NCBI GenBank assembly: GCA_016192455.1
Contig: JACPUC010000011.1
Span: forward strand, 124,001 to 188,000
Source of the DNA: Candidatus Tectimicrobiota bacterium
GTDB taxonomy: Bacteria; JACPUC01
DNA: 64,000 nucleotides
Direction: 5' to 3'
Below the pieces are notes generated by a model. That model searched no databases, was not told the DNA's origin, and saw only the letters and a list, made by a program, of their open reading frames with translations. Every line of letters begins with the position of its first letter. The first letter of the stretch is position 1. The position numbers and the translations under genes were made by a program. Positions 1 through 64,000 of the stretch are shown piece after piece.

Positions 1-1600
1 AGATGCGCAACCGGCCGTCCGGGCCGACGGCGAGCTGCCCCACTCGTCCCACGGCGGTGAACTCGGTGCGCCCGATCTCGACGCCGTCCGCATCGAAGGC
101 CATGACTCTGACTGGTAAATCCAGAAGAAATTGAAACCCGACCAGGAACATCGTGCCGTCGGCGGCGAATCGCGCCGCCAGGATGTGAAAGACTTCATCG
201 AGGAAGGTCGGCGCCGGCGCCTGGCGCAGCGCCCCTGACGCGGCGGCGATTTCATAGAAGCCGTGTCGGCCGAGTTGCGGCATCGTGGTATCCACAAACA
301 CGCCGAAGAGGTTGCCATCCGGCTTCACCAGGAAGGTGTTGGGTACAGCGCCGCGCACTGGCGACCCGGAGAAACCCGGGCCCTGGCCCGACACCGCGGT
401 GATGAGTGCTATAGGCAGGGGCGTCTCCCAGAGTTTTTCCCCGCGGCGCGTCACCGCGTAGACCGTATTGACGGGGGTATCGAGGAGGAGGGAGTTCGTG
501 CCGATCAACAGGAAGAGGTTTTCATCGCGGCCGACGGCCAGGACGAGCGGCAGACTGTCAGCGGGGCAGGTTGCGCAGTTGGCGCCGACGTTGTGCAGCA
601 GCACGCGCTCCCCGGCCGAGGTGTAGCCGGCGATTTTGAGGCTCGGACCGCTCCCGGAGGCGAGGTACAGGGTGTTGCTCGACGACACCGCGGAAATGGT
701 GTCGTCCATGATGGGGCGGTCTTGACGGCTCCTGACGGGCAGGTCGTCGGCATCGAACACGCGCGCCACCGTGGAGCGAAGAATTTCGGGGATGGCGACG
801 TTAGCCAGGCGCGAGCCGGTGAAGTCCCCCATGCGGGAATTGGTCCACGGCCCGGGATCGGTTCCCGGCCCCTGCGGCAGCTCCTGGCCGAAAATGATGA
901 CATCCGTTTGCCGCCCCGCCGCCGTCTGCTGGCGCACGTGGGCCGTCAGGCGCTCGTCGAGGAAGCGGAACTCGAACACCCGCTGCAAGGAGGCGCTGGC
1001 GCCCTCGAGGCGCACCAGGCGCACGTCCGGCAGATCGGCCAGCTTGAGATCGGGCGGATAAGGCTGCGAGACCGGGCCGCTGGGAGTCAGGCCGCGCGTC
1101 ACCCCCTCGTTCCAGTTCAGGCGCTCTCCCTGGAAGGTCGCTCCGGGAGGAAGTTCGAACACCACCAGACGATCCGTCGGCAGCGGATTGCGCCCGCCGC
1201 GATTGACCTGCCACAGATGCAGGCTGACGGACTGCACCTCCGCCAGGCTGCGACCGGCCGCTTGCAAGAATCCACCGACATTGAAACTCAGCAGCACCAC
1301 GCGCCGGCTGCCCGGCTCGGTGCGCACGTCGAGGCGCGCCGAGCCTTGCAGACGCGCCCGGTTCCGTTCTTCGTCGAGGTAGGTGTCGACGACCCGCTCC
1401 TGGGTCGTCCGCAGGCTCGCCCCGTCGCGAAAGTTCAAGCGCAAGTGCGGGAACACGCCCCGCTGCGCAAAGGCCATATTGGGACCGACCTCTTGCTGGG
1501 GGATCAGGTTGACCTCGAACGCAGAAGCGGGGCCTGTCAGCGCCAAGACGACCAGCCACAGCGCGCCCCCGACCGCCGCTCTCCAAGAGCGACCGAGCAT
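1..1600 (-). CDS. secreted DNRLRE-like/propeller-like protein, C-terminus outside window
   Basis: The frame is open to the left edge, so the C-terminus is missing; about 533 codons are visible. The ATG at 1600 has AAGGAG six bases upstream and puts a signal peptide at the N-terminus (hydrophobic residues 9-24, likely cleavage after ASA at 27). The frame stays open upstream to an ATG at 1759, also with an AAGGAGG, but that start would bury the signal peptide behind 53 residues. Residues about 55-160 (DTYLDEERNRA, RRVVLLSFNV, SVSLHLW) resemble the DNRLRE surface beta-sandwich domain. The rest has short beta repeats such as LVLAVGRDENLFLLIGTN and FLVKPDGNLFGVFVD, suggesting a propeller-like fold. 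Exported protein of unknown function; the domain calls are inference from sequence pattern. Confidence 0.75.
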   Translation of the reverse strand, partial: MLGRSWRAAVGGALWLVVLALTGPASAFEVNLIPQQEVGPNMAFAQRGVFPHLRLNFRDGASLRTTQERVVDTYLDEERNRARLQGSARLDVRTEPGSRRVVLLSFNVGGFLQAAGRSLAEVQSVSLHLWQVNRGGRNPLPTDRLVVFELPPGATFQGERLNWNEGVTRGLTPSGPVSQPYPPDLKLADLPDVRLVRLEGASASLQRVFEFRFLDERLTAHVRQQTAAGRQTDVIIFGQELPQGPGTDPGPWTNSRMGDFTGSRLANVAIPEILRSTVARVFDADDLPVRSRQDRPIMDDTISAVSSSNTLYLASGSGPSLKIAGYTSAGERVLLHNVGANCATCPADSLPLVLAVGRDENLFLLIGTNSLLLDTPVNTVYAVTRRGEKLWETPLPIALITAVSGQGPGFSGSPVRGAVPNTFLVKPDGNLFGVFVDTTMPQLGRHGFYEIAAASGALRQAPAPTFLDEVFHILAARFAADGTMFLVGFQFLLDLPVRVMAFDADGVEIGRTEFTAVGRVGQLAVGPDGRLRI

Positions 1601-2570
1601 ACGGCTCTCCTTTTCCCAGACCTTGCTGGGGCGGAGCTCCTTGGGTGTGTCCTCTCTTAACCGGCTTTTCCCAGACGCCCCTTGACTTGCCACCTCTCCG
1701 ATCTTTCTCATCGTCATGAGATCGCCATCGCCGGCAACATGCAAGCTCTTGACGATCATTGTTGTCCACCAACCTCCTTGAGCGCCGCCCGGCACATTCT
1801 TTCAACCTTTACCCCCATGATGCCTCGTTTCTTGTAAGAGCAAAGGATACGCCGACCTTCGTCAGGGATACGGCGATAGACGTTTCCGGTCATCATAGCG
1901 TTATCCCGTTGGCGGTAAAGGTGTCAGCACCTACAACCAGCGGATACGCTCCATGCTTGCTATGAACAACTCCCGCGGGACCGCCGCCTCCCGTCCGCCG
2001 CCAGGCAGGCGGGCTAGAACCCATGCGCTTGCCCGGCAGCATTGGGCCCGAGGCGCAACGCCTCGCAGGGCCGCGACGACATGGCGATGGCGCGCGCTCG
2101 AGCCGCCTGGCGGCGCCTCTCGCGGCAAGCGGCTCCCCCTTCTTGGAGCAGAATAATCTCTTCACTCTTGCAGGGTCAACACCGGCGCGGCCCAAGATCA
2201 GCCAAGGCCAAGAACAAAGCCGCCCGGCCGTCGCCGGCGGTGCGACCCACCCTCCGCGCCGACAACTCCCTGGAGCGCCGCCGCCGCGAGGGGCGCCCGC
2301 CCAACCTGCCTGCGCCGGCGCGGCGGACAGGTGGCTGGCTTCAACCCAGGGCTGCCCGCGGCGCCTCGTCTCCAGCGCCGCGCCTCAACGGCCAGCGGGA
2401 GAAACGCCCTCTCAAACGCTCGTCTACAAACACTCTTGACAGTACCCCTCTCCCCCCATCGACCAGCAGAGAAAGTCGACCGCGGCGTAGGAGCGAAAGA
2501 CTTTCGTTGTCCACGAACGCGGGCGGCCGCCCTGCACGCGAGTCGGGACACCAATTTCCGTAAACAACCC
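1601..2570. other. intergenic region, no convincing gene
   Basis: About 1 kb between the secreted-protein gene and the typA promoter. The GC-rich part (1900-2560) has overlapping frames on both strands, but none has a family-like product, good start or operon context. The side near 1601-1800 should hold the promoter and leader of the minus-strand gene; no clear -35/-10 pair was recognised. Confidence 0.5.
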
Positions 2571-2598
2571 TTGACAAGGACTCATTTTCGCCTAATAT
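2571..2598 (+). promoter_or_regulatory. sigma70-type promoter upstream of typA
   Basis: A perfect TTGACA at 2571-2576 is followed after 16 bases by TAATAT at 2593-2598. It lies in the first AT-rich stretch before typA and points to it. Transcription from here gives a leader of roughly 300 nt. Confidence 0.6.
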
Positions 2599-2907
2599 CT
2601 CTGCATACTGTATACTTTCTCCTGCGCCCAGCTTCGAGCGACCGTTGTCTCCACATTTGGAAAGCTGCAAGTGGCACAGCAGGTAGAATCAACTTCAGAG
2701 AGTCGAGACGCGGCTTGAGCACTATTCCTGCGCTGGTTACAAGTATTGAGAACTTCTCGAAAAGCCGAGGCCACCCCCCCAAGTAGAGCTTCCATCCCCT
2801 TTTTTATCTAACACACCGCGCCACACGACTCCATCTCCTGGCCTCCGCGTGCGGAGGAAAAGGGTACGTAATCCCTTATCCAACGATGAATTTGAAGGAA
2901 CCCTCCT
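2599..2907 (+). other. long untranslated leader of typA
   Basis: No gene is seen here. The tract holds a tight inverted repeat (CCTCCGC/GCGGAGG) near 2840-2857 and an unusual C-run and T-run near 2775-2805. The typA ribosome-binding site GAAGGAA is at 2894-2900. Confidence 0.4.
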
Positions 2908-4710
2908 GTGAACATTCGCAACCTGGCAATCATCTCCCATGTCGACCATGGTAAGACCACGTTAATTGACGGACTTTTCCGTAACGCCGGCTTGTTTGAA
3001 GGCCACAAGATTCTTGCCGAACGAGTCATGGATTCGGGAGAGCTGGAAAAAGAGCGCGGCATCACCATCACCGCCAAAAACGCCTCCTTTGTATGGAAGG
3101 AGGTTCAGGTGAATATCGTCGATACACCCGGACACTCCGATTTCGGAGGCGAGGTCGAGCGGGCGCTGCATATGGTGGACGGAGCATTGCTCTTGGTGGA
3201 CGCGGCCGAGGGACCACTCCCCCAAACGCGGTTTGTCCTGCAAAAGGCGCTGGAAAAAGGGATCAAGATCATTTGCGTGATCAACAAAGTGGACCGCTCG
3301 GACGCCCGAATCGCTGAGGTTGAAGAGCAATTACTGGAACTCTTCTACGACGTCGCTGTCAACAGTCAGCAGCTTTCGTACACGACGTTATACGCAAGCG
3401 CAAAAGAGGGGTGGGCCAGCCTGCACAAAGATGTCAGAAAGACGGATTTTTCTGATTTGCTGGATCACATCATTCAGGAAATCCCCCCACCTAACGTAAA
3501 CCCAAGCGCCCCATTCCAGATGCTGGTTACCAATCTCAAGTACAGTCCTTACGTCGGCCAAATCGCTGTGGGAAGGATCGAGTCGGGTTCGGTAACGATG
3601 AATCAGCGACTTGTCCTGCTGGGTGAAAACGGAAAATCCAGCGGCTTCAATGTAACATCGCTGGAGACTTTTTCTGGATTGGGAACTGCCCACTTTGAAG
3701 AGTTAAGGGCAGGGACCGTGGCGCTCATAGCGGGTGTCACTGATCCCCGCATCGGAGATACGATAACTACCGCCGAATACAATCAAGCGCTGCCAAGAAT
3801 AAAGGTGGACCCACCTACGGTGGCGGTGCGCATTTCCATCAACACCTCACCTCTTGCTGGAAGAGATGGCAAGTACGCTACTTCGCGCAAAGTCTATGAG
3901 CTTCTCCAGACAGCCTGCCTCGAAAACGTCGCGCTGCAACTCGATGTCGCCAATGGCGCCAACGTATTCCTGCTCAAGGCAAGGGGAGAGCTTGCGCTGG
4001 TCATCCTGATCGAGCAACTCCGGCGACAGGGTTGGGAATTTATGGTGGGACGGCCTGAGATCATTCCGGTTGAACTTGACGGACAGAAAATGGAGCCGGA
4101 GGAGATTCTCACCATTGATATTCCGGATACCTTGGTTGGCATTGTCACTCCCCTCCTCGCCTCCCGAGGCGGACGCATGGAAAACATGAAGCCCCTGGAG
4201 GGTTCCAGCCGGGTGCGAATGAAGTTTGTCATCCCGGCGCGTGGGCTGATCGGTTTGCGCTCTCAGATGCTCACTGAAACCTGGGGCCAGGCAATTTATT
4301 CAAGCTCGTTCAAGGGCTACATCCCCTATCAGGGAAAGCGTTTTAGTCGAATCAACGGCGCCTTGATCGCAGATCGCGCAGGTCAGACAACCGACTACGC
4401 CTTATTTAACCTCCAGCCGCGCGGCAGGCTCTTTCTCGGCTCCGGAGTTGATGTGTATGAGGGAATGGTTTTTGGCGAGCACAATAAGGATACGAATCTC
4501 AATTGCAACGCGGTCGTCGCAAAAAAACTCACCAATATGCGTTCCGCAGGAAAAGACGATTCAACGAAGCTCAAAGGCCGCCCAGGCTTAGGTCTGGAAG
4601 AGGCGCTGGAATGGATTGATGAGGACGAGTGGGTCGAGGTCACTCCGCTGACTGTGCGGATCAGGAAGCATGAGTTGAGGTCGAATTTTAGGAAGGTGAC
4701 GAGGAAGTAG
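2908..4710 (+). CDS. typA: translational GTPase TypA/BipA
   Basis: 600-residue ribosome-associated GTPase of the EF-G-like family, involved in stress- and cold-related ribosome function. The start is GTG, eight bases after GAAGGAA. All G motifs are visible: [10 protein letters not shown] (10-19), ERGITI (49-54), DTPGH (72-76), NKVD (126-129) and ASAKEGW near 165. Translation-factor beta-barrel, EF-G III/V-like and TypA-specific C-terminal regions follow, the last ending at the usual length ([37 protein letters not shown] region). It is monocistronic, with its own promoter at 2571 and a convergent gene downstream. Its base composition is less GC-rich than the flanking metabolic genes. Identity is secure. 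Confidence 0.97.
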
Positions 4711-4770
4711 CTTTTGCAGAGAGTTCTTTCCCTGACGGACGATCTCTCGTCTCTCTTGCCCGGCTATGGG

Positions 4771-5193
4771 TCAGTTCCTGGCAACAATATCATCGAGGGT
4801 AACAAGCTGGAAGCCTGGCTGAGAGGATCGTTTCAGCGCTTCGTTGAACCAAGGACAGTTGGTACAGCTCTGCTGATGCATTTCGATACCATCGGTCTTG
4901 TAAACGATGCAGAGGGTGATGCGATGCCGACTCCTGTAAGGGGGGCAATCAATATAGTGCTCCAGAAGTTGTGTTGGCAGCTTATTCGTTAACTTATGTA
5001 TCTTATGGAGCTGCTCCATCGCGGAAGTGAGCCGTGTCCCGACTTTGAAGGATGCCGAAATTCGCCCACCCTCGATGTCGGCAATCCGACTCGATAGAAG
5101 CCCCGTCACATGTGCTAATTGTTGGCGAGTGATGTTCTCCGATTCCCTGCGGTCTTTGATCTCCTTTCCGGTTAGGATATGTCGTTGAGCCAT
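4771..5193 (-). CDS. XRE-family HTH protein with C-terminal cysteine cluster
   Basis: Small predicted DNA-binding regulator of about 140 residues. The first 60 residues form a Cro/C1-type helix-turn-helix (LTGKEIKDRRE, ITRQQLAHVTGL, SSRIADIEGGR). The C-terminal half has Cys residues in CPPY, a lone Cys and CTNCPW, which might bind a metal or act as a redox switch; that is inference. The ATG at 5193 has GAGAAG upstream and gives a natural XRE N-terminus; an in-frame GTG at 5232 is possible. It is convergent with typA and lies just downstream of the cold-shock terminator, so it is probably transcribed separately. No partner toxin is adjacent. Target genes are unknown. Confidence 0.8.
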   Translation of the reverse strand: MAQRHILTGKEIKDRRESENITRQQLAHVTGLLSSRIADIEGGRISASFKVGTRLTSAMEQLHKIHKLTNKLPTQLLEHYIDCPPYRSRHRITLCIVYKTDGIEMHQQSCTNCPWFNEALKRSSQPGFQLVTLDDIVARN

Positions 5194-5251
5194 CGTAGTC
5201 TTCTCAACATTGGCCAGCAGTCGACGCGCCACTGGACACCATCTTCCTAAG

Positions 5252-5294
5252 AATAAAAAGGGGCAAGCTATCTCTGAGGAACAGCCTCGCCCCT
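5252..5294 (-). terminator. rho-independent terminator of the cold-shock gene
   Basis: On the minus strand a hairpin (GGGGCGAG arm against CTTGCCCC arm) is followed at once by TTTTTATT. It lies about 90 bases after the cold-shock stop codon and before the XRE gene. Confidence 0.75.
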
Positions 5295-5383
5295 CTTGTG
5301 AAGTAAGGAGCAGTAGTCCAGGAACTGAATGAATGGTCTGTTAGGGTTCCATGCAATTCAGGACCTTGGAATACAGCTACCCC

Positions 5384-5584
5384 TTACGCCTTGATCGACA
5401 TCTGGGATGCCCGTGGACCTTTGGCGCCTTGCTCCACCTGGAACTCCAGCTCGTCACCTTCAGCGAGGGTGTCGAAGGACCCTTGCGGCAAAGCACTGGA
5501 ATGGAAGAAGATTTCTTCTCCATTCTCTGCACGGACAAAGCCGAAGCCACGATCGCGTACCAGCTTCTTCACGACACCTGTCAC
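5384..5584 (-). CDS. cold-shock protein, CspA family
   Basis: A 66-residue single cold-shock domain (OB fold) that binds single-stranded RNA/DNA. RNP1 reads RGFGFV and RNP2 reads IFFHSS, followed by the usual EGDELEFQVEQGAKGPRA strand. The start is taken as GTG at 5584, seven bases after AAGGAG, giving MTGVVKKLVRDRGFGF. An ATG eight codons upstream is in frame but would overlap the ribosome-binding site. It is transcribed alone from a promoter about 110 nt upstream; long leaders are common in cold-induced csp genes and often mediate temperature control, but that is not shown here. A good terminator follows. Confidence 0.95.
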   Translation of the reverse strand: MTGVVKKLVRDRGFGFVRAENGEEIFFHSSALPQGSFDTLAEGDELEFQVEQGAKGPRASQMSIKA

Positions 5585-5699
5585 GTACTCACTCCTTGAC
5601 CAGAACAAAGACGAAAAGACCGCAGGGCCACTGGTTATTAGCCGCTACGCTCCACCAGGCAGGTCTGACTCGTGTCAGGCTGCACTACCTCGTGTGCAA

Positions 5700-5728
5700 A
5701 GTATGGTACCTCGCCGCACGTTTGTCAA
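5700..5728 (-). promoter_or_regulatory. promoter of the cold-shock gene
   Basis: On the minus strand a perfect TTGACA (5728-5723) is separated by 17 bases from CATACT (5705-5700). Transcription would start near 5693, leaving a leader of about 110 nt before the GTG at 5584. Confidence 0.65.
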
Positions 5729-6138
5729 GAGCAAAGCATCTCGGATTCGAGATTCTTGCGCCAGGCGCCGCTGCTTCGCACGCGGTGCGGCTTCGGGCGG
5801 CGCCGGGGAGTTGCCCTGCCGCATAGGCCTGGCGGGCATCCGCGGGGGTTTTGCCTGCCTGCGCGTCGCGCGCGGACCGGTCTCCGCGGCATCGCGGCCG
5901 TGTACGGCGTCGGCATCTCCGACAGACCGTCGGGCGTCGTCACCCAGACGATCAAGCCGCACCAGCCCATGGTTTTGGCTGCCACGATGACGAGTTCTTC
6001 AAGCTCAGAATCGTTCGCCTCCCCTGAGGCCAAGTAGGCTTTAACCAGGTGAGCCACAAGAGTGACAGAACTTCCAACTCCCAGCTCTCCCCCTGCACTG
6101 GGTGCTTCTCATAACGCATTGATACGAGTTGGGTTACA
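5729..6138. other. intergenic region with one doubtful minus-strand frame
   Basis: A minus-strand frame starting at GTG 6057 reads AHLVKAYLASGEANDSELEELVIVAAKTMGW and looks protein-like for about 50 residues, then turns Arg/Pro-rich and runs into the csp promoter. No ribosome-binding site is visible. It may be a remnant or chance; no other gene is seen. Confidence 0.3.
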
Positions 6139-6214
6139 TGGTGAGCCGCGTAGGAATCGAACCTACAACCTACGGATTAAGAGTCCGTTGCTCTGCCAGT
6201 TGAGCTAGCGGCCC
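6139..6214 (-). tRNA. tRNA-Lys (CTT anticodon)
   Basis: Complete cloverleaf on the minus strand: acceptor GGGCCGC/GCGGCTC, D arm with GCTCAACTGGCAGAGC, anticodon stem ACGGA/TCCGT with loop CTCTTAA (anticodon CTT, codon AAG), and a T arm containing GGTTCGATTCC. The 3' CCA is genome-encoded (6141-6139). Confidence 0.95.
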
Positions 6215-6435
6215 ACCGACGTGCGCGCGCGGCGGCAAGCAGGGTTGGGAAGTCCTCTCCGCCGCACCGCGGCCTGAACCACGATGCAGCGCCGGCTACC
6301 AGCCTGCCTTGTACTGTATGTGCTGCGCGCCGTTCCGTCAAGCTCCTGCGCTCTCCTCCCCGAGGCGCTTTCTGGACCGGGCGGCCCCACGGGCGCCGGC
6401 GTGCTCCTCTTGCGGCGGCGCCGCGGCCGGGTCGC

Positions 6436-7155
6436 TCACGCGGCGTCGGTGGTGAGGGAGACATCGGCGCGGAGGTCATGGCTGAGGTAGCGCAGGATGC
6501 GCTCCTGGAAGGTGCGGGCGTGGGCGCCGAGCTCCTGCTCGGCGGCGTCGGCATCGTGGCCGGCGATGGCGGCGATGATGCGCTCGTGCTGCTCCAGCAC
6601 CAGCTCGAGGATGGGGCCGTAGGCGGCGGTGAGCAGGTCATTGTGGCTGAAGGAGATATAGGCCAGGCGCTGGCTGTCGTTGTAGAGGCTAAAGAGCATT
6701 CGCTGCAGGTAGCTGTTCCTGCTTGCCCGCGCGATGGCGCGGTGCAGCCCCGTGTTCTGCTGCGTCATGGCGAGATGGTCCCGAGCCGCCACGGCCAGTC
6801 GAATCTGCTCCTGAATGGCGCGCAAGGCGGCGATTTCCTCCGCGCTGGCGCGCTGCGCCGCCAGGCGGGCGTTGAACCGTTCCAGCTCGTGGTAGCACTC
6901 GAAGAAATCGCGCACCTCCTGGAGCGACAGGTTGGTGACGGTGACGGCCCGCTTCGGTTCGATGACCAACAGGTGCTCGGCCTGCAGGCGGATCATCGCC
7001 TCGCGCACCGGCGTGCGCCCGAAACCCAGCTCGCGGCAGAGCTGCGCTTCGTCGAGACGCTCCCCCGGCCGATAGCGCAGGGTGATGATGCGCTCCTTTA
7101 GGGCGCTGTACGCCTGCAGGGTCTGTGGTTGCGAAGATGCCGCGCGCCGCGCCAC
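6436..7155 (-). CDS. GntR/FadR-type regulator with FCD domain
   Basis: 239-residue transcription factor. The N-terminal winged helix covers about residues 14-78 (YSALKERIITLRYRPGERLDE, ELGFGRTPVREAMIRLQAE). An all-helical FCD ligand-binding domain follows to about 215, with Asp/His residues (HLAMTQQNTGLHRAIARAS, and later HERIIAAI) of the kind that bind metal and carboxylates. The start is GTG with GGAGGAGGG about nine bases upstream. It is divergent from the hydantoinase operon over 190 bp that contains a perfect palindrome in the hyuA promoter, so it most likely regulates that operon and perhaps itself. The effector is unknown, plausibly a pathway intermediate. Confidence 0.92.
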   Translation of the reverse strand: MARRAASSQPQTLQAYSALKERIITLRYRPGERLDEAQLCRELGFGRTPVREAMIRLQAEHLLVIEPKRAVTVTNLSLQEVRDFFECYHELERFNARLAAQRASAEEIAALRAIQEQIRLAVAARDHLAMTQQNTGLHRAIARASRNSYLQRMLFSLYNDSQRLAYISFSHNDLLTAAYGPILELVLEQHERIIAAIAGHDADAAEQELGAHARTFQERILRYLSHDLRADVSLTTDAA

Positions 7156-7277
7156 CTTGGTCTGCCCTCCTCCACGTCCAGAACCGCGGGCCGCGGATAA
7201 GGCCTGCCGCGAAACCCGCCTGCCGCCGGCGCTGATTGTAGCCGATGACCGGGCGAAGTGAAAGAGCCAGGCAGCGG

Positions 7278-7306
7278 TTGCGGATATATTTCAAATATAT
7301 TATATT
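7278..7306 (+). promoter_or_regulatory. hyuA promoter with operator palindrome filling the spacer
   Basis: TTGCGG (7278-7283) and TATATT (7301-7306) are exactly 17 bases apart, and the whole spacer (7284-7300) is a perfect inverted repeat, ATATATTT-C-AAATATAT. It is sharply AT-rich amid GC-rich DNA and lies between the divergent GntR gene and hyuA, so it is a probable binding site for that regulator. The -35 is weak and the -10 strong. Confidence 0.6.
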
Positions 7307-7345
7307 GCGGCTCGATCCGCGACGGCGTTTTTCCTGGGGGATACC

Positions 7346-9415
7346 ATGGCAACCCATATCGGGGTGGACGTTGGCGGCACGTTCACCGATGTCGTGCTCA
7401 TGGATGACGCGGCGGCAACCCTGGCGATGGTCAAGGTTCCCTCGGTGCCGCCGGCTCCGGAGCGCGCCGTCCTGAACGGCCTCGCCGCCATCCTCGCCAA
7501 GACCGGCTCGTCTCCCCAGGCCGTGCAGCGCTTCATCCACGGCACCACGGTGGCCACGAACGCCATCCTGGAGGGGAAAGGGGCGCCCACGGCGCTCCTG
7601 GTGACGGCCGGGTTCAAGGATATCCTCAGCATCGCGCGGCAGGACCGCCCGCGCCTCTACGAGCCGCGCGTCGAGCGTCCCAGCCCCATTGTCCCTCGCC
7701 ACCTCACCTTCGAGGTTCCCGAACGGCTGCGCTTCGATGGTTCGATCCTTCGCCCCCTGGACGAGGAGGCCGTGAAGGAAATCTGCCGCCAGCTCCGCGA
7801 CCTGCGGGTGACGGCGGTGGCGATCTGTTTCCTGCATGCCTACGCCAACTTCGCGCACGAGCTGCGCGCCAAGGCCATCGTCGAGGAGCAGTGTCCGGAG
7901 GTCACCGTCTGCGCCTCCTGCGAGGTGCTGCCGGAGATGCGCGAGTACGAGCGCATGAACACGACGGCGATGAACGCCTACGTGCAGCCGGTCATGTCGC
8001 GCTACTTCACGCGCCTCGACACCGCCTTGAAGAGCGCCGGCGTGCAGGCGCGCCTGCACATCATGCAGTCGAACGGCGGCATCATGACCGCCGCGACGGC
8101 CGCGCAGCGCTGCGTGCAGACGGCGCTGTCGGGACCCGCCGCCGGCGCCCAGGCGGCCCTCCTGCTGGCGACGCGCGCGGGCTACGAGCACGCCATCGCC
8201 ATCGACATCGGCGGCACCAGCGCCGACATCTCCCTCACCTACAACGGCCGCCTCTCCTACACCCGCGACCTCGACCTGCGCGGGCAGGCGCTGCGGGTGA
8301 CCTCGGTGGACATCCACACCGTCGGCGCGGGCGGCGGCAGCATCGCCTGGATCGACGCCGGCGGGGCGTTGCAGGTCGGCCCGCAAAGCGCCGGCGCCGA
8401 CCCCGGTCCGGTCTGCTACGGCAAGGGGGGGACGCAGCCCACGGTGTGCGACGCGAACGTGGCGCTGGGCCGCCTGCATCCCGAGCACCTGCTGGGGGGC
8501 GCCATGCCGATCAACCGGCAGGCGGCCTGCCGCGCCATCGACGAGCAGATCGCCGCGCGCCTCGGCCTGCCGCGCGACCCCGCGGCGGAGGGTATCCTGC
8601 GGGTGGTGAACGCCACCATGGTGAAGGGGATCAAGTACGTCTCCGTCGAGAAGGGGTACGACCCGCGCGACTGCATCCTCGTCGCCTTCGGAGGCAGCGG
8701 CCCGCTGCACGGCAGCGACCTGGCGGCGGAACTCGGCATGCGCGCCATCCTGGTGCCGGCGGCGCCCGGGGTGAACAGCGCCCTCGGCCTCCTCCTCGCC
8801 GATTTCCGCTTCGACTATGCGCGCACGAAGGTGCAGACGTTGGCCTCGCTGTCGGCCGACGAGTTGGAAGGCCACTTCGTTGAGCTGGAGGAACAGGCGC
8901 GTCGGCAGCTCCTGCAGGACGGCGTGCCGCCTTCCTCCGTGAGCCTGCGGCGCAGCGTCGAGCTGCGCTATTGCGGGCAGGGAGCGGCCCTCGAGGTGCC
9001 GGTTGCCGCGGACGTTGACGGCGCAGCGGTTCTGGCCGACCTGGCGGCCGCGTTTCATGCCGCGCACATGGCGGCGTATGGGTTCAGCCATCCGCAGGCC
9101 GAGCTGGAGCTGGTCAACGTCCTCGTGGCCGCCGTGGGGGCGCTGCCGAAACCGGACCTCGCCTGCCTGGCGGCGGGCGTCGCCACGGACGGTGGCGCGC
9201 ACAACGCGGCAAGCCCGGCTCCCGTGGCGCGGCGACCTGTTTACTTCCACGGGCGCTACCTCGACACGCCGGTCTACGCTCGCGCCGCGCTGTCCACCGG
9301 CCTGCGGATGTCGGGGCCGGCGATCATCGAGCAGGTGGACTCGACGACGCTGGTCTCTCCCGAGCAGGAGATGCTCGTGGACGCTTTCGGGAACCTCATG
9401 TTGACCTTCCGCTGA
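7346..9415 (+). CDS. hydantoinase A / 5-oxoprolinase-like subunit A
   Basis: 689-residue member of the HyuA/OplA/acetone-carboxylase-beta family, the ATP-binding half of two-subunit ATP-dependent amidohydrolases (N-methylhydantoinase, 5-oxoprolinase). The N-terminal domain starts HIGVDVGGTFTDVVLMD (phosphate-binding ASKHA fold, residues 4-20) and contains FIHGTTVATNAILEGKG. The central domain has AIDIGGTSADISL and TVGAGGGSIAWID, and the C-terminal domain has ELRYCGQGAALEVPV. The start is ATG after GGGGGA. It is the first gene of an operon with hyuB and an FAD oxidoreductase, opposite the GntR regulator. The substrate cannot be told from sequence; hydantoins, oxoproline-like lactams or carboxylation substrates are possible. 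Confidence 0.93.
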   Translation: MATHIGVDVGGTFTDVVLMDDAAATLAMVKVPSVPPAPERAVLNGLAAILAKTGSSPQAVQRFIHGTTVATNAILEGKGAPTALLVTAGFKDILSIARQDRPRLYEPRVERPSPIVPRHLTFEVPERLRFDGSILRPLDEEAVKEICRQLRDLRVTAVAICFLHAYANFAHELRAKAIVEEQCPEVTVCASCEVLPEMREYERMNTTAMNAYVQPVMSRYFTRLDTALKSAGVQARLHIMQSNGGIMTAATAAQRCVQTALSGPAAGAQAALLLATRAGYEHAIAIDIGGTSADISLTYNGRLSYTRDLDLRGQALRVTSVDIHTVGAGGGSIAWIDAGGALQVGPQSAGADPGPVCYGKGGTQPTVCDANVALGRLHPEHLLGGAMPINRQAACRAIDEQIAARLGLPRDPAAEGILRVVNATMVKGIKYVSVEKGYDPRDCILVAFGGSGPLHGSDLAAELGMRAILVPAAPGVNSALGLLLADFRFDYARTKVQTLASLSADELEGHFVELEEQARRQLLQDGVPPSSVSLRRSVELRYCGQGAALEVPVAADVDGAAVLADLAAAFHAAHMAAYGFSHPQAELELVNVLVAAVGALPKPDLACLAAGVATDGGAHNAASPAPVARRPVYFHGRYLDTPVYARAALSTGLRMSGPAIIEQVDSTTLVSPEQEMLVDAFGNLMLTFR

Positions 9416-9724
9416 GACTGCATGGAGGAGGCGCGGCGGGCGAAGGATGAACGTGGGGCAGGCTTGGCTTCGAGCCCATCGACTGTAGCGGCGGTTCGCG
9501 TTGGCACGGGCGGGGCAAGCCCCGCCCCTACGTGCTTGCGCCCGTGCCCGTAGGGGCGGTTCGCGAACCGCCCCGCGAGGGAGCCGGGCCCCCGGAACAA
9601 TGTTCCGCGCGCTCCCGCGCCTCCGCCAGCCGCATGCGGTTCGCGGCAACAGGGTCCAGGGATCAAGGATCCCTGGCGGGGGTCTGGGGGCGGAGCCACC
9701 AGCTCTGCTTTAGAGGAACGGAAC
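9416..9724. repeat. intergenic cluster of palindromic repeats between hyuA and hyuB
   Basis: No gene. Three palindromes: 9508-9527 (GGGCGGGGC arms, AA loop), 9553-9574 (GGGGCGGTTCG arms, no loop) and 9656-9676 (CCAGGGATC/GATCCCTGG), the last followed by GGGGGTCTGGGGG. The second recurs at 22403-22430 and the first at 13160-13181. The third plus its tail is the reverse complement of the GATC-hairpin element at 59461. Despite the insertion, hyuA and hyuB keep the same orientation. Confidence 0.8.
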
Positions 9725-11461
9725 GTGGCCGCCGAAGTCGATCCCATCACCCTGCAGGTGCTCATCCGCGGCCTGCAATCGATCGCCGACGAGATGGTGG
9801 CGGCGCTGGTGCGCACCGCCTACTCGACGAACATCAAGGACCGGCGCGATTGCTCGGCGGCGCTCTACAGCCTGGACGGCGAGGTGGTGACGCAGTGCGA
9901 GCTCGGCACGCCGCTGCACCTCGGCACCATGTCGCCGACCGTGCGGACCGCCCTGCAAGCCTACCCCGCGTCGTCGCTGCGGGCGGGCGACGCGGTCATC
10001 CTCAACACGCCCTACCCCGCCGGGCCCGGGCACCTGAACGACATCGGCATGCTCTCCCCCGTGCTCTGGGAGGGCGAGGTGGTGGCGCTGGTGGCGAACA
10101 CGGCGCACCACGTCGATGTGGGAGGATTCGCCCCCGGCAGCATGCCGTTCGGGGTGACGGAAATCTACCAGGAGGGGCTGCAGATTCCCCCCGTGCGCCT
10201 CTTCAAGGAAGGCCGGCTCGATGACGAACTGTTCCGCCTGATCAGCCAGAACGTGCGCACCGACAAGGAGTTCCGCGGTGACATCCTGGCCCAGGCGGGG
10301 GCCAACCACGTCGGCGTGAAGCGCCTCGGCCACCTCCTCGAGCGCTACGGCCCGGAGCTTTTGCGGCGCTACTTCAACGCCATTCAGGACCACGCCGAGC
10401 GCCGCATGCGCGCCGGCATCGCCGCCCTGCCGGACGGCCGCTACGAGTTCGAGGACGTTATCGAAGGCGACAGCCTCAGCGACCGCCTCATCACCCTGCG
10501 CGTGGCCGTGATCATCGAGGGAGAGCGGCTGAGCGTCGATTTCAGCGGCACGGACGCGCAGGTCGCCGGCCCCATCAACTGCTTCCCGCCCAGCGTCTTC
10601 GCTTGCGTGGCGTACGCCATGAAGCTCCTCATCGATCCGGAGCTGCCGCCCTGCGCCGGCACCTACCGGCCCCTCGAGGTGGTGGCGCCGCCGGGCTCGC
10701 TCCTCAACGCCCGCTACCCGGCCGCAGTCTGCAACGCCAACATCATCACCACCCAGCGCCTCGTCGACATCATGCTCGGCGCCATGGCGCAGGCCGTGCC
10801 GGAGCGCGTCTCCGCCGCCTGCACCGGCAGCATGAACCTCCTCACCATCGGCGGCAGCGATGGCTTTGGCGAGCGCTTCAACTATATTGAGACGTACGGC
10901 GGCGGCCAGGGGGCGTTCCGCGACAAGGACGGCATGTCAGGGGTGCACACGCACATGACGAACACGCGCAACGCCTCCGTCGAGTCCATCGAGCAGGCCT
11001 ACCCGCTGCTGGTGGAGCGCTACGGGCTGGTGCCCGGCTCCGGCGGGCCGGGTCGCCAGCGCGGCGGCCTTGGCATGGTGCGGGCCTTGCGCCTGCTCGG
11101 CAAGGAGGCCACGGTGACCGTGAGCATGGACCGCCTGCGGCGCCAGCCCTGGGGCCTGGACGGGGGCGGCGGCGGCCGCTGCGGCTCGGCGCGCCTGGTG
11201 AAGGCCGACGGCTCCAGCCACGACCTGCCGAGCAAGGTGACCCTGAAGATCAACGAGGGGGACTGTATGATCATCACCACGGCGGGGGGCGGCGGCTGGG
11301 GAGACCCGCGCCGGCGCCCGGCCTCGGCCGTGGCGATGGATGTGGCACTGGGCCTGGTGAGCGCGCAACAGGCCCGCGAGCAGTATGGGCTCGAGGCGGC
11401 GCAGGCAGCCCCTGCGCGGAGAGAGGCCGATGGACCATCCCATGGAACGTTCGCGGAGTGA
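9725..11461 (+). CDS. hydantoinase B / 5-oxoprolinase-like subunit B
   Basis: 578-residue HyuB-family protein, partner of HyuA in ATP-dependent amidohydrolases. Family hallmarks are the N-terminus VDPITLQVLIRGLQSIADEMVAALVRTAYSTNIKDRRDCS, then LGTMSPTVRTAL, ILNTPYPAGPGHLNDIGMLSPV and the C-terminal GGGGWGDP. Family proteins are often 550-650 residues, so it looks complete. The start is GTG, after GAGGAACGGAAC. It is separated from hyuA by a 309-bp repeat-rich gap, and its 3' end overlaps the following oxidoreductase start by about 30 bases, implying translational coupling. Its substrate is presumably the same as HyuA's. Confidence 0.93.
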   Translation: MAAEVDPITLQVLIRGLQSIADEMVAALVRTAYSTNIKDRRDCSAALYSLDGEVVTQCELGTPLHLGTMSPTVRTALQAYPASSLRAGDAVILNTPYPAGPGHLNDIGMLSPVLWEGEVVALVANTAHHVDVGGFAPGSMPFGVTEIYQEGLQIPPVRLFKEGRLDDELFRLISQNVRTDKEFRGDILAQAGANHVGVKRLGHLLERYGPELLRRYFNAIQDHAERRMRAGIAALPDGRYEFEDVIEGDSLSDRLITLRVAVIIEGERLSVDFSGTDAQVAGPINCFPPSVFACVAYAMKLLIDPELPPCAGTYRPLEVVAPPGSLLNARYPAAVCNANIITTQRLVDIMLGAMAQAVPERVSAACTGSMNLLTIGGSDGFGERFNYIETYGGGQGAFRDKDGMSGVHTHMTNTRNASVESIEQAYPLLVERYGLVPGSGGPGRQRGGLGMVRALRLLGKEATVTVSMDRLRRQPWGLDGGGGGRCGSARLVKADGSSHDLPSKVTLKINEGDCMIITTAGGGGWGDPRRRPASAVAMDVALGLVSAQQAREQYGLEAAQAAPARREADGPSHGTFAE

Positions 11462-12995
11462 GCGGGCGCGCGGCGTCGCCGTTGCCGGCTCGCGGCAGCC
11501 CGTCCCATCCCAGGCGTACGACTACATCGTCATCGGCGCCGGCATCTATGGCCTGCCGCTCGCGTACTTCCTGCGCCGGCTCCTCCCCGGCAGCCGCGTC
11601 CTCGTCCTGGAGGACAACACCATCCCCGGGGAGTGCATCACCGTAAACACCGGCGGCATCATTCGGGCCTGCTACTCGAACGTCGACGTCATGAGCGTCT
11701 CGGCCTTCGGGCGCCCGTACTTCGCCGACCCCACCGCCGTGATGGAGCTGCGCAGCCACGTCCATACCGGCTTCGTGCCAGCCGGCTGGGTGCGCATGGT
11801 GAACGAGCGCGAGACGCCGGGCATCGTGGCGGAGATCGAGCGCCTCGCCGCGGCGGCGCGCGAGCGGAACATCCCCGGAGTCTGGACGAGCCCCCTGGCG
11901 GACTACTGCGCCACCCTCTCTCCGCAGCGGCTGGCGAACCTCCGCAAGGTGGTCGATCTGGACGACGTCAGCCACGTCCTCGTCGATGACAACGGCGGCT
12001 ACGCCGACGGCGGCACGAGCCTGGTGGCGTTCCTCGAGGCCTGCCTCGACCACGGCGTCGACGTGGCGACCTTCTGCCGCGTCGATGGCTTCCTGCGCGA
12101 CGGCGAGGCGGTGCGCGGCGTGCACTTCCAGCGCTGGCGCCCGGAGGCCGACGGCAGCGGCGGCGAGCGGCGCGTGGCGGTGGGCGAGGGCGAGGTGAGC
12201 GGGCGGACGGTGATCGTCGCCGCCGGCCTCGGCAGCCGCCGTCTCATCGAGCGCACCTGCGGCCTGCGCCTGGCCACCTTCCCCACCTACCACCAGACGC
12301 CGATGGTCGAGAACGCCGCGGATGTGAACTTCACCCCGACGACCTACCGGCGCAGCGAACCGGACCCCGACAGCGGCGTCCTGCGGCAGCGCCAGATCGT
12401 CGTCGCCGACCTGCCGGTGATCTCGCATTGGCGCGACCTCTACTTCCACTCCGAGGGGAGCGGCCTCACCGTGGGGGCGCACCATCGCCAGCTTCACGAC
12501 GAGACCTACACACCCCTGGGCGGCAAGCTGGTGCTCGACGATACGGCCATCGAAGTCGGCTTGGACCAGATCCTGGTCGACAAGATCATGGCCAACCTCG
12601 ACTACTTCCCGGTCCTGAGCACCAGCGGCCTGCGCCTTGGCAAGCGCCCCAAGGACATCCCCGGCGGCTTCTACATCATGAACCCCGAGGAGCTCCCGTT
12701 CGAGGGGCCGGTGCCAGGGACCGCCGAGACCCTCTTCTACGTCGGCAGCGGCAGCGGCACCGGCTTCAAGCTCGGCCCGGGCGTCTCCTACCTTCTGGCG
12801 CAGCGGCTGGCGGGAGTGGCGCGCGAGCGGCGCATCATCGCCAGCTCGGTGTTGAGCAGCGAGCGGGCGCAGTACTTCTACCCCGGCGAGACGCTCGAGG
12901 CCGACTTGCGCGCCCTCTTCGACCCGAAGCTGGGGCGCTTCCGGCACATCGGCGCCAGCGGCGTGGGGTTGCGCAAACAGCCGCCACAGGGCTAG
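11430..12995 (+). CDS. FAD-dependent oxidoreductase, D-amino-acid-oxidase fold
   Basis: 521-residue flavoprotein. The dinucleotide-binding motif YIVIGAGIYGLPLAYFL (GxGxxG at 36-41) and the downstream TVIVAAGLGSRRLIE mark a DAO-type FAD domain. The C-terminal part has LFYVGSGSGTGFKLGPGVSYLLAQRLAG, the segment that closes over FAD in this family. Members oxidise secondary or tertiary amines, N-methyl amino acids or hydroxy acids. The start at 11430 follows GGAGAGAGG and overlaps hyuB; ATG 11442 is an alternative. Operon context suggests oxidation of the product or a side chain of the hydantoinase substrate (for example a sarcosine-like amine), which is inference. No heterodimer partner or ferredoxin-like subunit is adjacent. 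Confidence 0.85.
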   Translation: MDHPMERSRSERARGVAVAGSRQPVPSQAYDYIVIGAGIYGLPLAYFLRRLLPGSRVLVLEDNTIPGECITVNTGGIIRACYSNVDVMSVSAFGRPYFADPTAVMELRSHVHTGFVPAGWVRMVNERETPGIVAEIERLAAAARERNIPGVWTSPLADYCATLSPQRLANLRKVVDLDDVSHVLVDDNGGYADGGTSLVAFLEACLDHGVDVATFCRVDGFLRDGEAVRGVHFQRWRPEADGSGGERRVAVGEGEVSGRTVIVAAGLGSRRLIERTCGLRLATFPTYHQTPMVENAADVNFTPTTYRRSEPDPDSGVLRQRQIVVADLPVISHWRDLYFHSEGSGLTVGAHHRQLHDETYTPLGGKLVLDDTAIEVGLDQILVDKIMANLDYFPVLSTSGLRLGKRPKDIPGGFYIMNPEELPFEGPVPGTAETLFYVGSGSGTGFKLGPGVSYLLAQRLAGVARERRIIASSVLSSERAQYFYPGETLEADLRALFDPKLGRFRHIGASGVGLRKQPPQG

Positions 12996-13461
12996 GATCG
13001 TGCCCCCGGAGTTCCAGCGCCTCATTCTGAGAGCGGATCTTGTCTCCTCGCGCAGCTCGCGGGGAGGAGGGGTAGGGGAGAGCATGGGTTCCTCACAAGC
13101 CTTGCCAATGCAGCGAGCAACGCCGCAATGATGGGAGCGAACTTCTGAGACGCAACATTGGGGCGGGGCAAGCCCCGCCCCCTACGGCTCTCACATTCCG
13201 TCTGCTGTGACCCGCACGGTGGCAACCCTGCAAAGTCTTGAAATCAACCACTTCGACGCTTATGTTCGAGGTAGGAGCCGAACGGCGGTGGTGGGAACGG
13301 CCGCCGGCTCCGAATGTCAAACTATTCACCACAAAAGGGCAAGGCCGCTCCTTGGTCCGGCCCCGGGGGAGGGGCAGTGCGGGTGAGCGGCGCGATGGGG
13401 AACCTTGAACGGCGTGTGCCTGCCAGTCTTGCGCAGAGGCAGCGGGATGGAGTGTGAAGCA
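12996..13461. other. intergenic region with palindromic repeats
   Basis: No gene recognised. It holds a 22-nt palindrome at 13160-13181 (GGGGCGGGGC arms, AA loop), shared with 9508-9527. At 13039-13066 there is an internally deleted, reversed copy of the long repeat found at 51094, 58312 and 59492. Confidence 0.6.
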
Positions 13462-14082
13462 ATGAACGCGGTGCGAGTGACATTCGTGGCAGTGCTGGGC
13501 GTGGTGGTGCTCCTGAGTGGATGCACCTCGACGCAGACCGGCACGGGGGTTGGCGCGGGAATCGGCTCGGTGGTGGGAGGCCTGGCCGGCCAGGCGATCG
13601 GACGCAACACCGCGAGCACCCTGATCGGCGCCGGCGCCGGCGCCCTGGGCGGGGCCATCGTCGGCGGAGCCGTCGGCCAGGGGAAAGACCAAGCGGCCAC
13701 CGAGGAGCGGCTGCAGCGCGCTGAAAGCCAGGCGTATCGGTCGCAGGCGCAGCCGCAGGGTTCCCCCCAGGGCGGCTCCATCACCTCCGCCAGCAGCTAC
13801 CAGGGAGACCCAACCGGCGGCCAGCTCGTCAACGGGACGAACTGGGTGATCCACGTCTATATCGACCGCGAGCCGGCGGGTGGAACGCCGCCGACGGCAA
13901 CCATGAACCCCGGCGACGTGCGGCCCTTGAACCTCGATGTGGGGCAGCATCGGATCGCGGCGGCGGCCTACGTGCAGACGCAGTTCGGCCAGCGGCAGGT
14001 CGGCCGCTACGACCAGATTCTCAACGTTGATCCGCGCGGCGGCGGCTTCAAGGTGCAGTTCTCGACAGCTTCCTTCCAATAA
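13462..14082 (+). CDS. glycine-zipper lipoprotein
   Basis: 206-residue predicted lipoprotein. A short signal peptide ends in the lipobox LLSGC (Cys21). Residues about 28-78 are a glycine-zipper membrane segment (GVGAGIGSVVGGLAGQAIG, GAGAGALGGAIVGGAVG) like those of YMGG/SlyB-type envelope proteins. The C-terminal 90 residues (LVNGTNWVIHVYIDREP, LNLDVGQHRIAAAAYV) look like a small beta-sandwich. The start ATG 13462 follows GGAG at good spacing; ATG 13447 is in frame but would delay the signal peptide. It stands alone between repeat-bearing gaps. Probably an envelope-associated protein, exact role unknown. Confidence 0.85.
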   Translation: MNAVRVTFVAVLGVVVLLSGCTSTQTGTGVGAGIGSVVGGLAGQAIGRNTASTLIGAGAGALGGAIVGGAVGQGKDQAATEERLQRAESQAYRSQAQPQGSPQGGSITSASSYQGDPTGGQLVNGTNWVIHVYIDREPAGGTPPTATMNPGDVRPLNLDVGQHRIAAAAYVQTQFGQRQVGRYDQILNVDPRGGGFKVQFSTASFQ

Positions 14083-14206
14083 GCCGAATGGTGCTCCTCC
14101 GCTGTCCCAGGATTGAGTTGGAGAGGCGTCTGCCGGGTTGAGGGGTGCAACGCGGCGTCGGTGCGCGCGCAGTCGCGTCCCCTTCCGCTGCAGGCGCAGC
14201 GGCAAA

Positions 14207-14229
14207 TGGGGGGATCGTTGATCCCCCCA
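14207..14229. repeat. GATC-centred palindrome
   Basis: Perfect inverted repeat: TGGGGGGATC, GTT loop, GATCCCCCCA. The same design recurs at 44915-44931 and 59461-59481, and in related form at 9656-9676. Confidence 0.8.
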
Positions 14230-14334
14230 CGCAAGTTGCCGCCTCCCCCTCTCCCTTGCGGGCGGGAGGAGATGGGGGATGCAAGGCGCGGCCGGGACGG
14301 CGGCGCCGCGGCGATGCCTGGCGGCAAACAGGCA

Positions 14335-14747
14335 CCCTCTTAAACGGTCAAACGCAACCTCTCGCGGTTCCCAGAAGATTTCATTTTCAGCTCAACAACG
14401 AGGGGCAGGCGTTTTTGAGGTCACAATTTGTGACCTCAAAACCCAAGGGCCGCGGTGGACGCCGGACGCCGCCCTACGCCTTCACCGAGCAAGGCGTCGC
14501 CATGCTCTCGAGCGTGCTGCGCGCTCAGCGGGCCGTCCAGGTCAACATCCAGATCATGCGCACCTTCGTCAAGCTGCGCCGAATGCTGGCGACCCACGAG
14601 GACCTCTCCGACAAGTTGGCCGCCCTGGAGCGCAAGTACGACCGGCAGTTCAAGGTCGTATTTGACGCCATCCAGGAGCTGATGATCCCACGCGAGCAGC
14701 AGTCGAAGCACAGGATCGGGTTTGGGGCTGAAGGTCGGAAGCGATAG
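14335..14747 (+). pseudogene. ORF6N-domain protein, 5'-truncated and frameshifted
   Basis: The intact 3' part encodes LRSQFVTSKPKGRGG, TPPYAFTEQGVAMLSSVLRA and QVNIQIMRTFVKLRRMLATHEDLSDKLAALERKYDRQFKVVFDAIQELM, the diagnostic C-terminal half of phage/plasmid ORF6N DNA-binding proteins. The preceding family segment KRNLSRFPEDFIF is in another frame (14347-14388) and joins it only across a one-base loss near 14388. The N-terminal LAELYGV-type segment is absent. It is therefore a decayed gene, next to toxin-antitoxin genes, and likely a relic of a mobile or phage-derived region. Confidence 0.8.
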
Positions 14748-14996
14748 GGGTAATGGCAACAGCATGAGTGGACAACCCAGGGATTCGCGCCAGGATGATT
14801 GAAACGGCGGCTGGGCGCCATGCTCCTCACACATGGCGCATCGCCCAGGCCGGCTTCGGGCGCTTGGCGCATCGGGGGGCCAAGGGCCCCTGGCGGTCCT
14901 TCGGGTTGGCGCAATAAAACGCCCCAGGGCTTGCGCGGCGCCAGAGAGTGCATTACATTGTCATTCAGGAGCAGAGGGTGGAAAGGAGAAACCAGT
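14748..14996. other. gap before the toxin-antitoxin pair
   Basis: No gene. The antitoxin ribosome-binding site (GAAAGGAGAAA) ends just before 14997. A possible weak promoter (TTGCGC near 14930 with TTACAT downstream) is not convincing. Confidence 0.3.
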
Positions 14997-15263
14997 ATGG
15001 CTGCCAATGCGCTTGTGCAAGCCCGCATTGATGGTGAGGTGAAGGAAGAAGCGGCCGCGGTGCTGGCCGCCATGGGTCTTACCGTGTCGGACGTGGTGCG
15101 CCTGCTGCTGACCAGAGTGGCCCGGGAAAAGAAGCTCCCCTTCGAGCCGCTGGTTCCGAACCCCACCACCATCAAGGCGATGAAGGAGGCCCGCGCTGGT
15201 CGGCGCCTGGCCCGGTTCAAGAGCGTGGATGCGCTCATGGCCGACCTGCATGCGGACGATTGA
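14997..15263 (+). CDS. RelB/DinJ-family antitoxin
   Basis: 88-residue antitoxin. The N-terminal ribbon-helix-helix region reads ALVQARIDGEVKEEAAAVLAAMGLTVSDVVRLLLTRVAREKKLPFE, the classic DinJ/RelB pattern, and the C-terminal half would wrap the toxin. The start is ATG at 14997 after an excellent AGGAG. Its stop overlaps the toxin start by 14 bases, the normal antitoxin-first layout with translational coupling. The RHH domain of such proteins usually binds the operon's own promoter, so autoregulation is likely, though no operator was pinned down. Confidence 0.92.
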   Translation: MAANALVQARIDGEVKEEAAAVLAAMGLTVSDVVRLLLTRVAREKKLPFEPLVPNPTTIKAMKEARAGRRLARFKSVDALMADLHADD

Positions 15264-15531
15264 GCGCACCAGCCAGTTCAAGCGCGACTATAAGCGCGAA
15301 GCCAAGGGTCGGCATCGGGAAACGCTCGATGCCGCCCTGCGGGCCGTTCTGGAGGCTCTGGCGAACGACCAAACGCTGAAACCGCGCCACCGTGACCATG
15401 CGCTGACGGGAACCTGGAAAGACCTGAGGGACTGTCACATCACGCCGGATTTGGTGCTCATCTACCGCAAGCCGGACCCAGAGACGTTGCAGCTTGTCCG
15501 CCTTGGCTCACATGCGGAACTTGGTCTTTAA
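15250..15531 (+). CDS. YafQ-type mRNA interferase toxin
   Basis: 93-residue toxin of the RelE/ParE superfamily, YafQ branch, expected to cut mRNA on the ribosome. It starts MRTIERTSQFKRDYKREAKG. Residues matching the YafQ active site are visible: His in KPRHRDHALTG, His and Asp in LRDCHITPDLVLIYRK, and His in LVRLGSHAELG. The frame is intact and full length, so the pair could be functional. The start ATG lies inside the antitoxin gene. The surrounding genes (ORF6N and XRE relics) suggest an acquired patch of toxin-antitoxin and phage material. Confidence 0.92.
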   Translation: MRTIERTSQFKRDYKREAKGRHRETLDAALRAVLEALANDQTLKPRHRDHALTGTWKDLRDCHITPDLVLIYRKPDPETLQLVRLGSHAELGL

Positions 15532-15543
15532 GGGAAGTGAGCC

Positions 15544-15914
15544 ATGGCGACGCGCCGGCGCGATACGCTGAAGAACATGGATGCGGCGCGCCGGGACAAG
15601 ATCGAGGCGCGAGCCGCCGATCTGATGGCGGCGGGGATGTCTCTGGGTGGTTTGCGGTGCGCCCACCAACCAACGCAGCAACGCATGGCCGAACTTCTTG
15701 GCGTCGGACGGGAGGGCGGTCCGCGCCTGGAGAAGCGAAGCGATCCGTTGATGTCACAACCTTGCGCGGCTACATTGAGGCCATGGGAGGGTGCTTAGGC
15801 ATTGTTGCTGAGTTCGCGGATCGTTCCCCGTGGTTCACAGCAATTTCACGGAACATGATTTCCGGGACGTTTCCGATGATGTTCGCCGCAGACCTCCGAG
15901 TCTCGGTAGAGTAA
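15544..15914 (+). pseudogene. XRE-family antitoxin-like gene with frameshift
   Basis: The first frame gives MATRRRDTLKNMDAARRDKIEARAADLMAA, then PTQQRMAELLGVG and RLEKRSD, the start of an HTH protein typical of HigA-like regulators. The family continuation (TLRGYIEAMGGCLGIVAEFADRS) is present but in another frame. A two-base insertion near 15755 separates them, and the first frame ends early at 15798. Reading through the shift restores a coherent protein to 15914. It is probably inactive. It follows the toxin stop by 12 bases, but no HigB-like toxin is attached. Confidence 0.75.
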
Positions 15915-16735
15915 TCACGTAAAAGACCTATGGCGGATCGTGGCGGCGGCTGTTGCTGCGATCAAGTTGGTGTTGAAGACGCTTCAAACTTCTTGAGCAA
16001 GTCAGACTTGATCAAGAATCATCCTCCTCCATGCGGCGGCTGAACCTCTAGCCTCAATCTTCTCAACGGTTTCCATCATCCGCCAGCGCGGCCGCCGATG
16101 CGCGGGGTCGGGGCCTCGGCATCCCCCATGCCAGGCAAAAAGAAGGGGAGCCGTTGGTCTCCTCTCGTCTCCCATTCGCCGCGAGCTGCGCAGGGCCCGG
16201 CAGGATGGAGTGCGGCCATCGCCGGAGAAACAGCGAACGGCGCTCCGCCGCGCAAGAGCTTCCCCGCAGCGCGGGACAGGATGCCCCATAGGCGTGTCAG
16301 ATTGTCCCGAACAAGGGGAAGTCGGTTGTTGCCAGGATATTCTAATTTCTCCTGGAGTTAGCCTGTATATTGTTTTTTCCCCCTGTGCGCGTTCGGCATG
16401 TCTGCCCCCATCTCCCTCCTGGGGAAGCGCCTGCCGCCCCAGCTAATGTATTGAGAACAAAAACGTTACACATCAGCTCCTAGTTTGGCGTGGCTCTTGC
16501 ACCGCGGGAGAGTAGCTGTTTCCCTGCCCGGCCTCGCGCCACCGGTGCCAGGCATGCCTCGCAGATATGAGGAAGCCGCGGCGGCGCGCCGGCCGGCGGC
16601 ATGGTTGGCGCCTTGCCGGCGGCTGGGCGGCGTTCACAGCAGGATTAGGACGCGCCTGCGTCTCTCTCGCTCCTTCACGACGGTGCCGCATCTTCCCAGT
16701 GCTACCACGACGCAGAATTGGAGGAGTCCCGCTTC
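15915..16735. other. 820-bp region without a recognised gene
   Basis: No frame on either strand looks like a protein family. 16327-16350 has a weak inverted repeat (CCAGGA/TCCTGG) in a short AT-rich tract ending in a T run near 16372, possibly a terminator or promoter area. The motif CGCGAGCTGCGCAG near 16180 is a fragment of the dispersed long repeat. The oxygenase ribosome-binding site is at 16720-16726. Confidence 0.4.
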
Positions 16736-17851
16736 ATGGCCACAATCAGCACCTTTGACGATTGGGTGGATCAGTTCAACGCCTGGATCAAGGACATCGG
16801 CTTCGATCGCTCGCTCATCGGCGACTACACGTTCAGCGAGAAGTTCGGCGACCTGGAATCGAGTGAGATCGAGTTTGGGGACTACGCGGGCCGCCCGAAG
16901 TGGGAGACGGTGCGGCAGATTCCCGATCAGCGCATCCGCGACGCCCTCATCAACCTGATCGTCTACCAGGGGGATACCGAGTTCGCCTCGGTGGAACAGC
17001 AACGCCGGCTTATCGACTGCGCTCCCAGCGAGTACGACCTGCGGAGCTACCTGCGCGTCACCGCGGAGGAGATGCGGCACGGCTGGCAGATGTGCCACCT
17101 GCTGGTGAACTACTTCGGCGACTCCGGCCGGCGCGAGGCGCTGAAGCTGCTGGAGCGCCGCGCTTACCAGAACTCGCGCCTGCTCGGCGCCTTCAACCTG
17201 AATGTGGAGCACTGGGTCGATTTCTACACCTACACCCAGTTCCAGGACCGCGACGGCAAGTACCAGCTCATCATGCTCAGCCGCTCCAGCTTCGCGCCGT
17301 TGGCCCACAGCATGGGTCCGATGCTGCAGGAAGAGGTGTTCCACCTGTTCACCGGAAACACCGGGCTGACGCGCATCCTGCGCGCCGGCAGGGTGCCGAG
17401 CGCCCTCCTGCAGAAGTATTTCAACAAGTGGTTGCCAGCCTGTTTTGACCTCTTCGGCACCGACCACTCCTCCTCCGCCAACTGGTCGTACGTCTGGGGC
17501 CTGAAAGGGCGCTTCGACGAAGCCACCGCCAAGGAGCCGGCCAACAAGCAGACGCTCAACGAGGACGCCCGCGGTCTCTACATCTCCGAGTGCCAGAACC
17601 TCATCGACGTTCTCAACCAGCACGTCCCCCACGGGCAGCCGCTGTTGCGCCTGCCGAGCCTCAAGTTCAACCGGCGCATCGGCGGGGACGCCAATCAGCC
17701 CTACAGCATCGACGGCAAGCTGCTTGACAGGGAGGAGTACGAGAAACACCTCGCCGAGGTGCTGCCGGGACCGGAAGCCCAGGCGCAACTGGAGGAGATC
17801 TTCAAGGATCCGGAGTGGATCGTGCCGGTGGAGGTGGCGCAGAGAGTGTAG
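16736..17851 (+). CDS. BoxB/PaaA-like diiron oxygenase subunit
   Basis: 371-residue protein resembling the diiron subunit of benzoyl-CoA 2,3-epoxidase (BoxB) and phenylacetyl-CoA epoxidase (PaaA), which epoxidise aromatic acyl-CoA rings. Candidate iron ligands are visible: GDTEFASVEQQ, VTAEEMRHGWQMCH (ExxH), NVEHWVDFYTYTQF and MLQEEVFHLFTGNTG. The region HSSSANWSYVWGLKGRFDE is also BoxB-like. The start ATG 16736 follows GGAGGAG. It is shorter than typical BoxB (about 470 residues) and longer than PaaA (about 310), and lacks neighbouring boxA/boxC or paaBCE genes, so the substrate and reductase are uncertain. Confidence 0.8.
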   Translation: MATISTFDDWVDQFNAWIKDIGFDRSLIGDYTFSEKFGDLESSEIEFGDYAGRPKWETVRQIPDQRIRDALINLIVYQGDTEFASVEQQRRLIDCAPSEYDLRSYLRVTAEEMRHGWQMCHLLVNYFGDSGRREALKLLERRAYQNSRLLGAFNLNVEHWVDFYTYTQFQDRDGKYQLIMLSRSSFAPLAHSMGPMLQEEVFHLFTGNTGLTRILRAGRVPSALLQKYFNKWLPACFDLFGTDHSSSANWSYVWGLKGRFDEATAKEPANKQTLNEDARGLYISECQNLIDVLNQHVPHGQPLLRLPSLKFNRRIGGDANQPYSIDGKLLDREEYEKHLAEVLPGPEAQAQLEEIFKDPEWIVPVEVAQRV

Positions 17852-17995
17852 GGGGACAGTGTCTGGCTGTGCCGTCTTATTCTGCCGCTATCAGGCGGAA
17901 GAATCCCTCGGAGGGGACCCTGTTTCCCTCGCCTGTCCGCGCGCGAGGCGCCGGCGGACGCCCCGCTTTGCGCGCCACGGCAGGGCGCTCGCGGT

Positions 17996-18027
17996 AAGGG
18001 GGATGAGAGGAATCCGTGATCCCCCTT
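17996..18027. repeat. inverted repeat between convergent genes
   Basis: AAGGGGGAT and ATCCCCCTT arms with a 14-base loop, between the convergent oxygenase and BI-1 genes. It resembles the GATC-type palindromes elsewhere in the window and could act as a two-way terminator, though no strong T run follows. Confidence 0.5.
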
Positions 18028-18065
18028 TGCCGCCTCGGCAGCCTCCGCGGGGGCCGGCGGCTGCC

Positions 18066-18770
18066 CTAGCGCCGCCGCATGAACAGGAAGAGGATGCGCT
18101 GGAACAGGACAAGGAAGTCGATAAACAGCGCCATCGCGGCGGGGATCGCCTGCTCGGGCGAGTAGCGGCGCAGAATCATCTGCGTGTCGTAGAGCACGTA
18201 GCCGGAGATGAGCAGGATCCACAGCAGCGACAAGCCGGGATTGCCAGCGAAGCCGAAGAAGATGCCGAGCATGCTGAAGCCGAAGGCCACGATCAGCCCG
18301 GTGAAGAGCATGCTGCCCCAGAGCGTGAAATCGCGCCGCGTCGTGAAGGCATACACGGTCAAGCCGCCGAAGACCAGCACGGTCAGCGAGCCGGCGTGCC
18401 ACACCACCTCGTAGCCGCCGGTCTGCTGCGCGGCGAGGTAGATGAGCGGCGAGGTGACGATGCCGAAGAAGAGCGCGAAGGCGTAGAAGGCGATGATGTT
18501 GATCGTCGGCTTCAAGCTGAGGGCCTGCACCAGCCACACCGAGCCGAAGACGATGCCGATGTAGAGAAGCCAGTGCGTGTTCAGCAGGCCGAAGGCGAAG
18601 CGCATGACCGCGTCATTCGTGAGGGCTTCGTAGACCCCGAACCCCGCCACCAGGAGCGATCCCAGGAAGATGCTGTAAACGCGCCGCACGAACGCCAGCC
18701 GTTCTTCCGCCGCCGCATGGATGGTTGCCGTGCGCCCGGCCGTGCCGTGCATGACCTCCTCGTCCCACAT
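18066..18770 (-). CDS. Bax inhibitor-1 family membrane protein
   Basis: 234-residue inner-membrane protein of the BI-1/YccA/YbhL (TMBIM) family, whose characterised members act as pH-sensitive calcium leak channels or modulate the membrane protease FtsH. After a short cytosolic N-terminus there are seven hydrophobic segments, including FGSVWLVQALS, FGIVTSPLIYLA, TFT-less but family-like GLTVYAFTTRRDFTLWG, and GYVLYDTQMILRRY, the last being the signature before the final segment. The start ATG 18770 follows GGGGGAGAG. It is transcribed alone, convergent with the oxygenase gene, with a possible promoter at 18971-18999. Confidence 0.93.
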   Translation of the reverse strand: MWDEEVMHGTAGRTATIHAAAEERLAFVRRVYSIFLGSLLVAGFGVYEALTNDAVMRFAFGLLNTHWLLYIGIVFGSVWLVQALSLKPTINIIAFYAFALFFGIVTSPLIYLAAQQTGGYEVVWHAGSLTVLVFGGLTVYAFTTRRDFTLWGSMLFTGLIVAFGFSMLGIFFGFAGNPGLSLLWILLISGYVLYDTQMILRRYSPEQAIPAAMALFIDFLVLFQRILFLFMRRR

Positions 18771-18970
18771 ACGATCTCTCCCCCTGACTGGGCTCCCGAA
18801 CTGGGATCGCGCTACGCCGTGTGCGCGCTGTTGCCTCCGCGGCGCGGCCGCTGAGCTCGCGACTCATCCTGTTGATTAAGACCCGCGCCGGCCCAAGCAG
18901 TTCCCTCTCCTTCTCGTTGCCGACTCGGGGCCGGGTCGGCGCCGGGGCGCTCCCCTGCATCAGTAAGAAT

Positions 18971-18999
18971 AACCTAAGAACGAGCTGCTCACCTGTCAA
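18971..18999 (-). promoter_or_regulatory. possible promoter for the BI-1 gene
   Basis: On the minus strand a perfect TTGACA (18999-18994), 17 bases, then TAGGTT (18976-18971). The -35 is perfect, the -10 poor. The leader would be about 190 nt. Confidence 0.4.
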
Positions 19000-19241
19000 T
19001 CACGGCGGGGGATCAACCGCGCAAGGCTTGCCCCGCGGTTTGCGGAGCGCCGCCGCGGCCGTCGCCGCGCCTCGCGTGCCTGCCTGCCGGACTACTCTCT
19101 CCAGGCGAGCGCAGCGAACGGCTGTTGCGGGCCACCCCGTCCCCGGCGCCGGGGTTCACGGACGCAACGGTGGCGGCGCGGCTCACCTGCCTGGGGCGGC
19201 AGGTCCGCGGCGCCGGAACGGCGCGCGCCATGGAATCAGCG

Positions 19242-19269
19242 TGGACATGTGGCGCGGAAAAGATACAAT
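19242..19269 (+). promoter_or_regulatory. promoter for the substrate-binding protein gene
   Basis: TGGACA (19242-19247), 16 bases, TACAAT (19264-19269); each hexamer has one mismatch to consensus. It is the only AT-rich spot upstream of the gene at 19406. Confidence 0.55.
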
Positions 19270-19405
19270 AGACGGCATACCGCGGGTGTGAAATTTCCTG
19301 GCATGGTGCGCGAGCTTCTTCGCCGGTTGCTCATTCCTGGCGCGCGAGGACCCGAGGGCGCTCAGGGCAAGGGCGGCAGCGACGCGCACCGCAAGGAGGA
19401 GGCGT

Positions 19406-20428
19406 ATGGTTCGGATACAGCGCATCGGGGTGATCTTCTTCGTGGTCGTTTTCATCCTTGCGGCCGGGCTTGCCGCCCAGGCCGAGCCCCTCAAGATCAG
19501 GGTCGGCTGGGTGACCACTCCCTCGAATCCGTTGCCGCTCGTCTGGCAGAAAACGGACATCATGAAGTACTACGGCAAGACCTACACCGTCGAGCTGACG
19601 GCCTTCAAAGGCACGCCCCTCGTCATGCAGGCGTTCGCCGCCAAGGCCCTCGATGTGGGCACCCTCAGCTACGCCGCCCTCGCCAACGCCATCACCCGCC
19701 AGAACATGGACCTGCGCATCCTGGCTGACGGCGTGCAGGATGGTCCGGGCGGGCACTTCACCACGCAGTACGTAGTCCTCGCCGACTCGCCGATCAAGAA
19801 AGCCCAGGACCTGAAGGGCAAGACCATCGCCACGAACGCTCAGGGGGCGGCGCTGCACCTCGCCCACCGCGTCTTCCTGGGCAAGCTGGGCATGAAGGAT
19901 CAGCGCGACTACACCACCGTGGAGGTGAGTTTCCCGGCGATGGCCACCTTCCTGAAGGAACGCAAGGTCGATGTGGTGCCGCTCATCATGCCGTTTTACG
20001 CCTTGGCGAAGAAGAGCGGCCTCAACTTCCGCACCATCTTCACCGTCCGCGAAGGCCAGGGGGACCTGCAGATCAGCTTCACCGCCGCGCGCGGCGACTT
20101 CCTCGACCAGAACCAGGCCGCGGTGCGCGACTTCATGACCGACTACCTGCGCGGCCACCGCTGGCTCTTTGATCCCAAGAACCGCAGTGAGATGTTGGAG
20201 CTGGTGGCGAAGTTCACCAAGCGACCGGTGAAAGCGTACGAGGACTGGCTCTACACCAAGGAGGACTACTACCACGACCCCAACGGCATCCCGAACATGA
20301 AAGCGCTGCAGAACAATATCAATCAGCTCTTCGATCTCGGAGAGCTCCCGGCGAAGCTCGACGTGAGCAAGCATGCCGCGCTCTCGCTCCTCGACATGGC
20401 GGCGAAACGCATCGCGGCCGGGGAGTGA
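19406..20428 (+). CDS. ABC transporter substrate-binding protein (SsuA/THI5-like)
   Basis: 340-residue periplasmic binding protein with an N-terminal signal peptide (hydrophobic residues 8-25, cleavage near AQA). The mature part has the SsuA/NMT1-type fold: IRVGWVTTPSNPLPLVW, FAAKALDVGTLSYAALANAI, VLADSPIKKAQDLKGKTIATNAQGAALHLA and VDVVPLIMPFYALAK. This family binds sulfonates, nitrate-like anions, thiamine precursors or aromatic acids. It has an excellent AAGGAGGAGG ribosome-binding site. No permease or ATPase gene is adjacent, so it is an orphan that either uses a distant transporter or senses substrate. The downstream UbiD and Mo-hydroxylase genes suggest an aromatic or heteroaromatic ligand, which is inference. 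Confidence 0.88.
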   Translation: MVRIQRIGVIFFVVVFILAAGLAAQAEPLKIRVGWVTTPSNPLPLVWQKTDIMKYYGKTYTVELTAFKGTPLVMQAFAAKALDVGTLSYAALANAITRQNMDLRILADGVQDGPGGHFTTQYVVLADSPIKKAQDLKGKTIATNAQGAALHLAHRVFLGKLGMKDQRDYTTVEVSFPAMATFLKERKVDVVPLIMPFYALAKKSGLNFRTIFTVREGQGDLQISFTAARGDFLDQNQAAVRDFMTDYLRGHRWLFDPKNRSEMLELVAKFTKRPVKAYEDWLYTKEDYYHDPNGIPNMKALQNNINQLFDLGELPAKLDVSKHAALSLLDMAAKRIAAGE

Positions 20429-20683
20429 GGCGGCTGCCGAGCCCATCCCAGCGGGCGCCCGCCGCAAGAGGCGCCGCCCGCGCCAGGGGCGGTCCGCGGC
20501 GGCTGGCTTGAACTGCCCTCCAACGCTGGGGTACAGCTCGCTTTCGGCGCGTGATGTGGGGCGAGAGGTTCCGCCGCCGGGCGCTCCTCGGTCCAGGCCG
20601 TCCCCACCGTGTGCTCGCGGCGCCCGGAACGCGCGCCCGCCAGTCCAGGCCTTCACCAGGAAGGCTCCAGAGAAGGGAGTGTC
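20429..20683. other. short intergenic region
   Basis: 255 GC-rich bases with no gene or clear promoter; the UbiD ribosome-binding site AAGGGAG is at its end. Confidence 0.4.
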
Positions 20684-22099
20684 ATGGCCAAGGACCTTCG
20701 CGACTTCCTGGCATTGCTCGAGAAGCGTGACCGGGGCGAGCTCGTGCGCATCTCGCGCGAGGTCGATCCGATCCACGAAGTTCCGGTGATCCAGCAAAAG
20801 CTCGCCGCCGCCGGGGCATACCCCGTCCTCTATTTCGAGCACATCCGCGGCTCGCAGATTCCCCTGGTGACCAACCTGTGGGGGAGCTACGACCTTCTCG
20901 GTCTGGCGTTGGACGTCACCGAGCCGAAGAGCAAGGCGGAGATTCTCTTCGAGTACATGCGCCGCGAGGACGCCGCGCGGCCCGTGAAGGAGGTGCCGGC
21001 GAGCCAGGCGCCCGTCAAGCAGGTCATCCTGAAAGGCCGCGAGGTGGACCTCTCCCTCCTGCCGATCACCAAGCACGCCGAGAAGGACGCCGGGCGCTAC
21101 ATCGTGGTGGGTGGCCTGGTCACCCGCGATCCGCAGACGGGCATCCTCAATGTCGGCATGTACCGCCACGAGGTGCGCGAGAACCGCGCCATCCTCTGCA
21201 TGATGAACCCCGCCCACCACGGCGCCTACATCTACCGGCGCCACAAGGAGATGCGCAAACCGATGGAGGTGGCTCTGTTCATCGGCTACCATCCCGCCGT
21301 GGGCATCGGCATGCTGTCGCGCGGGCCGATCGAGATGAACGAGTACGAGGTGATGGGCGGCCTCCTCGGCGAGCCCCTCGAGGTGGTGCGCGCGGAGACC
21401 GTGGACCTGCCGGTGCCGGCGCGCTCGGAGATCGTCATCGAAGGGACGATCAATTTCGCCAAGGAGACGCTGGACGGCCCCTTCGCCGAGTACACCGGCT
21501 ACTACGGGCACAAGGCGCCGTCGGCCTGGCTCGACGTGAGCTGCGTCAGCATGCGCCGGGACGCCATTTACCACGACCTCGATCCGGCCCATCGCGAGCA
21601 CAACTTCGCCGGCGTCCTCTGCGAGGAGTCCGCCATCTACCGCCAGGTGAAGAACGTCGTCCCCTCGGTGCGCGCCGTGCACCTGCCGGTGTCGGGCCGC
21701 TGCCTCTACCACATCTACGTCTCCATCAGCAAGCGCCTGCAAGGGGAGGGGAAGATGGCCGGTCTGGCGGCCATCTCCGCCGCGGTCAACGCCAAGCACG
21801 TCTTCGTCGTCGATGACGACGTGGACATCTACAACGACGAGGAGGTCCTGTGGGCCGTGGCCACGCGGCTGGAGGCGGACATCGGCCTCAGCACCATCAG
21901 CCACTGCACCGGCGCCCACCTCGATCCCTCCGCCTATGGCGAGAAGCGCTTCGAGCGCGGCCACATGACCACGAAGATGATCGTCGACGCCACCCGCCCC
22001 GCCACGCTTCCCTTCTCCGAGCGCATCACCCCGCCGGCCGACGTCTGGGCCCGCATCAAGCTCGAGGACTACATCGAGGGCTGGACTCCGCGGAACTGA
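20684..22099 (+). CDS. UbiD-family decarboxylase
   Basis: 471-residue member of the UbiD/Fdc1 family, which uses prenylated FMN for reversible decarboxylation of aromatic or alpha,beta-unsaturated acids. Family landmarks run in order: DLRDFLALLEKRGELVRIS-like start, GGLVTRDPQTGILNVGMYRHEV, ALFIGYHPAVGIG, SEIVIEGTI, LDGPFAEYTGYYG and the HVFVVDDDVDIYNDEEVLWAVATR metal/cofactor segment. Arg161 and Glu residues near 249-253 and 269 are the likely R-E-E catalytic set (assigned by pattern, not alignment). The start ATG 20684 follows AAGGGAG; the frame is open further upstream without a better start. No UbiX gene is in the window, so prFMN must be made elsewhere. The Mo-hydroxylase trio follows. 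Confidence 0.93.
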   Translation: MAKDLRDFLALLEKRDRGELVRISREVDPIHEVPVIQQKLAAAGAYPVLYFEHIRGSQIPLVTNLWGSYDLLGLALDVTEPKSKAEILFEYMRREDAARPVKEVPASQAPVKQVILKGREVDLSLLPITKHAEKDAGRYIVVGGLVTRDPQTGILNVGMYRHEVRENRAILCMMNPAHHGAYIYRRHKEMRKPMEVALFIGYHPAVGIGMLSRGPIEMNEYEVMGGLLGEPLEVVRAETVDLPVPARSEIVIEGTINFAKETLDGPFAEYTGYYGHKAPSAWLDVSCVSMRRDAIYHDLDPAHREHNFAGVLCEESAIYRQVKNVVPSVRAVHLPVSGRCLYHIYVSISKRLQGEGKMAGLAAISAAVNAKHVFVVDDDVDIYNDEEVLWAVATRLEADIGLSTISHCTGAHLDPSAYGEKRFERGHMTTKMIVDATRPATLPFSERITPPADVWARIKLEDYIEGWTPRN

Positions 22100-22241
22100 T
22101 CGCTACCCCGCAAGGAGTCGAGCGACCTCGCCGCGGGGAGAGGGAAAACGGCTGGGGAGATGCCACCTGGGGTTCAGTGATCCCCCTCCCGGAGCGCCGG
22201 GACCTTGTGGGAGGAGAGGCATCTTGCCTGTCGAGGGCAGA

Positions 22242-22378
22242 ACCACAGATGAACACCGATAAACGCTGATGTTCGTCTGAATCCGTGTTCATCAGTGGTT
22301 CACCCTTCCTCCGCGCCCTCCGCGCCTCGGCGGTGCAATCCATGTAAACGCGGAGGCGCAGAGACCGCAGAGATGGGA
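22242..22378. repeat. tandem intergenic repeat, copy 1
   Basis: About 137 bases starting ACCACAGATGAACACCGAT and ending GGAGGCGCAGAGACCGCAG. It contains inverted halves (GATGAACAC against GTGTTCATC), so it can fold. A close second copy lies at 22446-22580. Confidence 0.85.
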
Positions 22379-22402
22379 GGCCAGTTTTCCAGCCTGTCGA
22401 CC

Positions 22403-22430
22403 GTAGGGGCGGTTCGCGAACCGCCCCTAC
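22403..22430. repeat. 28-nt perfect palindrome
   Basis: Arms GTAGGGGCGGTTCG and its exact complement, with no loop. It sits between the two copies of the 137-bp repeat; its core is identical to 9553-9574. Confidence 0.9.
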
Positions 22431-22445
22431 ATCGGCATGCAAGGA

Positions 22446-22580
22446 ACCACGGATGAACACTGATGGACACTGATATCCGTGTGAATCCGTGTTCATCAGT
22501 GGTTCACTCTTCCTCCGCGTCCTCCGCGCCTCGGCGGTGCAATCCATGTAACCGCGGAGGCGCAGGAAGTGCAGAGGTGA
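22446..22580. repeat. tandem intergenic repeat, copy 2
   Basis: Starts ACCACGGATGAACACTGAT and follows copy 1 with few differences, including CTCCGCGCCTCGGCGGTG and CAATCCATGTAA. Together with copy 1 and the palindrome it fills most of the 585-bp gap between the UbiD gene and the FAD subunit gene. Confidence 0.85.
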
Positions 22581-22684
22581 AAGAGACCTGCCGCGCGAAC
22601 GTCAACCTCACGATCACGTGAAATCAACTACGTAGAGGTTCCTTTTCCCAAGCAGGCATCGGAACCGACCAGTGAGCGCGCCGC

Positions 22685-23599
22685 ATGCTGCGAGCCTTCA
22701 CCTATCACCAGCCGGTCACGGTGCAGGAAGCCTGCGAGCTGCTGGCTTACTACGAAGGCAACGTCCGCCCCTACGCGGGGGGAACCTCGCTCCTCACCCT
22801 CATGAAGCAGGGCCTCTTTCACGTTGAGAACCTCGTCAACTTGAAGCGCCTCGCCGATCTCCGCACGATCGAGAAGGAGGGTGACGGCACCCTCACCATC
22901 GGCGCCCTCGTCACCCACCGCGCCCTCGAGCTCTCGCCCCTCATCCACGAGTATCTCCCCCTTCTCTCTGAGGTGGAGCATGAGCTGGCGAACGTGCGGG
23001 TGCGCGCCGCCGGCACCATCGGCGGCAGCCTCGCGTTCGCCGAGGCGCAGTCCGACCCGCCCACCGTGCTGGCGGCGCTGGGCGCCGAGGTGCGGCTGCA
23101 GAGCGCGCGCGGCGAGCGCTGGGTGTCGCTGGATGAGTTCTACGTCGATTACTACGAGACCGTGACGGCGCCCGATGAGATTCTCACCCACGTGCGCATC
23201 CCCGCCGCGCCGCCCCGGGGCGGCGCCGCCTACGTGAAGTTCTGCAACCGCGGCCGCTCGGATAAGCCGACCGTCGGCGTCATGGTGGCGTTGATGCGCT
23301 CCATGCCGTCCGGATCGACCACGGCGGCCGAGACGCGCTCCCCGGCACGGAGCGGCTGGGAGGCCTGCATCATGCTGGGCGCCGTGGGCCCGACGCCAAT
23401 CCGGGCGGTGCAGGCCGAAGCCTGCCTCATCGCCGAGGGCCTGACGCCGACGGGCCTGCGCGCCGCCGCCGCGGCGGTGGCCGAGTCGGCCCGGCCGGTC
23501 GATGACCTCTACGGCTCCGCCGCGTACAAGCGCGCCATGGCGCGGGTGATGGCGCGCCGCGCCCTCGAGCGGGCGATGCAGCGCGCCGGCCTGGCGTGA
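22685..23599 (+). CDS. FAD subunit of a CO/xanthine-dehydrogenase-type Mo-hydroxylase (CoxM-like)
   Basis: 304-residue electron-transfer subunit. FAD-binding motifs are YAGGTSLL at about 30-37 and RAAGTIGGSLAFAEAQSDPP at about 107-125, with a CO-dehydrogenase flavoprotein C-terminal domain after residue 180. It begins a three-gene set in the order medium, small, large subunit. The start is ATG at 22685 with only a weak ribosome-binding site. It lacks an obvious extra Cys-rich loop such as HcrB of 4-hydroxybenzoyl-CoA reductase uses for a [4Fe-4S] cluster, arguing against that enzyme. It passes electrons from the [2Fe-2S] subunit to an acceptor. Confidence 0.93.
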   Translation: MLRAFTYHQPVTVQEACELLAYYEGNVRPYAGGTSLLTLMKQGLFHVENLVNLKRLADLRTIEKEGDGTLTIGALVTHRALELSPLIHEYLPLLSEVEHELANVRVRAAGTIGGSLAFAEAQSDPPTVLAALGAEVRLQSARGERWVSLDEFYVDYYETVTAPDEILTHVRIPAAPPRGGAAYVKFCNRGRSDKPTVGVMVALMRSMPSGSTTAAETRSPARSGWEACIMLGAVGPTPIRAVQAEACLIAEGLTPTGLRAAAAAVAESARPVDDLYGSAAYKRAMARVMARRALERAMQRAGLA

Positions 23600-23722
23600 G
23601 CCGTGGCCTCGGCGGCGCCGGCAGACGACCGCGGCGCTCCGCCAAGCCGCGGCGGTCGAAGGCCGGTCCTTGAAGATCGGCTGCCGAGCCTCCGTCGTTA
23701 ACCCACGGGAGGGGGAGGAGAA

Positions 23723-24226
23723 ATGGTGCTGGACGCCGCCGCGGCCATGCCGCTGCGCCTGACCGTCAATGATGCGCCTCTGGAACTGCAGGTGCCGCCG
23801 CAGGAGCTGCTTCTCGACACCCTGCGCGAGCGCCTCGGCCTGACGGGGGCGAAGCGGGCCTGCGACCTCCAGGTGTGCGGCGCCTGCACCGTCCTCGTCG
23901 ACGAGCAGCCGGTGAGCGCCTGCACCTACCTCAGCGTCGATGCCGACGGCTGCCGGGTGGAGACGATCGAGGGGCTGGCGGCGGAGGGCCGGTTGCACCC
24001 GCTGCAGCGGGCCTTCGTCGAGCACGGCGCGGTGCAGTGCGGGTACTGCACGCCGGGCATGATCATGATGGCGAAGTCGCTCCTTGCGGCGCTTCCCTCG
24101 GACGCGGACGATGAGCAGATTCGCCTCTACCTCCTCGGCAACCTCTGCCGCTGCACGGGGTACGCGAAAATTCTGGACGCCGTTCGCGCCGTTCTGCGCC
24201 AGGGCCAAACCGGGAGCGCGGCATGA
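23723..24226 (+). CDS. [2Fe-2S] subunit of the Mo-hydroxylase (CoxS-like)
   Basis: 167-residue small subunit carrying two [2Fe-2S] clusters. The plant-type N-terminal cluster uses Cys47, Cys52, Cys55 and Cys67 ([11 protein letters not shown]...C). The C-terminal four-helix cluster uses Cys106, Cys109, Cys142 and Cys144 ([17 protein letters not shown]). All eight ligands are present. The start ATG follows GGGAGGAG. Its stop overlaps the large-subunit start as ATGA, so the two are translationally coupled. It moves electrons from the molybdenum centre to the FAD subunit. Confidence 0.96.
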
Positions 24227-26583
24227 CTGAGTACGCGGTGGTGGGGCGGAGGCTGCCGAAGCTCGATGCCGTGGCCAAGACGACGGGCGAGACCGTCTAC
24301 CTCGGCGACATGAAGCTGCCGGGGATGCTGCACGGCAAGGTGCTGCGCAGCCCCCTGCCGCATGCCCGCATCGCGCGGCTCGACACCGCCGCGGCGGCGC
24401 GCCTCCCCGGCGTGCGCGCCGTCATCACCGCCGCCGACACGCCGCGGGTGAAGTTCAGCTTCGTCGAGGCCCTGGCCGACAAGTACCTCCTGTGCACCGA
24501 CCGCGTCCGCTTCATCGGCGACGAGGTGGCGGCGGTGGCGGCGATCGACGAGGCGACCGCGCTGCAGGCCCTCGATCTCATCGAGGTGGAGTACGACGAG
24601 TTGCCCTGCGTCTTCGACCCCGAGGCGGCCATGCAGCCGGAGGCCGCGCGCCTGCACAACGGCGCCTCCAACGTCGCCTGGGAGGTGCACCAGGAGTTCG
24701 GCGATCTCGAGCGCGGTTTCGCCGAGGCGGATGAGGTCTTCGAGGACCGCTACGAGACTTCGCGCGTCTGCCACTGCTGCCTGGAGACGCAGGCGGTCAT
24801 CGCCCAGGCGCACCAGGGCGGGCGCCTCGAGGTCTGGGCCGCCACCCAGGCGCCGCACACCCTGAAGCACGAGCTCGATCGCCTCCTGCAGCTCCCGCCG
24901 GGCAGCGTGCGCGTGCACTACCCCCCCATCGGCGGCTCCTTCGGCAACCGCCTGGTGGCGGACATGAAGGCGCCCATCGCCGCCATCCTGTCGCGCCAGA
25001 CCGGCAAGCCGGTGAAGATCGTCAACAGCCGCACCGAGGAGTTCGAGACCGCCCGCACCCGCTACCCCTACCTCGTGACGATGAAGACCGGCGTGCGGCG
25101 CGACGGCCGCATCGTGGCGCGAGCCGCCCGCGTTATCTGCGACAACGGCGCCTACAATGACAAGGGGCCCTCCACCGTCGCCTCGGCGGGGGTGACCTTC
25201 GCGGCCTTCTACAACGTGCCGAACGTGCGCTACGACGGCTACATCGTCTACACGAACAAGCAGCCCGGCACGGGGTTCCGCGGCTTCGGCAACCCGCAGG
25301 TGACGTTCGCCGGCGAGTCGCAGCTCGACATGATCGCCGAGCGCCTGGGGCTTGATCCGCTCGAGCTGCGCCTGCGCAACGCCAACCGCGCTGGCGAGGC
25401 GGCGGCCTCGGGCGCTCGTCCCGGAACGTGCCCGATGGCCGAGTGCCTGCGCCAGGCGGCGGCGAAGATCGGCTGGCAGCGGCGCCGCGAGCTGCCGCCC
25501 AACCGCGGCCTCGGCCTGGCCGCCATGCTGCACACCGGCGCCGGCGCCAGGATGTACGGCTACAACTCCGCCAGCGCCGGCCTCACCGTGGACGAGGAGG
25601 GGAAGGTCACCCTGGTCAGCTCGGTCACCGACGTGGGCCAGGGCGCCCAGACCGTCATGGCGCAGATCGCCGCCGAGGTGCTGGGGATCGGCCTCGACGA
25701 GGTGCGCGTCATCGGCAACGACACCGACCTGACGGCGTATGACCTCGGCGCCTGGGGCAGCCGCACCACCTGGGTGAACGGCCAGGCCGCCAGGGAAGCG
25801 GCGCTGCGGGCCCGCGAGCGCCTGGCACAGAGCGTCGCGGCGTGGCTCGAGGCGGCGCCGGAGGACCTCGAGTTCCAGGGGGGGAAGATCTTCGTGCGCG
25901 GCGCGCCGGACCGCGGCCTTGATTTCGCGCAGGCGGCGCGTCTCACCTACACGAAGCGGGGCGAGCCGATCTCGGAAACGGGGCGGTTCGTGGACGAACT
26001 GGGGCCGACGATGAAGGGCTGGGGCGACGTCTACCCCACCTTCTCCACCGCCTGCCAGGCTGTCGAGGTGGAGGTCGATCCGGAGACGGGGGCCGTGCGC
26101 GTGCTGCAGGCGGTGGCGGTGCACGACATCGGCCAGGCGATCAACCCGATGGCCGCCGAAGGACAGGTGGAGGGCGCCCTGGCGCAGGGCATCGGCTACG
26201 CTCTCATGGAGGAGCTGCTGCTGGACGGCGGCCGCGCCGTCAACCCCACCTTCGCGGATTACAAGATCCCGACCTTCATCGATGTCCCCGACCCTCAGGT
26301 GGTCCTCTACAGCGACCCCGACCCCACCGGCCCCTTCGGCGCCAAGGGCATCGGCGAGCCCGGCCTGGTGCCCACCGCCCCCGCCATCGCCAACGCCATC
26401 TACCACGCCACCGGCGCGCGCCTCCGCAGCCTCCCCATCACCTCCGAGCGCCTCTTCACCGCCATGCGGGAGCAGCCCGCCGCGCCCGGCCCGCGTCGCG
26501 CCGCGGAAACTCCTGAACCCCCTGGCGGCGCATCTCCAGATCAGCGAGCAGACGGGAGTGGTCCCGACAAGCTGCAGCGTTGA
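24223..26583 (+). CDS. molybdopterin-binding large subunit of the Mo-hydroxylase (CoxL/XdhB-like)
   Basis: 786-residue catalytic subunit of the xanthine oxidase/CO dehydrogenase family, hydroxylating N-heterocycles, aldehydes or aromatic acyl-CoAs with water as oxygen donor. It has the a/b-hammerhead N-terminal domain (GETVYLGDMKLPGMLHGKVLRSPLPHARI), cofactor loops GGSFGNR, GFRGFGNPQ and SVTDVGQGAQTVMAQIAAE, and GAKGIGEPGLVPTAPA near 705-720, which holds the conserved catalytic Glu. The CO-dehydrogenase active-site Cys loop was not recognised, so CO oxidation is unlikely. The last 40 residues are a Pro/Gly-rich tail that may be non-conserved. Substrate unknown; neighbours suggest an aromatic or heteroaromatic acid. 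Confidence 0.93.
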   Translation: MTEYAVVGRRLPKLDAVAKTTGETVYLGDMKLPGMLHGKVLRSPLPHARIARLDTAAAARLPGVRAVITAADTPRVKFSFVEALADKYLLCTDRVRFIGDEVAAVAAIDEATALQALDLIEVEYDELPCVFDPEAAMQPEAARLHNGASNVAWEVHQEFGDLERGFAEADEVFEDRYETSRVCHCCLETQAVIAQAHQGGRLEVWAATQAPHTLKHELDRLLQLPPGSVRVHYPPIGGSFGNRLVADMKAPIAAILSRQTGKPVKIVNSRTEEFETARTRYPYLVTMKTGVRRDGRIVARAARVICDNGAYNDKGPSTVASAGVTFAAFYNVPNVRYDGYIVYTNKQPGTGFRGFGNPQVTFAGESQLDMIAERLGLDPLELRLRNANRAGEAAASGARPGTCPMAECLRQAAAKIGWQRRRELPPNRGLGLAAMLHTGAGARMYGYNSASAGLTVDEEGKVTLVSSVTDVGQGAQTVMAQIAAEVLGIGLDEVRVIGNDTDLTAYDLGAWGSRTTWVNGQAAREAALRARERLAQSVAAWLEAAPEDLEFQGGKIFVRGAPDRGLDFAQAARLTYTKRGEPISETGRFVDELGPTMKGWGDVYPTFSTACQAVEVEVDPETGAVRVLQAVAVHDIGQAINPMAAEGQVEGALAQGIGYALMEELLLDGGRAVNPTFADYKIPTFIDVPDPQVVLYSDPDPTGPFGAKGIGEPGLVPTAPAIANAIYHATGARLRSLPITSERLFTAMREQPAAPGPRRAAETPEPPGGASPDQRADGSGPDKLQR

Positions 26584-26865
26584 CACCAAGAGCCCCAGCC
26601 TCTCCGCCAACGTAGTCAGCGACGGCGCGGCCGCGGCGCGAGAGGGTTGTCCTTCGTCCCATCTTCCAAGCCGCCATCAAGAGGGCTCTCCGCGGTTGGT
26701 GGCGGTGCGCGAGCAAGACTCAGAAGATGTTTTCAGGTAGATTCGCGGGACTTTTTGGTGGAAAATGGGCTTCAGCAACCGGCGCGGGATTCCGCAAGGT
26801 TGAACCGGGTGCTGGAGCCGCCGAGGGCGCGCAAAGAGCGGCTGAAGACATCAGGGGGGCTTCGT
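26584..26865. other. intergenic region before the molybdopterin oxidoreductase
   Basis: 282 bases. The downstream frame is open through it back to 26647, but the translated stretch looks non-coding. The likely ribosome-binding site AGGGGGG is at 26853-26859. Confidence 0.4.
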
Positions 26866-28944
26866 ATGGCGACGGTGACCGGCTCTGACAAGCTGTCAAC
26901 GAGAATCATGCACAGTGTCTGTCCCCACGACTGCCCCGACACCTGCGCCCTGCTGGTGCACGTGCGCGACGGCAAGGTCGTCAAGGTCGAGGGTGATCCC
27001 ACGCATCCGATGACCCAGGGGTTCCTGTGCGCCAAGCTCACCCACTACCCGGAGCGGCTCTACAGCACGGACCGCCTGCTCTACCCCATGCAGCGCGTTG
27101 GACCGAAGGGTGAGGGCCGTTTCGCGCGCGTCTCCTGGGAGGAGGCCATTGCCGCGATCGCGGCGCGCATCAGCCAGGCGGCGGCGCGCTTCGGGCCGGA
27201 ATCGATCCTTCCTTACAGCTACTGCGGCACCGAGGGAGTGCTCGCCAACATGTCGATGGATCGCCGCTTCTTCCATCGCCTGGGGGCGTCGCTGCTCAAC
27301 CGCACAATTTGCGCCGGCGCCGGCAAGGTGGCCTACGATGCCACCATGGGCGAGGCCGTCAGCGTCGACCCGGAGCTGGTGGGCCGCGCCAGGCTGCTCA
27401 TCAACTGGGGTGGCAACCCCCTGAGCACGAGCATCCACTTCATCCCTGCCTGGCGTCAGGCGCGACGCAACGGAGCGGTGACCATCGACATCAACGTGCA
27501 CCGCACGAAGATGAGCGACGAAGCCGACCTCTTCCTGCAACCCCGGCCCGGCACCGACGCGGCGCTGGCCCTTGGCCTCATGCACCTCATCGTGCGGGAT
27601 GGCCTGCACGACGAGGAGTACCTGCGCAGCGCCACCGTGGGGTTCGAGGCGCTGGCGATACGCCTCAAGGACTACCCGCCCGAGCGCGTGACCGCGATCA
27701 CGGGCATTGCCGCCCCGCTGCTTGCGCGGCTGGCGCGCCTCTACGCCACCACGCACCCGGCGCTCATCCGTCTCGGCACCGGTCTGCAACGCCACAGCAA
27801 CGGCGGGGCGACGCACCGCGCCGTGCTGGCGCTGCCCGCTCTCACCGGCGCCTGGCGACACGTCGGCGGCGGCCTCCTCGCCGTCAACTCCGAGGCGGCG
27901 CCGCTCAACCTGGCCGCCTTGCAGCGCCCCGACTTCATGCCGCGACGGCCGCGCACGATCAACATGGTCGAGCTCGGCCGCGTGCTCGCCGAGGCCGAGC
28001 CGCCCGTCAAGGTGCTGGTGGTTTACAACAGCAACCCCCTGGCCGCGGCTCCGAACCAGAACCGTGTCCTCGCCGGCCTGCGACGCGACGACCTCTTCAT
28101 CGCCGTGCACGAACAGTTCATGACCGAGACCGCGCGCTACGCCGATATCCTGCTGCCGGCGACGATGATGGTCGAGCACACGGACCTCTACCGCTCGAAT
28201 CGGCACCAGTACCTGATGCTCGGCGAGCAGGTGGTCGAGCCGCCCGGCGAGTGCAAGAGTAACATGGAGCTGTTCCGCCTCCTGGCGCAGGCCATGGGAT
28301 TCACCGAGGCAGCCTTCAGCGACCGCGATGAAGAACTGATCCGCCAGGCGCTCGCCTCGCCGCAGCCGCGCTTGCGGGGCGTGACGCTGGAACGTCTGCG
28401 GCGGGAGCACTGGGTGAAGATGCCGGTCCCCGCGGCGCCCTATGCCTGCGGCGCACCCCGCACGCCCTCGGGCAAGATCGAGCTCTACGCCGCCTCGCTG
28501 GCCGCCCAGGGGCTCGACCCACTGCCCGCCTACGAACCGCTTGCCGAGGGTGCCGACGGCGCGCCGGAGCTGCAGGCGCGCTTCCCGATTCAGCTCATCA
28601 ACGCCTCCTCGAAGTACTTCTGCAATTCGAGCTTCGCCAACCTCCCCAGCATGCTGCGCAAGGCCAAGCGCCCGGTCATCCAACTCCACCCCGCCGACGC
28701 TGCGGCGCGCGGCATTGCGGACGGCGACCTGGTGCGCGTCTTCAACGAGCGCGGCGCCTGCTACCTGTACGCCGAAGTCGTCGCCCGCACGCAAGCCGGC
28801 GTGGCCATGGCCTTCACGACCTGGTGGAGCGCGCATAGCCCGCGCGGCGCCTCTCTCAACCAGCTCACCAGCGATCGCCTGGCCGACATGGGCGGCGGCG
28901 CAACCTTCTATACCAACTTGGTGCAGATCGAACCTGCCGCATAG
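26866..28944 (+). CDS. molybdopterin-dependent oxidoreductase, DMSO-reductase family
   Basis: 692-residue enzyme. The N-terminal iron-sulfur motif is complete (Cys19, Cys23, Cys27, Cys55: CPHDCPDTC...FLCAK), followed by the molybdopterin core (INWGGNPLSTSIHF, DINVHRTKMSDEADLFLQPRPGTDAALALGLMHLIV) and the C-terminal dinucleotide-binding domain (QLINASSKYFCNSSFANLP, VRVFNERGACYLYAEVV). Family members include formate dehydrogenases, reductases and anaerobic hydroxylases; this one resembles single-subunit, cytoplasmic types with no Tat signal. The start ATG 26866 is preceded by AGGGGGG; ATG 26911 is an alternative. It follows the Mo-hydroxylase genes in the same direction, a second molybdenum enzyme that may share the pathway. 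Substrate unknown. Confidence 0.88.
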   Translation: MATVTGSDKLSTRIMHSVCPHDCPDTCALLVHVRDGKVVKVEGDPTHPMTQGFLCAKLTHYPERLYSTDRLLYPMQRVGPKGEGRFARVSWEEAIAAIAARISQAAARFGPESILPYSYCGTEGVLANMSMDRRFFHRLGASLLNRTICAGAGKVAYDATMGEAVSVDPELVGRARLLINWGGNPLSTSIHFIPAWRQARRNGAVTIDINVHRTKMSDEADLFLQPRPGTDAALALGLMHLIVRDGLHDEEYLRSATVGFEALAIRLKDYPPERVTAITGIAAPLLARLARLYATTHPALIRLGTGLQRHSNGGATHRAVLALPALTGAWRHVGGGLLAVNSEAAPLNLAALQRPDFMPRRPRTINMVELGRVLAEAEPPVKVLVVYNSNPLAAAPNQNRVLAGLRRDDLFIAVHEQFMTETARYADILLPATMMVEHTDLYRSNRHQYLMLGEQVVEPPGECKSNMELFRLLAQAMGFTEAAFSDRDEELIRQALASPQPRLRGVTLERLRREHWVKMPVPAAPYACGAPRTPSGKIELYAASLAAQGLDPLPAYEPLAEGADGAPELQARFPIQLINASSKYFCNSSFANLPSMLRKAKRPVIQLHPADAAARGIADGDLVRVFNERGACYLYAEVVARTQAGVAMAFTTWWSAHSPRGASLNQLTSDRLADMGGGATFYTNLVQIEPAA

Positions 28945-29266
28945 GTGACCCGCAGACGCAGTACGGCTGGCCGACAGCCGCAGGCGGCCGAGCTGAGCCA
29001 ACCCCGGACGGTGCGACGATCTTTGCGGGTTTCATTTCGAAAAACATTTGATTTCAATTGGTTGCGGGAATACGGCGGGAGTCTGCACTGCAGCTCCTCG
29101 GTTGTGGCGGGCTCCTTTCGGGCAGGCGGGCGTGGGTGGAGAGTGGGGTGGGTGGGGAGATGGGCTCCTCCCGCCAGGTGCCGGCGTCCGCATTGGCAAC
29201 GGTCATTCCGAAGCGAAGCGCGCGGCACGCGCCGCGATCAGGCGCCGGCGCTGCCGGAAGCGGGGT
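28945..29266. other. gap between convergent genes
   Basis: 322 bases. A short AT-rich tract (29025-29075) stands out but has no recognisable promoter pair or hairpin with a T run. No gene is seen. Confidence 0.4.
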
Positions 29267-30037
29267 TTAGACGCCCATGATATGGTAGCCGCCATCGACG
29301 TGCAGGACCTCGCCGGTGATGGCGCTGCTGGCGTCGCTGAGCAGGAAGGCGGCGGTGCTCGCCAGCTCCTCGGGGCTGGCGGAGCGTCCCAGGGGGGCGC
29401 GCTCGCTGATCTGCTTGTGCATCGTATCGAAACCCTTCACGCCGCGCGCCGAGAGCGTCTTCACCGGGCCGGCGGAGATGGCGTTGACGCGGATGTTTCG
29501 CGGCCCGAGGTTCCAGGCCAGGTAGCGCACGTTCGCCTCGAGGGCCGCCTTGGCCACGCCCATGACGTTGTAGTTCGGCACCACGCGCTCGCCGCCGATG
29601 TAGGTGAGGGTGATGATGCTCCCCCCCGCGGTCATCAGCGGCGCGGCGGCGCGCGCCACCCCCAGCAGGGTGTAGGCGCTGATGTTCTGCGCCAGCAGGT
29701 AGCCGTCGCGCGAGGTGTTCACGAAGTCGCCTTGCAGGTCCTCGCCGCGGGCGAAGGCGACGCTGTGGACGAGGAAGTGCAGCGTGCCCCCCAGCTCGGC
29801 GCCGGCGGCCGCGAAGAACTCCGCGATCTGCGCGTCGCTGGTCAGGTCGCAGCAGCGCGCGCTGAGCTGCCGGCCCGGCTCGAGCAGGGCCTCGAGCTTG
29901 CGCCCCTCCCGCTCGCTGAGCACGCCGGCCACGATCCGCGCCCCCTCGTCGAGCAGGCGCTTGGTGATCGCCCAGGCGATGCTGTACTTGTTGGCGATGC
30001 CGAAAACGACGCCCTGCTTGCCGTCGAACATGCCCAT
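29267..30037 (-). CDS. fabI: enoyl-[acyl-carrier-protein] reductase (NADH)
   Basis: 256-residue short-chain dehydrogenase-type reductase of fatty-acid synthesis. NAD-binding GIANKYSIAWAI is near the N-terminus, and Tyr146, Tyr156 and Lys163 (TYIGGERVVPNYNVMGVAKAALE) fall at the same numbers as in E. coli FabI. The C-terminus has HVDGGYHIMGV. The start ATG 30037 is chosen because it gives the family N-terminus (FDGKQGVVFGIAN); ATG 30031 is the alternative, and an upstream frame extension lacks family similarity. It lies downstream of a small membrane-protein gene on the same strand, probably in one transcript, and is not with other fab genes. Confidence 0.96.
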   Translation of the reverse strand: MGMFDGKQGVVFGIANKYSIAWAITKRLLDEGARIVAGVLSEREGRKLEALLEPGRQLSARCCDLTSDAQIAEFFAAAGAELGGTLHFLVHSVAFARGEDLQGDFVNTSRDGYLLAQNISAYTLLGVARAAAPLMTAGGSIITLTYIGGERVVPNYNVMGVAKAALEANVRYLAWNLGPRNIRVNAISAGPVKTLSARGVKGFDTMHKQISERAPLGRSASPEELASTAAFLLSDASSAITGEVLHVDGGYHIMGV

Positions 30038-30146
30038 AGTCTGCCTGCCGCTCCTTCCCCGCCGCGCGCTCACGAAGTCATGACGCCTCCCCGGGCGGCG
30101 CTTCCCCGGCCTCTCGAACCTCCTCCCTTGAACCTCGCTCCCCCCT

Positions 30147-30404
30147 CTACCGAAAGAGGATGTACCACAGCAGGTTGAGGAGCGCGGCTCCCAGCGCCAG
30201 CAACCCCACCACCGTCACGCAGCCGATGAGGACGCCGCGCAGGATCTTCAGGCGGCTGACGGCGCCCGGCTCGGTCGGTGGTTCCTGGGGCGGCGCCGGA
30301 GGAGCCAGAGTCACGGGAGGAGCCGGCGGCGCGCCGCGATTGTCCGGCGGCCGGACACCCTCGCCGGGCTTGCGCGGCGGACGCGGCTTGCCGTTCTCCT
30401 CCAC
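30147..30404 (-). CDS. small proline-rich membrane protein
   Basis: 85-residue protein with a Pro-rich N-terminal 48 residues and one C-terminal transmembrane segment (LRGVLIGCVTVVGLLALGAALLNLLWYILF). The start is GTG five bases after GGGGAG. It is about 110 bp upstream of fabI on the same strand and may be cotranscribed with it. No known family is recognised; a tail-anchored topology is suggested. The good ribosome-binding site and clean hydrophobic end support it being real. Confidence 0.6.
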   Translation of the reverse strand: MEENGKPRPPRKPGEGVRPPDNRGAPPAPPVTLAPPAPPQEPPTEPGAVSRLKILRGVLIGCVTVVGLLALGAALLNLLWYILFR

Positions 30405-30667
30405 GGCGTCTCCCCTCTCTCCTCCTGCCGGCCAGCAGATAAGGGGTAGCAGAACAGGGTAGGCAGGTCAATCGCCCTCGGCGGCCGCGCCCGCAGACCT
30501 GACGGTGGCCCGCGGCTGGCCGCTCGCACGCGCTCACGGCGCGCCTCTCGCTGGTTTCCCCCAGGCCCGCGCCGGCGAACCGTTGCCAGCGTTCACACCC
30601 GTGGGTAGAATTCCCCCCAGCAGACTCACGCCGACGGCGGCACACTACCCACTCGGAGGGGACGGCC
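30405..30667. other. divergent intergenic region before the second UbiD gene
   Basis: 263 bases, GC-rich, no gene. The ribosome-binding site GGAGGGG of the UbiD gene is at 30655-30662. No strong promoter pair was recognised on either strand. Confidence 0.35.
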
Positions 30668-32110
30668 ATGGCGTATGCAAGCTTACGGGAGTTTCTCCAG
30701 GCGCTCGAAGAGGCCGGTGAGCTGATCCAGGTCGACGAGGAGGTTGACTGGTACCTCGAGGTCGGCGCCTTCGCCCGCAGGATGGCGGATGTCTCGGGTG
30801 GCGCCCTCCTCTTCACGAATGTGAAGGACTACGGCCCCGGCCACCGGCTCTTCGTCAACAGCGTGGGGACGAAGCGCCGTTTCGCCATCGCCCTGGGTCT
30901 GCCGCCGGAGACGACCGAGGCCGAGGTGATCGAGGCCTTCGCCCAGCGCATCAAGCGCGGCATGCCGCCGAAAGAGGTCGCCACCGGCCCCTGCAAGGAG
31001 CACATCCGCCACGGCGAGGCGGTGGACGTGCTCGCCTTCCCCGCGCCGCACTGGAACGAGAAGGACGGCGGGCGCTACATCGGCACCTGGAACTCCATCG
31101 TCTTCCGCGACCCCGACAGCGACTGGGTGAATGTGGGACTCTACCGCAATGTCGTGCACACGCGCAACGAGGTGGGCATCCTGCCGCTGCCGGCGAAGCA
31201 CTTCGTGCGCGTCATGAAGAAATACCACGACGCGGGCCGGGCCATGCCGATCGCCATCGCCATGGGGGCGGAGCCGATCCTGCCGATCGTGGCGGCGACG
31301 CCCTTCGAGTACGGCGTCAATGAGTACGACATGGCCGGGGCGCTGCGCCAGGCCCCCCTCGAGGTAGTGCGCTGCGAGACCAGCGACCTCCTGGTGCCGG
31401 CGACCTCCGAGATCGTCCTCGAGGGCCACGTGAACCCCGGCGAGCTGCGCGACGAAGGCCCCTTCGGGGAGTTCACCGGCTACTACGGCGGCGCGCGGGC
31501 GCCGCGGCCAGTGGTGCGTATCGACTGCGTGACGCATCGCGACGACCCCATCCTCACCGGCAGCTTCGAGGGCAAGCCGGTGGTGGAGGACCACCTGCAG
31601 GGCACCGTCGCCTACAGCGCCCTGCTGAAGAACCGCCTCGACGACCTCGGCCTGGCGGTGCGGGGAGTCTACACCGATCCCTGGAGCCTCACCTTCATCG
31701 TCGTCGTCTCCCTGAAGCCGCAGTTCATGGGCCACACCTTCCAGGTCGCCTCGGCCATCTGGAGCTGCCGCCTCGGCGTCAAGGTGAACTGGGTGATCAC
31801 CGTCGACGAGGACATCGACCCCACCAACCTGCACGAGGTCTGGTGGGCCATCAGCACCCGCTGCAAGGGCGACCGCGACATCTTCATCAAGGGCCACGAC
31901 TACGGCCATCCCCTGCACCCCTGCCTGACGCCGGAGGAGCGCAAGCAAGGCATCGGCTTCAAGGTGCACCTCGACGCCTGCTGGCCCGCCAATTGGCCGC
32001 GCGACGACACCTGGCGCCCGCCGGTGTGCGACTGGCACTCCTTCCCCGAAGAGGTGCGCGCGCGGGTGCTGGCGAAGCTGGAGAGGCTGCGGGGGGGTAG
32101 GGGGGAATGA
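30668..32110 (+). CDS. UbiD-family decarboxylase, second copy
   Basis: 480-residue UbiD/Fdc-type prFMN enzyme, distinct from the one at 20684. Landmarks are SLREFLQALEEAGELIQVDEEVDW, YIGTWNSIVFRDPDSDWVNVGLYRNVVH, PIAIAMGAEPILPIVAATPF, TSEIVLEGHVNPGELRDEGPFGEFTGYYGG and NWVITVDEDIDPTNLHEVWWAISTRCKG. The Arg of VGLYR and Glu of GPFGEFTGYYG are the likely catalytic residues. The start ATG follows GGAGGGGACGGCC. The gene stands alone; the region after it is AT-richer and unrelated. Two UbiD paralogues within 10 kb suggest two related decarboxylation or carboxylation steps, with substrates not predictable here. Confidence 0.93.
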   Translation: MAYASLREFLQALEEAGELIQVDEEVDWYLEVGAFARRMADVSGGALLFTNVKDYGPGHRLFVNSVGTKRRFAIALGLPPETTEAEVIEAFAQRIKRGMPPKEVATGPCKEHIRHGEAVDVLAFPAPHWNEKDGGRYIGTWNSIVFRDPDSDWVNVGLYRNVVHTRNEVGILPLPAKHFVRVMKKYHDAGRAMPIAIAMGAEPILPIVAATPFEYGVNEYDMAGALRQAPLEVVRCETSDLLVPATSEIVLEGHVNPGELRDEGPFGEFTGYYGGARAPRPVVRIDCVTHRDDPILTGSFEGKPVVEDHLQGTVAYSALLKNRLDDLGLAVRGVYTDPWSLTFIVVVSLKPQFMGHTFQVASAIWSCRLGVKVNWVITVDEDIDPTNLHEVWWAISTRCKGDRDIFIKGHDYGHPLHPCLTPEERKQGIGFKVHLDACWPANWPRDDTWRPPVCDWHSFPEEVRARVLAKLERLRGGRGE

Positions 32111-32573
32111 AAGAAAACATTAAAGAACGTGGCGATGGTATAAAGAAGACAGCCGGCGCGTATCTTACTTAAATTGAGCGATTCCTGCGCAAAGGTGGTA
32201 GCGAGTCGCTTGCGCGGTGACGTGGCAGCGAGTGCCGGTGCGTGAGGATGCGATGCTTCGCCTTCTAAGGAGTCCCCTTGTCCCGCGGGGAACTGCCGAG
32301 AGGGAGAGTTGACCGCGCTGCCGTGGTGCGAGGCAGACCACTCCCTCTGGAGGCTCCTGGATCGTGGCTGTGGGCTGCGCCGCGGGCTACGCCGTCCAGG
32401 CGAAGCGGGACAGTCAGCCGGTGCGTCGCCCCAAAGGTCGGCGAGGCGCAGGCGCTGCCAGACCTGCCTGTGCGTTGCACGCAGACAGGTAGCGCGTGAA
32501 GAGGGCGAGGTCCCCCCGACTGGTCCAAGTGTCCACGGTGATCTGTACGTCGTCGATACGCGGCGCTTCAGAC
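32111..32573. other. intergenic transition into AT-rich DNA
   Basis: No certain gene. 32190-32215 has a GCGCAA/TTGCGC inverted repeat. A minus-strand stretch near 32480-32600 reads IAYRRKSEAPRIDDVQITVDTWTSRGDLALFTRYLSACNA, which looks like a coding remnant, but no family is recognised. Confidence 0.35.
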
Positions 32574-32602
32574 TTGCGGCGGTAGGCGATTCGTGCTATG
32601 CT
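32574..32602 (+). promoter_or_regulatory. possible promoter of the AT-rich membrane-protein gene
   Basis: TTGCGG (32574-32579), 17 bases, TATGCT (32597-32602). A short ACAAC/GTTGT hairpin follows in the leader before the start at 32681. Confidence 0.4.
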
Positions 32603-32680
32603 CAAACTTTGCACAACCTGAGTTGTCGTAAGCGCCTTTAGATCAAATAGCTAATGCCTCACGATTTGAGGAATGAAGTA

Positions 32681-33694
32681 ATGCAAGTTTCAACAGTCCT
32701 TGGAATTCTAGGGATAATAGTGTCATCGTTATTTGGCTTATGGGGAGTTTATACAACTATTATCCAACGTCGTTATCCAGGACGCATCACGTTTATAATA
32801 GAAGATATTATCGGGCTTTTTGATACCATCGTCAAGAATCTACCAGAATTAAGGATACTTTATAATGAGGCACCGGTAACACCTAGTCTAGTCTTCTTAA
32901 AAGCCGCCATGCTAAATAGAGGGAAAAAGGATATAGATGCATCAATGGTAGAAACACCTATTACATTATATTTGCCCGAACATTATAGGTGGCTAACTTC
33001 ACGAGTCGTATCAACATCACATGATGTTAATGCGGATGTTGATATCAAGGATGAGCGTTCGCTTCAAGTTATTATAAGTGGCCTCTTTAGAGTTGGTGAA
33101 TATATCCGCATCGAAATACTGGCAGAAGTTCCACCAGGTAATGAATTAAGTGGAGATAGTCAAGTTTCAATGAGCAACAAACTACAGAATGCTATAACAT
33201 TGCAACATAGAATCCCAGACACTCGTATGATTGAAGTTAGGGACCTGGAATTCCGAGGTGTAGGGGCAAGGAAACTCAAAAGGGTGATGCCATTATTTGC
33301 TATCGTTATCTTGCTAGCCTTTCTTTTTGCCAGCAAGCTTCTCCCTGAAGACTTCCCAGCAGAATTAGTCTATGATTATCAGACAGAGAATGGTCAAGTC
33401 ATCAAAGTTGCGATTAGCCCTAAATCGGACAACACTGTAAAGCTGAGAGGATTAGAGGAGCGCTTCAATGCTGTGCTTCCTGTAGAACAATTCATAGAAT
33501 TGTCTAGGATCAATAAGCGTGTTCGTGTCGATACAGTTAATAAATATCTAGCGAGGTTTTTGTTTGCTATTTTTGTAGCTATGCCAATGATGCTACTTAC
33601 TTCTTTATACTATAGCGAGTTCTGGGAAAAGAGGAAAATTAGAAAACTGCTGGAGTTAAGACAACATAGTTCCGTACGGGCATCTCATCCTTGA
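32681..33694 (+). CDS. uncharacterised three-segment membrane protein, AT-rich
   Basis: 337-residue protein with no family I can name. An N-terminal transmembrane segment (TVLGILGIIVSSLFGLWGVYTTII) is followed by YPGRITFIIEDIIGLFDTIVKNLPELRILYNEAPVTPSLVFLKA and about 170 residues of soluble beta-rich sequence. A second segment (PLFAIVILLAFLFASKL), a short charged stretch and a third segment (FLFAIFVAMPMMLLTSLYY) end in a basic tail. ATG 32681 is chosen because GAGGA sits eight bases upstream; ATG 32654 has none. The gene is visibly AT-rich with different codon use from all neighbours, so it was probably acquired recently. No partner gene is adjacent, and no known toxin, nuclease or transport motif is seen. 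Confidence 0.8.
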   Translation: MQVSTVLGILGIIVSSLFGLWGVYTTIIQRRYPGRITFIIEDIIGLFDTIVKNLPELRILYNEAPVTPSLVFLKAAMLNRGKKDIDASMVETPITLYLPEHYRWLTSRVVSTSHDVNADVDIKDERSLQVIISGLFRVGEYIRIEILAEVPPGNELSGDSQVSMSNKLQNAITLQHRIPDTRMIEVRDLEFRGVGARKLKRVMPLFAIVILLAFLFASKLLPEDFPAELVYDYQTENGQVIKVAISPKSDNTVKLRGLEERFNAVLPVEQFIELSRINKRVRVDTVNKYLARFLFAIFVAMPMMLLTSLYYSEFWEKRKIRKLLELRQHSSVRASHP

Positions 33695-33928
33695 GCCCGA
33701 TGCCCCCCCCTACCGAACCTTCTCCCGCGCCTCGTTCTTGAGTTGAGGGCCTGGTCCTACATGCCGCCGGGGCGGAACTTGCGCAGCTTCATGTCGCCGG
33801 AGAGGCGCGGGGAGCGAGGATCATCCCCAGGGTGTCGCCCCCGCGATGGCGGGAGAGAGCGGGCGCGGACCTGCTCGCGCTCGCGCCAGCGCCGCTGCGT
33901 TTTGGGGTGGAGCCCGCCGGTCGGGTGG

Positions 33929-35269
33929 CTAGCGTTCGAAGAACGCCTCCACCACCTCGCGTCCCACCTGGTGCGCCTTCACCCGCCAACTGAGCGGGTC
34001 GACCACCATGGCGGCGATGGCGATCTTCGGCTTCCGCAGGGGGGCGAGGCCGACGAACCAGCTATACTTGCCGCGGGGATCGTTGCCGCGCAGGGTGCCG
34101 GTCTTCCCCCCCACCTGCACCGGCAAGAGGGGCTTGCCATTGCGGCTGAAGGCGGCGCGCAGGGTGCCGTCCAGCACCGACTCGAACATCATCTCGCGGA
34201 TGTCGCCGGAGGTGACGCCGCTGATGGGATGGCCGACGGCGTCCGGGCGGGCCCGGTAGAGGAGGGTGTCGTTGGCGTCGTGGATGCTGCTGACGATGTA
34301 GGGGGCCATCATGATGCCGTCATTGCCGATGGTTGCCGCCAGAAGGGCCGCGTGCAGGGGGCTGATGGTGGTCTCGCGCCAGAGCCCGGCGCCGATGCGC
34401 GCCAGCGTCAGGGGATCGTCGGCGATGACGAGATTACTGCGCTCAACCGGGTAGTCGAAGCGCAGCTTCTGGTTGAACCCGAAGGCCTGCGCATATTGCT
34501 TCAGGAGGAACGGCCCCACGTAGCGGAAGGCAATGGCGCCGAAGACGGGGTTGTTCGACTTGGCGAAGGCGCGAGAGAGGGAGATGTGCTTCGGGAGGTA
34601 GCGGGGGTTCTGTTCCAGCTCGCGGCGGCTGATGTTGAACTGGCTGCCGCGGTAGTAGAAGCGCGAGTCGGCATCGAGGCTGTCGTTCGCTTCAAGCGCC
34701 GCGGCCAAGGTGATGATCTTGAACAACGACGCCGCGGGGTAGCTGGCTTGCAGAGCCAGATGGTGGCGTTGCGGCTCCCGGGAGCGGTTCTGCTCGACCA
34801 TCGCCAGCACCTTGCCCGTCGCCGGCTCGAGCACCACAATGGCGCCGAAGGAGAAGCGGTTCCGGTTGTCGTGGAAGAAGTTCTCCAAGCGCTGCTGCAG
34901 CCACGGCAGGAGGGTGAAGTTCAGCTTCAGTCCCTCGCTCGTGGTGAGGGTGAACCTGCCATTCTCAATGGTGTCGAAGCGCAGGTACTCTTCCCGCAAG
35001 TCCAATCCAAGTCGGTGCTCGAGCTTGCCATTGCCGTTGAGACCGGCGAGCTGCGTCAGCCGCAAGGCTTCGTGGGCTGGGGTCTCGACTTCCCGCGCGA
35101 GCGGCGAGGATGTCACATCGGAGGGAGGCGGCGTTTCGCGTGACGCGGCGGAGGCGGCGCCGAACCAGAACACCATTGCCACGGCCAGAGGGAGCACTAG
35201 GGAGCGTGCGGTTCCACAGCGGATTCGGCCCCCCGTCGCCTGCGCCCGGAGTGTTGCTCGTCGATTCAT
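33929..35269 (-). CDS. penicillin-binding transpeptidase domain protein
   Basis: 446-residue exported protein. A signal or anchor segment (residues about 24-42, LVLPLAVAMVFWFGAASAAS) precedes the transpeptidase domain. All three active-site motifs are present: SLFK (Ser181), SNN (238-240) and KTGT (389-392). There is no glycosyltransferase domain and no obvious class B dimerisation domain, so it resembles short PbpA/FtsI-like transpeptidases acting in peptidoglycan cross-linking. The start ATG 35269 follows AGAAGGAG; an extension upstream lacks signal-peptide logic. It has its own promoter at 35387-35415 and is divergent from the amidase/GerMN genes, giving a small cell-wall block. Confidence 0.88.
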   Translation of the reverse strand: MNRRATLRAQATGGRIRCGTARSLVLPLAVAMVFWFGAASAASRETPPPSDVTSSPLAREVETPAHEALRLTQLAGLNGNGKLEHRLGLDLREEYLRFDTIENGRFTLTTSEGLKLNFTLLPWLQQRLENFFHDNRNRFSFGAIVVLEPATGKVLAMVEQNRSREPQRHHLALQASYPAASLFKIITLAAALEANDSLDADSRFYYRGSQFNISRRELEQNPRYLPKHISLSRAFAKSNNPVFGAIAFRYVGPFLLKQYAQAFGFNQKLRFDYPVERSNLVIADDPLTLARIGAGLWRETTISPLHAALLAATIGNDGIMMAPYIVSSIHDANDTLLYRARPDAVGHPISGVTSGDIREMMFESVLDGTLRAAFSRNGKPLLPVQVGGKTGTLRGNDPRGKYSWFVGLAPLRKPKIAIAAMVVDPLSWRVKAHQVGREVVEAFFER

Positions 35270-35386
35270 CCCCGCTCCTTCTAGCAGATGGCTTTGCGCG
35301 CGGTGCGGTCCCACTCCTTCGTGTTCTTCGGAGTGAAATTCAACCAATTTCTAGATATCCATGTGCATCTTCTTGGTTTTACAGGA

Positions 35387-35415
35387 AAGGTACATGAAGT
35401 TGAAAAATATGTCAA
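35387..35415 (-). promoter_or_regulatory. promoter for the transpeptidase gene
   Basis: On the minus strand a perfect TTGACA (35415-35410), 17 bases of AT-rich spacer, then TACCTT (35392-35387). The leader to the ATG at 35269 is about 110 nt. Confidence 0.5.
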
Positions 35416-35528
35416 GCAGATTTCTGCGGCCTGCCGCTGGCCGATCCCGGCTGGCGCGGCCGAGCACCTGGACGCGCGCCTGCCGCGGCGCCCGTGCGGC
35501 GAGCACCTCACCGCCCCCCGAGCTCTGC

Positions 35529-35557
35529 TTGACCTTCTGGGAATAGCGCGCTATAGT
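35529..35557 (+). promoter_or_regulatory. promoter for the amidase operon
   Basis: TTGACC (35529-35534), 17 bases, TATAGT (35552-35557), each hexamer one mismatch from consensus. The start codon is almost 400 nt downstream, an unusually long leader. Confidence 0.5.
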
Positions 35558-35946
35558 ACAACTTTCCAAGGACTTCTGGCAACTGCCCGGGAGCAGCGTG
35601 GGTCGCTTGAGGCGGAGCATCAGGCGCGCCGATGGGTGTTCCCCTCTTTTCCTGGCCAGGAACCGGCAGGAAAAGCAAACCCCTCCCGGAGGCACAGGCG
35701 CGGTGGCCGGCTCCCGTCGGGCGCTTCCTGGGCGTGATTCATAGCAACGCGCATACCCTTCTCCCTCTCTGTTGAAGCCGAGAGACGAGCGCTGCCACTA
35801 CGCCTGTTCCCGCGCCGCAACGAGCCTCATGTCCCGGAACCAGCCGCGCGAAGGTGTAGTGCGCGGAGAGCGCTCCGCCTGTCTGCCTGCGCCGGGTGGT
35901 TGTGGCCCGCGAGTCAGCAAACGCGTCGCCAGATGCTCGGGAGACT

Positions 35947-36981
35947 GTGTTGAAAGGCTTACCGTCAGCAGTTCGACGATCGGCGTCACAAACTCGACCG
36001 CGCGGCGGCGTGGCGGCCTCCTTCCTCGCCTTCCTGGCGTTTGCCTTCCTTGTGGCGCCGGTGAGCGCCCAACCGGCGCCCCAACCGAGTCTCCAGTCTG
36101 CTTCCCAGCCCGCGGCAGGGAGCGCCTCCGCCGCAACGGGAGGGACAGCCCCTCCGCCGCCTCAGACACCCGTTCCCGCGGGGGAACCGCCCCGCCAGGG
36201 TCCTCAGCCGGCACTGGCCCCGCCCGCCGAGACCCCCGGCGGCTTGCCCGCGAGCGGCGAGCCAGAGGCCACACCGGCGGTGATCCGACGGACCTCGGGG
36301 GAGCCGCTGCCGCTGGCCACCATCGTTCTCGATCCCGGCCATGGGGGGAGTGATGCGGGGATCATCGGCCCCGGCGGAACCCGTGAGAAGAATGTGGCGC
36401 TGCAACTGGCGAGGGAGATGCAACGAGAGTTACAAGGCCGCTTTGGACTACGGGTGGTGCTGACGCGCGAGGGTGACTATGCGATGGCGGAGCAGGAGCG
36501 CGTGGCGCGCGCCAACAGCCTGCATGCTTCCCTCTACCTGAGTCTCCACATGAAGGGGGGCCGCAGCACCAACGTGCAGGGAACCGACCTCATCGTGGCG
36601 CCGCCGCCCGAGGCGGTCAGTCCCGCCTCCTCCGGCGGCGCGGCCTCGAAGACGGGCGGTACGATCGAGGTGAAGGTGCGCGGCGAGGTGCTCCGTTTGC
36701 AGTCCTGGGAGCTGCTGCCGGCATCGGCGGCCGCCGTGAGCCGACGGCTGGCGGCTTCCCTGGCGGAAGCTTTTCGAGCCGCCAACCCGTTCTACCCGGT
36801 GCGCCTCCTGGAGCTGCCGGTGGCGCAGCTCGTGGGCCTGCAGGCGCCTGCCGTGCTGGTGGAGGCGGCGCCCCTCGTCAACCCTGCCGAAGAGGTGAAG
36901 CTGCAGAACGCGGAATTCCTCCGCGAGCTGGCAAGGATTCTCGCGACAGGGATCGTGCAGATTTTGGGACCTGCATCGTAG
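35947..36981 (+). CDS. N-acetylmuramoyl-L-alanine amidase (Amidase_3)
   Basis: About 344-residue exported zinc amidase that cleaves peptide stems from glycan strands. A signal peptide (VAASFLAFLAFAFLVAPVSA) is followed by a long Pro/Ala-rich linker, then the catalytic domain: IVLDPGHGGSDAGIIG (zinc His), REKNVALQLAREM (zinc Glu), ASLYLSLHMKG (zinc His) and VLVEAAPLVNPAEEVKLQ (catalytic Glu). The usual SIHxN is SLHMK here. No AMIN domain is seen. The start is uncertain: GTG 35947 or TTG 35950 sit near GGGAG, and a GTG at 35896 is in frame. The next gene encodes a GerMN protein, a common partner. Confidence 0.88.
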   Translation: MLKGLPSAVRRSASQTRPRGGVAASFLAFLAFAFLVAPVSAQPAPQPSLQSASQPAAGSASAATGGTAPPPPQTPVPAGEPPRQGPQPALAPPAETPGGLPASGEPEATPAVIRRTSGEPLPLATIVLDPGHGGSDAGIIGPGGTREKNVALQLAREMQRELQGRFGLRVVLTREGDYAMAEQERVARANSLHASLYLSLHMKGGRSTNVQGTDLIVAPPPEAVSPASSGGAASKTGGTIEVKVRGEVLRLQSWELLPASAAAVSRRLAASLAEAFRAANPFYPVRLLELPVAQLVGLQAPAVLVEAAPLVNPAEEVKLQNAEFLRELARILATGIVQILGPAS

Positions 36982-37069
36982 GTCGCTCTCCTGGGGGAAA
37001 CAGCGGCACGGGCAGCGCCGCCGAGAAAAGTGCGGGCGCGAGTGGAGGTCTGGGGGAGTGGAGCCTCGA

Positions 37070-37903
37070 ATGCGCGGCAGGCTTTTCGGCACGCCGAGCG
37101 GAACACAGGCGTTGCCAGGCGCCCTGGAGAGCGCGGCCGGTTCGGCGCAGCTCTTCCTTCTCTTCCTGGTGGTGCTGGCCTTGGCAAGCAGCGTCGGCTT
37201 CTTCGGCTACCTCAAGCGTGATGAAGTGACGCGGCTGCTGCGGCGCCTCAAACCGACGGCGCCGATCGAGTCGCCCGTCCCCAGAGCGCCGCAGACGTCC
37301 CCAACTCAGCCGGCCGCGCGGCTGCCCGCCACAGGCTTGCAGGCTGCGGCCGAGCCGGCGCCCGCCCTCGTGTGGTACCGCCCCGACAGCACTGGCGAGC
37401 AGCTCGCGCAGACGCAGGTGGCCCTGCCACCTGCCACAGCGGCGGAGGGGGAGCCGGGGGAAGACCCGCCGCGCTCCCGGCTTGAGCAGGTGCTGACGCT
37501 GCTCTTCCAGCCGAATCCTGAGGCAGGAGCGGCGGGCATCCCTGAGGGGACGCGCCTGGCGGCCTACTTCCTTACCCCTGACGGGACTCTCTACCTCGAT
37601 GTAAATGAAGCATTTCGCGCCCAACCCCAGGGGAGCTGGAGCGAGGCGGTCGGCGCGTACGCCGTCGTCAACACCTTGACGAGCAACTTCCCCGAGGTGC
37701 GGCGCGTACAGTTCCTCGTCGAGGGGAAACCGGCGACGACCCTGGCGGGGCACCTCGACCTGTCGCGCCCCCTCGGCGCGCGAGCCTTGACGCCGCTCCA
37801 GGTCGGCCCGCAGGCAACCCCCCAGCCCAATCTTCAACCCGCTCCCCAGCCCGGCGGCGACGCGGCGCCGGACGCCGGTTCTCCCTGGGAGGGCGGGGGA
37901 TAA
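37070..37903 (+). CDS. GerMN-domain protein
   Basis: 277-residue protein with one N-terminal transmembrane anchor (AQLFLLFLVVLALASSVGFFGYL), a Pro/Ala-rich linker and a C-terminal GerMN domain (LEQVLTLLFQPN, IPEGTRLAAYFLTPDGTLYLDVNEAFRA, EAVGAYAVVNTLTSNFPEVRRVQFLVEGKPATTLAGHLDLSRPL). The domain was first found in Bacillus GerM and is thought to bind cell-wall-related ligands; in diderms it often follows an amidase, as here. ATG 37070 follows GGAG; GTG 37058 is the alternative. A Pro/Gln-rich C-terminal tail is non-conserved. rph follows 120 bp downstream in the same direction. Confidence 0.87.
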   Translation: MRGRLFGTPSGTQALPGALESAAGSAQLFLLFLVVLALASSVGFFGYLKRDEVTRLLRRLKPTAPIESPVPRAPQTSPTQPAARLPATGLQAAAEPAPALVWYRPDSTGEQLAQTQVALPPATAAEGEPGEDPPRSRLEQVLTLLFQPNPEAGAAGIPEGTRLAAYFLTPDGTLYLDVNEAFRAQPQGSWSEAVGAYAVVNTLTSNFPEVRRVQFLVEGKPATTLAGHLDLSRPLGARALTPLQVGPQATPQPNLQPAPQPGGDAAPDAGSPWEGGG

Positions 37904-38023
37904 GCCCCCGGACGCCTTCCACCGCCGCGGCGGGGTGCCGGGCAGGCGCTACAGGTATGGGGCCCGGGGCGGCCTCCCGGCGCTGCCGCGCTGCATTGCA
38001 CCACAGAGAATAGAGGATGCCGC

Positions 38024-38749
38024 ATGAATCAGGCAGTGCGCATCGATGGGCGACGGTTCGACGAGCTTCGCCCGGTGACGATCGAGCGCGGCGTCAACAA
38101 GTACGCCGAGGGATCGGCCCTCATCAGCGTGGGCGACACCCGCGTCCTCTGCACCGCCAGCGTCGAGCCGGGGGTGCCGCAGTTCCTGCGCGACAGCGGC
38201 CTGGGCTGGGTGACGGGGGAGTACGCCATGCTGCCGCGCGCCGGCAACACCCGCAAGGTCCGCGAGCGCGGCCGCACCGACGGCCGGTCGCTGGAAATCC
38301 AGCGTCTCATCGGGCGCTCCCTGCGGGCCATCGTGAATCGGCGGCACCTCGGCGACCGCACCATCTGGCTCGATTGCGATGTGCTTCAGGCCGACGGCGG
38401 CACGCGCTGCGCCGCCATCACTGGAGCCTTCGTGGCGCTCTGCGAGGCGGTGAAGTTCCTCGAACGCGAGCGCTCCATCTGGGAGAAGGTGCTCCTGGAC
38501 CACGTGGCGGCGGTGAGCGTCGGCATCGTCAACGGCGAGCCCTGCCTCGACCTCAACTACTACGAGGACTCCAGCGCCCACGTGGACATGAATGTCGTCA
38601 TGACCGGCAAGGGCGCCTTCGTCGAGCTGCAGGGGACCTCCGAGCAGGCGCCCTTCCAGCGCCAGGAACTCGACAGCATGCTGGAGCTGGCGCAGCGCGG
38701 CATCGAGAAGCTGGTGGCGATGCAGAAACAGGCGCTGGGGGCGATGTGA
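38024..38749 (+). CDS. rph: ribonuclease PH
   Basis: 241-residue phosphorolytic 3'-5' exoribonuclease that trims tRNA 3' ends, forming a hexameric ring. The family pattern is intact: [77 protein letters not shown] (phosphate-binding Arg cluster), [24 protein letters not shown] and [31 protein letters not shown]. The start ATG follows GAGG. rdgB begins one base after its stop, so the two are cotranscribed, and tRNA-Pro lies just beyond. Confidence 0.98.
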
Positions 38750-38750
38750 C

Positions 38751-39437
38751 GTGCCGCGCGCCGCGCCCCGCAGTCTTCTCCTTGCCACGCGCAACGCCGG
38801 CAAGGTGCGCGAGATGCGCGCCGCCCTGGCGGGCCTGGCCATCGACGTGAGCAGCCTGGCCGAGCTGGGGTCGCGGGTGGTTTTGCCGGAAGCGGGCCGC
38901 ACCTATGCCGAGAATGCCGCCGCCAAGGCCAGGGTTGCGGCGGAGACGACGCGGCTCGCAGCGCTGGCGGACGATTCAGGGCTGGAGGTGGACGACCTGG
39001 GCGGCGAGCCGGGCGTGCACACGGCGCGCTACTTCGGCGCCGACCTCAGCGATGCCGAGAAGGTGGCGCGGCTGCTGGCGCGCCTCGAGGGCTTGCCGCC
39101 GGAGCGGCGCGCGGCGCGATTTCGTTGCCTGATCGCCCTGGCCTGGCCGCGAGGGGAGGGGGGCGGAGAGGCGGCGGCGCCCGGCCGCGTCGAGCTCTTC
39201 GAAGGCGTCTGCGAGGGCGTCTTGGCGACGGAGGCGCGCGGCGCCGGCGGCTTCGGCTTCGATCCGGTTTTCATTCCCGCAGGGGAAAGCCTCACCTTCG
39301 CCCAGCTTCCCCCCGAGCGCAAGGCCGCCATCAGCCACCGGGCCCGGGCGCTGGCAAAGGTGCGCGCCTTCCTCGCCGGCCGGCCCGCCGGCGATCGCCC
39401 GCCAGGGCAGGGCAAAAGCGCCGCGGGAACGGCGTAA
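38751..39437 (+). CDS. rdgB: XTP/dITP pyrophosphatase (RdgB/HAM1)
   Basis: 228-residue house-cleaning enzyme that hydrolyses non-canonical purine triphosphates (XTP, dITP, ITP) to monophosphates. Motifs are LLLATRNAGKVREM at the N-terminus, LADDSGLEVDDLGGEPGVHTARY, GAGGFGFDPVFIP and AISHRARAL. The start is GTG immediately after the rph stop, consistent with coupling. The middle has a Gly/Glu-rich insertion (GEGGGEAAAPGRVELFEG) of the size often seen in this family, and a short Pro/Lys tail ends the protein. The rph-rdgB pairing is a widespread gene order. Confidence 0.97.
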   Translation: MPRAAPRSLLLATRNAGKVREMRAALAGLAIDVSSLAELGSRVVLPEAGRTYAENAAAKARVAAETTRLAALADDSGLEVDDLGGEPGVHTARYFGADLSDAEKVARLLARLEGLPPERRAARFRCLIALAWPRGEGGGEAAAPGRVELFEGVCEGVLATEARGAGGFGFDPVFIPAGESLTFAQLPPERKAAISHRARALAKVRAFLAGRPAGDRPPGQGKSAAGTA

Positions 39438-39525
39438 CCCTCGGCGGCACAAGGCTCAAGCACGCCCGGCGGGGCGCCTTGCAGGTTTGACACAGAGGTG
39501 GTATCAATAGAAACTGACCTATGGA

Positions 39526-39974
<449 letters not shown>

Positions 39975-41408
39975 ATGAATCCCCTTATCCACATAAGCGC
40001 CTTTCAGCTGATTGAGGGGCTGCGCTCTGGCCTATCACGATTCTCTGGCCCAAGCAGGGTAGCCCTCTTAATGGCAGTAAATTCGAATGATCCAATCAAA
40101 GTATACGATTATCATTGCTTATTAGGTCCCAAGAAAAAAGAATTGAAAAATAGGTACATTGATACGGATGTATGGAAGCGTCATGTCGAGAGCAGTACTC
40201 GTTCTTGGGGAAGTAATATTGAGAAAAATCTAGGCGGGATTGAGATACCAGGACTCATCTCGTGGGGTTCGCAATCACGGAACGTCTACTACCAGATGTG
40301 GTTTACAGAGAATCACCAGAATCTCTGTTCCGAAGGTCCTACAGAAAGATGGTTGCAAAAGGCAGCATCGCTGCGATCTAGTGATACGGGCAACATGGCT
40401 GCTTTGATGTCAGGTGCATCTAGCGGAGCGATAGAGTGGTATGGTAATGGAGCAATTCAGTTCCACTTACAAGCTAGGCTGCAGTCTCTACTTGGTACAG
40501 ATTCGAAGCTTCCAATCGAGAAAATCTTGAACGCCATCTTGGCGGTATCTATAACTAGGGAAGAAGGCAAGAAAGTATCAGGTAATCTTGTCTTTATTGA
40601 AACTAAACAACTAGAAACACTTACTTTCATAAGCCGCTTTCCTGGTGGGTCCGTTCCCCAATTGGAACGTATCAAGCACCTTCGAAAACTCATTACATCA
40701 GTAGATCGAACAAATGCTTACCTTTGCTCAGATGGACATATTGTAACTGGCATAATTCAAAACCAAATACCAGAGTATGCGATCCTTGCAAGATATGACG
40801 CTGGGCGAGGAGAACTCCTTATTAACGATGAGCCAGTATGCACTTTTGCAGATGGGCGATTTTGCGGGACTCATTTGAGGCCAGATTTATTTGCTTTGCA
40901 AGAAGCTCTCACTACGCTTGAAGCAGATCATAATTATCAACCTGAATTCCTTAAAAGGATATTGGCTCTAGTCGAGACTGCTTGGGAACGACAGCATGGT
41001 TGTACACTTGTGCTGGATGTAGGTGTAAATTCCCTTAGTCTTCCTGGCCAGCTCCTTGATCCACCCTTGGACCTTAGTACAGATGAGAATTTATCTCTAG
41101 CCAAGTCAATGACCATGATTGATGGAGCCTTGCACATAGACTTCAGGAATCAGATACGTGCATTTTCATGCCTCCTGGATGGACTAGCGACGCCAAATGA
41201 AGATCGGTCACGAGGTGCACGATATAACTCGGCCCTTCGATTCAGCAAGAGCCACGCCGGCACGATTGTGGTCGTCATATCAGAGGACGGTCCGATTTCG
41301 ATCTTTTCGAACGGAGAAGATTTGACTGCTTCACCAAGCTGGCCAGACATGGAGAGGATTGATATTGATCCACCAACCTTATTTCAATGGTTGCAGGATG
41401 ATTCTTAA
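39975..41408 (+). CDS. DisA/DAC-like nucleotide cyclase candidate with N-terminal sensor region
   Basis: 477-residue soluble protein, AT-rich relative to flanking genes. The C-terminal 100 residues resemble the diadenylate cyclase (DisA_N/DAC) domain: MIDGALHID with DGA at 383-385, RAFSCLLDG, GARYNSALRFS (414-424, where DAC enzymes have GTRHRAA), and TIVVVISEDGPISIFSNGED. The DGA motif is kept, but the RHR motif reads RYN, so catalysis is uncertain. The N-terminal 350 residues match no domain I know and may be a sensor, like the DACNV-type regions described for DAC-linked conflict systems. If active it would make c-di-AMP or a related dinucleotide. There is no effector gene alongside. The ribosome-binding site is weak; the start is the first ATG. 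Confidence 0.75.
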   Translation: MNPLIHISAFQLIEGLRSGLSRFSGPSRVALLMAVNSNDPIKVYDYHCLLGPKKKELKNRYIDTDVWKRHVESSTRSWGSNIEKNLGGIEIPGLISWGSQSRNVYYQMWFTENHQNLCSEGPTERWLQKAASLRSSDTGNMAALMSGASSGAIEWYGNGAIQFHLQARLQSLLGTDSKLPIEKILNAILAVSITREEGKKVSGNLVFIETKQLETLTFISRFPGGSVPQLERIKHLRKLITSVDRTNAYLCSDGHIVTGIIQNQIPEYAILARYDAGRGELLINDEPVCTFADGRFCGTHLRPDLFALQEALTTLEADHNYQPEFLKRILALVETAWERQHGCTLVLDVGVNSLSLPGQLLDPPLDLSTDENLSLAKSMTMIDGALHIDFRNQIRAFSCLLDGLATPNEDRSRGARYNSALRFSKSHAGTIVVVISEDGPISIFSNGEDLTASPSWPDMERIDIDPPTLFQWLQDDS

Positions 41409-41642
41409 TCGGCTCATTAGATATTTGTGTGGGTAACAGGGTGGAGATCGAGGCTTCCGGGGGCGCGAATGAACGGAGACAACGTAGAAGGGGTTGCCCC
41501 ACTGCCCCAACATTGCCCAAATGAAGTGAGTAATTGTGATAATCTGTGAAACTCATTGAACTGCTCGTTGGCTGTAAGTTATTGAGACATAAGGCAAACT
41601 TCCGCCTGCTTGACATTTCCTTGCCTTGTGGTAAGCTCTTTA
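41409..41642. other. right arm of the tRNA-Pro insertion
   Basis: 234 bases, no gene. The first half is GC-mixed, the second AT-rich, leading to the promoter-like pair at 41610-41637 and the tRNA-derived repeat. Confidence 0.35.
41610..41637 (+). promoter_or_regulatory. promoter-like pair before the tRNA-Pro fragment
   Basis: Perfect TTGACA (41610-41615), 16 bases, TAAGCT (41632-41637), ending just before the partial tRNA-Pro sequence. It may drive the downstream MNT gene at 41756, or be a relic of a former tRNA promoter. Confidence 0.4.
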
Positions 41643-41683
41643 GGAGCATGGGCTCGGAGGTTCAAATCCTCTTGCCCCGACCA
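41643..41683 (+). repeat. degenerate 3' copy of tRNA-Pro (candidate attachment site)
   Basis: Shares TCGGAGGTTCAAATCCTCT and GCCCCGACCA with the 3' end of tRNA-Pro (39563-39603), with a handful of mismatches. Weaker similarity continues into the anticodon arm (TTTAGGAGC against TTTGGGAGC). The 5' half of the tRNA is absent. Confidence 0.85.
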
Positions 41684-41755
41684 GAAAACGAATGAGAATA
41701 GGCAACGATGCCCGCTTGAGCTTGGTTGAGGGTCGCCCGAGCGGCGAGGTGAGCG

Positions 41756-42073
41756 ATGGGCAGCAAGGTCCAGATCGACATCCCTAGAGAGAAGATCGCG
41801 GCCTTCTGCCGGAAGTGGAAGGTGCGCGAGTTTTCGCTCTTCGGCTCGGTGCTGCGGGAGGATTTCCGGCCCGAGAGCGACGTGGACGTGCTGGTATCGT
41901 TCGACCCGGAGGCCACCTGGAGCCTGCTTGACATCGTGACCATGCAAGACGAGTTGGCGGAGATTTTCGGCCGCAAGGTGGACCTGGTCGAGCGGCAAGC
42001 CGTCGAGGGGAGTTCGAACCCGTTTCGCCGGCGCCGTATTCTGAACAACGTGGAGCAGGTCCTCATTGGATGA
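41756..42073 (+). CDS. MNT-domain nucleotidyltransferase antitoxin
   Basis: 105-residue minimal nucleotidyltransferase of the MntA type. The catalytic motif is intact: GS at 30-31, then 10 residues, then DVD at 42-44 (LFGSVLREDFRPESDVDVLVSF), with a third Asp in FGRKVDLVE. In MNT-HEPN modules such proteins neutralise the HEPN RNase by adding AMPs to a Tyr near its active site. The start is ATG at 41756. It is GC-rich like the host genome and lies just outside the tRNA-Pro repeat. The HEPN partner that should follow is reduced to a few codons, so this antitoxin is an orphan. Confidence 0.9.
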   Translation: MGSKVQIDIPREKIAAFCRKWKVREFSLFGSVLREDFRPESDVDVLVSFDPEATWSLLDIVTMQDELAEIFGRKVDLVERQAVEGSSNPFRRRRILNNVEQVLIG

Positions 42074-42095
42074 GAACGACGCGGCCTGCCTCCCG
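42066..42095 (+). pseudogene. remnant N-terminus of a HEPN toxin
   Basis: Overlapping the MNT stop, the frame from TTG 42066 reads DENDAACL, the typical first residues of HEPN partners (MDERDAAYL-like). After about nine codons the similarity stops and unrelated sequence leads to the thiolase gene. A HEPN protein would need over 100 residues, so the toxin has been deleted. Confidence 0.55.
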
Positions 42096-42283
42096 CGGTC
42101 AACGAGTTACTTTATCTTCCAGCAGTCGTCGTGTTCATCCCTGGCGGCGGCCGGCGGCCTCATGGGCCAGGGAATGCGTGGAGAACGCCTCAGCTCCGCT
42201 TGGCCTCGTGACCCAGGGACGCAACGGCGGCGGCGTTCCGGGCAGAGGGGAAGCGGCAGGCGGCAATGAACAGGGGAGAGCCG

Positions 42284-43426
42284 ATGTCGAACCTGCGGGA
42301 CAAGTACTGCATTGTGGGGATCGGCGAGACGCCGGTGGGCAAGGTCGACGGGATTACGAACCTCGGCTTCAACCTGCTGGCGGCCAAGCTCGCCATCGAG
42401 GACGCCGGGCTCACGAACAAGGACATCGACGGCGTGCTGACGACGCACCCGTATGGTGATCCCCCCTTCATGTACAGCATCCAGATCGCCGAGAAGCTGG
42501 GGATTCAGCCGACCTACACGACCGACCTGAACCTCGGCGGGGCCACGCCGGTGGCGCTGGTCGAGCACGCCGTCATGGGCATCGAGGCGGGCCTCGCCAG
42601 CACCGTGGTGGTGAGCTTCGGCGAGGCGCTGCGCAGCAAGATCAAGCATCACGGCAAGTTCCGCATGGGGCGCGAGGATTTCGGCAACCCCTACGGCGAG
42701 GTGGTCGGCATCACCTACGCCATGGCGGCGCGGCGGCACATGCACCAGTACGGCACCACCAACGAGCAGTTCGGCCACATCGCCGTCGCCATGCGCAAAC
42801 ACGCCTGCCTCAACCCCAACGCCCAGGAGCGCGAGCCGATCACCATCGCGGACTACCACGCCTCGCCCTGGATTTGCGAGCCCTTCCGCCGCCTCGATAT
42901 CTGCCTCATCTCGAACGGCGGCGGCGCCGTCGTCGTCACCTCGGCGGAGCGCGCCAGGAATATGAAGAAGAAGCCGGTCTACATCAGCGCCTTCGCCGAG
43001 CAGCACACCCACAAGAACTTCTATAACATGCCGGACATGACGACCTGGGGCGCCAAGCGCGCCGCCGAGAAGCTCTACAAGAACGCCGGTGTGGGACCGA
43101 AGGACGTCGACGTGGCGGAGTTCTACGACTGCTTCACCTACACCGTCCTGGTGCAGATCGAGGACTACGGCTTCTGCCCCAAGGGCGAAGGCGGCAGGTT
43201 CGTCGAGAACGGCAACATCGAGCTGGGGGGCGAGCTGCCGGTGAACACCCACGGCGGGCTGCTGTCGCAGGCGCACATCGACGGCATGCTGCACATCACC
43301 GAGGGGGTGAAGCAGCTTCGCGGCGAGTGCGGCCCGCGGCAGGTGAAGGATGCGGAGGTTTGCCTGGTGACCGGCAACGGCGGCTCCGCCGGAGCTACCC
43401 ACTCATCCCTCATGCTGCGGAGGTAG
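42284..43426 (+). CDS. thiolase-fold protein, SCP-x/Ltp2-like (probable aldolase or acyltransferase)
   Basis: 380-residue thiolase-family protein. The N-terminal half has IVGIGETPVGKVDG and AIEDAGLTNKDIDGVLTTHP. The position that normally bears the nucleophilic Cys reads TDLNLGGATPVALVEHAV, so that Cys is missing. The C-terminal half keeps VDVAEFYDCFTYTVLVQIEDYGFC, NTHGGLLSQAHIDGM and GNGGSAGATHSSL. Such Cys-less proteins that pair with a DUF35 partner include the Ltp2-type retro-aldolases of steroid side-chain degradation, a better analogy than classical thiolase. The start ATG 42284 follows AGGGGAG. The DUF35 gene begins four bases after its stop. Confidence 0.88.
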   Translation: MSNLRDKYCIVGIGETPVGKVDGITNLGFNLLAAKLAIEDAGLTNKDIDGVLTTHPYGDPPFMYSIQIAEKLGIQPTYTTDLNLGGATPVALVEHAVMGIEAGLASTVVVSFGEALRSKIKHHGKFRMGREDFGNPYGEVVGITYAMAARRHMHQYGTTNEQFGHIAVAMRKHACLNPNAQEREPITIADYHASPWICEPFRRLDICLISNGGGAVVVTSAERARNMKKKPVYISAFAEQHTHKNFYNMPDMTTWGAKRAAEKLYKNAGVGPKDVDVAEFYDCFTYTVLVQIEDYGFCPKGEGGRFVENGNIELGGELPVNTHGGLLSQAHIDGMLHITEGVKQLRGECGPRQVKDAEVCLVTGNGGSAGATHSSLMLRR

Positions 43427-43430
43427 CGCC

Positions 43431-43844
43431 ATGGCGGCAGGTGACTACACGAAGCCTCTCCCCATCCCCGACGAAGACACCCAGCCCTACTTCGAGGCCT
43501 GCAAGCGCGGCGAACTGACGCTGCAGCGCTGCGACGCATGCAAGACGCTGCGCTTCGAGCCGGACAACATCTGCCCGAAATGCCTCAGCGACCGCTTCAC
43601 CTGGGAGCGCCTGAGCGGCAACGGCACGGTCTATACCTTCAGCGTCGTGCACCACGCCTACTACCCCGGCTTCAAGAGCGAGCTGCCCTACGTCATCGCC
43701 GTCGTCGAGCTGGCGGAGGGGCCGCGCATGCTCACCAATATCATCGACTGCAAGCCGGAGCTGGTGAAGATCGGCATGCCGGTGAAGGTGACGTTCAAGA
43801 AGTGCACCGAGGAGATCACCCTCCCTTACTTCGTGCCGGCGTAG
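43431..43844 (+). CDS. DUF35 OB-fold/zinc-ribbon acyl-CoA-associated protein
   Basis: 137-residue protein with an N-terminal helical hook (PYFEACKRGELTLQRC), a rubredoxin-like zinc ribbon (CDACKTLRFEPDNICPKC, two CxxC pairs) and a C-terminal OB fold (GTVYTFSVVHHAYYPGFKSELPYVIAVVELAEGPRMLTNII). DUF35 proteins bind thiolase-fold enzymes and act as acyl-CoA-binding or scaffold subunits, as in archaeal HMG-CoA synthesis and steroid aldolases. It is tightly linked to the thiolase gene (four-base gap), so the two very likely form a complex. A terminator-like hairpin follows at 43973. Confidence 0.93.
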   Translation: MAAGDYTKPLPIPDEDTQPYFEACKRGELTLQRCDACKTLRFEPDNICPKCLSDRFTWERLSGNGTVYTFSVVHHAYYPGFKSELPYVIAVVELAEGPRMLTNIIDCKPELVKIGMPVKVTFKKCTEEITLPYFVPA

Positions 43845-43972
43845 GGCGTGCGCTCTTTCGCTGAGGAGGCGACGAGCCCGGCAGCCAAGGAGCCAGGTGA
43901 CGCACCGACGGGCCTGCGACGCCCACCCGGAATCAAGCCTCGCGCCCAGCCCAGCGCCGCGACCCGTCCAGG

Positions 43973-44000
43973 AACCCCGATGCTCCCCGTCGGGGTTCTT
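43973..44000 (+). terminator. terminator-like hairpin after the thiolase/DUF35 genes
   Basis: AACCCCGA and TCGGGGTT arms (43973-43980 and 43990-43997) with a nine-base loop, followed by CTTGTCTCT. The T run is short, so termination may be partial and let transcription reach the hydratase gene. Confidence 0.55.
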
Positions 44001-44078
44001 GTCTCTGTAAAGCGCGTGGTGGCCGCTGTCCTCGTCAGCAAGGCCGCCGATGCCACCCTGTTGCGAAGGAGGTACGCC

Positions 44079-44864
44079 ATGGCCCTGCTGTTCGAGAAGC
44101 GCGACCACATCGCCATCCTCACCCTGAACCGCCCCGACGCCCTGAACGCCATCGACCCGGAGACCGCCGGCGAGCTCATCCAGGCGGCCGACCGCGTCAT
44201 GGAAGAGGAGGACATCTGGGTGGGCATCTTGACCGGCGCGGGCGAGAAGGCCTTCTGCGCCGGCGCCGACGTGAAGAAGTACATCGCCCCCAGCGCCGGC
44301 AAGACGATCTCGCAGCTCCACGAGCAGTACCTCACCGGCAAGGACTTCCGCGTCGTCCTGCCGCGCATCTGGAAGCCGATGGTCTGCGCGGTGAACGGCT
44401 ATGCCCTGGGGGGCGGACTGGAGCTGGCGCTGAGCTGCGACATCCGCGTCGCCGCCGAGCACGCCCGCTTCGGCCTGCCGGAGGTGAACCTGGGGATCAT
44501 CCCCGGCGCCGGCGGCACCCAGCGCCTGGCGCGCGTCGTCGGCGTCGGCCGCGCCCTGGAGATGATCCTCACGGCGCGCCACGTGCCCGCCGCCGAGGCC
44601 CTCGCCATGGGCCTCGTCAGCCGCGTCGTGGCGAAGGAGAAGCTCATGGAGACCGCCCTCGAGGTCGCCGGCGCCATCGCCTCGAAGGGACCCGTCGCCA
44701 CCCGCTACGCCAAGGAGGCCGTCATCAAAGGATTCGAGATGCCCCTCGACCAGGCCCTCCTGCTCGAAAACATGCTCTCCACCATGCTCCGCGATACCGC
44801 CGACATGAAAGAAGGCTCCAAAGCCTTCGCCGAAAAACGCCCCCCGCAGTTCCTGGGGAAGTAA
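44079..44864 (+). CDS. enoyl-CoA hydratase/isomerase family protein
   Basis: 261-residue crotonase-fold protein. Oxyanion-hole segments are AFCAGADVKKY and VCAVNGYALGGGLELALSCDIRVAAEHARFGLPEVNLGIIPGAGGTQRL, the latter containing the Glu residues (GLPEV, position of the second catalytic Glu) typical of true hydratases. The C-terminal MKEGSKAFAEKRPPQFLGK is the classic ending. The start ATG 44079 has GAAGGAGG upstream at ideal spacing; an open extension upstream overlaps the terminator hairpin and is rejected. Together with the thiolase-fold and DUF35 genes it forms an acyl-CoA side-chain degradation module. Confidence 0.95.
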   Translation: MALLFEKRDHIAILTLNRPDALNAIDPETAGELIQAADRVMEEEDIWVGILTGAGEKAFCAGADVKKYIAPSAGKTISQLHEQYLTGKDFRVVLPRIWKPMVCAVNGYALGGGLELALSCDIRVAAEHARFGLPEVNLGIIPGAGGTQRLARVVGVGRALEMILTARHVPAAEALAMGLVSRVVAKEKLMETALEVAGAIASKGPVATRYAKEAVIKGFEMPLDQALLLENMLSTMLRDTADMKEGSKAFAEKRPPQFLGK

Positions 44865-45643
44865 GAAGCAAGGGGAGAAGGGGAAGGTTGAGGAGGAAAG
44901 AAGGGGAAAAGCTGGGGGATCATTGATCCCCTGCAAATGGATCCAGCAACAGCTCGACCTTAGCCTAGAAGTCTCGACAGGGCAAGGGGGTACGCAAGTA
45001 TCCCCTTGTTTCGTAAGGAGAAGGGCAGATAAGCGCGGTTGGAGAGCCTATGCTGGAGGGAGATAAGCGGAGGTGCGAAGAGCAGCGGGTGGTGGAAAAA
45101 ACCAGCTCAGAATCTCGCACACCACAGGGAAGTACAAAGCGGATCCCGTGGTCTGGTCTTTGGCATCACGAAGACATTCTCCGGAAAGCATCATGTCCAC
45201 CAATCCGGGTCACCCACGCCCACAACTGAATGAAACTGCTGCGCGATAGGGCACGAAGGATGAGCACGCGCTCGGCGCGAATTTAACGAGGCGCGTGATG
45301 ATCTTCTCCGGGGGAGGTCGCTGGTGCGCAGATCCTTGGCCTCCTTCTTGGTGCGGCGGAGCGCTTCTGGGCGGCGATGGACTCCCTGTCGATTCGTCGC
45401 CGTATGGCGCGTTCCCGCGCTGCTCCAATGCCTCTCAGCCCCTACGCTGCTCCGAAGCGCCGGCCTTTGGTTGAGTTTTCGATGCGTACTTCCACCGCTG
45501 GCCTTGCAGCTTGCCACGAGCCCGAGCCCCACCTGCGGGGAGGACGGGGATCACACGTTCCCCTCGCACCGCCGGCAGGTGAGAGGTGAGGATGTCATGG
45601 TGTAGAGTCGTGGAGAAAGGGAGGAGGGAGGGAGATGGAGGGG
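44865..45643. other. gene-poor region with palindromes
   Basis: No recognised gene on either strand. 44915-44931 is a GATC-centred palindrome (GGGGATC, ATT, GATCCCC). 44993-45008 has CAAGGGG/CCCCTTG arms followed by TTTCG, possibly the hydratase terminator. The rest (45010-45643) has only short frames without family character. Confidence 0.5.
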
Positions 45644-46045
45644 TCAGGAAGCGGAGGGGGGCGACGAGTGATGTGGCGCGGTGCCCGTGGCGGATGGTAA
45701 CCCTCGGCGCCGCGCGGGATACCAAACCATGCTTATGCCTGCTGTACGATCAGGAACCGAAGGCCAGGGGGAGAATGCCTCAGTACTCAGGGAGGTCTTC
45801 GAGGCGGGACTCTTGAGGCGGAGCAGGTTTGCTCGTGAGGTGCTTCCCAAGCGCCCATCGCGGTTCACGCAGATGGAGGTGCGCTGGCCGCGGCGCAGCG
45901 GCACAAAGTAGACGTGGCGCCCGGACTCGATGTCGCGCATCACCTCCTCCTTGCCGCGCGGCGACCACGACGCTCCGGGTTGACAGAGAGCGACGATCTG
46001 CCCTTCTCGGTTCTTTTGAATCCTCGTCACGGCGCGTTCAGCCAT
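45644..46045 (-). CDS. DUF3892-domain protein with altered C-terminus
   Basis: 133 codons. The first 75 residues match the small DUF3892 family: MAERAVTRIQKNREGQIVALCQPGASWSPRGKEEVMRDIESGRHVYFVPLRRGQRTSI. The family normally ends near 90 residues with a motif like RTxxDSTTxNNLxDLPxC. Here the corresponding part reads RDGRLGSTSRANLLRLKSPASK, with an extra 45-residue low-complexity tail, suggesting a small indel or frameshift near the end. The start ATG 46045 follows GGAGGAA; the frame stays open upstream without family sequence. Function of the family is unknown. It lies alone in a gene-poor stretch. Confidence 0.7.
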   Translation of the reverse strand: MAERAVTRIQKNREGQIVALCQPGASWSPRGKEEVMRDIESGRHVYFVPLRRGQRTSICVNRDGRLGSTSRANLLRLKSPASKTSLSTEAFSPWPSVPDRTAGISMVWYPARRRGLPSATGTAPHHSSPPSAS

Positions 46046-46109
46046 CGGACTTCCTCCGCCTGAACACGTGCGAGCTTCGAGGCACAAGGTGATTGACGGC
46101 TTTCTCTCC

Positions 46110-46391
46110 TCAGAGGAATCGACTGCGCTGCTTCTTGACCTTCCATCTGCCCGCCGTGGCGGCGCAGCTCCGTTTGCAGGCCTTGCGCTGCAGCCAGAGC
46201 GTACACGCTGCAACCCGGAGGCGGGGCTTACGGCCGAGGGCGGACGAAATCGCAGCTCTGCGAGCATCGATGCGCATGGTGACCGGCTCCTGGAACTCCT
46301 GGTAGCGCAGCCACTTCCTCGTCATGGGCACGGTGACCCACAAGCCGAGGAGGACGAAGAACCCAACGAAGCCGCTGACCAGCATGACCAT
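46110..46391 (-). CDS. small membrane protein with basic tail (hypothetical)
   Basis: 93 residues: one N-terminal transmembrane helix (MVMLVSGFVGFFVLLGLWVTVPM) followed by an Arg/Lys/Cys-rich tail. A GAGG lies about seven bases before the ATG. It is just upstream of the DUF3892 gene on the same strand and could be cotranscribed. No family is recognised; the basic tail may be non-native frame, so this is tentative. Confidence 0.4.
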   Translation of the reverse strand: MVMLVSGFVGFFVLLGLWVTVPMTRKWLRYQEFQEPVTMRIDARRAAISSALGRKPRLRVAACTLWLQRKACKRSCAATAGRWKVKKQRSRFL

Positions 46392-46617
46392 GGTTCGCCT
46401 CGCAGGCTGCGCGTGGACTCGGCAATGCTGGTGAGGAAGCGGGGAGGAGCGTGGCGCGGCCGGAGGGCGGTCAAGGAGTGAATGAGACCGGACCCGTCAG
46501 GCGCTGCCTGGAACTCTGCACGAGCCGGTACCTGCGAAGGACTCGAAGAATCTGCCTGTCGCTCGGTTTTCTGTCGGCCGGCGGCGCGTAAGGTGGCGGA
46601 GTCCCACTGAAACCTGG
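46392..46617. other. gap downstream of the surface operon
   Basis: 226 bases, no gene; transcription from the upstream surface operon would run into it. No clear terminator hairpin with a T run is seen. Confidence 0.35.
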
Positions 46618-49600
46618 TTAGAAGATTCTCGCCGCGGTGCCGGCCAGGACGGCGGTGCTGAGGACGGTGGTGGTGAGGTCGCGCAAGTCGCCGAAGTTGA
46701 AGCGCTTCAGGTCGAGCTTCTCGGGCACGACGATGGTGTCGCCGGGCTGGACGTCCGCCGAGGCCACATCGGTGGCGAACCAGCGCGACGCCTGTGAGAA
46801 GCCCGGCGCATAGACCGACCCATCGGCCCGCACGATGAACAGTTTTGACTTGTTCGCCTTCTCGGTGTAGCCGCCGACTTTCTCCAGGTAGTAGCCCGCG
46901 TCCTGATCGGGGGTGTGGAGGATGGTGGCGGGGTTGAGGACCTCGCCGATAAGCGTCACCGTTTTCGGGATGCGGGGCACGAGGAGACGGTCGCCGTCCT
47001 CCAGCATCAGGTCGAACTTCGATTTCTTCAGGCCCTCTTGCGGATTCAGGGTGATGACGACGCGCCCGGCGGCCTTGATGGAGCGCAGGGTGCTCGCCAG
47101 GCGTTGGCGGGTCTCCAGGGCCGCCTTGCGCTTGCCCTCATCCTTCTGATTTTGGCTCGCTTCCTCCGCCGACAGCCGCAGCGCCTCGCGCTCTTGCAGC
47201 TTCAGCATCTCCTCGATGCGCTGCTGCTCCATCTCCCGCACCCTGGCGCGGGTGAAGACGGACCCCGGCAGGTAGGCATCGGCGGTGAAGCCGCCGGCCC
47301 GCTCGACGAGGTCGCTGATGCGATCCGACTTCGTCAAGGCATAGACGCCGGGGAAGCGCACCTCGCCCTCGACCGTCACCGTCTTCTCGGTGCCGAAATC
47401 GGGGATGATCCGCACCATCAGCACATCGAGGTGGCGCAACGGCAGGTTGTGCGCCGGCTCGCCTTCCAGCGCCTTGGCCAGGTTGATGGTGACGCGCGTC
47501 GCCTCCATCCCTTCCGGCTGCACCGCGCGCCGCGTGATCTCCGCTTCCGGCAGGTAAGCATAGGGGCTCAACCCCTTGGCGCGGAAGATGAGGTCGCGCA
47601 CCGTCATGTTCCCGGCCAGGGGGTAGACGCCCGGCTCGCGCACCTCGCCGGTTACCTTGACGGCCTTGGCGAACTCCGTCTCCTCAACGGAGTGGATGAC
47701 GAGGCGGTCCTGCTCCTCCAGCGCCGGGTTCTCCTTTTCGTCCCCCTGCAACCCTTTCCGCAGGTTGAAGCGGATATAGCTCAGGCCATGGTCGTCGCCG
47801 CGCCGCAGGAGCTCCGCTTCGTCGAGGTAGGCGGTGCGCGTCAGGTTGCCGGCGCGTTTGATCAGCTCCGTGACGCGCATGCCGGGGAGGAGCTCATAGA
47901 ACCCCGGACGCCGCACCTCCCCTTCGATCCCCACCTTGGGGAGGTCCTGGAACTCCTGGGCGGCGAAGATGCGCACCTGGTCCCCCGGCTGCAGGGGCAG
48001 GTTCGCCTCCTTGCCATGGCCGTTGGCCGAGAAGATCTCGGCGGGCTGGAAGGAGAGGATGGTGCGCGCCCGGGCAGGTCCGGCCTGGCGGATGATCTCG
48101 GCGTAGTCCAGGTAGGGCTCGGGCTTCAACACCTCGGCGGACGGGATGAGGTCGCGCAGGCGCATGCCCTCCTGGAACTGATACTCGCCGGGCCGGTAGA
48201 TGTGCCCCGCAAGGGAGACGGAGTTCCGCCTCTCCGGCAGGATGCTGAAAATCTGCACGAAATCGCCGTCCGCCACCTCGTACTCCCTTGCTTCCTTGCT
48301 CCCCTGCTGGCCGTCGAGGTCCACCTCGGTGAGGAAGCGGCGCTTGTGCGCCTCGATGCGTTCGATCTTCACCTTCGCCAGGTAGCCGAGCGCCGTCACG
48401 CCCCCCGACAGGTCGAGGGCCTCCGCCAGCGTCAGGCTGCCGGGAAACTCATAGATGCCGGGGCGCTTGACGTTCCCCGCCACCCCCACGACGTGCCCGA
48501 TGAGCGGCACGAAGAGGGTGTCCCCGGAACGCAGCGGCTCATCCAGTGTCTTGTCGCCGGTGAGGAGGAATCGGTACAGGTCGATGGTCTGCACCACCTT
48601 GCCGTTGCGCAGCAAGCGGATGCGGCGCAGGCTGCCGCGCTTCGTCGGCCCGCCGGAGAGGAAGAGGGCATGGAACGCCGTCGCGTTCGCCTCGAGCGAA
48701 TAGGTCCCCGGCGCCTCCACCTCGCCGACCACGAAGACCTGGATGGAGCGCAGCCGCTTCGGCACGATGTTCAGGTTGAAGTTCGAGTAGTAGCGCTGCA
48801 GGCGCTGGTTCACATACTGCCCCAACTGCTCGAAGCGCAGCCCGGCCACCGGCAGCAGCCCCACTTTGGGAAGGAAGAACGAACCCGTCTGGTCCACCGC
48901 TACCTCGAAGCTCTCGTTGAGGTTCCCCCAGGTATCGATGCGGTAGACATCGCCGGGCCCGACGAGATGATCATCACGCACGGGGAGGTCCCTGGAGGAC
49001 TGGAACGGGTCGCGGCCAGCGGCGAAGAGATCGTAGCCAAACTGCCGGATGGCGCCGATCTCGTTGGGGTCCTGGGCGGTGGCGAACATGCGCTCGACGG
49101 CCGAGCGCGCGTCGCGCCGGGCGGCGGCCGCAGCGCCCCCGCGTCCCCGCTCCGGCTCCAGCGCCCCTGGCTCGGCGAGAGGCTGCCGCGTCCCGCCGGC
49201 TCTGGAAGGTCCTGCCGCGAAGGGAGTCTCCCCGCCGCCGTCAAGTCCCCCCGCCGGCGGCATCACGGGCTGCGCCGCTCCATCCGGGCCGGCGAGGTCC
49301 ACCTTCATGGCGCCGTCTTCTCGCCGCCGCAGCTCCTCCGGAATGCGCGCCCCCTCCCGCTGCGGCGCCAGCCGTTGGCTTCCTCGCACCTCGCCCGCCG
49401 TCAGGCCCGGCAAGGCGCCCGGCGTCGGGACCTTTTCCTGCTGCTCCATGAACCAGCGGCTCGACGGCAGCTCGCGGCGGAACGGCGCCTCCTCGCCGCG
49501 CTCCGGCTCGGACGAGCCATTGGGCGGCTCCTGCCGGACGGGCGCGCACTCCAGCCGCAAGGCCTGGACGCCGGGCGAGGCGACCGGCGAGCAGCGCATC

Positions 49601-49860
49601 CTGACCGGGTTTCCGTCCGCGCCCTGGCGCGTGATGACGAAGGACTCGCCGCGCCGCGCGTCGCCGGAGAGGGGCTGCTGGGCCTCGCCCGCTCGGCCGG
49701 CGAGCGCCACCACGATCACCGCAAGGAGGAACAGCCGGCGGCTCCCCGCCACGGCCCCCAGGCGGGGCGCCCGTTCGCCTCGCCGCCGCGGCGGCCACAG
49801 CGTGGCGCCGGGTGTCGCTCGTTCCTCTTGTGTGTGCCACAGGTTCAACTGCCTGTTCAT
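46618..49860 (-). CDS. polysaccharide export protein, Wza-like with seven SLBB repeats
   Basis: 1080-residue envelope protein. A signal segment (LFLLAVIVVALAG, ending near GEAQQ) follows a long basic N-terminus. Residues 65-290 are a low-complexity Pro/Gly/Glu-rich linker. The Poly_export domain begins near 298 (DHLVGPGDVYRIDTWGNLNESFEVAVDQTGSFFLPKVG). Seven SLBB-like repeats follow, each of the form GEV-x2-PG-x-Y: VGEVEAPGTY, AGNVKRPGIY, AGHIYRPGEY, EGEVRRPGFY, TGEVREPGVY, EGEVRFPGVY and IGEVLNPATI. A charged coiled-coil segment (REMEQQRIEEMLKLQEREALRLSAEE) sits before the last repeat. Wza has two such repeats, so this is an expanded secretin-like channel for exopolysaccharide. No lipobox is seen. 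Last gene of the surface operon. Confidence 0.92.
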   Translation of the reverse strand: MNRQLNLWHTQEERATPGATLWPPRRRGERAPRLGAVAGSRRLFLLAVIVVALAGRAGEAQQPLSGDARRGESFVITRQGADGNPVRMRCSPVASPGVQALRLECAPVRQEPPNGSSEPERGEEAPFRRELPSSRWFMEQQEKVPTPGALPGLTAGEVRGSQRLAPQREGARIPEELRRREDGAMKVDLAGPDGAAQPVMPPAGGLDGGGETPFAAGPSRAGGTRQPLAEPGALEPERGRGGAAAAARRDARSAVERMFATAQDPNEIGAIRQFGYDLFAAGRDPFQSSRDLPVRDDHLVGPGDVYRIDTWGNLNESFEVAVDQTGSFFLPKVGLLPVAGLRFEQLGQYVNQRLQRYYSNFNLNIVPKRLRSIQVFVVGEVEAPGTYSLEANATAFHALFLSGGPTKRGSLRRIRLLRNGKVVQTIDLYRFLLTGDKTLDEPLRSGDTLFVPLIGHVVGVAGNVKRPGIYEFPGSLTLAEALDLSGGVTALGYLAKVKIERIEAHKRRFLTEVDLDGQQGSKEAREYEVADGDFVQIFSILPERRNSVSLAGHIYRPGEYQFQEGMRLRDLIPSAEVLKPEPYLDYAEIIRQAGPARARTILSFQPAEIFSANGHGKEANLPLQPGDQVRIFAAQEFQDLPKVGIEGEVRRPGFYELLPGMRVTELIKRAGNLTRTAYLDEAELLRRGDDHGLSYIRFNLRKGLQGDEKENPALEEQDRLVIHSVEETEFAKAVKVTGEVREPGVYPLAGNMTVRDLIFRAKGLSPYAYLPEAEITRRAVQPEGMEATRVTINLAKALEGEPAHNLPLRHLDVLMVRIIPDFGTEKTVTVEGEVRFPGVYALTKSDRISDLVERAGGFTADAYLPGSVFTRARVREMEQQRIEEMLKLQEREALRLSAEEASQNQKDEGKRKAALETRQRLASTLRSIKAAGRVVITLNPQEGLKKSKFDLMLEDGDRLLVPRIPKTVTLIGEVLNPATILHTPDQDAGYYLEKVGGYTEKANKSKLFIVRADGSVYAPGFSQASRWFATDVASADVQPGDTIVVPEKLDLKRFNFGDLRDLTTTVLSTAVLAGTAARIF

Positions 49861-49992
49861 CGCCGGATACCCCGTCTTTGAAAGGAAAACTCCGCGCGGC
49901 GCCCCACGCCGGTCACTTTCATGGCGCGGCGCCCGGCGTGCTGGCGGCGTCGCCGCGCCTCAGGCGCAGCGGGCCTCGCTGTCCCTCTGGCC

Positions 49993-51000
49993 TTACTTCC
50001 AGCCCGGGAAACTGAAGCGATAGTTGATCCCCACCCCAACGTAGCCGAAGCGCGCCAAGGTCCCCGGGCTGAACTGCTCGGCGAGGATGTTCAGGTGCGG
50101 CACCTCTCCCGCCAGACCGTTGGCAAAGAACGCCCCGAAGAGCTGCAGGGAGACGTTCGGATGCAGGAAGTAGACGACCCTGGCCTCCAGAACGGTGTTC
50201 GAGTCGGTCTCGGGGACGTTGATCCGGCGGAAGCGGACGTTGGGGCCGAAGATGTTCAGCTCCATCCCGCCGTGCCGCGTGATGAACAGGCGGCGGATGC
50301 CCCCCGCCAGCACCAGGTTCTCGGTGACCTGAAACTCCAGGTTCGTGCCGACGGTCCAGGTGTGCTGGCTTTCGCCGAGGACGGTGGTCGAGGCCCAGGA
50401 GAGCAGCGGATGCACGGCGAACCAGGAGGACCAGCGCCGCGAGCTGAGCCAGGAGAGCTGGTAAGTCTCATCCCCGAACGCCTGCCGGATGCGCGCGCGG
50501 GTCTGGGGCAGCAGGATGACCGTGAGATCGCTCGTGCGGTTGCGCAAGTAGTCGAAGCCGAGGGTGAAGGCGGGCAGCTCCTCCGTCTCCGGCCGCAGGT
50601 TGAAGCGCAGCCCGAGCCGCCGCCGATCAACCTGCGCGCCGTCCGGCAGGCGCGGCGAGATGTCGTACTGCTGCTCCTCCAGCCAGCCCCCGAGGGTGAG
50701 GCGCTCGAAGAGGCCGGCATTGACCCCGAAGCGGAAGGCGCTGAACGTATCCTCCGTCTGCTCCACGACGTTGAAGACGTCGACGGTTTTGTTGGCGAAG
50801 CGCGCGTCGCCCCACAGCTCGACGAGGCCGCGGTCCAGGGTGTACCCCATCGGCAGGTCGAGCAGCATGCGGTTGCCGGCGGCGTGCCCTGGAGTGGGAG
50901 CATTGAGAAGGAGGGAGAGCACGACCAGGAGCCGGACCGGCCGGCGCAGGAGGATGGCGAAGATTTTGCCCAAGGTCAGATTCAGGTGTTGGAGAAGCAT
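49993..51000 (-). CDS. outer-membrane beta-barrel protein
   Basis: 335-residue exported protein. A signal peptide (IFAILLRRPVRLLVVLSLLLNAPTPGHAA) precedes alternating hydrophobic/polar strands typical of a beta barrel: ERLTLGGWLEEQQYDIS, RRRLGLRFNLRPETEELPAFTLGFDYLRN, TWTVGTNLEFQVTENLVLAGGIRRLFI, NTVLEARVVYFLHPNVSLQLFGAFFA, and a C-terminal FGYVGVGINYRFSFPGWK. The aromatic-rich last strand fits Bam-dependent barrels. ATG 51000 is the first start that leads directly into the signal peptide. It lies 44 bp after the giant surface-protein gene and 130 bp before the exporter gene on one strand, so it may be a companion porin or assembly barrel for that system. No named family is recognised. Confidence 0.8.
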   Translation of the reverse strand: MLLQHLNLTLGKIFAILLRRPVRLLVVLSLLLNAPTPGHAAGNRMLLDLPMGYTLDRGLVELWGDARFANKTVDVFNVVEQTEDTFSAFRFGVNAGLFERLTLGGWLEEQQYDISPRLPDGAQVDRRRLGLRFNLRPETEELPAFTLGFDYLRNRTSDLTVILLPQTRARIRQAFGDETYQLSWLSSRRWSSWFAVHPLLSWASTTVLGESQHTWTVGTNLEFQVTENLVLAGGIRRLFITRHGGMELNIFGPNVRFRRINVPETDSNTVLEARVVYFLHPNVSLQLFGAFFANGLAGEVPHLNILAEQFSPGTLARFGYVGVGINYRFSFPGWK

Positions 51001-51043
51001 GCCGATTCGACGTTGCCAGTTCGAGCACTCAGATGCCCTTACC

Positions 51044-54000
51044 CTACGCCGGCTTCCGAAGTGGAAAATGGGAGTGAGCTGCCTGATCCTCGCTCCCCGC
51101 GAGCTGCTCAGCAGCTCGCGCAAGGGGGGTGCGCGAGGGGACAAGGTCCCCTGCGCTCGCCGTCCCCTGCGACTGGCCCGCGTCGATGCGCAGCGCCTCA
51201 CCGCCCTGCCCGTCCGGCTGCACCGAGGCGAGGGCGGTGAGGTTCGTGCTCGCCACCAAGGGTGAGGCGCTGTGCGCATCGCTGGCCGCAAACGTGGCCT
51301 GGGTGAGCATCGCCGAGCTGATCGTGGGCGTGCTGTTCAGCCCCAGCTCGACGATCGGCAGGTTCGGCGGGCTGCCGCTGCCGGGCGAGACCGCGAACGT
51401 CGTGACGCGGGTGTTCAGCTCGTTGATGTTCGCCACCCGCTCTCCGCCTCGGCCGTTGCCGTTCGCGTCAGCGGGGATGAAGAAGCGGAAGGTCACCTCG
51501 ATCAGCCCGCGCCCGATGTTGCCCGCGGCGTCCTGGAAAGCGCCGCCGTCGAGGCTGAGGCTGGCGAGGTAGAGCAGCCCTTCGCGGATGCCGCTGGCCG
51601 AGAAGTCGATCGGGAACCCCAAGGCGTCCGGGTCGATCTCGATGGTGTGCGTGTTGCGCAGGGCCGACGCGTCGCTCGTCACCTGGAGAGTCTCGCCGAG
51701 AGCGCCGTCGATCTTCAAAAAGACGCTGTTCAAGTTCAGGTTGGCGCCCTTCAGGTCGTTCCCCTGGCCGTTGAACGGCCCGCCGGCCAGGTTGATGAGG
51801 CTGATGTTCGTCGGGAACGCCTGGCGCAGGTTCGCCAGGCCGTTCAGGAGGCTGCTGGTGTTCAAGCTGCTGCCAGCGGGAGCCGCCTCGCGCACGAAGG
51901 CCACCGACACCTTGCCGAGCACCTCGCGGTTGGCGCTGCCGCCCGGAATTTCATTGGGTCGCCGCAGGCGCACCGGCTCCGAGAACGTCAGGCGGATGTT
52001 GTCGAACAGCCCGAGCGAAGAGCTCGCCTCGGAACCCAGCACCTCCACCTTCAGGAGGACCGGCGCCTGCGTATCCGCGGCAGGCGTTCCGCCACCGCCT
52101 CCACCGCCTGCGCTGCCTCCTCCGCTTCCACCGCCGCCCGAGCCGCCGCCGCCCCCGCCGCCAGCCGCACCACCACCACCGCCACCGGCCGCGCTGCCTC
52201 CTCCTCCCCCGCCCGCGGCTGCCCCGCCGCCTCCGCCGCCCGCGGTCGCAGCGCCGCCTCCGCGAGGCAGGCCGGTTTCACTGAAGAAGAGTGTGAACCG
52301 CAGCGGCTCGGAGACGTTCCCCGCCGCGTCGATGCCCTCCAGGGCGAACTCCTGCAGGTCCAGAAGGTTGAGGGCGAGGACGAAGTGGAAGACGCCATCG
52401 ACGACCGGCTGCTCGGTGACGATCTCCTGTCCACGGCGGAGGCGCACCCGCGCGCTCTCCTCCGCCTGGCCTTGGACCAGGAAGCTCACCTCTCTGCCGA
52501 TGGTGACGCCGTCCATGGGAGCGCTGAGGACCGGCGTGCGCGGCGGGGCGGTGTCGAGGCGCAGGCGCAGGGGCGCCGAGGCGGCGAGCACCTCCCCCGC
52601 CGCGCCGAGCGCCTGCACGAGGAGCGTGTTCTCCCCCTCGGCGAGCCGCTCCGAGAGGCCGAAGGTGAAGGCGCCGTTGGCGGCGGCGACCGTGGTGGCC
52701 ACCGCCGCGTCATTGACGAACAGGCGCAGGGTTGCGTTCGGCCCCGCCGTGCCCCGAATCAACGGCTGCGGCTCGGTGAGCACCTCTCCCTCAATCGGGC
52801 TGCGGATGATGGGAACAACCACCACCCGCGGCGGACGCCGCACGGTGACGCTGACGGCCTCCGAGGCGTTGCCCGCCGCGTCCCTGGCGCGGAGGGTGAT
52901 TCCCAGCTCGTCGGCGGAGGCGGGGAAGCGCGCCGCGAAGCTGAACCGCCCCTCGGCATCAGAAGAGAAGCGCTCCTGCTGCCCGGCGGACGTTTCAAGC
53001 AGGAGCGTGGCGCCGGCCTCGGTGACACCCCGCACCGTGACGTTCGTCCCCTCGCTGCGCTCCCCCTGGAGCGGCGCCTCCAGGCGCGGCGGCGCCGGAG
53101 CTGCCGTGTCGATGCGCACCGGCAGTTCGACGGAGCTGAGCGGCGCTGTGCCGGCGACGTCCCGCGGCTCGCCGGCCGCCTGCCGGACGCTCACGGTATG
53201 GAGGCCGTCCGCCAGGTCGCGCACCGGCTGCATGCGGAAGCGGCCCTCGGCGTCGCCGCGGGCGCTGTCGAGCACCACGCCGTCGATGAGGAGCTCGAGG
53301 TCCACGCCAGGCCGCGCCCGCCCGCTCACCAGGGGCCGCGCCGTGCTGAGGACCTGGCCGCTCGACGGGCTGGTGATGATGGGCGCCACGCGGCCTTCCC
53401 GATTGATGGTGATGATGACCTGACTCGACCGCGGCGACGGCGGGTTGCCGGCCTCATCGGAGGCCTGGGCGGTGATGGCGTAGGTCCCCTCCACGAGGTC
53501 CGGCGGCGCCTGCACGGCGAAGCTCCCGAAGGCGTTCGCCAGGCCTTCGAGGCGCTGGGCCTCGCCCGGCGCCTCGAGGCGCTCGAGGAAGACGACGACC
53601 CGCGCCCCCGGCTCGCCCAGCCCCGAGATGCGCATGCCTCCCTCCCGGAAGACCTGCCCTACTTCAGGGGTCAGCAGGGTCGGCGTGAGCGACTGCGTGT
53701 CGAGGATGTAGACGAGCGGCGCCGGGCCGGCGGCGGTGTTGCCCGCCCGGTCGCGCGCGCCGACAAGCAGGGTGTAGACGCCGTCGGCCGGCAGCGCCTG
53801 CAGGCGCGCGGCGAAGCGGCCCGCGCCGTCCGCCGTGCCCGCGCCGACGGCGCGGCCGTTCAGGGTGATGGTTACCGCCGCCCCCGGCTCGGCGGCGCCG
53901 GTCACCAGGGGGGCCGGTTCGCGGCTCACCGTCCGCGGCGCCGGCGCCTCGACCTCGGGCGGGATCGTGCGGCTATCCACCGTGACCTCGACAAACGCCG

Positions 54001-56980
54001 GCTCGGAGGCGTTCCCCGCCCGGTCGAAGGCCGTCAGCGCGTAGCGCGCGACGCTGTCCGCCGCCTGCGTGAGCAGGAAGCGGAAGCGCCCGTCAGCGCT
54101 CGGCGCGCTCTCCGTCCGCCCGTCGCTCCCTTGCAGGGTGATGAAGGCGTCCGCTTCGGCCTCCCCGGAAATCTCAACCTGTGCGGCGTTGCTGAGGATC
54201 ACCGCCTGGTCTGGACGGGGCGCGGCCGGCGGCGTCGCGTCGGCGGCAAGCTGCCGGGCCGTCTGCAGGACCGTCTCGGGGATGTTCATGACCTGCCGCA
54301 GCTCCTCGAGCGCCGCGTTCAGATCGTCGGCCCGTCCGTTCACCTGGCCGGCGCGCAGGGCGCCGAGGAAGATCGCCTCCTGAATCGCCGCCGCCAGGTC
54401 GTCGTTCTCCTGCCGCTTCGGCGGCTGCTGCAGGCGCTGAGCCGACGACGCCCCCGCCGCGCTGGCCTCCAACGCCGCGGCCAACACCGCGCGCGCCGTG
54501 CTCATGAAGGCGGGCTCCGGCGTCGCGTTCAAGAGCGCCGCGATGCCGTCCGCCACCAGGCGGCTGCGCCGGCGGGGCGCCAGGTCGCGGGTGGCGCGGA
54601 TGAGGCCGCGGGCGAAGAGGGCTTGCAATCCGGTGTCCGCCAAGGCGCCTGCCGGCTGCGTGGTTGCCCCCACCCGCCCGATGCCGGCCAACACCTGCAC
54701 GAGCTTCGTCCCCGCCGCCGAATCGGGTTGCAGGGCGCCGCGCAGCAGGGACTCCACCTCCCCCTGGGTGAGCGGCGCATCGAGGCCGGCGAGGGCGCCC
54801 AGCAGCTCCTCGACGGAACGCTCGCGCACGCCGGCGAGGAAGGTGTGCAGCGCCTCCATCAGGCGGCCGCGTCCGAGCAGCTCGTCGAGACGCCGCCACA
54901 TGCGGATGAGGAGGGCGCCGCCGCCGCTCTCCCCGGCTGCCGGGATGGTCGCCAGCAGGGCCTCCGCCACCTCGTCGAGCCGGGCAAGGTCATGCGCCGG
55001 CGGGTCAGCCCCCGCGCCTTCCGCCGCCGCCGAGGCTTCCGCGGCGGCCACCGTGGCGAGCAGCAGGGCGCGCAGCACGTAGCCGTGCTCCAGCAGGCGG
55101 GTCGCCGCGTCGAGGAGCCGCCGGAGGGACGCAGCCTGCTCCGGCCCCGCGGCCGGCAGGACTGCCCCGAGGGCGGCGGCCAGGCGGCGCAGGATGTCAC
55201 GATCCTCGGCGTCGGCCCCCAGGCGGCGGATGAAGTCGGCGAGCGCCGCGACCTCAAGGGCGGGCGTCGGCGCGACGCCGCGCCGGACTGCGTCGCGCGC
55301 CAGCACGCTAAGGTCCGAGAGGGCGCCGAGGCTTTCGAGAGCGGCCTCCACAAGCGGCGGCAGGCTTGGCGTGCTCGGCGGGAACTCCCCAGCCAGGAGG
55401 CGTTCGATGACGCCCCGCGGCAGGCGCCTCAGCGGCTCCGCCGACCCGCCTGGGGCGGTCGCGGCCTTCCCGTTGGCCGGCGCCTCGGCGGCCCCTCGCG
55501 CGGCAAGCTCATCTCGCAGCGCGGCGGAGAGTTGGGCCAGCAAGGGATAGCGCTGTCCCTCCTGACTCGCCGAGGATGCCGCCGCGGCATCGGGGAGCAA
55601 AAGCGCCAGCGCGGCTTGGGGATCGATGCTGAACCCCGGCTCCGGGAAGCGCGGGTCAAGGCGGGCCGCGCAGGAGGCCGCGCTCCCCGCGCTGTTCCCG
55701 CCGCAGCTCGCATCGGCGCGCGCCAGGAGGGTCTCGAGCAGAGCCGCGGAGGCGGTGCTGGTCACGTCGAGGTTGATGTCGCTTGCCACTGCGCCGGGCG
55801 TGAACAGGGCCTGGCGCGTCATGCCGCCCCGCCGAGTCGCCAGGATGACCACCGCGTCAGGGCTGAGACCATCGGGGGCGCGCATGGCCTCGTCCAGCCG
55901 CAACTCCCCACCCTCGACCGGCGCCGCCCGCAGCGGCTCCCCCGACAGAGTGAAGACCCCCGCCGCCATGCCCGCGGGGTCGTCCCCGGCATGGCCCGCG
56001 GCGCTCTCCACGTTCAGCCGCAGCGAACGCGGCGCCACGAGGAACGGCGCGCGCCCAGCGAAGCGCGTCTCGCCGCCGCTGCCCTCCAGCTCGATGACGA
56101 CGCCGTAGTCGCCGAGGGGGAGGTCGGACGCGATGGGCGCCTCGAGGAAGACCGGCAGCTCCAGATCGAGCGGCTGGAAGCGGGCCAGGGGGCGGCGCCC
56201 CGGCGTGAGGTCCAGCCCCGCGCCCCCGCCCGGGATAAGGAAGTACTGCCCCAGCGGCGTTTCGAACGACAGGTAGGCCGTCACCTCCTCGGCCCGCGCC
56301 CCGGCATGAATGCGGCCCGCCAGGGTAAGGCGCTCGTCGGGGAAGTACGTCCTCTGGTTGAGGAGGAGCCGCACCGACGGCGCGTCCCGCACCTCGAAGC
56401 GCACCGAGCTGCGTTGGCGCGCCGCGCCGCTCTCGGGGTCGGCGGTCCAGGCGGTGAGGCGATAGGCGCCGGCTTCGAGGAGCAGGGGAAGGCCGGGATC
56501 AAGAGGGGGGCGAAGCGACAGGAAGTCGGCGACGACGAAATCCTGCTCGGCAAAGCGCCGCGCCACCGCTTGCGGCTGGCTGGTGAACTCCGGGAAATAG
56601 AGGGTGGTCCCCGAGGAAGCGCCGGCGAGCGTGGAAGGGTCTACGGCGTTCGCGGCCTCCTCCCCATCAAGCGCCTCGATGGCAAGGAAGAGGTCCACCG
56701 GCCCGGCCTCGCCCACCCGGCGCATGCGGAAGCTGAAGCTGATTTCCTCGCCGTGAGTGAGCGTCGTAGTGTTCGAGGAGAGGACGATGCGGCTGTCCGC
56801 GGCGGCCGGTCGCCAGGAAAGGAGCAGCGAGAGGAGGACCAGGGCGGCGCTCCCCCAGGGCGGCCACGCATGCCGCCGCGGCCTACGCCGGGCTGAGAGC
56901 CTGCGCGGCATCCTGCATGACATCGGCCAAGGCCAGACGGAGCGACGGCATCCAGGACCTGCCAGGCCGCCTTCTCTCAT
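51044..56980 (-). CDS. giant secreted Ig-like repeat protein (1978 aa) with glycine-rich linker
   Basis: Predicted surface protein. A long basic N-terminus leads to a signal segment (AALVLLSLLLSWRPAAA, near 45-61). Two beta-sandwich modules follow (residues about 62-330), the second starting SVRLLLNQRTYFPDERLTL, a pattern shared with the upstream gene. Residues 330-960 are Ala/Leu-rich helical sequence. About 960-1570 holds at least six bacterial Ig-like repeats with the signature DGAGRF...DGVYTLLVGARDRAGN. Residues about 1573-1632 are almost pure Gly/Ala/Ser, then a C-terminal DTQAPVLLKVEVLGSEASSSLGLFDNIRLTFSEPV domain. The last 35 residues are encoded by a dispersed palindromic repeat. The start ATG overlaps the upstream stop as ATGA. 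Likely an adhesin or matrix protein; no anchor or autotransporter domain is recognised. Confidence 0.88.
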   Translation of the reverse strand: MREGGLAGPGCRRSVWPWPMSCRMPRRLSARRRPRRHAWPPWGSAALVLLSLLLSWRPAAADSRIVLSSNTTTLTHGEEISFSFRMRRVGEAGPVDLFLAIEALDGEEAANAVDPSTLAGASSGTTLYFPEFTSQPQAVARRFAEQDFVVADFLSLRPPLDPGLPLLLEAGAYRLTAWTADPESGAARQRSSVRFEVRDAPSVRLLLNQRTYFPDERLTLAGRIHAGARAEEVTAYLSFETPLGQYFLIPGGGAGLDLTPGRRPLARFQPLDLELPVFLEAPIASDLPLGDYGVVIELEGSGGETRFAGRAPFLVAPRSLRLNVESAAGHAGDDPAGMAAGVFTLSGEPLRAAPVEGGELRLDEAMRAPDGLSPDAVVILATRRGGMTRQALFTPGAVASDINLDVTSTASAALLETLLARADASCGGNSAGSAASCAARLDPRFPEPGFSIDPQAALALLLPDAAAASSASQEGQRYPLLAQLSAALRDELAARGAAEAPANGKAATAPGGSAEPLRRLPRGVIERLLAGEFPPSTPSLPPLVEAALESLGALSDLSVLARDAVRRGVAPTPALEVAALADFIRRLGADAEDRDILRRLAAALGAVLPAAGPEQAASLRRLLDAATRLLEHGYVLRALLLATVAAAEASAAAEGAGADPPAHDLARLDEVAEALLATIPAAGESGGGALLIRMWRRLDELLGRGRLMEALHTFLAGVRERSVEELLGALAGLDAPLTQGEVESLLRGALQPDSAAGTKLVQVLAGIGRVGATTQPAGALADTGLQALFARGLIRATRDLAPRRRSRLVADGIAALLNATPEPAFMSTARAVLAAALEASAAGASSAQRLQQPPKRQENDDLAAAIQEAIFLGALRAGQVNGRADDLNAALEELRQVMNIPETVLQTARQLAADATPPAAPRPDQAVILSNAAQVEISGEAEADAFITLQGSDGRTESAPSADGRFRFLLTQAADSVARYALTAFDRAGNASEPAFVEVTVDSRTIPPEVEAPAPRTVSREPAPLVTGAAEPGAAVTITLNGRAVGAGTADGAGRFAARLQALPADGVYTLLVGARDRAGNTAAGPAPLVYILDTQSLTPTLLTPEVGQVFREGGMRISGLGEPGARVVVFLERLEAPGEAQRLEGLANAFGSFAVQAPPDLVEGTYAITAQASDEAGNPPSPRSSQVIITINREGRVAPIITSPSSGQVLSTARPLVSGRARPGVDLELLIDGVVLDSARGDAEGRFRMQPVRDLADGLHTVSVRQAAGEPRDVAGTAPLSSVELPVRIDTAAPAPPRLEAPLQGERSEGTNVTVRGVTEAGATLLLETSAGQQERFSSDAEGRFSFAARFPASADELGITLRARDAAGNASEAVSVTVRRPPRVVVVPIIRSPIEGEVLTEPQPLIRGTAGPNATLRLFVNDAAVATTVAAANGAFTFGLSERLAEGENTLLVQALGAAGEVLAASAPLRLRLDTAPPRTPVLSAPMDGVTIGREVSFLVQGQAEESARVRLRRGQEIVTEQPVVDGVFHFVLALNLLDLQEFALEGIDAAGNVSEPLRFTLFFSETGLPRGGGAATAGGGGGGAAAGGGGGGSAAGGGGGGAAGGGGGGGSGGGGSGGGSAGGGGGGGTPAADTQAPVLLKVEVLGSEASSSLGLFDNIRLTFSEPVRLRRPNEIPGGSANREVLGKVSVAFVREAAPAGSSLNTSSLLNGLANLRQAFPTNISLINLAGGPFNGQGNDLKGANLNLNSVFLKIDGALGETLQVTSDASALRNTHTIEIDPDALGFPIDFSASGIREGLLYLASLSLDGGAFQDAAGNIGRGLIEVTFRFFIPADANGNGRGGERVANINELNTRVTTFAVSPGSGSPPNLPIVELGLNSTPTISSAMLTQATFAASDAHSASPLVASTNLTALASVQPDGQGGEALRIDAGQSQGTASAGDLVPSRTPLARAAEQLAGSEDQAAHSHFPLRKPA
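51094..51160. repeat. dispersed long repeat, copy A
   Basis: CCCCGCGAGCTGC, hairpin partner GCAGCTCGCG, then GGGGTGCGCGAGGGG and a second small hairpin (AAGGTCCCCTGCG). The same order of elements occurs at 58312-58376 and 59492-59556. This copy lies inside the 3' end of the giant gene. Confidence 0.85.
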
Positions 56981-58182
56981 GCCTCGAAGCTGAGGTTTAC
57001 GGGCGCCAGCACCTGCGGCGCCAGTTCGCCGCCGTCAAGGGCGCGAATGCCGGGGAAAATCTCGAAGGTCACCGGCGCGATGATAAGCAACCCAAGGTCG
57101 TCCGAGGGCAGAAAATCGCGCTTCGGAGTGACGATGACGGTTCGCCCATCGCCGGCCACCCGCAGCGTGAAGAACCTCGACGCCTCGCCCTGGCGCAGGG
57201 AGGTGCGCGGGAAGGCATCGCGCAGGAAGTCGGGAAGGCTCGCCACGCCGACGGTCAGGCCGACGTTCGGCAGGATGGTGGCGGCGTCCGGGGGCCGGTT
57301 GAACTCCACCCGCAGCTCCGGCGTGAAGGGGGCGGATGTCATCGAGACGATCTGCAGCGGCTGCGGCTGTAGAGGCGACGCGCGCAGCTCCACCTCCTCG
57401 ACCTGAACCGATCCCAGCACGTCCAGCGTCCCCGCCTGCGCGAGGCCGGCGAACCAGGTGAAGACACCCACCAGCGAAACCTCCTCGGGCAGGCTGATCC
57501 GCCACAGCTCGCGCTCCTCCGCCTGGAGCGCCACATCGGCCATGAAGGGCCGCGCCTCGGGGAGGAAATCGGGATAGAAGAGCACGGTGCGGCGGTCGGG
57601 GAACTGCACCGCCAGGTAGGCGTCGACCGGCTGATCCACCACCTGCGCGGACGACCGCAGCGTCACCACCAGCTCATCGCCGGGCCGGTACGTCGCCTGG
57701 TTGAGCTGCACGCGGAAGGCGGCGAAGGCGGGGTCGAAGAGGATCGGCGCGGACTGCTCGCACTGCGTTGCGGCGCCGGGGACCTGCAACCCTGCCACCC
57801 AGGTGTAGGCGCCGGCGGGAAGCCGCAGCGCCTCGTCAAGCTGGAGGGAGAAGAGCGGCTGGGATGCCGGCGAGGCGGCGGGCAGCGGGAAGGGGCGCGG
57901 CGCGGCGGACATCTCGAAATCCGGGAACCAAAGGGGTTCCTCAATCCCCGGGACGCGGACGCCGAGGAAGGCGGAGGTATCCGCCGCGGACGCATCTCCC
58001 AGGGCAACGAAGCTGAGATTGAGCGTATCTCCCGTCGTGTAGACGCGCTGATTGAGCGCAATCCGGACCCTCGGCGCGCACTCCTGCGCCGGGCTTTGCA
58101 CGGGGAAGAGAAACCGGCAGACAATGAAGAGAAGCAGCGCCATGAAGAAGACGCCGCGTCGTCCAGGTTGCGGAATTGTCAT
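56977..58182 (-). CDS. secreted repeat-module protein, partner of the giant protein
   Basis: 401-residue exported protein. The signal segment (GVFFMALLLFIVCRFLFPVQSPAQ) is followed by two copies of a module of about 120 residues. Each begins with LNQ-x-x-Y-x-x-GD (RIALNQRVYTTGDTLNLSF and RVQLNQATYRPGDELVVTL), continues with DAYLAVQFP-type and FYPDF strands, and ends with a YTWVAGL or FTWFAGL strand. A third region (PEDAAT-like PPDAATILPNVGLTVG, DGRTVIVTPKRDFLPSDDLGLLI) resembles the SbsA-type Ig fold. ATG 58182 is preferred over TTG 58191. Its stop overlaps the giant gene's start (ATGA), so the two are coupled. Function unknown; surface location inferred. Confidence 0.82.
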   Translation of the reverse strand: MTIPQPGRRGVFFMALLLFIVCRFLFPVQSPAQECAPRVRIALNQRVYTTGDTLNLSFVALGDASAADTSAFLGVRVPGIEEPLWFPDFEMSAAPRPFPLPAASPASQPLFSLQLDEALRLPAGAYTWVAGLQVPGAATQCEQSAPILFDPAFAAFRVQLNQATYRPGDELVVTLRSSAQVVDQPVDAYLAVQFPDRRTVLFYPDFLPEARPFMADVALQAEERELWRISLPEEVSLVGVFTWFAGLAQAGTLDVLGSVQVEEVELRASPLQPQPLQIVSMTSAPFTPELRVEFNRPPDAATILPNVGLTVGVASLPDFLRDAFPRTSLRQGEASRFFTLRVAGDGRTVIVTPKRDFLPSDDLGLLIIAPVTFEIFPGIRALDGGELAPQVLAPVNLSFEA

Positions 58183-58311
58183 GCAAGTCAAAAGCTCACG
58201 TGCTTGTGAAAGCAGCCCCGCGGGAGATCAGAGGCGGTGGTGTTCGGTTCCCGGCCCAGGCGCACTGTAGCTCTCGCTCTCTCAGGGGAGCTTCGGCCGA
58301 GACCAAACGAT

Positions 58312-58376
58312 TCCCCCGCGAGCTGCGCAGCGGCTCGCGTAAATGGGGTGCGCGAGGGGGCGCGGCTCCCTCGCAC
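58312..58376. repeat. dispersed long repeat, copy B
   Basis: CCCCGCGAGCTGC, GCAGCGGCTCGCG, then GGGGTGCGCGAGGGGG and CGCGGCTCCCTCGCA. It lies 40 bases past the fcl stop, in the same orientation as copy C on the other side of fcl. Confidence 0.88.
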
Positions 58377-58415
58377 TTTTCTGAAGCTTTACCGGAGCAA
58401 TTGCCGCCGATCGCT

Positions 58416-59384
<969 letters not shown>

Positions 59385-59460
59385 TCAGGGCATCTGATTA
59401 CTTGAAACTTGTAGGTCTTGCGATGGCGGGAGAGAGTTATTTTGTGGGGGAAGCCTTCCC

Positions 59461-59556
59461 TGGGGGATCATTGATCCCCCAGACCCCCTTTCCCCGCGAG
59501 TTCGCCCTGCGAACTCGTCTAAGCGGGGTGCGCGAGGGGGCGAGGCTCCCTGCGAA
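59461..59556. repeat. composite palindromic repeat with long repeat copy C
   Basis: 59461-59481 is a perfect GATC palindrome (TGGGGGATC, ATT, GATCCCCCA), followed by GACCCCCTTTCC and then the long repeat (59492-59556): CCCCGCGAGTTCG, CGAACTCGTC, GGGGTGCGCGAGGGGG, CGAGGCTCCCTGCG. The hairpin arms have changed together relative to copies A and B, so base-pairing is kept. The 280-bp gap around it (59370-59648) holds no gene. Confidence 0.88.
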
Positions 59557-59648
59557 CAAAACTGGGCTTACCTGACAATCTTACCTCTAGGGTTTACTTA
59601 TAGATCCTGGATGTGTTGGCTCCACAATTGAACGGATTACACGTCATC

Positions 59649-60344
59649 TTACATTTTTCGTGCTTCTATGCAGATACTATCTTTATGCCGTCCACTATCT
59701 TCAACTTCTCCAAACCTTTCATCCGCCCACTCACCATAAACACAAAACTTAACTTCACGAAAACCGTGGTCCTTTAGTGCCCTGGATAGGGAGTATCTGT
59801 CCCACATCCATTGATGACGAGCATTCGATAACACTTCCTTTATCCTAGCCAAGAAGGACATCCTCGTCTTAAAGAATCCTAAATGTGAGTTGGTCAAGAA
59901 ATAGGTATTTGCTGATGTGCATAATTCATAATCTTTAGATGAAAGTCTATTTAAATACTCCTCTGCCATCAGTTCCAAATCAGGAACGATACATCTGAAA
60001 TATCCTTTGATTGCTACGTACTTGTAAATGTTGGAGATGGCGGAATGGAAATCCTCTTTGCTTAAATGCTCAAGAATATGTGAGGCAAATATTAGTCTAA
60101 TACTTCCTTCCTGAACTTTTAATCCCTTAACTATATCTCCATACATGACATTTGATGGCCATTGGACATGTAGGTACTTTGGTGCTAATGTGCGAACGCC
60201 TGGAATCTTTGATAAGCGTAATGAGAAGGATGCATCAATATTAATCCAGCCTTCTCCCGCAGTGGTTCCACACCCAATATTCAAACAATGATCACCGCGA
60301 TCATTAGCTTCCAACGCATTAAGTCGTGTTACAAGTAGTCGCAT
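59649..60344 (-). CDS. SAM-dependent methyltransferase, AT-rich
   Basis: 231-residue class I methyltransferase. Motif I reads HCLNIGCGTTAGEGWINID, and the post-motifs IRLIFASHILEHLSKEDFHSAISNIYKYVAIKGYFRCIVPDLELMAEEYL follow the usual Methyltransf_11 pattern with an HILEHL acidic loop. Its place in the polysaccharide locus suggests methylation of a sugar or glycolipid. It is visibly AT-rich against fcl and the glycosyltransferases, so it was likely acquired with the O-antigen-type island. No good ribosome-binding site is seen before ATG 60344. The acceptor is unknown. Confidence 0.85.
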   Translation of the reverse strand: MRLLVTRLNALEANDRGDHCLNIGCGTTAGEGWINIDASFSLRLSKIPGVRTLAPKYLHVQWPSNVMYGDIVKGLKVQEGSIRLIFASHILEHLSKEDFHSAISNIYKYVAIKGYFRCIVPDLELMAEEYLNRLSSKDYELCTSANTYFLTNSHLGFFKTRMSFLARIKEVLSNARHQWMWDRYSLSRALKDHGFREVKFCVYGEWADERFGEVEDSGRHKDSICIEARKM

Positions 60345-60410
60345 TCTAAAACTGGTTCATTCAAACTGGAGTTAAATTACCGGGCTTTACCCTTTACCAG
60401 TTAGTTATCG

Positions 60411-60620
60411 TTACTGTGCCTTGTCGATGATATTATCCCCAAGCACCAGCGTATCCATCTTCGTGCGCAGGAAGCAGTCGAGCGCCTCGGCTGGCTGGTG
60501 GACGATCGGTTCGTTCTCGTTGCAAGAGGTGTTGAGCAGGACGGGGACGCCGGTGAGGTCGGCGAAGGACTCGATGAGGCGGTGTTAGCGCGGGTTCGTG
60601 TGGCGCCGGTTAGAGCAGGG
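60411..60620 (-). pseudogene. 3' remnant of a NodU/CmcH-family carbamoyltransferase
   Basis: The minus strand reads HTNPR, a stop where Tyr is expected, then HRLIESFADLTGVPVLLNTSCNENEPIVHQPAEALDCFLRTKMDTLVLGDNIIDK and the natural stop. This is the conserved C-terminal end of NodU-type O-carbamoyltransferases (about 550-600 residues when whole). It is GC-rich, unlike the acetyltransferase gene abutting it. The matching 5' end of such a gene lies at 61380-61613, so one gene has been broken in two. Confidence 0.85.
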
Positions 60621-61230
60621 AGAAAGGCTTTTCCTGCTGATCACCATGAGAGGTGCATTGACGTGGTGAGAAATGACATTCCTCATGCTGCTGAAGTATT
60701 CGATCCTTCACAAACTCCGCTGGGTTGCCCGCTGAAATAGTCCAGGCCTTCGTATCTTTGGTAACGACGCTTCCCGCAGCAAGGACACTTCCTTCTGAAA
60801 TTGTCACTCCAGGACAGATGGTCGAGAAAGCCCCAATCCATGCCTGATTCTCAATGACAATCTCCCTCGTTATCAACGCAAACCTTGGATCGGACCAGTC
60901 ATGGTTCCCCGTACAAAGATAGACTCCTTGAGAGATGCAGCAGTCGGCGCCGATTGTGACCAGGGCAAGGTTATCGATCCACACCCCTTCCCCAATCCAG
61001 GTCTGATTGCCGATCGTCAACTTCCATGGATACTTGATATTGACACGAGGTTTTATGATCACACCATCACCAATCTTTGCTCCAAAGAAGCGGAGCACGA
61101 TCCTTTTTATCGTATAGAAGGGAAGCAGCCAGGAGTCAAAGAGGAGAGCATTGATAAGGTACCAGGAAAAAAGTTTTCCTAATGACGCACTCCGCGTATG
61201 CTGAACTCGTGCGTACTCTTTTAAATTCAT
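60610..61230 (-). CDS. WcaF-like hexapeptide acetyltransferase
   Basis: 206-residue left-handed beta-helix O-acetyltransferase. Hexapeptide repeats are clear: GAKIGDGVIIKPRVNIKYPWKLTIGNQTWIGEGVWIDNLALVTIGADCCISQGVYLCTGNHDWSDP, then IENQAWIGAFSTICPGVTISEGSVLAAGSVVTKD and SAGNPAEFVKDR, the WcaF/NodL-type order. The GNHDW His is the probable catalytic base. It would acetylate a sugar of the exported polysaccharide. AT-rich. It occupies the space where the middle of a carbamoyltransferase gene used to be; its last codons run right into the remnant. ATG 61230 gives the family start (MNLKEYARVQ); ATG 61242 is in frame. Confidence 0.92.
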   Translation of the reverse strand: MNLKEYARVQHTRSASLGKLFSWYLINALLFDSWLLPFYTIKRIVLRFFGAKIGDGVIIKPRVNIKYPWKLTIGNQTWIGEGVWIDNLALVTIGADCCISQGVYLCTGNHDWSDPRFALITREIVIENQAWIGAFSTICPGVTISEGSVLAAGSVVTKDTKAWTISAGNPAEFVKDRILQQHEECHFSPRQCTSHGDQQEKPFSLL

Positions 61231-61379
61231 CCCTCCTTGCATCTCTAATTCTGGACCTTAGGGTACGGATACACCGCGTTGCGCTCTTTCTTTACAAGAT
61301 TACTTATGAGGAGATTTCCAGCTTTCAATAATGGCATGGAGCGGACGGCATTGGTGGTGCGCCTCCTCTGGCCAGGCAA

Positions 61380-61613
61380 TCACCCCTCCCCTAGCTCGCC
61401 GTTCACCGATGCCAACACCTGCCGTTGCCCGCGCAGGCTACCGTGGTAAATCACCGTCAACTCCGCGCAGGCCTGGATCGCCTCGCGCGGGAACCGCGCC
61501 CAGTGCTTCACCCGCCGAAAGCGCTCCTCCTCCACCGCTGCGCACAGCTCCCCATCCCGCACCAGCGCGGCGGATACGTCACCGTGGTAGGCGTTGATGC
61601 CGAGGAGGATCAT
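61380..61613 (-). pseudogene. 5' remnant of a NodU/CmcH-family carbamoyltransferase
   Basis: From ATG 61613 the frame reads MILLGINAYHGDVSAALVRDGELCAAVEEERFRRVKHWARFPREAIQAC, the near-invariant N-terminus of this family, then departs into unrelated residues and stops at 61380 (about 77 codons against an expected 550-600). The 3' end of such a gene is at 60411-60620 on the same strand. The intervening 1.4 kb or so of coding sequence is gone, replaced by the acetyltransferase gene. Confidence 0.85.
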
Positions 61614-61717
61614 CGCAATGTCACCGCGAGGGATTCCCAATTAGCCGAAGTCTGGCGCCTTGTTTTGATCGGCTTTGTCAGCTTGCAATCACGCTGAGGC
61701 TGCATGACCACATCGTG

Positions 61718-62320
61718 TTAGGGCTTCATCCAGAGCGCAGTATCGGTCACGCCGCTTGAAGTCCAGATACAGCGCCAATCTCCAACCGCCATCTGGAATG
61801 TTTGCCAACTTTCTGATGGAGGAGCATGGCCATATCGTTGCGAATTAGGAGAACGACTCGCTGAGGGCAAAAACCAATTACAGTTGTCGATGACAATGAT
61901 CCCGCCGGGCTTAAGAAGTGACAGAGCCACAACTGCGCATTCATCCCGCCTGATGCCGTCCACTAGGATGAGGTCGAGACTGTTCTTTTGCATGGAAAGC
62001 GCGCGTTCAACATACTTCGATTCATCACAGAGATGATAATCAACATGTGTCAGCTTCATTCTCTGTATTCTGCGGCTGACCCGCCGATACCAATAAGGAT
62101 CATGCTCAATGCTTGTGATGAACTTTACTCTTGTAGAAAACCAGAGCGTACTTCTGCCGGAACCCCATTCGAGCACCTTGTCTTCAGGTTTCAGCCAACT
62201 CGACAAGATGTTCGTCATACTCTTGGTGAGCCACGGGGTCTGCTTGTTCGTATGTTCGTAGGTGAGCACCATGAGGCGGCTCGCGATGTAGCGTGGCGAG
62301 AGATGCCGAATATTTCTCAT
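61718..62320 (-). CDS. SAM-dependent methyltransferase-like protein
   Basis: 200-residue class I methyltransferase. Motif I is DKVLEWGSGRSTLWFSTRV, followed by FITSIEHDPYWYRRVSRRIQRM (ribose-binding acidic position), SLDLILVDGIRRDECAVVALSLLKPGGIIVIDNCNW, the layout of the Methyltransf_24 type. The C-terminal part is short and Trp-rich. It lies between a glycosyltransferase gene (51-bp gap) and the broken carbamoyltransferase on one strand, so it is probably part of the polysaccharide operon. Composition is intermediate. Substrate unknown. Confidence 0.85.
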   Translation of the reverse strand: MRNIRHLSPRYIASRLMVLTYEHTNKQTPWLTKSMTNILSSWLKPEDKVLEWGSGRSTLWFSTRVKFITSIEHDPYWYRRVSRRIQRMKLTHVDYHLCDESKYVERALSMQKNSLDLILVDGIRRDECAVVALSLLKPGGIIVIDNCNWFLPSASRSPNSQRYGHAPPSESWQTFQMAVGDWRCIWTSSGVTDTALWMKP

Positions 62321-62370
62321 CGGTCTACCTTTCCATCAAAGGTAGGGTCTGGTTGCGATCATGCCGGCGA

Positions 62371-63576
62371 TCAGTGGCCGTTGATCCATGCCGGCGCCAG
62401 CCGGTCGCCCCGCAGGATGTCTTCGTAGACCGCGATCATCCGCGCGGCAATGGATTCCCAGTTCAACTTTTCGCGGACGAGCGCCTGGCCGCGCCGGCCC
62501 ATGTCCCGCCGTCGCACGGGATCGGTAAGCAACGCTCCGAGCGCCCTCGCCAGCGCCTCGCCCCGCGGTTCGACGATGACGCCCCCGCCTGCCGCTTCAA
62601 TCTCCGGGAAGTTGCAGGCAGGGGAGAGCACCACGGGACAACCGCAGGCAGCCGCCTCCAGCGCCGCCATGCTGAACCCCTCCGAGTGCGACGGCAGCAC
62701 GAAGAGCTCCGCCGCGCCCAGGGCGCTCAGCTTCTCCTCTCCTTCGAGGAGGCCCGTGAAGCGGACGTGCTGTGACAACTCGTAGCGGGCGACGGCCAAC
62801 TCGAGCGCGGCTCGGTAGCCCACATTATCTGGGCCGGCGAGAACAAGCAGTAGGTCAGAGCAGCCGGCGACACGCCGCACAAGCATGCCGAACGCCTCGA
62901 GAAGGACGTCCAGGCCCTTTTTCGGATGCAGCCGGCCAAGGAAGAGGAGGTACCGCTTCCCTCGCAGCTCCGGGTACCGGGCGTCAAGAACCGCACGTGG
63001 CGGGACGCTGCGGTAGTCGTCCGGGTCAATACCATTCGGCAGGACAAACGTCGGGCGTTGCAACCCGAGCGCCGCAAACTGCCGTCCCTCCGCGGCGGTG
63101 AGGGCATGCAGGGCGGCGGCACGCTTTAGCGTCCGGTGATCGAAAAGCTTGAAATACGGCCGCTTTTTCCATGCCTTCCAGGCAAGCGCCCAAGGATCGA
63201 GCATGCCATGTGGACTGACGATGTAGGGGCGATGGAAGTACCGCGCCAGGCGGCTGCCAAGCAGGGTGGGGTACGAGAAGAGGCCGTGCAGGTGTAGGAG
63301 ATCAACCTCCCGCGCGTTCCGCCAAAGCCAAGCCGTGAGACCCCAGGACCAGCCGTACTCCTCAGGTCCGCGGCACCGGAAGAAGTGATACGGCACCTCC
63401 CATACTGGCTCCCTCGAGGCGCTCGCTGGGCCAACCGCCTCCGATGAACTGCCATATAATGCAGCGAGGCGGACATCCAGCCCCGCCTTGCGCTGCCAAC
63501 GCGCGATCTGTGGCACGAGGGTGCTCGGTCCACCGAATTGGGGCCTCAGCGACGGCACGATGTGCAGGACGCGCAT
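62371..63576 (-). CDS. glycosyltransferase family 4
   Basis: 401-residue GT-B glycosyltransferase. The N-terminal domain begins MRVLHIVPSLRPQFGGPSTLVPQIARWQ (glycine loop) and contains VDLLHLHGLFSYPTLLGSRLARYFHRPYIVSPHGMLDPWAL. The C-terminal GT4 domain has LLFLGRLHPKKGLDVLLEAF, VRFTGLLEGEEKLSALGAAELFVLPSHSEGFSMAALEAAACGCPVVLSP with the EGFSMAALEA nucleotide-sugar motif. The start ATG 63576 overlaps the upstream gene's stop as TGATG, which fixes it; a frame extension of 15 codons upstream lies within that gene. It transfers a sugar to the growing polysaccharide or lipid carrier; specificity unknown. Confidence 0.95.
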   Translation of the reverse strand: MRVLHIVPSLRPQFGGPSTLVPQIARWQRKAGLDVRLAALYGSSSEAVGPASASREPVWEVPYHFFRCRGPEEYGWSWGLTAWLWRNAREVDLLHLHGLFSYPTLLGSRLARYFHRPYIVSPHGMLDPWALAWKAWKKRPYFKLFDHRTLKRAAALHALTAAEGRQFAALGLQRPTFVLPNGIDPDDYRSVPPRAVLDARYPELRGKRYLLFLGRLHPKKGLDVLLEAFGMLVRRVAGCSDLLLVLAGPDNVGYRAALELAVARYELSQHVRFTGLLEGEEKLSALGAAELFVLPSHSEGFSMAALEAAACGCPVVLSPACNFPEIEAAGGGVIVEPRGEALARALGALLTDPVRRRDMGRRGQALVREKLNWESIAARMIAVYEDILRGDRLAPAWINGH

Positions 63577-64000
63577 CACCGTCCGCCGCGCTCCCGCCGC
63601 GCCAGCGTCACTTGTAGGCAATCAGCCAGAGCCGCCGCCCAAGTCTGCGGGGTGTAATTCGCCACGATCCCGCGCGACATCTCCCCCATGCGCCGCAGGT
63701 CAACGCGCCCGGAGGAAACGCGCTCCATGTACCCCGCAAGCTCGTCGATGTCGTACGGATCGAACACGTAGCCGTTGAGCCCCGGCAGCACCAGGTCGCC
63801 GACCGCGCCGCAGCGGTCCGACGCCAGCACCGGCAGACCGCAGGCCATCGCTTCGTTGATGACCAGGCCCCACGGCTCGCTGGTGCTCGGCAGGACGAGG
63901 CAGTTTGCCAGCGCGTAGTACGCCGGCAGCGTGTCGAGCTGCTGGAATCCCGGCCAAACAACGGCGTGCAAGTGCAGAGCTTCGGCGCGGCGCTTGAGCT
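63576..64000 (-). CDS. glycosyltransferase family 4, N-terminus outside window
   Basis: About 141 C-terminal residues are visible; the gene continues beyond the right edge. The GT4 C-terminal domain is clear: VVWPGFQQLDTLPAYYALANCLVLPSTSEPWGLVINEAMACGLPVLASDRCGAVGDLVLPGLNGYVFDPYDIDELAGYMERV, with the EPWGLVINEA motif that binds the nucleotide-sugar. Its stop overlaps the next glycosyltransferase start (TGATG), so the two are translationally coupled in one polysaccharide operon. Confidence 0.93.
   Translation of the reverse strand, partial: LKRRAEALHLHAVVWPGFQQLDTLPAYYALANCLVLPSTSEPWGLVINEAMACGLPVLASDRCGAVGDLVLPGLNGYVFDPYDIDELAGYMERVSSGRVDLRRMGEMSRGIVANYTPQTWAAALADCLQVTLARRERGGR

Follow-up and report, generated by a model that had tools for sequence, protein, structure and literature searches.

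RbmA of Vibrio cholerae, a small secreted protein built of tandem FnIII domains, binds VPS directly and carries a native type II secretion signal (PMC5605196). In the rbm/vps loci, genes for matrix proteins are tied to a polysaccharide locus in a genome that also has a type II secretion system (PMC5605196, PMC3855419). For the exit of the polymer, the composite OPX/β-barrel translocons of Myxococcus, EpsY/EpsX and WzaX/WzpX, combine a short OPX with an 18-stranded barrel (PMC9601211, PMC9603273), and in the KpsD-type Class 2 OPX a GfcC domain follows the SLBB domains (PMC9603273).

Here we compare these systems with a locus from a Candidatus Tectimicrobiota bacterium. The original prediction held that four genes, encoding a 401-aa protein (P0001), a 1978-aa protein (P0002), a barrel (P0003), and a seven-SLBB exporter (P0004), form a dedicated system that builds or secretes a large surface structure together with polysaccharide, and that P0001 and P0002 have in common a repeated module beginning with LNQ. 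All genomes used for comparison are related to the host at the domain level only.

A polysaccharide cluster on one strand

The window is the whole stretch of 64,000 nucleotides that was analyzed (C6:124001-188000 in a 4.46-Mb assembly). Inspection of the window and the adjoining 36 kb of the contig revealed a polysaccharide cluster of about 46 kb, running in one direction, that contains the genes of interest (Table 1). On the minus strand it starts with the gene for a giant protein of 2602 aa (giant A), followed by genes for a Wzz-kinase, a glycosyltransferase, a WecA-type transferase, an epimerase, and an ABC permease, and it continues with an ABC ATPase bearing a Wzt_C domain and then a methyltransferase and glycosyltransferases before the genes of the window are reached. 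At its end, on the same strand, are the genes of P0001, P0002 (giant B), the barrel, and the OPX, in that order, and the common direction predicted for these four genes was thereby confirmed. The ATG of the giant B gene overlaps the TGA of the upstream P0001 gene (ATGA). Giant A is encoded directly upstream of the Wzz-kinase, and giant B stands at the barrel/OPX end; the lengths of the two giants, 2602 aa and 1978 aa, rest on start codons that are not certain. The exporter gene itself lies beyond the stretch on which the original prediction was centered (49993-58182).

Table 1. Features of the locus and of related host proteins (positions are those of the window unless a contig or locus is given)
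Feature	Position	Strand	Evidence or remark
P0004, 1080-aa OPX polysaccharide exporter	46618..49860	-	Poly_export + seven SLBB
P0003, 335-aa outer-membrane β-barrel, about 12 strands	49993..51000	-	predicted model
P0002 (giant B), 1978-aa secreted protein	51044..56980	-	paralogue of giant A
P0002 ~290-aa C-terminal domain	51206..52087	-	one copy here, four in giant A; 30-33% identity
P0002 Gly-rich linker	52088..52299	-	Pro-rich linker at matching place in giant A
P0002 tandem bacterial Ig repeats (Big_6/Big_13), about aa 911-1560	52300..54250	-	Big_6 E 1.2e-44, 6 stretches
P0002 Ala-rich (22%) middle, about aa 330-905	54266..55993	-	no family matched
P0002 module copy 2 (aa 200-318), SVRLLLNQRTYFPDERL	56027..56383	-	20.0 bits vs <=8.2 in shuffles
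P0002 module copy 1 (aa 62-200), the "looser" copy	56381..56797	-	27.5 bits vs <=5.9 in shuffles
P0001, 401-aa secreted protein	56977..58182	-	signal peptide, two tandem modules, ~130-aa C-terminal domain
P0001 module copy 2 (aa 153-270), predicted β-sandwich	57373..57726	-	70.6 bits vs <=9.4 in shuffles; pLDDT mostly 77-95
P0001 module copy 1 (aa 35-150), predicted β-sandwich	57733..58080	-	47.8 bits vs <=6.3 in 1000 shuffles; modelled strands 38-149
NAD-dependent epimerase/dehydratase (GDP-sugar type), final sugar gene ahead of P0001	58416..59369	-	Epimerase E 9.6e-59
Two methyltransferases, hexapeptide acetyltransferase, glycosyltransferase	59649..63621	-	domain search
Giant A, 2602 aa	C6 208999-216807 (L039:4999-12807)	-	Pro-rich linker, four copies of common C-terminal domain
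Further host module protein	L029:8102-9361	+	
Further host module protein	L029:9657-11693	+	
Further host module protein	L083:6766-7956	-	
Further host module protein	L082:992-3313	-	HEIGH zinc-metalloprotease motif

An interspersed repeat of about 58 bases occurs at three sites (51095-51152, 58314-58371, and 59494-59551). The first copy sits in the 3' end of the giant B gene and encodes part of the final residues, so the last ~35 residues of the protein may be recent and the locus has been rearranged. Translated stretches similar to this repeat were also observed at ORF starts in L032.

The LNQ module in P0001, the giants, and other exported proteins

The two module copies predicted in P0001 are 34% identical over 98 aa (self-alignment, E 4e-12 for a six-sequence database), and the copy described as clear in giant B matches the first of them with 29% identity over 119 aa (E 3e-8, six-sequence database). 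The other giant B copy, described as looser, is as real as the clear one, since a profile built solely from 22 copies that occur in G034, an unrelated genome, scores all four copies of the window far above 1,000 shuffles of each (Table 1). With the same profile, two further modules were found at the N terminus of giant A (38.4 and 28.8 bits).

AlphaFold2 modelling on 17 aligned copies gave two tandem β-sandwiches (aa 38-150 and 156-266), the second with a pLDDT of mostly 77-95. In the structure search, macroglobulin (MG) domains of complement proteins matched the model, and RbmA (5g50, 4be6) was also among the matches; with a Z of about 9-10 and a two-domain rmsd above 10 Å, these matches support the fold class and not membership in a family. 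The match of the P0001 model to RbmA 4be6 (Z 9.2, 201 residues aligned, rmsd 11.4) is tied with those to the MG domains, and the likeness to RbmA is one of fold level only, because of the large two-domain rmsd. No family for the module was found in Pfam, NCBIfam, or PHROGs. P0001 as a whole gave no Pfam match, no significant NCBIfam match, and no PHROGs family; it matched no PDB sequence at E 5, nor did the PDB and NCBIfam searches reveal sequence homology to RbmA. PDB sequence searches with the bi-module or with the C-terminal domain of the giants gave nothing useful. Pfam MG2 (PF01835), which is alike in predicted fold, touches 2 of the 17 module copies (best E 5.5e-4), whereas the proteins of the window give no match to it and show no thioester or bait region. 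As modelled, the module is a general-purpose MG/FnIII-like β-sandwich.

P0001 may resemble RbmA in its predicted tandem FnIII-like β-sandwiches, and it too is a small secreted protein; its locus resembles the rbm/vps loci in that genes of putative matrix proteins are tied to a polysaccharide locus in a genome with type II secretion (PMC5605196, PMC3855419). Unlike RbmA, P0001 has no sequence family match and carries an extra C-terminal domain of ~130 aa, and its locus encodes giants of 1978 and 2602 aa.

A bi-module profile was positive in 7 of 386 genomes. Genome G034 contains about 22 module copies, mostly near the C termini of large exported proteins; a 3626-aa protein of this genome (L030:212-11092, plus strand) combines β-propeller, FnIII, and Ig domains with several module copies at its end. 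Contigs C10 and C2 of the host encode four further exported proteins with the module, all at sites far from a polysaccharide locus (Table 1). These copies in many unrelated exported proteins rule out a module specific to the operon: it is promiscuous, and to a large extent it behaves as the common domain that the original prediction had named as the case against itself. What the locus offers in exchange is a concrete biological setting for a widespread unnamed extracellular domain.

The barrel and the long multi-SLBB exporter

The predicted seven-SLBB exporter was verified by Pfam (SLBB in seven stretches, E 8.7e-61; Poly_export PF02563, E 3e-16). P0004 matches Wza structures (E 2.9e-13) and has both PF02563 and SLBB, by which the OPX family is recognized. 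It resembles the KpsD-like, long multi-SLBB OPX proteins (PMC9603273) in its Poly_export domain, its many SLBB domains, its short amphipathic C-terminal segment, and the ABC transporter in its cluster, and may differ in the GfcC domain, of which Pfam detects none in P0004; the relative in L027 has a weak PF20616 match (E 0.008). The last 32 residues of P0004 are amphipathic (moment 0.7-0.9) and only mildly hydrophobic, with a similar tail in the relatives. OPX proteins that form their own α-helical outer-membrane pore have an amphipathic, membrane-spanning C-terminal helix (Wza_C).

The predicted barrel was also recovered: P0003 was modelled with 12 strands (pLDDT 66, pTM 0.68; moderate confidence from a five-sequence input), the barrel starting at aa 59, downstream of a signal peptide. 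Its best structural matches are FapF (VIA Z 22.3), KdgM (21.8), and NanC (20.9). P0003 has no family in Pfam, NCBIfam, or PHROGs, and a PDB sequence search gave nothing useful. FapF is a polypeptide (amyloid) transporter, and KdgM and NanC are sugar porins; P0003 has its predicted 12-stranded fold in common with all three (VIA Z 21-22) and differs from them in sequence (6-11% identity) and gene context.

Relatives of P0003 are rare. Two genomes of the 386-genome sample (G187 and G042) contain one, as does G386, and a contig search added only two named relatives, from Schekmanbacteria (L033) and Nitrospirales (L034). The OPX gene directly follows the barrel gene in L033 and is itself followed by that of a Wzz protein; two further genes intervene between barrel and OPX in L027 (G187), with Wzz next; in G042 the OPX lies on the barrel's contig, 49 kb away; and in L034, a short contig without an OPX, a sugar aminotransferase gene adjoins that of the barrel. 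In every whole genome found with the barrel (G187, G386, and G042), a P0004-type OPX is adjacent to it or on the same contig, and P0004 is 37-38% identical to the barrel-paired OPX proteins of L027 and L033. The pairing is seen in several phyla. One of the two genes between barrel and OPX in L027 is an intact carbamoyltransferase-like gene, and in the window a short ORF (61380-61640, minus strand) resembles a carbamoyltransferase N terminus and is apparently a remnant.

The proximity of OPX and barrel genes (in the window, L033, L027, and G042) and the Wzz-type co-polymerase in the cluster recall EpsX/EpsY. In contrast to the short D1D2/D1D2D2 OPX of those systems, P0004 has 1080 aa and seven SLBB domains, and P0003 has a predicted 12 strands (at moderate confidence) versus 18. 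OPX length and strand number rule out P0003/P0004 as an EpsX/EpsY translocon, and since neither the short OPX nor the 18 strands are present, we do not file the pair as a composite translocon; a 12-stranded barrel with a long multi-SLBB OPX is a pairing outside the two published composite types.

The P0004-type OPX was found in 56 of 374 genomes, the host included, and the barrel in few, so this OPX type does not need the barrel, and an obligate partnership was ruled out; G320, which belongs to the family of G042, encodes this OPX and no barrel. Neither the module nor the C-terminal domain of the giants was found in the six barrel/OPX neighborhoods inspected elsewhere, and no P0004-type OPX was found at E 1e-20 in the module-rich genomes G034, G179, G314, and G086. 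Among the genomes searched, then, only barrel and OPX are conserved as a pair, without module proteins, and a conserved four-gene system, as originally proposed, is ruled out across this domain-level sample. The barrel-OPX pair and the module proteins are two evolutionary units, kept apart in the neighborhoods inspected elsewhere and joined in the host.

Because FapF is the top match of P0003 and the barrel gene has the giant B gene on one side, across a gap of 43 bases, and the OPX gene on the other, the barrel could be a FapF-like secretion pore for the giant and module proteins, the OPX being a separate neighbor. We regard this as improbable: the barrel relatives in Schekmanbacteria, Nitrospirales, and G042 lie near OPX or sugar genes without the module or the C-terminal domain of the giants, the sugar porins score as well as FapF, and P0003, in which no plug or coiled-coil domain was seen, appears too small for the long N-terminal domain of FapF.

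Paralogous giants and a putative protein-polysaccharide coat

Giants A and B are paralogous, matching at their N termini (31% identity, E 9e-19) and at their C termini (E 8e-17); their Ala-rich middles are similar in composition, without significant homology (E 0.2). The ~290-aa C-terminal domain was found in 1 of 386 genomes, the host, in five copies that all lie within the two giants, and was not found in a second set of 192 genomes, partly overlapping with the first and searched without a positive control. The notion of a dedicated system therefore fits this domain, and it does not fit the LNQ module, which occurs widely. No anchor or sorting signal was recognized in the giants, Pfam detected no curlin or Fap family in P0001 or P0002, and a weak RbmA-like (PamR) match, below the cut-off, is confined to the Ig repeats of P0002.

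The proposed tie between surface proteins and polysaccharide held up well: the P0001 and giant B genes stand at the end of a real one-strand cluster, and a paralogue of giant B opens it beside the Wzz-kinase. As giant A lies outside the window, this link is stronger than the original prediction could see. With P0001 and giant B at one end of the polysaccharide cluster and a giant relative at the other, these proteins probably form a coat on the sugar polymer that is exported, or cross-link it. The reading we favor, to which we give about an even chance, is that P0001 and the giants are secreted proteins of the matrix or surface, produced along with one polysaccharide, which they hold on the cell. 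In this model, the glycosyltransferases of the cluster would build the polysaccharide, which would cross the inner membrane via the Wzm/Wzt-type ABC transporter, be handled by the Wzz-kinase co-polymerase, and leave through the long OPX, perhaps helped by the 12-stranded barrel. P0001 and the giants would be exported by Sec, with type II secretion a plausible route to the surface; GspD is present in the host genome above the cut-off (471 bits). The MG/FnIII-like modules and bacterial Ig repeats may then bind or cross-link the polymer or each other, in the manner of RbmA. Should the giants indeed retain the polymer, this would be a testable model of how bacteria make a protein-sugar coat from a single locus.

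The promiscuity of the module, the lack of joint conservation of the four genes, and the rearrangement indicated by the interspersed repeat at the end of the giant B gene would all agree with a chance placement of generic exported Ig-like proteins beside a polysaccharide locus, with no function in common. We consider this rather unlikely, because paralogous giants flank a one-strand cluster and share a domain with no other occurrence in this genome or among those sampled, a placement that is unlikely by chance.

The positions of giant A, directly upstream of the Wzz-kinase (PCP), and giant B, two genes from the OPX, could also mean that these long, multidomain proteins without recognized anchor or sorting signal are periplasmic or envelope-spanning accessories of the export machine, joining its Wzz-kinase and OPX/barrel ends. 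This is quite unlikely, given that the OPX type occurs in 55 other genomes, with no such protein in the six neighborhoods inspected, and that Big_6/Big_13 repeats are typical of surface adhesins. Another reading, about as doubtful, is that the locus represents a previously undescribed surface-assembly system of an isolated lineage, in which the giants placed at the ends, each combining the uncatalogued sandwich module with a C-terminal domain specific to the lineage, would form one coat with the polymer and be matched to the PCP and OPX/12-strand-barrel ends of the export machine.

The host genome has only two OPX proteins. The second, with its own Wzz-type system, is encoded on contig C2 (L042:5177-9870, plus strand), and neither a barrel relative nor a giant was found beside it. 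Several transposase-like ORFs (L039:13095-19115) lie upstream of giant A at the cluster edge. Just past the polysaccharide cluster, on the plus strand (42266-43844), a thiolase-like gene is followed by a small zinc-ribbon/OB-fold-like gene.
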